From a virus: DNA of 26,858 bases. Both the position numbers and the translations under genes were made by a program. Below the pieces are notes generated by a model. It searched no databases. It saw only the letters and a list, made by a program, of their open reading frames with translations, and was not told the origin of the DNA. Shown here piece by piece: positions 1 to 26,858 of this stretch. How positions within the stretch are numbered: position 1 is the stretch's first letter; every line of letters starts with the position of its first letter. The stretch lies in IMG/VR virus record IMGVR_UViG_3300028025_004371, positions 1 to 26,858 of that record; one strand, given 5' to 3'.

Positions 1-749
1 GAAAAACCATCAACAACCTCAACGAGTTCAATCTTGATATTGCTGCACAGCGAATCAATCGCTTCTGGAACTCGATTATTCGCATGGCAAAGATTCAACG
101 CCATGGTGCCAAAATTGATCGCCTTGTACTGATCTTGGGTGGCGATTTAATGACTGGCTACATCCACGAGGAACTAATGGAAAACAACGCCTTGTCTCCA
201 ACGCAGACAGTGTTGTGGCTTCAAGATCAGATCGCCAGCGGAGTTGAATTGCTATCCAAGCACTTTGGAGAAATTGTGATTCCATGTTGCTACGGGAATC
301 ACGGACGCAACACTCGCAAGCCACGTCATGCTACGGGCGCTGCAAACAGCTATGAGTGGATGCTTTACAAAACAATGGCGAAGCATCTTGCCGACAAGGC
401 TTCTTGGCACGTTTCTGACGGCTACCATTTGCTTCTGGACCTCTATGGCAAGACGCTCCGCATTCATCACGGAGACGGCTTACAATACCAAGGTGGCGTT
501 GGTGGATTGACCATCCCAGTTGAGAAGGCTATTTCTTCGTGGAACAAAGGTGTTCCAGCAGACCTAGACATCTTTGGTCATTGGCATCAAAGCCAGCAGA
601 ATCCAAAGTGGGTGTGTAACGGGAGCTTAATTGGCTTCAATGCTTACTCCATCGCCATCAAGGCACCTTACGAGCCACCATCACAGACTGGCTTTATCTT
701 TGACAAGCGATACGGAAGAACGGTCACGTTCCCAATCTTTGTCGATTAA
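1..749 (+). CDS. Calcineurin-like metallophosphoesterase (5' partial)
   Basis: This is a phosphoesterase of the calcineurin-like superfamily, whose members hydrolyse phosphomono- or diesters, including nucleic acid ends, with a two-metal centre. The frame is open from the left edge (first full codon at 3), and the residues before the internal ATG at 84 read as normal protein (NNLNEFNLDIAAQRINRFW). The gene therefore starts outside the window and the ATG at 84 is not its start. Counting from that ATG, the metal-binding motifs run in family order: GGD at 19-21, GNHGR at 71-75, HHGDG at 128-132 and GHWHQ at 165-169. The first family motif (DxH) should lie upstream of the window. The substrate cannot be read from the sequence; phage homologues are often placed near DNA metabolism genes. 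Stop is TAA at 747-749, and the next gene follows after 20 bases. Confidence 0.82.
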   Translation, partial: KTINNLNEFNLDIAAQRINRFWNSIIRMAKIQRHGAKIDRLVLILGGDLMTGYIHEELMENNALSPTQTVLWLQDQIASGVELLSKHFGEIVIPCCYGNHGRNTRKPRHATGAANSYEWMLYKTMAKHLADKASWHVSDGYHLLLDLYGKTLRIHHGDGLQYQGGVGGLTIPVEKAISSWNKGVPADLDIFGHWHQSQQNPKWVCNGSLIGFNAYSIAIKAPYEPPSQTGFIFDKRYGRTVTFPIFVD

Positions 750-769
750 CAACCATACCACAAAACCAA

Positions 770-1138
770 ATGAAATGGCAAAAGGCTATCGACAAGATCA
801 ACGCTGAAAAGTATTGCATTCCCCATGGTTGGGATACCAAGGAGCATATTGCCGAAGAGCTTCAATGCTCTCCAGAAAGAGTACATGACATGCTGAAAAA
901 CGGTGTCTCATCTGGAGCATTTGAGGCACAAGACTTCCCAGTTTGGGATGCTAAACGTCGCATGACAATTCGCGTTCGTTGTTACCGACAGAAGGAAGCA
1001 GCCAATGACAATCCTTCACTTGAAGATCGAATCAAGGCTTCTCTTGCTCGCAATCCAAATAAAACAAGCTATCAAATCAAAAATAATATTCGTGGGGCCA
1101 CCATAGCAATGGTTGATAGCATCCGCCAAAAACAGTGA
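770..1138 (+). CDS. Small protein with helix-turn-helix-like N-terminus, unknown function
   Basis: A 122-residue protein that I do not recognise. Residues 20-55 (GWDTKEHIAEELQCSPERVH) read like a winged or simple helix-turn-helix: a threonine-led helix, a Glu-Glu-Leu turn and a recognition-like helix. The middle is basic and beta-like (AKRRMTIRVRCYRQKE). The C-terminal 35 residues are polar and basic. This would suit a small DNA-binding or template-sensing role, but that is inference. The ATG follows an A-rich leader (accacaaaacca) with no Shine-Dalgarno sequence. Its TGA overlaps the GTG start of the next gene in a GTGA, which suggests coupled translation. Confidence 0.6.
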   Translation: MKWQKAIDKINAEKYCIPHGWDTKEHIAEELQCSPERVHDMLKNGVSSGAFEAQDFPVWDAKRRMTIRVRCYRQKEAANDNPSLEDRIKASLARNPNKTSYQIKNNIRGATIAMVDSIRQKQ

Positions 1139-1392
1139 AGGTTACTTCAATAACCGTTAAAAAGCGAAAGCTGGGCCGTCACAAGGCTTTAGGTCTTGCT
1201 TACGGCAACGGTAATATTGAGATTGACGAGCGTTTGCGCGGGCAGCACCACCTTCGTATTCTCATACATGAATTTCTCCATGAGTGGGAATGGATTCTGC
1301 CAGAGGAAGTTGTTGATACACTCAGCAGTGATCTGGCTAAATTCCTTCACAAGCATAACACTCGCATGATTGAGGAAGACAAACACCCATGA
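1135..1392 (+). CDS. Mini zinc-metalloprotease-like protein (HEFLH)
   Basis: An 85-residue protein with a clear zincin signature, HEFLH at residues 45-49, followed by acidic Glu57/Glu58 that could supply a third zinc ligand. The segment after it (EEVVDTLSSDLAKFLHKHN) is an amphipathic helix. The layout, a short beta-rich N-terminus followed by HExxH and one or two helices, matches small SprT/WSS1-like minimal metallopeptidases common in phages. The substrate is unknown. The start is GTG at 1135, overlapping the previous stop as GTGA. Its own TGA at 1390-1392 overlaps the ATG of the 33-residue membrane peptide. It may be a late-acting protease, but lysis versus virion maturation cannot be decided here. 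Confidence 0.65.
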   Translation: MKVTSITVKKRKLGRHKALGLAYGNGNIEIDERLRGQHHLRILIHEFLHEWEWILPEEVVDTLSSDLAKFLHKHNTRMIEEDKHP

Positions 1393-1490
1393 TTCAAGAT
1401 TTCTCTATCGCGCAGGTTTCTATTCTTGCGATAACCGCCATCTGCCTGCTTGTTTGGGGCATCATTATTGTTAGCTATCCAAAAGTATGA
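1389..1490 (+). CDS. 33-residue single-pass membrane peptide (holin-like candidate)
   Basis: A very short gene supported by context. ATG at 1389 overlaps the previous TGA as ATGA, and its own TGA overlaps the endolysin ATG at 1487, again as ATGA. It fills the gap between the two neighbours exactly. The product starts MIQDFSIAQVSILAITAI and continues CLLVWGIIIVSYPKV. Residues 8-29 are an uninterrupted hydrophobic span, enough for one transmembrane helix, with short polar ends. Its place directly before an endolysin suggests a holin, pinholin or other membrane-lesion role. It is much shorter than classical holins, so a regulatory membrane peptide is also possible. Confidence 0.55.
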   Translation: MIQDFSIAQVSILAITAICLLVWGIIIVSYPKV

Positions 1491-2050
1491 CTCAAAACGA
1501 AATTAAAAATATACAGGAAAAAGTTGGTGTTGAGGCGGATGGATTTTGGGGTCCCAAAAGCATGGAAGCTTGCCAAAAATATCTACGGAATCTAATGCCT
1601 TCCAGATCTCCATGGCCAGCGACTGATCAAGCAAGTCTAACTAAGTTCTATGGAAATGCCGGAGATCAATCACAATTGCGAATTATTGATGTTTCCAGCA
1701 TTGGAATAAAATATGACGGAAAGACAGTTAATTCCATCCGTTGCCATAACAAGTTGTCAGCGAGTTTGCTTCGTATTTTAACTGCAATCTCAAAGGGTCC
1801 GCATCGCAGAATCCTGGAAAAGTATGCGGGATGTTTTAATAATCGAGCAATGCGCGGAGGTAGCCTTCCAAGCCTACATGCTCGCGGTGCTGCTGTTGAT
1901 TTTGATCCAGACAATAATGGCAATCACGTTTCTTGGCCGACACGCGCAACGATGCCACTTGAGGTTATGGAGGAGTTTGCTAAAGAAGGTTGGATTGCTG
2001 CTGGCGCTTTTTGGGGCAGAGATGCGATGCACTTTCAGGCAACAAAATGA
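1487..2050 (+). CDS. Endolysin: peptidoglycan-binding domain plus M15 peptidase
   Basis: A 187-residue cell-wall hydrolase expected to cut peptide cross-links of peptidoglycan at lysis. Residues 4-35 form a short peptidoglycan-binding repeat with the signature GVEADGFWGPKS. Residues 65-187 are an M15-type (D-Ala-D-Ala/L-Ala-D-Glu peptidase) domain. It contains the zinc motif SxHxxGxAxD (Ser129, His131, Gly134, Asp138) and the C-terminal zinc histidine in DAMHFQ (His182). A linker of about 25 residues joins the domains. No signal peptide is visible, so export would need a holin; the 33-residue membrane peptide immediately upstream is the candidate. Start and stop overlap both neighbours by ATGA. 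Confidence 0.88.
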   Translation: MTQNEIKNIQEKVGVEADGFWGPKSMEACQKYLRNLMPSRSPWPATDQASLTKFYGNAGDQSQLRIIDVSSIGIKYDGKTVNSIRCHNKLSASLLRILTAISKGPHRRILEKYAGCFNNRAMRGGSLPSLHARGAAVDFDPDNNGNHVSWPTRATMPLEVMEEFAKEGWIAAGAFWGRDAMHFQATK

Positions 2051-2241
2051 CCGACTTTGAAGTCATCAAAAACCAGTTTGAGTCACGCGCTAAATGCCGT
2101 CATGGCAACTCGCCCAAGATCAATCACGACGGCTGTACTTGGATTGAATGCAAGCCAGAAGGCTGCAAGTGCATGATGGCAGATGGAGATGGCATTCCAC
2201 TTAGCCGTTTTCTAGCTGAGTGGGTAGAGAAGTTTGGTTGA
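2047..2241 (+). CDS. Small Cys/His-rich protein, unknown
   Basis: A 64-residue protein, not recognised. I start it at the ATG at 2047, which overlaps the endolysin stop as ATGA; the same frame is open upstream but that part lies inside the endolysin gene. Residues 17-42 hold a cluster of cysteines and histidines (CRHG, NHDGC, ECKPEGCKC) that could bind a metal or form disulfides. The C-terminal part (LSRFLAEWVEKFG) is an amphipathic helix. It is the last gene of the coupled lysis-type cassette. Its TGA abuts the stop of the opposite-strand gene with no spacer. Confidence 0.6.
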   Translation: MTDFEVIKNQFESRAKCRHGNSPKINHDGCTWIECKPEGCKCMMADGDGIPLSRFLAEWVEKFG

Positions 2242-2466
2242 TCACTCCAGACCTTCGTGCTTCCCAAGATATTTCGGTTTGTAGGAGGGGGTTATTTTCG
2301 CGGTCATGCAGACGCCATTCTGCCCCTTGAAGAACTGAATCTCATAGTTTGAACAAAGCCCGTGTTCAATATTTCGCCTGATCAAAGGAGCGGCAAACTC
2401 TGGCTCAAATACAGTCGCTTGCAGCATCGTCAGCGCATCTTCAATAGTCTCAACTTCATGGTTCAT
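2242..2466 (-). CDS. Hypothetical protein, 74 aa
   Basis: Not recognised. A soluble, acidic-to-neutral small protein with an N-terminal helix (VETIEDALTMLQ) and a beta-rich C-terminal half (YEIQFFKGQNGVCMTAKITP). It has no membrane segment or metal motif. It starts at ATG 2466 with no Shine-Dalgarno sequence and ends against the convergent plus-strand gene with no spacer. It belongs to a two-gene minus-strand island with the 69-residue gene, set between the lysis-type cassette and the terminase. Confidence 0.5.
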   Translation of the reverse strand: MNHEVETIEDALTMLQATVFEPEFAAPLIRRNIEHGLCSNYEIQFFKGQNGVCMTAKITPSYKPKYLGKHEGLE

Positions 2467-2506
2467 AATTTTGCAGATATGACATCGTAAATTGACTTAT
2501 CGCAAG

Positions 2507-2716
2507 TCACTTCTGCAACCGCTGCCCAAAGACCGGCCTTGGCTTTCTAAAGACCACCTTCTTTACCTCAATCTTTGGTTGAGGTATATCGTGATGAACC
2601 CTGCGAGTTGCGTTCCAAGCATGGAATTGGCTGGATGTCATAACATCCTTGCTGCATAGACAACAACCTTGCCACAGAGATCGCCCGTTTTTATAACAAG
2701 TTTGGCAGATGTTCAT
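2507..2716 (-). CDS. Small CxxC protein, possible zinc ribbon or HNH remnant
   Basis: A 69-residue protein with paired cysteines near the N-terminus: CQTC at residues 4-7 and CCLC at 18-21. An SSQFHAWN segment and a basic C-terminus (KKVVFRKPRPVFGQRLQK) follow. The cysteine pairs are spaced as in a small zinc knuckle, suggesting nucleic-acid contact, but no family is identifiable. It could also be the N-terminal remnant of a longer Cys-rich phage protein. Start ATG 2716 lies beside a TATAAT box that more likely serves the terminase on the other strand. Confidence 0.5.
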   Translation of the reverse strand: MNICQTCYKNGRSLWQGCCLCSKDVMTSSQFHAWNATRRVHHDIPQPKIEVKKVVFRKPRPVFGQRLQK

Positions 2717-2728
2717 AGATCATATAAT
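2702..2728 (+). promoter_or_regulatory. Candidate promoter upstream of the terminase
   Basis: TATAAT at 2723-2728 is a perfect sigma70-type -10 box, 39 bases before the terminase ATG. The best upstream match, TTGGCA at 2702-2707, is spaced 15 bases away, shorter than the ideal 17. The -35 assignment is therefore weak. The AT-rich stretch also lies just upstream of the minus-strand gene starting at 2716. Confidence 0.35.
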
Positions 2729-2767
2729 ATTGAAACTTACCAGTTCTGAACTACCCATTCAACAGAT

Positions 2768-4576
2768 ATGAAGCAGAAGCCCCAAAAATCTCGCGTCGTC
2801 CAACTAACGCGAGGACCAATCGAGACGTATGGCATCAAGTTTGATCATCAATTCGGCAATCAACTGGATGTCGAGTTGATCTTCCTCAAGTGTCCAACGG
2901 GTTCGTTATTCGGTTGGAAAGGCGATAAAAACCCACAAGGAAAGCCTGCGTGGATTCATTTCGTCAACGCGGTGAACCTCATCTGGAACTATCCAGGAAG
3001 TAGAACTCCGTTCATGTGGCATCCTTGGGCGATCAAGATGGCAAAAGCCGCATTTGAGAATAAGCGTCTCGCGATCTCATCCGGTGGTTCTGGCGGCAAG
3101 ACTGGTTTGTTCGCCGTTTACTGTCTCGTTTGGTGGTTGGCAAATCCATACAAGAACGTCGTTCTCGTCAACACCACGACCATCAAGGACTCGATGGGGC
3201 GTATCTGGGGCCAGATTACTCGTTACTTCAATGGCATGGCTGGAGCACCTCCTGGCAAGTTGGTTGAGTCTTCTCACTGCATTAAGTCGATGGACTTGAA
3301 CACTGGCGTTGTAATGGATGAATATGGCATTCGACTGTTTCCAGGTGAGCAAAGCAAAGCCGCTGAATCCTCACGCGCCATTCGAGGTCAGAAGCATGGT
3401 CCTGGCGGTAAGCTCATTGTTGTTCTGGACGAGTGCGCTGAACTTTCGCCATCCATCATCAATACGTTCGAGGAAAACTTGACCCAGAATCCAAATGTCC
3501 AGCTTATCGCGCTAGCCAACGCCAATTCGCCATTCGATACCTTTGGGCAGCTTTGTGAGCCTATTCCTGGAGGATGGGACAGCTACAACCCAGATTGGGA
3601 TGAATGGAAAGGGAAGGGCGCTCACGTCATCCGCATCAATAACGAAACATCGCCAAACATCATTGAGGGTAAAACGATCTACCCGTTCTTGATGACTCGT
3701 GAGATGTTGGAAGAAAAGCGAGAAAAGCTAGGCCAGCATACGCGAGCTTACTGGCGAGGTGTCCTTGGTGCGTTCCTTCTTGATGGAGACGATGACAATA
3801 TTTATTCGCCAGCTGAAATCATTAAGACGCCCAAGGATTGCGTGTGGCAGGGGATTCCAACAAAGGTATGCGGCATCGACCTTTCATATACCAGTGGTGG
3901 CGACAAAACGGTGATGACGATTGGCTCTATTGGCATCTGCACTGATGGCAAGAAACGACTCAAGTTTGAGCGCCATATCCTTCTCAATGACGATGCCAGC
4001 AAACGCGATGTTGACCGCACTACGCAGCTTATTGAGCAGATTAAAGACATCTGTAAGAAAGACGGAATCGACATCAAGGATGTGGCAATTGATGCGTCTG
4101 CTGGTGGTGGCAAAACTTTTGCTGACGCCATGTGGAGCAAGTGGGGGAATACCTTCTTGCGTGTGGACTTCGGTGGCAAGGCTTCGGATCGTCCTGTGTC
4201 TGCTGCGGATCGTGAGAAATCGAGTGTAAGGTATGCTAACAGAGTTAGCGAACTTTGGGGCTGTGGCAAAGAACTGATTCGTTGCGATCAGTTACGCAAC
4301 ATCACAAAGGAGATGGCTGACGAGATGACTGTTCGTAAGTATAAAGACAACAAGGCACTTGATGGAGGATCACGCATCAAGGTTGAGTCCAAAGTCGATA
4401 TGAAGCGCAGAACAGGTAAGTCGCCGGACGTTTATGACAGCGCCTGCGTTCTTATTGAGCTTTGCCGTGAGAAACATGGACTCTCAAGTATCGACAAGCC
4501 GGGAAATCACAATCCCGGCAAACCAAATCCATTGCAGAAGAGATTCAAGCAGTTGGCTGGCCTGTGGGCTGCTTAA
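2768..4576 (+). CDS. terL: Terminase large subunit (ATPase and nuclease)
   Basis: The motor of DNA packaging: it cuts the concatemer and pumps DNA into the prohead at the portal. At 602 residues it is somewhat long for the family. The N-terminal ATPase has a Walker A-type motif SGGSGGKT (105-112), Walker B VVLDE (218-222) and the coupling motif ALANAN (about 248-253). The RNase H-fold nuclease has acidic residues in the expected order: GIDLSY (Asp371), AIDASAGGG (Asp442) and SPDVYDS (Asp554/Asp557). No small terminase is recognised nearby. The ATG at 2768 has no Shine-Dalgarno sequence. The stop TAA shares a palindromic TTAA with the convergent thyX stop. Portal and capsid genes are not next to it, which is unusual for a compact head module. 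Confidence 0.93.
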   Translation: MKQKPQKSRVVQLTRGPIETYGIKFDHQFGNQLDVELIFLKCPTGSLFGWKGDKNPQGKPAWIHFVNAVNLIWNYPGSRTPFMWHPWAIKMAKAAFENKRLAISSGGSGGKTGLFAVYCLVWWLANPYKNVVLVNTTTIKDSMGRIWGQITRYFNGMAGAPPGKLVESSHCIKSMDLNTGVVMDEYGIRLFPGEQSKAAESSRAIRGQKHGPGGKLIVVLDECAELSPSIINTFEENLTQNPNVQLIALANANSPFDTFGQLCEPIPGGWDSYNPDWDEWKGKGAHVIRINNETSPNIIEGKTIYPFLMTREMLEEKREKLGQHTRAYWRGVLGAFLLDGDDDNIYSPAEIIKTPKDCVWQGIPTKVCGIDLSYTSGGDKTVMTIGSIGICTDGKKRLKFERHILLNDDASKRDVDRTTQLIEQIKDICKKDGIDIKDVAIDASAGGGKTFADAMWSKWGNTFLRVDFGGKASDRPVSAADREKSSVRYANRVSELWGCGKELIRCDQLRNITKEMADEMTVRKYKDNKALDGGSRIKVESKVDMKRRTGKSPDVYDSACVLIELCREKHGLSSIDKPGNHNPGKPNPLQKRFKQLAGLWAA

Positions 4577-5262
4577 TATCCAAAAGCCTCAAGCGTGTGC
4601 TTGAAAGGATTGCCTTCGATGTTCTTGACAAGCTCAAGCATAGTAGCAGCAATGTCTCGAATTTCTTTTTGAGCATCTGGCTTGTTACGCAATGCCAAGA
4701 AGTGATGAAAGCTCCGCCAGTTGAACATTACATCGGCTTGAATCTGGCTGTTGTATGACTTGAAGAAGCGAGCACTTTCTTTGGCGCGTTTGCGACCAAG
4801 AATAGGCTCAAGGTCTTTGAGGCAGGCATGGTATAAAGTATTTCCCATTCTTGTATATTCTTCAAGAATATTAGACCATGAATTTTCTGTTGTCGCAATC
4901 GGGCAATCAGAAGAACCCACATCATGAGTTGGGTAAATACCATCCCAATCATCAGGAAGATAATACTTGTCTTCCTTTAGCTCTTTATACCGAGCACTCT
5001 CTCCATTGATTGAAACGCCAATGCGATGCTTGAGCAGATGAATATGGCTAGCAATGTCGCAATCCACAAGAAAGTGAAGACTGCTTTTTTCAAAAGGTGT
5101 ATGGTGACCTGCATCTGCTAGCATTTTTAATAGTTTAGGAATGCGCTCTCGTTTTTCATCTGTGATTTCTCTGCTGGTGCTTGTCCATGCAGAGCAAGCA
5201 TGAATTTCATCGCTGCCGTAATATCCGATCAGTTCTATTTTGTTGTTCATATTGATAATCAA
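4573..5262 (-). CDS. thyX: Flavin-dependent thymidylate synthase ThyX
   Basis: Makes dTMP from dUMP using methylene-tetrahydrofolate, FAD and NADPH; in phages it boosts thymidylate supply for replication. At 229 residues the length is typical. The signature region is KHRIGVSINGESARY (78-92). It corresponds to the family RHRx7S motif but has Lys for the first Arg and one extra residue before the Ser. The C-terminal stretch (RFFKSYNSQIQADVMFNW, then HHFLALRN and AQKEIRDIA) is also ThyX-like. The start is either TTG 5262, which overlaps the regulator's stop as TTGA and has GAAGGTG 8 bases upstream, or ATG 5250. I favour TTG because the same TTGA arrangement recurs at 10147. It is the last gene of the minus-strand cluster. 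Confidence 0.9.
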   Translation of the reverse strand: MIINMNNKIELIGYYGSDEIHACSAWTSTSREITDEKRERIPKLLKMLADAGHHTPFEKSSLHFLVDCDIASHIHLLKHRIGVSINGESARYKELKEDKYYLPDDWDGIYPTHDVGSSDCPIATTENSWSNILEEYTRMGNTLYHACLKDLEPILGRKRAKESARFFKSYNSQIQADVMFNWRSFHHFLALRNKPDAQKEIRDIAATMLELVKNIEGNPFKHTLEAFGY

Positions 5263-5516
5263 AATCCGTTCACCTTCGGCATCAGCACAACCTCTATCGC
5301 TTCTTCTCCAATAAGCTGATCAAGAGTTACTTTGTACATCCTTGCCATCTTTAAGGCGGCATCAACAGTCAGTTCAAAGCAGTCTTTTTCTAGCTGCGAG
5401 CACCAACTTGAGGCACGTCCCATGTGCTCATTTACTGCTTGCTGACTCAAGCAGTTGATCTCTCGGAGGATTCGATAGCGTTGACCTTGCGTGGTTTTTA
5501 CTTGTATTGGTTTCAT
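5259..5516 (-). CDS. Cro/CI-type helix-turn-helix regulator
   Basis: An 85-residue DNA-binding protein of the XRE (Cro/CI) fold. Residues 11-70 give the five-helix pattern: GQRYRILREINCLSQQAV, then SSWCSQLEKD as the recognition helix and following turn, then VDAALKMARMYKVTLDQLIG. There is no dimerisation or protease domain, so it is Cro-like rather than a full CI repressor. It is translationally coupled to thyX (TTGA overlap) and may control this minus-strand cluster. A 12-base dyad lies 20 bases before its start. Lytic or lysogenic control cannot be inferred because no integrase is visible. Confidence 0.82.
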   Translation of the reverse strand: MKPIQVKTTQGQRYRILREINCLSQQAVNEHMGRASSWCSQLEKDCFELTVDAALKMARMYKVTLDQLIGEEAIEVVLMPKVNGF

Positions 5517-5535
5517 ATAGTCATCAATCTTATCA

Positions 5536-5547
5536 CGTTATTTAACG
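5536..5547. promoter_or_regulatory. Candidate operator dyad CGTTA-TT-TAACG
   Basis: A perfect 5+5 inverted repeat with a 2-base centre (CGTTATTTAACG), 20 bases upstream of the helix-turn-helix gene's ATG and just past the stop of the 58-residue gene. Size and place suit autoregulation by a Cro-like dimer. Only one copy was noticed, so support is weak. Confidence 0.25.
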
Positions 5548-5556
5548 CGATGCAAA

Positions 5557-5733
5557 TTATTTCGCTTTTACGACTTCAACTTTAACGAATGGAAGCATGA
5601 GGACATTGATGGTCTTATTCTTCCCAAGGGTGAATGAGTGCGTCACCGCCTTGAATACAGACTTTTTGAGCATCATGACGCCGTGATAGCGAAAGATTGA
5701 ACCGTTGGCGAGTCGGTAGTAGCGGATCATCAT
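5557..5733 (-). CDS. 58-residue basic protein, unknown
   Basis: A short gene filling the gap between the HNH gene and the helix-turn-helix gene. The start ATG-ATG (5733 or 5730) abuts the HNH stop with no spacer (TAAATGATG), and the frame runs 58 codons to TAA at 5557. The product begins MMIRYYRLANGSIFRYHG, is rich in Lys/Arg and aromatic residues, and ends in VEVVKAK. The pattern is beta-like, with no metal motif or membrane helix. It is not recognised. Its exact fit between neighbours on the same strand is the main evidence that it is real. Confidence 0.5.
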   Translation of the reverse strand: MMIRYYRLANGSIFRYHGVMMLKKSVFKAVTHSFTLGKNKTINVLMLPFVKVEVVKAK

Positions 5734-6540
5734 TTATTCAGTTGGGATACATGGCTTTTTCCATACTAGTGAGACACCATCTAAAAATCGTTGATGCCTT
5801 GCTCTCAAGTTGATTCCATAACAATTTCTAAAACTTTCAACAGTATCAATTATTTTTGGCATGCTTTTAATCCATTCATTCCACTCAAAATTAAACTTGT
5901 TGGCGTTCCATTTACTGTCAGGTTTTGACCCATGTCGATCAATTGGTTTTGTAACTGAGTTAGTTGGACCGATGCCCAATATTAATCGGTAAGATTTTGC
6001 TGTTTTGCCATTCTTTAAAGATCGAAGGCGCATAAGTATTTTTTTATTTCCCTTCTTTCCAAGCGTTTGCCTCAACTCTTTTACAAGAAGATTTATGGTT
6101 CGATTTCTATCCTTGATCGGGACTTTTGGAAGGGCTTGTTGTGCGCTCTCAAATGGGTATAGCGGATCAATCTTCGCTCTGAAATCATGGTACGAGCTTG
6201 GTATAGAATCTGGATGTTCATTGAGAATTGAGTTATTTTTCGCTTTTTTCTTATTGGACTTCTGTTTTCGCTTCTTTTTCAAACCGTGCTCCTCCGCATG
6301 ATGTGCAGAGCACAAAACCTGAAGATCGCTTGTCCGCACATCGTAAATATCTCGGTATCGAATATGGTGAACCTCGATTGACTCTGTTTCTCCGCAAATC
6401 TCACATTTCCTACCAACCTCTCTAAATTTTGCGCTTCTCAATATGCTCCAATGCTCTGATCTCAGGTACACCTTGGCGTACCACTTTTTTTGCGTCAGTC
6501 CGCTCTGTTCAATCTCTAGTTTGTAGGCTGGTTTAATCAT
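5734..6540 (-). CDS. HNH endonuclease family protein
   Basis: A 268-residue protein with an HNH (beta-beta-alpha-metal) nuclease domain near the N-terminus. It shows CEIC (Cys46, Cys49) for structural zinc, EVHHI (His58, His59) as the catalytic histidine region, and LCSAHHAEEH (Cys77, His80, His81) closing the fold. A strongly basic lysine tract follows (about 88-100), which would aid DNA binding. The remaining 165 residues are unassigned and end near a Trp-rich stretch. It could be a free-standing homing endonuclease or a packaging-associated HNH. It is first in the minus-strand cluster, with GGAAAG a few bases before its ATG. The upstream region is an unusually structured intergenic stretch. 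Confidence 0.8.
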   Translation of the reverse strand: MIKPAYKLEIEQSGLTQKKWYAKVYLRSEHWSILRSAKFREVGRKCEICGETESIEVHHIRYRDIYDVRTSDLQVLCSAHHAEEHGLKKKRKQKSNKKKAKNNSILNEHPDSIPSSYHDFRAKIDPLYPFESAQQALPKVPIKDRNRTINLLVKELRQTLGKKGNKKILMRLRSLKNGKTAKSYRLILGIGPTNSVTKPIDRHGSKPDSKWNANKFNFEWNEWIKSMPKIIDTVESFRNCYGINLRARHQRFLDGVSLVWKKPCIPTE

Positions 6541-6571
6541 TTACTTTCCAACGGGCTTAATTCGTTTCGAT

Positions 6572-6608
6572 GCACTAACAGACCCCGGCTAAGGAAGTCT
6601 GTTAGTGC
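6572..6608. repeat. Perfect 12-bp inverted repeat (hairpin)
   Basis: GCACTAACAGAC at 6572-6583 and its exact reverse complement GTCTGTTAGTGC at 6597-6608 flank a 13-base loop. It lies 32 bases upstream of the HNH gene, so in the minus direction it would form in that gene's 5' leader. No T-run follows on either side, which argues against a standard terminator. Confidence 0.7.
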
Positions 6609-6679
6609 TTTAGTGAGACTTTCCACGCGGGAATCATCGCCCTTCAACACTTCGGTTTCCCGAATCCGGCACGTCCAGC

Positions 6680-6702
6680 GGTCACCTGACCTAGACTAGT
6701 CT
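6680..6702. repeat. Adjacent dyads GGTCA-CC-TGACC and AGACTAGTCT
   Basis: Two perfect dyads lie almost back to back: a 5+5 repeat at 6680-6691 and a 10-base palindrome at 6693-6702. These are the size of protein-binding sites more than RNA stems, and could be operators within the divergent region. Confidence 0.4.
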
Positions 6703-6810
6703 TCTTTCGTGGACTCCGGCAGACTCCATTGCTGGAATGCATTAAGCCAGTCGGTAAGATTGGCCCCGCTCCTTCACATATAGGCTCGTCAAAACAAACG
6801 GTTTCCTACT

Positions 6811-6845
6811 GTTACACGCCAGTTTTTGAAAAACTGGTAACTTTT
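6811..6845 (+). terminator. Stem-loop followed by CTTTT (weak terminator-like)
   Basis: CCAGTTTTT at 6819-6827 pairs with AAAAACTGG at 6829-6837 (effective stem about 7 with a small loop). It is extended by GTTA/TAAC at 6811-6814 and 6838-6841 and followed by CTTTTA. It would stop plus-strand transcripts entering from the left, or act as 5' leader structure of the structural operon. The T-run is short. Confidence 0.3.
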
Positions 6846-6872
6846 AGTGTGGGGATGCCCACTGTACGCAAA

Positions 6873-6903
6873 GAGGCCGACATCGTGGAGCAATGTCGGC
6901 CTC
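6873..6903. repeat. Perfect 11-bp inverted repeat (hairpin)
   Basis: GAGGCCGACAT at 6873-6883 pairs exactly with ATGTCGGCCTC at 6893-6903 across a 9-base loop. The arm contains an in-frame ATG at 6893 that would lengthen the next gene. A GC-rich stem makes that ATG an unlikely start, so I place the gene start downstream at 7013. Confidence 0.65.
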
Positions 6904-7012
6904 AGTGGCTTGCAATGGGCAGAATGCACTGCTCCACAGCGCAAACCAGATTGAATTCGATCTAACCATAATCCCACTTGCATCATTCCGTCAAGCGGAT
7001 ATGGTAAAAAAT

Positions 7013-7777
7013 ATGGCTTCAGACGTTTATCTCTTCCGAAAAGACCGCCGCTGGCAGAAATTCTCGAAAATTGATGAGATTATTCTGACTGGAGTGCAAG
7101 CAGTTTACCAAGGTGTTACTGGTTCAAATTCATCGGATCAACTGACAATCGCCAGCAACAGGCTATTTAACGGAGATGCGGTTTATTTCCAAGCGATCAC
7201 TGGAGGTTCCGCTTTGGCAGTCAACGTTACCTATTACGTCATCAACAAGAGTGGAAACACCTTCCAACTTGCATCCACAGTAGGAGGCTCTGCGCTGAAC
7301 CTTGGCTCGGATATAACAGCGGGCACTCTTGTTCAAACGCAGCCAGAAATGAATATCTGGTCTAGCGAATATCGAGATCTGTTTGATACTTCAACATCTC
7401 TTTTTTCAGCGCCAGGTAGTTTGACGGTTACCCCTCCAGCTGAAGGTGGTTCAATCACAACAATAACTTCGGTTAATTCTGAAAAATTGGCATTTAAGGC
7501 TGGCTTGATTCCAGTTGATCCACTTACTGTACAGACTGTAAATGGAACTTATTCCTCAACTGCTAGTTTAGTAACATACGGCACGAACGTAAGCGTTATT
7601 CCATCATCTGTCACTTCAACCACCAGCGATGAAGTGTCGCATACTGATCTTCGCCAATCCGTTCTCAAGAAAACCCATTGGAGATTCCGTCAGGCTAATA
7701 GCGCCACACCAACATATTTGTATGCCACATGGGCAGATGGCGATCAAATCTCCAATGAACCACCTGAAACGGTCTAA
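7013..7777 (+). CDS. Putative virion (tail-type) structural protein
   Basis: First gene of the plus-strand structural operon. Residues 29-100 (positions on the 254-residue product) look like a compact beta module seen in many phage structural proteins, with the pattern LFNGDAVYFQAITGG then TYYVINKSGNTFQLA. The rest is Ser/Thr/Val-rich beta sequence ending in a Trp-containing C-terminus. Start choice: ATG 7013 follows the leader taaaaaat and gives MASDVYLF. The same leader precedes the gene at 12919, and the next gene also begins MAS. ATG 7001 and 6893 are in frame, but 6893 lies in a hairpin. Stop TAA overlaps the next ATG as TAATG. The exact virion role is unknown. Confidence 0.6.
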   Translation: MASDVYLFRKDRRWQKFSKIDEIILTGVQAVYQGVTGSNSSDQLTIASNRLFNGDAVYFQAITGGSALAVNVTYYVINKSGNTFQLASTVGGSALNLGSDITAGTLVQTQPEMNIWSSEYRDLFDTSTSLFSAPGSLTVTPPAEGGSITTITSVNSEKLAFKAGLIPVDPLTVQTVNGTYSSTASLVTYGTNVSVIPSSVTSTTSDEVSHTDLRQSVLKKTHWRFRQANSATPTYLYATWADGDQISNEPPETV

Positions 7778-8622
7778 TGGCTAGCAATTTCCAACTGTTA
7801 CCGACTCCGCATGAAGAGGAGTTTATGTTCTCTGTGCGAGTTCCACAGGATTACATCGGTCCTGAATTGGTGTTTCCAGATGGATCGACGCTGATTTCGG
7901 CCCAAAGCGCCTCACTTGCTGGTGTGCGCCCAACATCATTCAAGCAGTGTGGGTGGACAGTTGGACGCGAGATGCTTTCAAAGTTCCCTGCTTACGGTGA
8001 CTATGTTTACCTGAAGTCTGAAAAACCTGATGCTGACCATATCACGTTGTTTTTTGGTAGAGCAAGGACTCCAGCGCAACGCAGAGTTCCGTTTAATTTC
8101 TACTACGACACAAGGCAATACACTTGGCCTTCTGTGCTTGAAGACTTGTTCGCAGCTAGAGCAGTTGGATTCCCGCAAGTGGTGAACAATGGAGCAAATA
8201 CAGAGACGGCTGATAGGCTTCTGCCAAGGTATCGTTATCGTCCTGGAATCTCGTATAATAGCACTATCTTGGTTGAGCAGTTCTTGTCTGATGTGGCCTA
8301 TTCTGCTGGTGAATTAACCCACATCCAGCCTGTTCCAACAGATGTTGATGGTAATTACATTGGTTTGAGCATGAAATTTGAGCGTTGCTTGCATCCAACC
8401 TGCGTGTTTCCAAAGGTTCAGCCAGAAACGCCAGTTTTAGGTGTCGGCGTATATCCAGCGCCCACAAATCGTAATTCTTTTACGCAGATTTTTCCAGCGA
8501 CAAATTTCCTAGATTGGGCACCGTTCATCATTGAGGACCGCCAACAGAACACTAACGGTCTTTGGTTGAGGGAGCGGATCACGATCTATCCCCCACCACC
8601 TCCAGACGATGTGATCCAATGA
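7777..8622 (+). CDS. Hypothetical virion-associated protein, 281 aa
   Basis: Not recognised by family. A soluble protein rich in Pro, Phe and Tyr with beta-like texture (EEFMFSVRVPQDYIGPELVF; HITLFFGRARTP; FNFYYDTRQYTWPS) and a C-terminal polyproline stretch (IYPPPPPDDVIQ). It has no membrane helix or signal peptide. It is coupled at both ends: TAATG with the gene before and ATGA with the mucin-like protein after. Its place between two structural-type genes suggests a baseplate, tail or fibre-connecting role, which is inferred only from context. Confidence 0.55.
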   Translation: MASNFQLLPTPHEEEFMFSVRVPQDYIGPELVFPDGSTLISAQSASLAGVRPTSFKQCGWTVGREMLSKFPAYGDYVYLKSEKPDADHITLFFGRARTPAQRRVPFNFYYDTRQYTWPSVLEDLFAARAVGFPQVVNNGANTETADRLLPRYRYRPGISYNSTILVEQFLSDVAYSAGELTHIQPVPTDVDGNYIGLSMKFERCLHPTCVFPKVQPETPVLGVGVYPAPTNRNSFTQIFPATNFLDWAPFIIEDRQQNTNGLWLRERITIYPPPPPDDVIQ

Positions 8623-9233
8623 TTAATACTGGAAACGGAGAATTTGCATCTGAGAACGGCCCATTTGCTCAACGTAATTGGGTATGGGGAATGTCTGGAA
8701 TTGGCTCGAATGTGAGCCGTGACGGAACCTCAACGGTGATTGCTAATCTGCCAAGGTCGAATGTGCAGATGGATAGTATCAATAACTCAGGTCCACCATT
8801 TGCTGCCGGATCAAATATTCAGCTATCTGGAACTTTTGTTGGAGGGGTATTTACTGGCAGCGTTCTTTTTGTTGGCCCTGGAACTCCGCCAACGACTTCG
8901 ACAACGACTACGCCTCCACCAACTTCGACGACTTCAAGTACAACCTCTTCAACGACCAGTTCGACGACCAGTTCGACGACCAGTTCGACGACCAGTTCGA
9001 CGACCAGTTCGACGACCAGTTCGACGACCAGTTCGACGACGAGTAGCACAACATCTTCGACGACAAGTTCTACGACTTCAAGCAGCACGACTTCAAGCTC
9101 GACCACAACTACTGCGCCACCGACGACGACGAGTTCGACTACAAGTAGTTCAACTTCAACGAGTTCCACCTCTACAAGTTCAACATCGACGACTCAGCCA
9201 CCGTTGACGACGACGACAACGCCGCCGCCATGA
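8619..9233 (+). CDS. Mucin-like Ser/Thr/Pro-tailed virion protein
   Basis: A 204-residue protein in two parts. Residues 1-88 are a globular-looking Gly/Asn/Ser-rich domain (MINTGNGEFASENG; FAAGSNIQLSGTFVGG) typical of small phage tail or decoration pieces. From residue about 90 to the end it is almost only Ser and Thr with Pro at each end, including many STTS units and a PPLTTTTTPPP terminus. That composition is like mucin or O-glycosylated stalk regions. I start it at ATG 8619, overlapping the previous TGA; the frame is open further upstream but only inside the preceding gene. It is followed without a gap by two glycosyltransferases and a methyltransferase, which suggests the tail is a glycosylation substrate. 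Confidence 0.65.
   Translation: MINTGNGEFASENGPFAQRNWVWGMSGIGSNVSRDGTSTVIANLPRSNVQMDSINNSGPPFAAGSNIQLSGTFVGGVFTGSVLFVGPGTPPTTSTTTTPPPTSTTSSTTSSTTSSTTSSTTSSTTSSTTSSTTSSTTSSTTSSTTSSTTSSTTSSSTTSSSTTTTAPPTTTSSTTSSSTSTSSTSTSSTSTTQPPLTTTTTPPP
8949..9044 (+). repeat. 12-base in-frame tandem repeat (STTS units)
   Basis: Six perfect copies of TCGACGACCAGT at 8961-9032, with one-mismatch copies at 8949-8960 and 9033-9044, so eight units. Each encodes Ser-Thr-Thr-Ser. Because the unit is four codons, slippage would lengthen or shorten the protein tail without breaking the frame. Confidence 0.9.
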
Positions 9234-10150
9234 TAATTGTAGATCAACTTTGGCCTCACTATCTGAAGAGCCAAGACTACTCAAAGATGGCGGAATTTGG
9301 AATCACTATTTCCAAAACCGGCAGTGAAGTTAGAAATAATCCAGAAAATTTCGTGATTTCTTGGGGTGATTCGGTTCATCAAACCAGATGCGCGATGATT
9401 GAGACTGGTTTCTTTTGGGATGGAATTCACATCGACTCAATGGGGCTTTACGAGAAGGCGTCATTCAACTTCCCAATGGCTCGCGGAATTATTGAATCAT
9501 ACGATGCCAAGGTTTCTTTTTCTGAAATGCAGAAAAGAGGATTAACTATGTCCAAGTTTAGGCAGTCTCATGAGAAAGTCGAATGGGATGGTATTGTAAT
9601 AACCGCGCAACATCCTGGCGATAGAAGTATTTGGAAGGCTGGATCAACTGGGGATTATCACAAATTCTTGGATGAGGCTTGCTCATACTACAAGGGTAAA
9701 GCATTTATAAAACTTCATCCGGTGGTGATGGGTAATGCGTCTGAACTTGAAATAGTTCGAGGTATAGCAAATAAACACGGAAGCCAGTGCGGCCATGTGG
9801 ATATTTCTATCGTTGATAAGGCTGAATTTGTCTTGGTTTATAACTCAACATTCGTTGTAGATGCCATTGCAGCAGGTAAGCATGTTGTGCAATATGCTCC
9901 AGGTTACTTTTGGCAGTCTGGAGTAACGCAATACACGGGGCGATTAATACCATCGCGAATTCAGGAATGCGACAAATCATACAAATCAAAATTTCTTGAC
10001 TTCCTTGTGTGGAAATATTGCTTTCACAAGATGACAAACTTGGGTAAAATTGCTGATATTGTAAAGGTTTTCGCGTCATCAAAAGAACTTTTCCCATTGC
10101 CTGATGAACTTAGCTTTGCTTCATTTGTCCTTGGGAGGATATTAAATTGA
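9230..10150 (+). CDS. GT-B-like glycosyltransferase (capsule polysaccharide type)
   Basis: A 306-residue protein whose C-terminal half reads like the donor-binding domain of capsule-polysaccharide (KpsC/KpsS-like) glycosyltransferases. Features are VITAQHPGDRSIW (about 123-135), AFIKLHPVV (158-166), and HVDISIVDKAEFVLVYNSTFVVDAIAAGKHVV (189-220), with the typical NSTxxxDAxxxGKxV element. The N-terminal half includes ETGFFWDGIHIDSMG, also seen in such enzymes. It would transfer a sugar from an activated donor in the cytoplasm. Start ATG 9230 overlaps the stop of the mucin-like gene (ATGA); its stop overlaps the methyltransferase TTG start (TTGA). The acceptor is unknown; a virion glycan or modification of host surface glycan are both possible. 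Confidence 0.65.
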   Translation: MIIVDQLWPHYLKSQDYSKMAEFGITISKTGSEVRNNPENFVISWGDSVHQTRCAMIETGFFWDGIHIDSMGLYEKASFNFPMARGIIESYDAKVSFSEMQKRGLTMSKFRQSHEKVEWDGIVITAQHPGDRSIWKAGSTGDYHKFLDEACSYYKGKAFIKLHPVVMGNASELEIVRGIANKHGSQCGHVDISIVDKAEFVLVYNSTFVVDAIAAGKHVVQYAPGYFWQSGVTQYTGRLIPSRIQECDKSYKSKFLDFLVWKYCFHKMTNLGKIADIVKVFASSKELFPLPDELSFASFVLGRILN

Positions 10151-10677
10151 ATCAAAATCATCTTGGAGGGCATTGTAATATAACTCATGTTGATGATGGG
10201 TCTTTAGCTTTGTTAAAGCAAAGATTAGACATTAAATCCATTCTAGATATTGGTTGTGGTCCAGGCGGAATGAAAAAGGTGTGTGAGCTAATTGGTGTGT
10301 CATGGATTGGAGTTGACGGGGACCAATCCTGCTCAAATGAAAATGTGATAACTCACGACTTCACAAAAGGGCCGTTAATGACGCATCACCGAGATTTAGT
10401 ATGGTCCGTTGAGTTCGTGGAGCACGTTGATGAACAGCATGTTCCGAATATCTTAGCTGCATTCAAGTTGGCTAAAAAGGCTATCTGCATGACTCATGCG
10501 TTGCCAGGAAAGAAAGGATTTCATCATGTTAATTGCCAGCCTTCTGAATACTGGATTGACAAAATAACGTCATGCGGATACGAGTTGGACATCGAACTCA
10601 CTCAACAGATTCGAGAAAACTCAACTATGAGGCGTGAGTTTATGAGAAACACTGGGATGGTCTTTACAAAAATATGA
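10147..10677 (+). CDS. SAM-dependent methyltransferase
   Basis: A 176-residue class I methyltransferase. Motif I is ILDIGCGPGG (32-41), the acidic end of strand 2 is GVDGD (Asp57/Asp59), and the post-motif region SVEFVEHV (87-94) is typical of small-molecule and sugar methyltransferases. No DNA methylase catalytic motif (DPPY or PC) is seen, so a sugar or glycan target fits better. The start is TTG at 10147 with a good ribosome site (GGGAGG 8 bases upstream), one of few clear Shine-Dalgarno sequences here, and it overlaps the previous stop as TTGA. The stop overlaps the next ATG. It likely methylates a sugar placed by the flanking transferases, which would cap the glycan. Confidence 0.78.
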   Translation: MNQNHLGGHCNITHVDDGSLALLKQRLDIKSILDIGCGPGGMKKVCELIGVSWIGVDGDQSCSNENVITHDFTKGPLMTHHRDLVWSVEFVEHVDEQHVPNILAAFKLAKKAICMTHALPGKKGFHHVNCQPSEYWIDKITSCGYELDIELTQQIRENSTMRREFMRNTGMVFTKI

Positions 10678-11564
10678 ATCAATTAAAACTAACTATATCA
10701 ATGGCAACCTTCGATGATTTCGATGGAATTTTTTTTTCCGTTCAATCACTCCGAATCTACCAAGACCTTCCAGAGAACACAGAGTTCCTGATTCTCGACA
10801 ATAATCCCGACAGTGATCATGGAAGGCAAATCAAGCACTTCGCTAAGGACGTTCCAAATATGCGGGTGGTTGATGTCACTGACCGCCAAAGTAGCTTCAT
10901 CAAATATGACGCATTCAGTCTTGCCACTGGTGATGTGATCCTTGGCCTTGATTGCCATGTTTTGCTCCAACCTGGATTCACCGCCGCCATGATGGAATAC
11001 TGGTCGCGCAATCCAGAATCCAAAAACATGCTTACGGGGCCACTGCTATACGACAGTCTGAAAGCCACAAGTGAGCAAATCGACCCCGTGTGGCGAGGTC
11101 ACGACTTTGGAATTTGGGGCGACAACAAGGAAGGCTTGAAGTCAGGTGATCCTTTTGAGATTCCGGCACAAGGAATGGGATGCTTTTCGTTTATCCGTGC
11201 CAACGCTCCTGTAATCAATCAAGGATTCCGAGGCTTTGGTGGTGAAGAATGGTATATGGCCGAAATGGTTCGTCACAATGGCGGCAAGGTTATCTGCCAT
11301 CCAAAAATGGGCTGGAATCACCGTTTCAACTGGCCGAAGCGAACTTTCCCGCTCACGATTGATGACAAGCTGCACAATTATTACACAGGTTGGCTAGAGA
11401 TTTATCGCAACATCAACCACCCGATGATGGTAGAAATGACGCAGCATTGGATTTCTGAGCTTGGGGAGGATGTGGTCAAGCTGGCTATTTTCAAAGCCGT
11501 TCTTGGTAATGCGTTTATACTACCCACAAATCCGCCAAAATCCCCCTTGCCCATCCAGCCATAA
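10674..11564 (+). CDS. GT2-type glycosyltransferase with DxH (GalNAc-transferase-like)
   Basis: A 296-residue GT-A fold transferase. The N-terminal part has the nucleotide-binding start LKLTISMATFDDFDG and LILDNNPDSD (about 39-48). The metal motif is GLDCHVLLQPGF with Asp93 and His95, a DxH rather than the common DxD. Then come GFRGFGGEEWYMAEMVRHNG (about 184-203) and GWNHRF with His216. This order (DxH, then GGE, then a late His) is like polypeptide GalNAc-transferases, where these residues bind manganese and the acceptor. No ricin-like lectin domain is present. It is last of the three glycan genes after the mucin-like protein. Peptide specificity is an inference and must be tested. Confidence 0.72.
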   Translation: MNQLKLTISMATFDDFDGIFFSVQSLRIYQDLPENTEFLILDNNPDSDHGRQIKHFAKDVPNMRVVDVTDRQSSFIKYDAFSLATGDVILGLDCHVLLQPGFTAAMMEYWSRNPESKNMLTGPLLYDSLKATSEQIDPVWRGHDFGIWGDNKEGLKSGDPFEIPAQGMGCFSFIRANAPVINQGFRGFGGEEWYMAEMVRHNGGKVICHPKMGWNHRFNWPKRTFPLTIDDKLHNYYTGWLEIYRNINHPMMVEMTQHWISELGEDVVKLAIFKAVLGNAFILPTNPPKSPLPIQP

Positions 11565-11582
11565 CGGTTAGAATCGGTGGAG

Positions 11583-12542
11583 ATGTCCACCGGCCTAACA
11601 GTTGCGGATGTCAGGTCAATGATTGGCAATGCCATCTTCCCTGGCAATCCTAATTCAGAGCTTTTCCTACCGATTCTCAATCAGGGAGTCGAGAGGATCA
11701 TCAACTCTGGTTTGTGGAAGAATATGTACGGCCAAGTGGATTATCCGTCCACGACTGGCTACATTACCCTTCCAAGGCGTTACGAGTCCATTGTTGGCGT
11801 CACTCGCGTCAACTGGCCCACGATGCCATTCTCGCGCATGCAGGAGTTCATGACTTCTGGCCCTGGCTACATTGACGAGACAACGAGAGATCTTCGCATC
11901 ATTTTGGATCAAGGCGATGTTTGCACGCAGGAGTATCAAGCTGACGCAGGATTGATCCGCCTTACTATCGCTGACGCAAACGATGTTGGTCAAGTTGTGC
12001 GAATTTACGGTCACGACGCAAACGGCAACACCATTTTCGATGCTAACGGTGTTGAGGGTATTGACCTAACGCTCGCTAATCCAACGGCAACCACCGCTGT
12101 TCAGATGTTCGTCACTCAGGTGGTCAAGCCTCTCACTACCGGCAACGTCACGCTATCAGTCGTTGTTTCTGGCACTCCGACTGAGCTTTCCGTCTATGAG
12201 CCAAGTGAAACGAATCCTATTTATCGTCGTTACAAGGTTGGCACAATCGAGGCTAGTCCAGACAATAAGCCAGTTCTTCGATGCCTTTGTAAGCGTCGTT
12301 TTGTTCGACTCATTCAAGAGACTGATTTAATCTGGCCCGACAACATTGGTGCGCTGAAATTCGCAATGAAGGCGATTCAGCTTGAAGACAGTGGAGCCAC
12401 AGAGCTTCAACAGTCACAGCTTTTCTGGCAGAAGTGCTACGAAGTTCTTAACCAAGGGCTGAAACAAAACCGAGGAGCTATCCGTCCTAAAATGGCGATG
12501 GACTGGTCCTTCTCAGCCGGACAAACTCCACAAACTCGATAA
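11583..12542 (+). CDS. Putative connector or tail structural protein
   Basis: A virion-type protein of about 319 residues. N-terminal helix (LTVADVRSMIGNAI) then NPNSELFLPILNQGVERIINSG followed by a long beta region (ITLPRRYESIVGVTRVN; LIRLTIADANDVGQVVRIYGHDANGNTIF). Helices close the C-terminus (IGALKFAMKAIQLEDSGATELQQSQLFWQKC). The mix of a helical start, a beta core containing an IYGHDANGN loop and a helical end recalls podophage head-tail connector or tail-tube-A-like proteins, but I cannot name the family. ATG 11583 is my start; GTG 11577 is in frame and possible. It follows the glycan genes after an 18-base gap and leads the next structural set. Confidence 0.5.
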   Translation: MSTGLTVADVRSMIGNAIFPGNPNSELFLPILNQGVERIINSGLWKNMYGQVDYPSTTGYITLPRRYESIVGVTRVNWPTMPFSRMQEFMTSGPGYIDETTRDLRIILDQGDVCTQEYQADAGLIRLTIADANDVGQVVRIYGHDANGNTIFDANGVEGIDLTLANPTATTAVQMFVTQVVKPLTTGNVTLSVVVSGTPTELSVYEPSETNPIYRRYKVGTIEASPDNKPVLRCLCKRRFVRLIQETDLIWPDNIGALKFAMKAIQLEDSGATELQQSQLFWQKCYEVLNQGLKQNRGAIRPKMAMDWSFSAGQTPQTR

Positions 12543-12544
12543 TT

Positions 12545-12913
12545 ATGCCACCATCAAATCAACGCAGGACAGGTCTTGACTCTTTTTATGCCAGGCAGAA
12601 CTTGCCTGCGGCTTCAACTTTTCAGCGCAATCAAAGTCCAAATAGAGCCGCCGCATTGGAAGACATGCAGCAGAACTACAATGAACTGTTGCCGCCATCG
12701 CAGCAGCTTTCTACTCCTGTTGGACGTTCGCGCAACTCTCCAGAGCGTATTGCTGAACGACAGCTTCGCCTTGAATCACGCAAGGTTGACCAAGCTCTTT
12801 CTCCATTTGCCCAATCTAATATGCAGTCTGAAGGAATCTCTCAGCCTCAAAAGATGGCCCGCAATTCAGTTTTTGGCGCGATGAAGCCACAATTAATCAC
12901 CATTTACCGCTAA
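12545..12913 (+). CDS. Hypothetical protein, 122 aa, Gln/Asn/Arg-rich
   Basis: Unrecognised. A polar, largely disordered protein rich in Gln, Asn, Ser, Pro and Arg (PSNQRRTGLDSFYARQ; EDMQQNYNELLPPSQQ; RIAERQLRLESRKVDQALSP). One short helix-prone stretch occurs near residues 68-85. It begins two bases after the previous stop with no Shine-Dalgarno sequence. Its place in a run of structural-type genes and its disorder suggest a minor virion or scaffold-like piece, unproven. Confidence 0.5.
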   Translation: MPPSNQRRTGLDSFYARQNLPAASTFQRNQSPNRAAALEDMQQNYNELLPPSQQLSTPVGRSRNSPERIAERQLRLESRKVDQALSPFAQSNMQSEGISQPQKMARNSVFGAMKPQLITIYR

Positions 12914-12918
12914 AAAAT

Positions 12919-13530
12919 ATGGCTATCACACTCACTGGTGACACGGAATCACCGACATTCAATGCAACGAGCAATCCATACACTGGAAACAGTTATGAAT
13001 CTTTGGGCGGAGCATCCAGACTCACGCCTAATTTCCAGTCCATTTTTGTTAATACGAGGCCGCAAATCTCAACCGCCGAACAGCTTCTAAAAGCCGCTCG
13101 TGAAAAGTTGATGAATGCTGGCGCTGCTGCTCGAATGAGGATGCGTGAGCAGGAGGAGCAAGGTATGCGTTCGTATGTGCCTGCAAATCCAGAAGCGGCA
13201 GATTTGGAACTCACAAAGCGCATGCTAGTAGCTGGAAATCTTCCAATGCCATTAGCAACACCAATGCCAACGCAGCTTCGCCAGCGTCCAACAGGAGGAG
13301 TCATTGCATCCTATGGCCCGCAAGAGCGTGTTGTTACCAGCCGCTACGGAACTGGAAGCGCAACCGCTCCAACTGGAAAGCCAGCAACATTCGATGGCAT
13401 GTCAAAAGAGCAGTTCTTCGGTCAAGCTGCTGCCCGCCAAGGAGTGGACAACAAATACGCTCGTGCTGATAAGGCTGTCCTAGAAGCCATGAAGCAAGGT
13501 GGAGCAAAAGGAAAAGAGAAGAAAGATTAA
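12919..13530 (+). CDS. Hypothetical protein, 203 aa
   Basis: Unrecognised. Start is supported by the leader taaaaaat before ATG, identical to that used at 7013. The N-terminus is Thr/Asn/Ser-rich. Residues 50-80 are helix-prone with a Met/Arg/Glu-rich stretch (TAEQLLKAAREKL; ARMRMREQEEQGMR). The middle has Pro/Met-rich linkers (NLPMPLATPMPTQLRQRP), and the C-terminus is strongly basic (GGAKGKEKKD). Such disordered, helical composition is common in internal virion or ejection-associated proteins. No catalytic motif is visible. Confidence 0.5.
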   Translation: MAITLTGDTESPTFNATSNPYTGNSYESLGGASRLTPNFQSIFVNTRPQISTAEQLLKAAREKLMNAGAAARMRMREQEEQGMRSYVPANPEAADLELTKRMLVAGNLPMPLATPMPTQLRQRPTGGVIASYGPQERVVTSRYGTGSATAPTGKPATFDGMSKEQFFGQAAARQGVDNKYARADKAVLEAMKQGGAKGKEKKD

Positions 13531-13533
13531 CCT

Positions 13534-15261
13534 ATGCCAGTCACCGACCTTGCCGACTACCTTGGAATGCCTGCTCAGGCTCCCGCAGACCCGCTTTTTT
13601 ACCAAAATCAGCGCAATGCTGCATACGCACAAGAGGCAGTGGACTTCAACCAGCGAGTTGCGGCAAGGGAGCAGCTTAATAGGCTTCAGCGCCAAGCGCC
13701 AGTTCTACAAGCGCAACAGGCGCAACTTGCCTATGACAACATAGCTAAAGAGGCCAATGACTTGCGAAAGAAGCAGGAGATTGAGGCACAGGTTGAACGT
13801 GCGGCAAGCGAACTAGCAGGCGGCAATCTCAACCCTGAGAGCGATGATTTTGCGGTGAAATATCGCGATCTGGCGACTCGCAATCCCTTGGCATTTAGTG
13901 ATCCTCGATTCAGCACTGTGGCTGGACTGTATGAAAATCAATACAAGGGCTATCAGCAGGCAAAGCAGCAGAGGGCGGAAGCTGAAGCGAGGGCTGCTCA
14001 AGCTCGTATGGAAGCTGAAGCTAGGTCCGCTAAAGAAATTATTGACGCCAGAAATCGAGCAATAGCTTTTGGTGTTCCTCCTGAAAAACTTCCTCGCAAT
14101 GCGGGCCTGGAGCAAATTGCGATTGAGGCAGGTAAGGTTAAAGTGGCAGGCAAAGAAACTCGTAGTGGAGCGGCTTCCTCAGATGAGCGCCGATTGAAGA
14201 ATATCTTGGATGCTCGTGATAATCAGCTTAAACGCTACGAGAAGAAAGTTGAGGAAGGCGAGTTGGAGCCAACAGATGCAAAGTATCTTGCTGCGGTGGA
14301 TGCGTGGGAGAAAGCTAATGAAGCCTATGTTGGCCTCAATCAAGGCGTTGCAGCTCCTGCCGCCGCCACTCAAACCGATCAACAGCAAGTAAGCCCAGCG
14401 TCCGCAGCGGCAAGGTCTGCGCTCACTGGTATGGCATCGGTCGCCACTCCATTTTCACCTGCTGCGTTGCCAGCTTCGATATTGGCTAGCGCGTTGCCAC
14501 AAGCTCAGGCTCCGAAAGTTATTCAAGAGGAGAGAATTGATAGCACCGAAGAGATTCTTAATACCGATCTTGGTATTCCAGGAAATGCTGAATTTATTAA
14601 TAATAAAGTACGTGAAGAAAGTCTTTCGCTTGATGCACGCAAGCAAGTTCTAAAAAAACTGGAGGATGCGATTAAAAATCCTCCTTCGATGAAGTATTTG
14701 AATCGTTATCAAGTTGACGCCAATAAGCAATCTATTGCGAATGCTTATAGTAATATAAAAAACAGCCTTGCTTTGGCAGAGACGCAAGAAAAAATCGTCA
14801 ATCCTGTATGGACAAGAGCGAAGAAGACAATGGAATCCACGGTGAATGAGTGGGCGAAGAAAAATGGCTATGAACCCGAAACCATTTGGCAGACTATCCT
14901 TCAAGAGTCTGAGAGCGGTCCCACAAGAGAGGTTGACCCACTAAGTGAAAGTGGTGAAAAAATCTTACCATTGACGGCAGAAGAAATTCTTGGTGAAGAA
15001 TTGAGCAAAGAAAACACTGACCTGCTAACGGTTAAGCCTCAGATTGAGGCCATACGCAATGCTGAAGCTCCTGTTGGAGCCAGAATTGGTAGATTTTTTG
15101 GCGAAGAATCCATTACTAATTATGATATTCTGAAACAGATTGCTAAAGAAAAGTTTAAGCCAGTTGCAAAAATCACCAAGGAAAGTCCGACTGGCATGCC
15201 TTTGACAGAGCAACAGCAGAAAGACCTTAATAAGTTAAAAGACCTCGCACGCTCCAAATAA
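13534..15261 (+). CDS. Large coiled-coil protein, putative internal virion protein
   Basis: A 575-residue protein, not recognised by family. It is Ala/Gln/Glu-rich with two strong coiled-coil stretches: about 44-95 (AREQLNRLQRQAPVLQAQ; QEIEAQVERAASELA) and about 133-175 (QAKQQRAEAEARAAQARM). An Ala/Pro linker lies near 270-330. The C-terminal half is helical with scattered charged loops. Its size, helical content and place directly before a giant protein resemble internal virion or ejection-protein sets of podophage-like viruses. It starts three bases after the previous stop, with a purine-rich GAGAAGAAAG leader that may aid initiation. Confidence 0.5.
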   Translation: MPVTDLADYLGMPAQAPADPLFYQNQRNAAYAQEAVDFNQRVAAREQLNRLQRQAPVLQAQQAQLAYDNIAKEANDLRKKQEIEAQVERAASELAGGNLNPESDDFAVKYRDLATRNPLAFSDPRFSTVAGLYENQYKGYQQAKQQRAEAEARAAQARMEAEARSAKEIIDARNRAIAFGVPPEKLPRNAGLEQIAIEAGKVKVAGKETRSGAASSDERRLKNILDARDNQLKRYEKKVEEGELEPTDAKYLAAVDAWEKANEAYVGLNQGVAAPAAATQTDQQQVSPASAAARSALTGMASVATPFSPAALPASILASALPQAQAPKVIQEERIDSTEEILNTDLGIPGNAEFINNKVREESLSLDARKQVLKKLEDAIKNPPSMKYLNRYQVDANKQSIANAYSNIKNSLALAETQEKIVNPVWTRAKKTMESTVNEWAKKNGYEPETIWQTILQESESGPTREVDPLSESGEKILPLTAEEILGEELSKENTDLLTVKPQIEAIRNAEAPVGARIGRFFGEESITNYDILKQIAKEKFKPVAKITKESPTGMPLTEQQQKDLNKLKDLARSK

Positions 15262-15297
15262 CTTGCTTGAAGCAACAAGTCAAAATAGATTAACCCC

Positions 15298-18200
15298 ATG
15301 CCAAAATGGGATGAAATTACCGTAACCGACGAATATAAGAGCCTTCCACCGCAGGCTCAAGCCGAAGTCAAAACAGAATGGTTTAAAGCCAATCTTTTAC
15401 CTGAAGTTGAGAAGCTCGACTCCTTGAGAGAAATGGGCGCTGATAAGGTTTACGAGTGGTTTATGCAGCAGCCAGACGACACTGGCGAAGGCATTGTTCG
15501 CTCCACACTCGGAAGTGCTATCCGTGGATTCGGTGAAATTGTTCCAGGCACATTGGAGGGTGTTGGCGCTTTGACTGGCATCACACCTATCAGCGATCTT
15601 GGCGAATCTGCTCGCGAAGGGCTGGAATACATCGCGCCAGTCAATCCAATTTACGAGCAAGGCATTCCTGCCAAAGTGGCAAATGTGGCTGGTAATGTGG
15701 CTAGCATCATTGGCACAAGTGGCGTTGGTGGACTTGTTGGTAAAGCTCTAGGATCTGGACGTGCCGCCACTGCTGGTTCTGCTGCCGCTAGGCAAGCTCT
15801 CACAAATCAAGCCATTCAAGCTGGTGCTAAATCTGCCCTATACGGCACAGGGTTTGCTCAAGGCGCTGCTGCTAAAGCTGCCGAAAATGAGCGTCTTGGC
15901 ATCACTGGAGTTGGTGGATACATGAATCTCCTTGGTGGTGGCGCATCTGAATTGCTGCCAGAACTACTACCGTTCGGTTCCGCGCTCGAAACGTCTGCCG
16001 CCCGTCGCCTCCTTGGTGGCGTTGATGATGCCGCTGGCAGAGTAATTCCAGGTATCCGCATGAGTGCAGCCCAAGAAGCTGCTGAAGGCGGTTCCACGCA
16101 AGTTCTCAGCAATCTCTCAACTCAGCTTACCGCACCCACTGGCGTTGAAGCTCCAGGTTTGTTTGAGGGCGCTGGTGAAGCTGCTCTTTGGGAGGGCGTT
16201 GGTGGCGCAATGTTTGGCGCGATCAACAAGCTAGGTCGAACACCTCCAGAGAGACAGACGGCTGAACAAAAAGCATACGCGGCAGAGTTGGGAGCGATTC
16301 CTGTTAATAGCAAGCCACCTATCACACCTGAAGAAAGCCTTGAAAACTTCAATCAAGGTGGAATTCCAGTGGTGTCTCTAGATGGGGCAGTCACAACACT
16401 CCCATTCAATCGTGATGATATTCGGGCAACCAATCTGCCGTTTAATCGCGATGACATCAGGGCCACTGATCTCCCTTTCAGTCGAGAAGATATTCGGCCT
16501 ACGCAGTTGCCATTCAATCGTGAAGACATTCGAGCCACGGAGCTTCCATTTTCTCGCCAAAATATTCGAGGCTTATCACAACTAGGACAGTCAGTTCCTT
16601 CGCCAAGCCAAGTCATCGCTGACACGCTCTTGACCAATGCAGTCAACGTCTCATCTGATGCTACGAAGGCCACAGAAGCCGCGCTTGCAGTTGTGCAAGG
16701 CGTTGCAGCTACTACGCCCGTTGAGTTGCCAGTTCCAACTGTTGCTCCTACCGTAGAAACACCTTCCGTTAAAGACCTTGTGGATGCAGGCATGCCTCAA
16801 GATGAAGCTGCCGCAGAACGCCAAGCGCAATTGGAAGCGACCACTCCCAAGCGCCCTTTGACGGACCTTACCGACGAAGAGCTTGAACAGCGGATTCAAG
16901 ACTCAAGCCGCTTAGCTAATGAAACCGCTGTGGAGGGGAGTCCAGACGCTGCTTTCTTTACCAACGCCGCTGAAAAGTATCGTGCCGAGAAAGCCCGAAG
17001 GGTCGCGGCTACTACGCAGGCGGCAGCACCTGCCCCCGCAACCGAAGCCCCTCCAATCACTCCTACCCAGGAGACGCCGACGCCCGCTACCGAAGGCACG
17101 GTCATGCCGGGAGGCAGCGCCATGGAGCGGGATGTGACGAAGCCGGAGCAGATGACTCCTGGGGAGGTATTCGACTCATTTAATAAATCACCTTCACCGA
17201 GTGAACTCGCAAGACTTGCGCTTGAGACTAAGGGCGATGTTGGGAGAGTGCATCCAGACGCCTCAGGTAGCGCTATTCGGCTTGCTAAAGACGCCCTGAA
17301 AGAGATAGAAAATATTCCCTCAAAAGATGTTGAGCTGTTTGTGAATGGGGCATCGGACACTGCTGTTTTTTCCAAAATGATATACCGCGCCCGGCATCGC
17401 GTCGGACAAAAAGGTGGTAAGGCGGCATTAGTTCGAGCTTTGAGTCGCATAAGCGATACAGACCCATTGGATTTGATGGAGCGAATTGCTTCAAATCGTG
17501 AACTTACCGAGATAATCAACCCAATCAATATTGCACTTGCGGCTAAGAAACCCGTCTCCGCCGCCGCTGTTGACGCCTACGGCATCCCCCTTCCATCAGG
17601 CTACGTCAAGCAAGGCGACCTCTATGTGTTTCAGCCTGAACCATCCCCCCAAACCACAACGGTAGCCACACCAACAGAAACCGCCGCTCCCTTGGCTAAG
17701 GAAGCGGCGGTAGCCAGTGTTGTTCAACAACCAGCAGAGGGGTCGATCCCTGCTGTTGAGCAAGAATCTGCTACAACTGCCATAGAGTCAAACGAAAAAG
17801 CGGACATTGCAGATGCCGCAATGGCGTTCTTGGAAGAAGATTTGACCGAGAGCAAAAGGCAATGGAGTCCAGAAAAAATCGCTGCCGCAAAAGCCTACTT
17901 CGCTAGCGGTGGCAAAGACATGGATGTGCTTCGTGCTGCATTTCCAAAACTAGTTGGCTCTCGTCCGATTGTTCAAGCCTATCTCAAGGCTGATAAGGAG
18001 GCGTCAGAAGCTCAAGCTAAGCGTGATGCAGCCGATGCCAAGCTCGCCAAAGAAATCGAGCGTGACGAGAAGGAGCAAGCCAAAGCAGAAGCCGCACAAA
18101 AGAAGCGCGAAGAGCTAAACCTCAAAACGCTCAACTCGCTCATTCAGAAAACGCGCACGAACGTCGTTCAAGGCACCGTCAAGGCAACTGACGCCAATCA

Positions 18201-21200
18201 AGCTGTCGCGATTCTCAATCGTTCTGGCGAGATTCCAAATGTGCTCTTCACCTGGATTGGCACCTCAAAGGACTTCCTTGCTGATCCAGCTAATCGCGTT
18301 CGTTATCCTGAGACTTGGGCAGCAGTAAGCGCCAACTCAAAAATCGAAGGCATGTCTGAAAATGGACAGCCGATTGTCTTCACTGATAACGTAGGTGTAT
18401 CCGATCTTGATCGCAAGCTAGCCAATCTCCAAGGCACTACGCCTGAAGTAGCGGCGGTTCGTCGCGTCATTCTTCATGAGAACATCCACAAGGGAATGTT
18501 CTTCTTGTCGATGAAGGAGAAGATGCAGGTCTTCTCGTTCCTTCGCCGGATGTATTCTCCACAGGAGCTTGATTCGCTTGCTGAATCCTACAGCGAGTAT
18601 GCAGACTGGCGCACGAATCAGGTGAGCTACTTCAGCATCCTTGAAGAAGCGATGACTCGCGACTTCGACTCGATGGTTGAAATTCCGCGTGATGGCATTT
18701 GGGCAGAGTTCATGCAATTCCTGCGTGGCATCTGGCAGAAGATCACGGGCAAGACGAGCGAGCCTACGCTGAAGGACTACAAGGACGTTTTCCGCCTGAT
18801 TCGCAATAGCTTGAAGAACTCGGAGAAGGCTAATGCTGACATGCTGGTGAATGGTGGTGGCGTGCGGATTGGCATTGCATCCAAGGTCGAATACGACTCA
18901 CCCAACGATGCCGCATTCAACAGTGGCGCTGAAGTAGCTCGCAACACTGACTACGACGAACGCGACAAGGAAGTGCGTTCTACTATTCGTGCAGCATACG
19001 ATATTGCTCCGAAGACAAATGGCCCATCGGTGCCGCTAGACGAGCTTTTCAGCATCGTGAAGCAGTCGATGCCTGATCTGACGGAAACCGAGTTCAGCCG
19101 CATCCTGCAAGGGCTGTATGAGGACAGTGGGGCGCTGTTGATTGAAGGCGAATCTCCATTTGCCACCTTTACCACCGAAGGCGAACGCGCTGGTTCTGCG
19201 ATTATCATGCCGCCTACCGACATGACTAAGGATGATGTCATTTCCATGCTTCGTGGTATGTCTGCTGCGAATCCGGCTCCATCTGGAGAAATCAACCAAG
19301 AATTATATGATACAGTACTTACTCAACTCAGGAATTTTATATCAAATGGAGGGAGAGTCCCTTTACCAATTCAATCATACGGCGCTACTAAAGCCGGTAG
19401 ATATAATTACACCCGGCAGAAGGACGGACTTGAAAGAGATTTACGACAAGGTTCTGGAATTGGCAGGCCTGGACAGATTGATACCGGGGCTCCATTCCGA
19501 GATAAAGTCGAAAGAGAGAATCTTGAAATTCAAAGAATCGACTCAGAAGTTTCTAGAAATCGTGAGACAACTACAGAAGGAAGGGAAAATCGAAAAAGGG
19601 AAGCCGGGGCCAGACCTAATGTGGGAATGGCAGGTAGTGGCTACACTTTTGCCGATTATGCTCAAATTGCGTCCAGAATTGGAGCAAGAGTTCAGGAAGT
19701 TTCTAACGACATCGGAGGTGGACTGGCTGCTATGGCGGATGGAAATGGGGCCACAACCATCCTCATCAATGCCACACAACTTGGTAAAAGGGTGGCTGGA
19801 ACTAGCTTCGGCCTAGATGAAGACGGAGCTATTGAAACTATTGGTAATGCTTTGGTAGAGGAACTGATTCATGCGGCTGATCTTGCAGTTCAACGTGAGG
19901 CATGGATTGCCAGCGGAAGGCGTAAGCCGTTTACTGAATTTGCTACCAACAGCGACAAATCCATGTTGGACGAAATGAGGGAGGTTGTGGCATCGAGTAA
20001 CGATCCAGTAAAAGCAACGCAGATACTTCACGATGCCATTCAAGCATCTCGCCAACTTTACGAAAGTGGAGCCGCGCCAAGTGATATTGATAAGTTTTTT
20101 GCATCGGAGCCTAGAGCTATCAGTTCAGTGATGTCCGAGTTTGTGCGCCAGATGATTCAGCAAGACATGCACCAAACGGTTTCGGAAGCATCGCTATTCC
20201 GCCGCTTCATTGAGCGCGTGATGAAAATGCTACAAAAGATTCGTGATGCCATCGCTCCTGCAAAGGCTGGCGAGTTTGGCGATATTCTCAAGAATCGTAT
20301 CAACGAGACTGAAATGATGCTGGCGATGGCTTATCAGCAGACTGGCGCAAGGGCATCTATGATTGATCCTGAAGACGCTGCAACCAAGCAGTTCGCGAAG
20401 AATATTAAGGACATCAACAGTGGCACAGCTAAGGCTCCGTTTGGAGGCGTTCAGTTCACAAACTTCAAGCCCATTGATCGCGAGGTCAAATCTGCTGAAG
20501 AATACAGCGATAATGCCATCAAATACGTCAACAACCTTGAGAAGGAAGGCGTTTCGCTTGATGATATTGCGAACTCAGTCATCTCGCCAGCATTCCTTGA
20601 AAGCATCGGTATTGAGCAAGACTTGATGGCCCAAGACGCTCTCACTATCGAAGTCCGTCAACGTGTGGACAACGCTGCACGCGAGGAAAAGTCTCCAGGA
20701 AGAAAGAAGCAACTATCCAAACTTAGCGAGCGCCTGTCTGCATTCTGGCAAGGAGTAGGAAGTAAGAAAGGTCAACACCTTGGGCAACGGCGCTATCTTG
20801 TAAACAAAGCTCGTTATAGCTGGATGTTCATTCGTGAAATCGCAGAGAAAGCGATGAAGGAGGCTAGAACTAATATCCTTATTTCCAACTTCGGAAGCGA
20901 GAACGCGACTAGCTTCACTCAGAACAGCTATGCCGATTCTGATAAGGCCAATCAGCAGGCGGTGGATGAGAATATAAATGCTGCTGAGGAAGCTCAGGAG
21001 TTTGATCAAGATGCAGCAGATTTGGCGGCAGGCGAAGCTACGTTGACTGGCGCATTTTTGAAGCTCTATGAAGATCTAAAAGACTTACTAAGGCAGAATG
21101 GCTTGATTGCTAAAGCAAGAGCTTCACGGGTAGCAAATGCAGCCAAGGCATCCATCTCTGATACTGAGAGAAACGCCATTATGTCCATGTCGGACGCTGA

Positions 21201-24200
21201 ATTGAATGCGCTTGAGTCCAAGAATAATAAGCGCATTGGAGAAATCCTCAATACCCTACTTGGCAAGGAAGAAGCAGCGGACACAACTGAGAAAAAGACT
21301 GTTCGCAAGAAACGCGAGAAGATGGTTGAGGTCGTTAGAAAGCGCCTTGAACAAGGCAAGACTATTGATTTCTCCAAGCAAATTGACAGTCTTTTCACAA
21401 CTGAGAATCCACAACGCGATGAGATTATTGACGATGTTTCTAATGCTTTGTTACAAGCGGCAAAGAAGCGCGGAGTCAAGCCTTCTCAAAAGACCGCATT
21501 GGCAGACCTAGTTGCAAGTATTAAATCTTTACTCAAGGCTAATATCAAAGGTGAGGATTTGAAAGCTGACGAAGCGCCATTGGGTCAATTGCTGGCGAGG
21601 ACATATCTAGACAACCTCACGGCAACTGAAGCTAAGTTGTTTACTGAAAGCTGGAATGATGGACGTAAAAAGGTTCGTGCTATGCTTACAGAGATGGGTG
21701 TTGAAGGCAATCAACTTGAGGCTGAACTGAATGCCATCATGCCAGCAACTCCAACGATTGCATACAATCCATCGGCAGTTCGCAAGGCAATCACACGCGC
21801 ATTGCGTGAAGCCGGTCTTGATGCCAATGATCTTTTGGCTAACACTCAGTCAGTTAAATCTGAAATCCTCAAAGTGTGGGATAATGCCGCTGTTGATGCT
21901 GGATTAACACCTTCTGTTTGGCAAGAAGGGCGCAAACTTGCTGAGAAGTCGATTGATGAGTTTGTTATTGAGCGGAAAGCATCCAAGGAGAAAGCCAAGC
22001 AAATTGCCAAAGTGGTATCTGATCAGGCTAACAATCCAGTGTCGCTAGCTGATTTCAGCAACTCACTGTCTCAATTCAAACTCAATGATAGCAAGGTTAA
22101 AGAGCTTTTCGACAAAGCTAAAGTTCTTGCGAATAAGAAAGTTCAAATTGCCAATGACAGGGCTATTCGAGTTCTTTTTGAAGCAGAGAATAATCTAGCT
22201 CAAAGCGCATTCTTTAATTCCACTACCAAGCCAGACACCATTGTTAAGGCTTTCCGCGAGCAAGTGAGTGATCCAATGAGCCGTCAGGATTTCAAGGCTC
22301 GCATGGACGCAATGAAAGTCAGTGGAGAATTGGCTGACAGGCTTTTTGACAAGGCTGCTCGTGAGAAAGACAACGCACAGTGGAAGCGTGCTCAAGACAT
22401 GCTCGAAGGGCCAAATGCTCTGCGTAACATTCTTCGCGAAATCAATCGCGCACGTCCAGGTGAGCAAGCGCCATTGTCCAAACAAATCCCTTGGCGTCAG
22501 CTTCTCTCGCAAAGCGCAAAGACAGTCGAAGAATACCGCCAGCGTATCTTCGATGCCATCTCTGCCAACGAAGAACTCAAGAACGCAACGCCAGAGCAAA
22601 AGGCACGTCTTGCAGACCTATTCGCTGAAGCATGGGAATCCAATCGCACTCGTATCCTGGATGGTATGCTTGAGCGCATGATTCGCGCAGAAGAGGCCAA
22701 GAAGAATCTCAGCAAAGAAGGCGCTAAAGCTCTTCAAGCGCAACGGATGCGTATCGTTGAGGACATCAACCTTGGCATCTTCGATAACGATGAACTGGCA
22801 AAGCGCATGGCAGAGAAATTCGGCATTAAATCCGAGTTCACCGAGACTGAGCGCGAGAAGATCAATTCACTTATTGAGGTTCTTCAAGACGAAGAATTGA
22901 ACGCTGTGAAGCGCCAAGTTGCTGCCTACAAGCTACTTGAGGTGCTGCAAGGCGAACTCAAGATTCCAGTGGCAAAGATGCTCGCTGACTTCTGGGTTTC
23001 CAGTGTGCTCTCTGGTCCAAATACTATCGTCTCAATTGGTCTTGCTGTTGCCAGCGGTGCATTCGAGCTTTCCACGGCATTGTCTCGCGTGTTCATCGCT
23101 GGATTCACCAATCCAAAGCAGCTTCCATCTGAGCTTGCTGGTGCATACAAAACGCTCGCTAGACTACTTAGTGCTTATGGTCGTCAGGCAAACATCGCGT
23201 GGCAATACCTTGTGAGTGGTGATCCAGTGTTTCTTGATCCATCTATGAACGATGTGACCGAGAACATGCAGTGGGGCAATATCGGTAAGAGCAACAAGTT
23301 GGCAGAACAAATGGCGAAGTCTGACAAGATTCTCGTCAAGAGCGCAGGCTTGTTTATGCGGACAGTTAGCCGTTTGCTGACTGCTCTCGACGTATTCAAT
23401 AGTGGACTCACCAAGGAAGGCTCGCTTTCCATCGTATTCCGCCAGATTGGACTCGATCCTGAAAAGATCGCAGCACTTGAGAAGAAGTCTGATTTGAAGC
23501 CTTACAAGGAAGCCATTATTCAGAAAGACTTCGGCGGAACACCTCCCAAGTCTGCACGCGACAAGGCTATTCTTGATTCCTACGCTCTGGCCGACATGAT
23601 GGCAGAACTGGATAAACTTGGCAACGTGTCCGAGAACGCCAACTTCTTCGGTCAACAAGGTGCCATGACGCTTGATCCATCTGGACTTGGTGGTGTCGGC
23701 TATCGTGCGATCAGATCGCTTGTGACCAATGCTGAAGCGGGTGCTGATAGATTCCTGAAACAAGCTCAACGCGGATGGAATGATTCAGCACAGAATGGCG
23801 ATAGGATTCTTTCTGGACTTGAGTTGGCATTCGCCTACTTCATGCAGTTCGCTGCTTACAATGCAGCTAACTTTGGCGGTGTTCGCTTCGCACGTTTCGC
23901 TGGCAACAAATTCAACCAAGGTCTGAGCTTCATTCCAGGCATTGGTTTCGCTCGCGCATTTGAGGCTGAATTTGATCCTAATCGCATCAGTGGAAAAGAA
24001 GCATTCATCGACTCAATTCGGCGCAATCAGCTTATTGGAGTGATGCTATCCGTTGCTGGCTATCAAATCCTGAAAGCCATCGCAGACGAGCCGGATGACG
24101 AAAAGCGCGGTTGGTTCATCAATGGTGGCTGGGGTAACCTAACGCCTGAGAAGAAGCAGCAAAAGCTGGCCGCTGGCGAGAAGGAGTACACTATCGGCAT

Positions 24201-24972
24201 CAATGGCAAGGTGTTCAATTACGCCAACTGGCCTATTTCATCTGCGCTTGCAGCTATCGGAAGCCTTTCTGATCTGATCCGCTTCTCGCCAGATCAATGG
24301 AACGACAAAAACGTGGCTCAAATTATGGCAAGTGCCGCAATGTCTGGCGCTGCTGCTGCTGCTGACATTCCTGCTCTTTCCCAGTTCCAAGAGCTATTCG
24401 GCAACAGCTTGTCCAGCAAAGACCCCAACGAGAAGCGCATGGAGCGTTTTGCCAAGGTGATGTCAAGCTACGCTGGTGGCTTCGTTCCTCGATTCTTGAA
24501 GGACATCGACTACGCGCAAGATCCAAATCTGCGTAAATACGAAACACTGTGGGAGAAAACAGCCTCGCACATCCCTGTTTATCGTCGTTACGAAGGCAAG
24601 GAGTACTACGACATCTTGGGCCAGCAAATCCAACGCAATGTGTATCCTGGAAGCCGCGAGTTCATGGTGAAGCCAACCGATCCGGCCTACAAGGTTCTCG
24701 GCGCTCTCAATTCCCGTGGAATTTGGCTGACTCCTGCCAATGCCGAACACCGCATGGTTGGCAAGGGCGCTCGTCGTCGCTCTCTCACGCAAGAAGAAGC
24801 TGACAACTACAGCCTTGAAACCGGCAAAGGATACAAGCAGATGCTTCTGCGATACGGCCAGCGTGCGCTCCAGATGCCCACAGAACGCGCTAGAGCATTC
24901 TTGTTGGACAAAGCTGACGAAGTGCGCGACAGGGCGCTAAAGAAGGTCTATAGGGGCTATCAACCTGCATGA
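15298..24972 (+). CDS. Giant (3224 aa) large-polyvalent-type virion protein
   Basis: One uninterrupted 9.7-kb gene. In order: an acidic start; a Gly/Ala-rich hydrophobic region (about 125-300) that could insert in membranes; five 12-residue repeats (368-427); an Ala/Pro/Thr linker (about 570-602); a charged coiled coil (about 895-945); HExxH as HENIH at 1060-1064 (RVILHENIHKGM), a zincin-type site; EELIH at 1521-1525, a degenerate second site; long helical charged stretches (1800-2500); LADFWVSSVLSGPNTIVSIG near 2560-2580, a pattern seen in large polyvalent phage proteins; and late hydrophobic helices (about 2840-2930). Such proteins are thought to enter the host with the DNA, bringing enzymes. 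ATG 15298 follows a 36-base gap; its TGA overlaps the next start. Confidence 0.8.
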   Translation: MPKWDEITVTDEYKSLPPQAQAEVKTEWFKANLLPEVEKLDSLREMGADKVYEWFMQQPDDTGEGIVRSTLGSAIRGFGEIVPGTLEGVGALTGITPISDLGESAREGLEYIAPVNPIYEQGIPAKVANVAGNVASIIGTSGVGGLVGKALGSGRAATAGSAAARQALTNQAIQAGAKSALYGTGFAQGAAAKAAENERLGITGVGGYMNLLGGGASELLPELLPFGSALETSAARRLLGGVDDAAGRVIPGIRMSAAQEAAEGGSTQVLSNLSTQLTAPTGVEAPGLFEGAGEAALWEGVGGAMFGAINKLGRTPPERQTAEQKAYAAELGAIPVNSKPPITPEESLENFNQGGIPVVSLDGAVTTLPFNRDDIRATNLPFNRDDIRATDLPFSREDIRPTQLPFNREDIRATELPFSRQNIRGLSQLGQSVPSPSQVIADTLLTNAVNVSSDATKATEAALAVVQGVAATTPVELPVPTVAPTVETPSVKDLVDAGMPQDEAAAERQAQLEATTPKRPLTDLTDEELEQRIQDSSRLANETAVEGSPDAAFFTNAAEKYRAEKARRVAATTQAAAPAPATEAPPITPTQETPTPATEGTVMPGGSAMERDVTKPEQMTPGEVFDSFNKSPSPSELARLALETKGDVGRVHPDASGSAIRLAKDALKEIENIPSKDVELFVNGASDTAVFSKMIYRARHRVGQKGGKAALVRALSRISDTDPLDLMERIASNRELTEIINPINIALAAKKPVSAAAVDAYGIPLPSGYVKQGDLYVFQPEPSPQTTTVATPTETAAPLAKEAAVASVVQQPAEGSIPAVEQESATTAIESNEKADIADAAMAFLEEDLTESKRQWSPEKIAAAKAYFASGGKDMDVLRAAFPKLVGSRPIVQAYLKADKEASEAQAKRDAADAKLAKEIERDEKEQAKAEAAQKKREELNLKTLNSLIQKTRTNVVQGTVKATDANQAVAILNRSGEIPNVLFTWIGTSKDFLADPANRVRYPETWAAVSANSKIEGMSENGQPIVFTDNVGVSDLDRKLANLQGTTPEVAAVRRVILHENIHKGMFFLSMKEKMQVFSFLRRMYSPQELDSLAESYSEYADWRTNQVSYFSILEEAMTRDFDSMVEIPRDGIWAEFMQFLRGIWQKITGKTSEPTLKDYKDVFRLIRNSLKNSEKANADMLVNGGGVRIGIASKVEYDSPNDAAFNSGAEVARNTDYDERDKEVRSTIRAAYDIAPKTNGPSVPLDELFSIVKQSMPDLTETEFSRILQGLYEDSGALLIEGESPFATFTTEGERAGSAIIMPPTDMTKDDVISMLRGMSAANPAPSGEINQELYDTVLTQLRNFISNGGRVPLPIQSYGATKAGRYNYTRQKDGLERDLRQGSGIGRPGQIDTGAPFRDKVERENLEIQRIDSEVSRNRETTTEGRENRKREAGARPNVGMAGSGYTFADYAQIASRIGARVQEVSNDIGGGLAAMADGNGATTILINATQLGKRVAGTSFGLDEDGAIETIGNALVEELIHAADLAVQREAWIASGRRKPFTEFATNSDKSMLDEMREVVASSNDPVKATQILHDAIQASRQLYESGAAPSDIDKFFASEPRAISSVMSEFVRQMIQQDMHQTVSEASLFRRFIERVMKMLQKIRDAIAPAKAGEFGDILKNRINETEMMLAMAYQQTGARASMIDPEDAATKQFAKNIKDINSGTAKAPFGGVQFTNFKPIDREVKSAEEYSDNAIKYVNNLEKEGVSLDDIANSVISPAFLESIGIEQDLMAQDALTIEVRQRVDNAAREEKSPGRKKQLSKLSERLSAFWQGVGSKKGQHLGQRRYLVNKARYSWMFIREIAEKAMKEARTNILISNFGSENATSFTQNSYADSDKANQQAVDENINAAEEAQEFDQDAADLAAGEATLTGAFLKLYEDLKDLLRQNGLIAKARASRVANAAKASISDTERNAIMSMSDAELNALESKNNKRIGEILNTLLGKEEAADTTEKKTVRKKREKMVEVVRKRLEQGKTIDFSKQIDSLFTTENPQRDEIIDDVSNALLQAAKKRGVKPSQKTALADLVASIKSLLKANIKGEDLKADEAPLGQLLARTYLDNLTATEAKLFTESWNDGRKKVRAMLTEMGVEGNQLEAELNAIMPATPTIAYNPSAVRKAITRALREAGLDANDLLANTQSVKSEILKVWDNAAVDAGLTPSVWQEGRKLAEKSIDEFVIERKASKEKAKQIAKVVSDQANNPVSLADFSNSLSQFKLNDSKVKELFDKAKVLANKKVQIANDRAIRVLFEAENNLAQSAFFNSTTKPDTIVKAFREQVSDPMSRQDFKARMDAMKVSGELADRLFDKAAREKDNAQWKRAQDMLEGPNALRNILREINRARPGEQAPLSKQIPWRQLLSQSAKTVEEYRQRIFDAISANEELKNATPEQKARLADLFAEAWESNRTRILDGMLERMIRAEEAKKNLSKEGAKALQAQRMRIVEDINLGIFDNDELAKRMAEKFGIKSEFTETEREKINSLIEVLQDEELNAVKRQVAAYKLLEVLQGELKIPVAKMLADFWVSSVLSGPNTIVSIGLAVASGAFELSTALSRVFIAGFTNPKQLPSELAGAYKTLARLLSAYGRQANIAWQYLVSGDPVFLDPSMNDVTENMQWGNIGKSNKLAEQMAKSDKILVKSAGLFMRTVSRLLTALDVFNSGLTKEGSLSIVFRQIGLDPEKIAALEKKSDLKPYKEAIIQKDFGGTPPKSARDKAILDSYALADMMAELDKLGNVSENANFFGQQGAMTLDPSGLGGVGYRAIRSLVTNAEAGADRFLKQAQRGWNDSAQNGDRILSGLELAFAYFMQFAAYNAANFGGVRFARFAGNKFNQGLSFIPGIGFARAFEAEFDPNRISGKEAFIDSIRRNQLIGVMLSVAGYQILKAIADEPDDEKRGWFINGGWGNLTPEKKQQKLAAGEKEYTIGINGKVFNYANWPISSALAAIGSLSDLIRFSPDQWNDKNVAQIMASAAMSGAAAAADIPALSQFQELFGNSLSSKDPNEKRMERFAKVMSSYAGGFVPRFLKDIDYAQDPNLRKYETLWEKTASHIPVYRRYEGKEYYDILGQQIQRNVYPGSREFMVKPTDPAYKVLGALNSRGIWLTPANAEHRMVGKGARRRSLTQEEADNYSLETGKGYKQMLLRYGQRALQMPTERARAFLLDKADEVRDRALKKVYRGYQPA
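16399..16578 (+). repeat. Five tandem 36-base (12-residue) repeats in the giant gene
   Basis: Residues 368-427 of the giant protein form five successive units of the pattern LPF(N/S)R(D/E)DIRAT plus one variable residue. Units four and earlier keep LPF and R..IR; the fifth diverges (LPFSRQNIRGLS). The DNA copies differ at many third positions, so the protein pattern is being kept by selection rather than being a recent duplication. Confidence 0.88.
19232..19816 (+). CDS. Possible overlapping frame inside the giant gene (unproven)
   Basis: A 194-codon open frame, +1 relative to the giant gene, which is long for a chance frame. From about codon 53 it reads like a helical, Leu/Glu/Lys-rich protein: TPGRRTDLKEIYDKVLELAG, KFLEIVRQLQKEGKIEKG, LLPIMLKLRPELEQEF, SEVDWLLWRMEMG. 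It has five tryptophans and uses AAG, GAG and CTG freely. A more likely start would be ATG 19346 (MEGESLYQF). The giant frame in the same stretch uses mostly AGA/AGG arginine codons, unlike its flanks. It may be an overprinted gene, a relic of an inserted domain, or chance. No clear ribosome site is seen. Confidence 0.2.
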   Translation: MMSFPCFVVCLLRIRLHLEKSTKNYMIQYLLNSGILYQMEGESLYQFNHTALLKPVDIITPGRRTDLKEIYDKVLELAGLDRLIPGLHSEIKSKERILKFKESTQKFLEIVRQLQKEGKIEKGKPGPDLMWEWQVVATLLPIMLKLRPELEQEFRKFLTTSEVDWLLWRMEMGPQPSSSMPHNLVKGWLELASA

Positions 24973-25292
24973 ATACAAAAATAGAAACAACATATTGGGT
25001 AAGGATCTATTTGAGTGGTTCAATCGCCGCAATTGAACAAGTATGCCGCCAAGAGTGTTTGGAAGATGGTCTTTGCGTGACCGTAGATCCGACTCGCTTT
25101 ATCTACACAGGAGGCGAGGAGACTGGGGCCGTTGTTGGTTTAATAAATTATCCTCGATTCCCAATCAGTCCAAACAAGCTGCGAGAGTGTAGTCGAAAAT
25201 TAGCGTTGAAATTGCTTGATGCAACGTGTCAGCATTCGGTGTTGGTAATGAATCCAGAAGAAACAGAATGGATAACAAAGCGTGAATTATAA
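24969..25292 (+). CDS. Hypothetical protein, 107 aa
   Basis: Unrecognised. The N-terminal half alternates beta strand and helix (TYWVRIYLSGSIAAIEQVCR; LCVTVDPTRFIYTGGEE), resembling a small ferredoxin-like fold. Five cysteines are scattered with no clear CxxC pair. ATG 24969 overlaps the giant gene's TGA (ATGA), so it is probably translated from the same message. It ends 15 bases before the stop of the convergent PAPS-reductase-like gene. Confidence 0.55.
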   Translation: MNTKIETTYWVRIYLSGSIAAIEQVCRQECLEDGLCVTVDPTRFIYTGGEETGAVVGLINYPRFPISPNKLRECSRKLALKLLDATCQHSVLVMNPEETEWITKREL

Positions 25293-25307
25293 TTGCGCTA
25301 TTCACGA

Positions 25308-26177
25308 TTACTCGCAGAATCCACTTGAGCATGATATAGGCTCTGGTGGATCGTCTTCATAGGAGCCTTGTGCTCGCTTGCCAGTCATACTCCATCGAAC
25401 TACGTCATCCATGCGGGCAACCATCATTGCTTCTCCGTCCTTAGTAACAAATGGCCTAGTCCTAAATCTTTCTGGAATTGAGGAAGCGTGGAAAAAGCCC
25501 GTCATTTTTCCACGCTCCCAAAGCTCATTTTCAAGATCAATAATTCGCTCAATTCGTTCTGGGAAATTAAGAGCAATTGTTCTGATTTCTTTTTTTCTTG
25601 AGTTGATGCAAGGATAACATCCAACACGCTCAGCGCCTAAATCGTAAAGTTTGTTCATTGGAACGCCGTATTTTTTATGTATCGCTAGAACTTGTTCAAA
25701 CTTCCATTGAATCAACGGCCTCCATTGAAGTGTTAATAATTGCCCTGAGTAATCCCATTCCAAATAAGTTGATCTGTCAGCACTTTCATTGGCTCTAACT
25801 CCAGAAACAGCCACAACGCTGTCATAGGCTTTTTGCAAGTATTGAATATGCTGTTGAGACGGCCTAATTTTAAGGTGCTCAGTGCAAAACCTTCGTCTAG
25901 CTGACGGGAAAACCCCTTTTTTTCGTACTAAATCATAGAAATCTAACTCCGGTTTAAGTGTCTCAATTGGATGAATTTTGCTCAAAATCTCAACCTGTTG
26001 ATACGTCCATTTGTGCTCGTTTCCTGTATCGCAAAAAGTGACATTAATTTTATGTCGTGGAATACCGCTTTCATGCACCATCCATAACAACACTGCGCCA
26101 CTGTCTTTACCGCCGCTTACGCCAACGTGATAAATGGTGTTTTCTGGCAATTCAGGTTTGAAAAAGTCTTCGATCAT
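25308..26177 (-). CDS. PAPS-reductase-family PP-loop enzyme
   Basis: A 289-residue protein of the phosphoadenosine-phosphosulfate reductase/ATP-PPase superfamily. The nucleotide-binding PP-loop is VSGGKDSGAV (20-29). Further family features are NVTFCDTGNEH (45-55), ARRRFCTEHLKIRP (93-106), AVSGVRANES (123-132) and the cysteine pair CYPC (187-190). The C-terminus SCSSGFCE gives a second pair (Cys283, Cys288), so four cysteines could hold an Fe-S cluster or zinc. Phage members are common but their reaction is mostly unknown: sulfate assimilation, tRNA or DNA thiolation are candidates. No dnd genes are nearby, so DNA phosphorothioation is not supported. It lies alone on the minus strand, like an added moron gene. 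Confidence 0.8.
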   Translation of the reverse strand: MIEDFFKPELPENTIYHVGVSGGKDSGAVLLWMVHESGIPRHKINVTFCDTGNEHKWTYQQVEILSKIHPIETLKPELDFYDLVRKKGVFPSARRRFCTEHLKIRPSQQHIQYLQKAYDSVVAVSGVRANESADRSTYLEWDYSGQLLTLQWRPLIQWKFEQVLAIHKKYGVPMNKLYDLGAERVGCYPCINSRKKEIRTIALNFPERIERIIDLENELWERGKMTGFFHASSIPERFRTRPFVTKDGEAMMVARMDDVVRWSMTGKRAQGSYEDDPPEPISCSSGFCE

Positions 26178-26224
26178 ATTAGAGGTTTGAATAGAAATGT
26201 AACTGTGCTTAAATTTTATGCTAT

Positions 26225-26858
26225 ATGCAAGAACTCATCCGCAAAAATACCATCCCGAAGGAATTCAACCACGCGAAACTGCGTGAGCTATTTCCAACGG
26301 CTGTCATCACTGGCGATACCTACGGCTTCTTCTACCACATTGAATCCACAAACACGGTGTTCGTCAGATACGGTTGGCGTGATCTAGCGAAATCAGTTCA
26401 AGAGCACCTAACAGGAAATGGCATTGAGATTCCAGTGAATCTTGGCCTCATCATGCAGGAGGCATTTTGCCAGCATCGTTCTGATTTGTGCGTTGATCGT
26501 GATCCTGACAGCGAGGCGAAGATTGGAGCTTTTCAGATGATGAAGCGGTTCTATAACTCTGCCGTGAAGCCTTACTTGGCTGGCGAGCTTGTGGATCAAG
26601 AAGAAGCGAATCGAAGAGCGGCTATTTGCGCGACATGCCCAAAGAACACGGATAAAATTGTGGAGTTCTGCGTTAGTTGCTCAACTCGTAGCCTTGTTGG
26701 GCATATCAACCAGTTCTTAACGAGTCGGCATACGCCTAGCGATCCGCTGTTGAAGAACTGCGCCGTGTGCCATTGCCTACTGCCAATGAAAATATGGATA
26801 AGAAAAGAGGATATGGACGAGCCTGAGCTTCGTGAAAAGTGGCCTGATCACTGTTGGA
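26225..26858 (+). CDS. Cys-cluster protein, unknown (3' partial)
   Basis: An open frame from ATG 26225 that runs off the right edge without a stop; 211 residues are visible. The N-terminus begins MQELIRKNTIPKEFNHAKLR, and a middle segment (QMMKRFYNSAVKPYLAGE) is helical. The C-terminal part has a dense set of cysteines: CATC (135-138), CVSC (149-152), CAVCHC (179-184) and Cys210, the look of a multi-zinc ribbon or an Fe-S site. Comparable Cys-rich proteins of unknown function occur in phages. It is transcribed divergently from the PAPS-reductase-like gene across a 47-base AT-rich gap that probably holds promoters for one or both. Confidence 0.7.
   Translation, partial: MQELIRKNTIPKEFNHAKLRELFPTAVITGDTYGFFYHIESTNTVFVRYGWRDLAKSVQEHLTGNGIEIPVNLGLIMQEAFCQHRSDLCVDRDPDSEAKIGAFQMMKRFYNSAVKPYLAGELVDQEEANRRAAICATCPKNTDKIVEFCVSCSTRSLVGHINQFLTSRHTPSDPLLKNCAVCHCLLPMKIWIRKEDMDEPELREKWPDHCW

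Follow-up and report, generated by a model that had tools for sequence, protein, structure and literature searches.

A candidate family of large phage noncoding RNAs with a covarying 5' module, often located next to an HNH or similar nuclease gene

What is encoded in the hairpin-rich region at 6541-7012 of the virus record IMGVR_UViG_3300028025_004371 (the window, i.e., the whole analysed stretch of 26,858 nucleotides)? The gap is flanked by an ORF for a 268-aa HNH endonuclease on the minus strand (5734-6540; PHROG HNH families, best E 6.4e-11; Pfam matches only below cut-off) and by a divergent structural ORF on the plus strand (7013-7777; weak PHROG tail fibre match, E 1.4e-7), for which homologues were found and whose start at 7013 is conserved among relatives. 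The leftward gene group continues from the HNH gene with a 58-aa ORF (5557-5733, minus), an HTH gene and, behind the latter, a ThyX-type thymidylate synthase gene (4573-5262, minus; Pfam Thy1, E 8.2e-32). Further ORFs of the window encode a probable low-complexity tail or surface protein with a long Thr/Ser-rich repeat run (TSSTTSSTT...; 8562-9233, plus), a protein of 3224 aa (15298-24972, plus) without Pfam matches in its first 734 aa (E up to 0.01), and a protein with a PAPS-reductase domain (25308-26177, minus; PF01507, E 1.6e-19), possibly representing a DNA-modification or sulfur gene.

The first-pass annotation had described the region as hairpin-dense, with at least seven dyads including two with perfect arms of 11-12 bases. 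The two perfect repeats were retrieved (12/12 and 11/11, both local). The inverted-repeat listing for 6400-7100 does yield seven pairs, but this count is generous, since in three of them the arms are separated by 169-502 nt and may be chance; the four local pairs have arms of 12/12, 11/11, 10/11 and 9/9. A search for perfect inverted repeats (arms of 9 or more, spacers of up to 60) gave three, with arms of 12, 11 and 9, compared to a mean of 0.07 and a maximum of one in 100 shuffles of the gap. The fold z of the gap is -6.14 on the plus and -5.78 on the minus strand, with none of 100 shuffles being equally stable on either strand, and by raw fold energy the region ranks second (minus) and fifth (plus) among 113 windows compared. 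The region is not the only long non-coding stretch, as had been assumed, since the gene list contains a longer gap at 2051-2767 (717 nt). The latter harbours small ORFs on both strands (e.g., 2242-2466 and 2507-2716 on the minus strand), displays 85.6-98.4 % identity among the 40 database matches listed, is not unusually folded (z -0.67) and is taken to consist of putative small genes.

Comparison with relatives suggests that the minus strand of the gap is likely the gene for a folded RNA of ~410 bases (6541-6953), with its inferred ends at the first conserved base (6953) and at the base before the HNH start codon (6541), as derived from comparison of alleles. IMG/VR contigs were searched for relatives with the products of the HNH, structural and terminase genes and with a structural-protein profile. 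From the 58-aa ORF to the structural gene these relatives carry different alleles, 20 distinct sequences in all, which measure 426 to 1388 nt when cargo genes are counted in. A conserved 5' module of two types (A and B, see below) is present in all seven close-relative alleles among those listed (L028, L060, L025, L026, L011, L014 and L017). Among 24 further structural-gene relatives listed, 18 begin with a type A or B module behind a promoter-like site, and six have no module there (L073, L074, L075, L083, L086 and L103). The pattern matches L110, L119, L121, L126, L132 and L162 were dropped as lacking a module, and a chance match (L070 plus) was left out of the fold and 3' hairpin tests. The RNA adjoins structural genes of different phage groups, either alone or followed by HNH or other genes. 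In cultured phages, blastn returned no match for 5700-8600 of the window or for four RNA alleles, and the terminase retrieved one distant record (22 % identity). The structural-protein profile had no match in cellular genomes, and the type A pattern matched only two chance-like stretches (L153, L154) in 84,980 of them, in which no P2 hairpin was visible by eye. None of the published titles and abstracts searched describes the RNA; their coverage was partial, so absence from print is not established.

The type A module of the window (6866-6953, minus) was delineated by alignment A2, pair counts and a covariance model. It is composed of stem P1 (6947-6941 with 6913-6907; pair counts in A2), a small inner hairpin, stem P2 (6903-6893 with 6883-6873; perfect 11 bp, from inverted repeat and pair counts) and a pseudoknot of eight Watson-Crick pairs (6937-6930, GTGGAGCA, with 6892-6885, TGCTCCAC; from knot comparison and inverted repeat), in which the P2 loop pairs with a strand inside P1. 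The knot is apparent from an inverted repeat (I4, 6885-6895 with 6927-6937) interleaving with the hairpin at 6873-6903. Type A modules start with CAAATAGGTTT (CAATCTGGTTT in the window) and type B modules with CAGCTTGAAA; both share the same layout, i.e., P1, the small inner hairpin around GAGCRAUC, and P2 with its knotting loop. The type A set contains 17 distinct sequences (19 motif matches, of which L059 and L085 plus strand were dropped as chance) and the type B set 13. The search patterns contained the module start, GAGYRATC and the U-run; the knot was not part of them.

All 17 type A modules form at least six contiguous Watson-Crick knot pairs (at least seven in 14), with the knot strand 16-18 nt from the module start and with 12 different strings in about nine sequence classes. 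Swapping partners between classes retains at least six pairs in 11 of 244 cases and at least seven in eight of 244, and shuffled loops reach six pairs in 2.8 %. The 13 type B modules all form at least seven pairs; here, swapped partners reach seven in none of 102 cases, but six in 30 of 102, and shuffled loops reach seven in 1.9 %. Across the 17 modules of alignment A2, 17 of 27 pairs show changes on both sides (57 cells; shuffles, mean 16.2, none of 500 as high). The A2 cells are paired to 88.1 %, compared to 30-57 % when the partners are slid by 1-3 columns (six versions), although this figure leans towards structure because the structure was drawn from the same sequences. In the knot columns 75 % of the cells are paired, probably an undercount, since MAFFT sets the knot one column off in several A2 rows. 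When RNAalifold was applied to A2 without a given structure, it recovered P2, in which 10 of 14 pairs have changed on both sides, and did not predict P1. The P1 and P2 cells of the 17 modules contain 23 G-U/U-G versus two A-C/C-A combinations, therefore the minus strand is taken as the RNA strand. The first 100 nt have fold z values of -2.9 to -7.8 in all 26 RNAs tested. The proposal of a structured RNA is thereby backed by covariation in relatives. Poor conservation and missing covariation, named beforehand as findings that would refute the first-pass interpretation, were not observed for the first ~90 nt of the RNA; covariation of the remaining body is weak.

Covariance model R1 was run on 50 phage records (14 of them fetched by the module pattern, the count being no frequency) and matched 30 of them at E up to 1, 27 strongly and three weakly (G008, G009 and G039). 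The module of the window scores 69.1 bits, the window itself being a member of the model. Two matches lay outside the model and had not been fetched by module, namely in G005 (63.9 bits) and in a second copy of G026 (28 bits); both possess new knots, GTGAGGCG/CGCCTCAC (8 pairs) and CTGCTAG/CTAGCAG (7 pairs), respectively. This second copy of G026 has no body and is positioned ~25 nt ahead of a 240-aa ORF. Two module copies per record are present in G026 (36583-36674 and 16670-16760) and G030 (388-479 and 37726-37817), with knot sequences differing between the copies in either record; in G030, one knot is readable by its 5' strand only, its loop being masked. Type B is hardly detected by R1, as of 12 records with the type B pattern only G039 matches (E 0.19).

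Directly ahead of the RNA, a promoter-like site is located on the minus strand (TTGACG-18-TATGGT, 6965-6994; 9 of 12 consensus matches). Since one such site in the window region is no better than shuffles (0.9 on average), the case for this promoter rests on its recurrence in relatives: 18 of 33 distinct sequences upstream of modules score at least 9/12, compared to 2.2 % of random positions, and 12 of 33 score below 8/12, among them the L105 group (6/12). Many of these 33 sequences are related by descent, and one (L070 plus) is a chance motif match. A second, weaker promoter-like site on the plus strand (TTGCAT 6978-6983, TATGGT 7000-7005; read by eye) stands before the structural gene, such that sites in both directions overlap within 50 bp (6963-7012). 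According to alignment with relatives, this stretch is conserved with mostly 94-100 % identity (L017 90 %; L025/L045 82 % over 39 nt), and outside of it the intergenic region is often unalignable between relatives. A late-promoter/operator complex, as envisaged earlier for the entire region, is accordingly supported to some degree at the right edge only, by overlapping promoter-like sites recurring in relatives.

The bodies following the module fall into eleven groups by blastn among 27 RNAs. The groups of L028, L105 and L107 have some 50-60 nt next to the module in common, the window-type body shares 73-74 % identity over 185-197 nt with the body behind the type B module in L087, and L028 and L060 possess a common body (97 % over 542 nt) behind different modules. 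By sequence comparison, body blocks thus recombine and are exchanged between phages. Body folds are modest (mean z -1.24, complement -0.94; all 26 negative, four of 26 at or below -2). In an alignment of five type B bodies, both sides have changed in 14 of 106 pairs, but the covariation term is slightly unfavourable (+0.32). Alignment A5 should not be relied on across the 5' module, L087 being of type B. In the window, the body contains a perfect 9-bp hairpin with a 1-nt spacer (6819-6837, minus; inverted repeat, with a terminator-like score on the plus strand) and, near its 3' end, a perfect 12-bp hairpin followed by a GTGCATC end (6569-6608, minus; 6608-6597 with 6583-6572, inverted repeat). 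Counting near-duplicates, 15 of 28 RNAs carry a 3' hairpin with UAUGCCC, UGUGCCC, UAUGCUC, UGUGCUC or GUGCAUC behind it, compared to a mean of 0.25 and at most 2 in shuffled controls and none in the reversed complement; as the motif was defined only once the sequences had been inspected, this count is a description rather than a test. The body of L181 (record of L091) matches the tRNA model with 33.9 bits (family cut-off 29) and carries a 49-nt insert, a domain that neither ARAGORN nor the fast Rfam scan reported. By eye, the L025 body also shows a string resembling a hammerhead, which was put down to chance. Coding capacity is not apparent: in at least 25 of 27 stretches comprising the first 380 nt, no sense ORF exceeds the 95th percentile of their own shuffles (L134 does exceed it; the sense ORF of L144 has 69 aa, with a shuffle threshold of 76), and the RNAs share no long ORF.

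An HNH or similar nuclease gene often lies at the 3' end of the RNA. A match to the HNH protein was found in 15 of 45 records, and in 11 of these 15 it resides on the module strand within ~1.1 kb behind the module (G005, G007, G010, G011, G013, G014, G019, G021, G037, G041 and G047; with like alleles in G013/G014 and in G011/G019, the latter pair matching via the C-terminal part only). L085 contains an HNH homologue in the same place (35 % identical). HNH gene and RNA together are 97.5 % identical between the window and L042, compared to 83-89 % for the neighbouring stretches. The C-terminally matching protein, of 242 aa (L107; 9438-10166, plus), shares 41 % identity over 73 aa with the C-terminus of the HNH protein of the window, and its N-terminal part has PHROG matches labelled HNH, homing and intron-encoded nuclease; it has no Pfam match, and with no HNH motif visible it is presumably another nuclease fold. 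The two proteins give the impression of a single targeting domain combined with two kinds of nuclease. In L014, the HNH slot behind the RNA is occupied by an RNA-ligase gene (1836-2651, minus; Pfam RNA_ligase, E 6.5e-19), and elsewhere by other small ORFs or just by the 58-aa ORF, which directly follows the RNA in the HNH-less alleles L028 and L060. The contigs of L105, L108 and L122 encode T7-like portal, tail and major head families; here, the RNA is read against the direction of the structural genes and lies between a PHROG 3742/458 gene and the head gene. It is followed by a same-strand 112-aa ORF in L108/L109 and by a convergent gene in L105 and L122. No same-strand gene stands behind the RNA in these two, therefore it would be more than a leader there.

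No catalogued RNA family fits the region. With cmscan at E up to 10, the region gave a single Rfam match (Hrs10, 13.8 bits versus a cut-off of 108) taken as chance, and 20 related RNA regions gave 12 matches, 11 of them far below the cut-offs and likewise taken as chance, with a tRNA as the exception. Group I or II introns, omega RNA, tRNA/tmRNA and other Rfam families were rejected on this basis. The view that tRNAs do not explain the region holds, since ARAGORN found no tRNA gene and Rfam no match at gathering score in the window; ARAGORN called none near the RNA in 16 related loci of 4-9 kb either. The Rfam models of GOLLD and ROOL had no gathering-score match in the window and 16 related loci, and they also stayed without a match when the region and 20 related RNA regions were scanned at E up to 10.

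Taken together, the best reading of these comparisons is a new family of large noncoding RNAs of phages, similar in kind to GOLLD/ROOL. For the window, a minus-strand noncoding RNA of ~410 nt acting in trans with a fixed 5' core is considered the most likely reading and is held with moderate confidence. The predicted knot varies in sequence by allele with its pairing kept, and a promoter-like site recurs just ahead of the module. Host RNA polymerase would transcribe the RNA, which may act in trans as a folded RNA or ribonucleoprotein, with the 5' module forming an invariant core and with a body that would determine what the RNA does. The docked nucleases may be homing endonucleases, with gene conversion spreading and reshuffling the RNA alleles. 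The modest body folds, the unfavourable covariation term of the type B bodies, the failure of RNAalifold to predict P1 on A2, the modules missing in six of the 24 listed relatives, the poor promoter scores of the L105 group and the bodiless module of G026 weigh against the noncoding-RNA reading.

The main and serious rival, which is possible yet clearly less probable, is a cis-acting leader, in which P2 and the U-rich tail form an attenuator and the knot sets read-through into the genes for HNH, the 58-aa ORF, HTH and ThyX; the terminated product of 90-100 nt would then be the main RNA. Such a leader agrees with the minus-strand genes behind the RNA in the window and most loci read, with the bodiless module of G026, which has UUUUUGUUU behind P2 and the 240-aa ORF ~25 nt downstream, and with the 5-8 U in the last 10 nt of all 30 modules, although the U-run was part of the defining patterns. 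However, no terminator was called at P2 in the window, where the tail reads only UUUGCG, a convergent gene follows the RNA in L105 and L122, and the ~300 nt of body separating module and gene are preserved and shared among phages. The trans-acting RNA is favoured because no same-strand gene stands behind the RNA in L105/L122 and because bodies of ~300 nt are retained and exchanged; both functions could hold.

The knot sequences fit a contact within one molecule as well as one between two. One may speculate, with little confidence, that the covarying contact acts at least partly between molecules. A private kissing code of 6-8 nt per allele would then assemble same-allele multimers around an exchangeable body, which is sometimes a tRNA-like domain, a multimerisation likened to that of GOLLD and ROOL; homing endonucleases would shuffle the cassettes, which are perhaps decoy or counter-defence RNAs.

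A mobile intron or other self-splicing element with an endonuclease gene is improbable. The docked HNH and other nuclease genes and the block transfer of HNH gene and RNA are in line with it, and the first-pass annotation had seen traces of a group I intron core, but scanning the region and 20 related ones at E up to 10 detected neither this nor any other intron family, no recognised gene is interrupted, and a promoter-like site directly precedes the RNA. Even less probable is a function at the DNA level, i.e., an operator, packaging or replication site with protein-binding dyads. The overlapping divergent promoter-like sites at 6963-7012 and the nearby terminase gene would suit it, but the wobble changes are strand-specific, and a knot that is interleaved and varies in sequence agrees with an RNA. 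The suggested check of GC skew revealed negative values on both sides of the region without a switch at the site, and nothing pointed to the replication or packaging start proposed before. Hardly credible is a guide function, with the RNA directing the HNH protein as an RNA-guided nuclease in the manner of IscB/omega RNA: a structured RNA directly upstream of an HNH gene, both moving together, is set against a missing Rfam match (HEARO type included, E up to 10, region and 20 related regions), no RuvC-type domain in the 268-aa HNH protein by Pfam at E up to 0.01, RNAs without an HNH gene in L028, L060, L105 and L122, and a 5' end that is conserved rather than a variable guide.

Few families of large structured phage RNAs are known. 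A family with a fixed covarying 5' core, some eleven bodies that replace one another and a recurrent association with nuclease genes would represent a shorter system with core and body separable. If the reading is true, the partner of homing-type endonucleases would here be a noncoding RNA gene instead of an intron or a protein gene.

Several known systems resemble the locus in part. The put antitermination RNA of phage HK022, which lets RNA polymerase pass terminators, forms stem-loops early in the phage transcript, near the promoter; the present RNA differs by its predicted 8-bp interleaved knot, its long body and the missing same-strand gene behind it in L105/L122. Free-standing homing endonucleases of phages are HNH or other nuclease ORFs beside a locus, the neighbourhood of which is transferred; such an enzyme cleaves alleles that lack its gene, which is then copied in. 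Here, it is a putative noncoding RNA gene that stays constant next to the nuclease, and homing would be a conjecture from block transfer and family names. With omega RNA/HEARO and IscB, the locus shares the structured RNA directly upstream of an HNH gene and the block movement, and it differs in having neither an Rfam match nor a RuvC-type domain, and in a 5' end that is conserved instead of variable. The functions of GOLLD and ROOL remain unknown according to PMC12286853. As described there, ROOL is likewise phage-encoded and has many pseudoknots, a highly conserved kissing loop backed by covariation and a variable linker. ROOL measures 659 nt in the solved example and is often found near tRNA islands, whereas no tRNA gene was called in the window or 16 relatives; GOLLD and ROOL form homo-oligomeric RNA-only particles. 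GOLLD, too, is a large structured phage RNA with one conserved end and one less conserved part, sometimes with tRNAs in the variable linker and with kissing contacts (PMC12286853). GOLLD is often longer than 800 nt and has its conserved region at the 3' end, whereas the RNA proposed here comprises ~410 nt and carries its conserved module at the 5' end.
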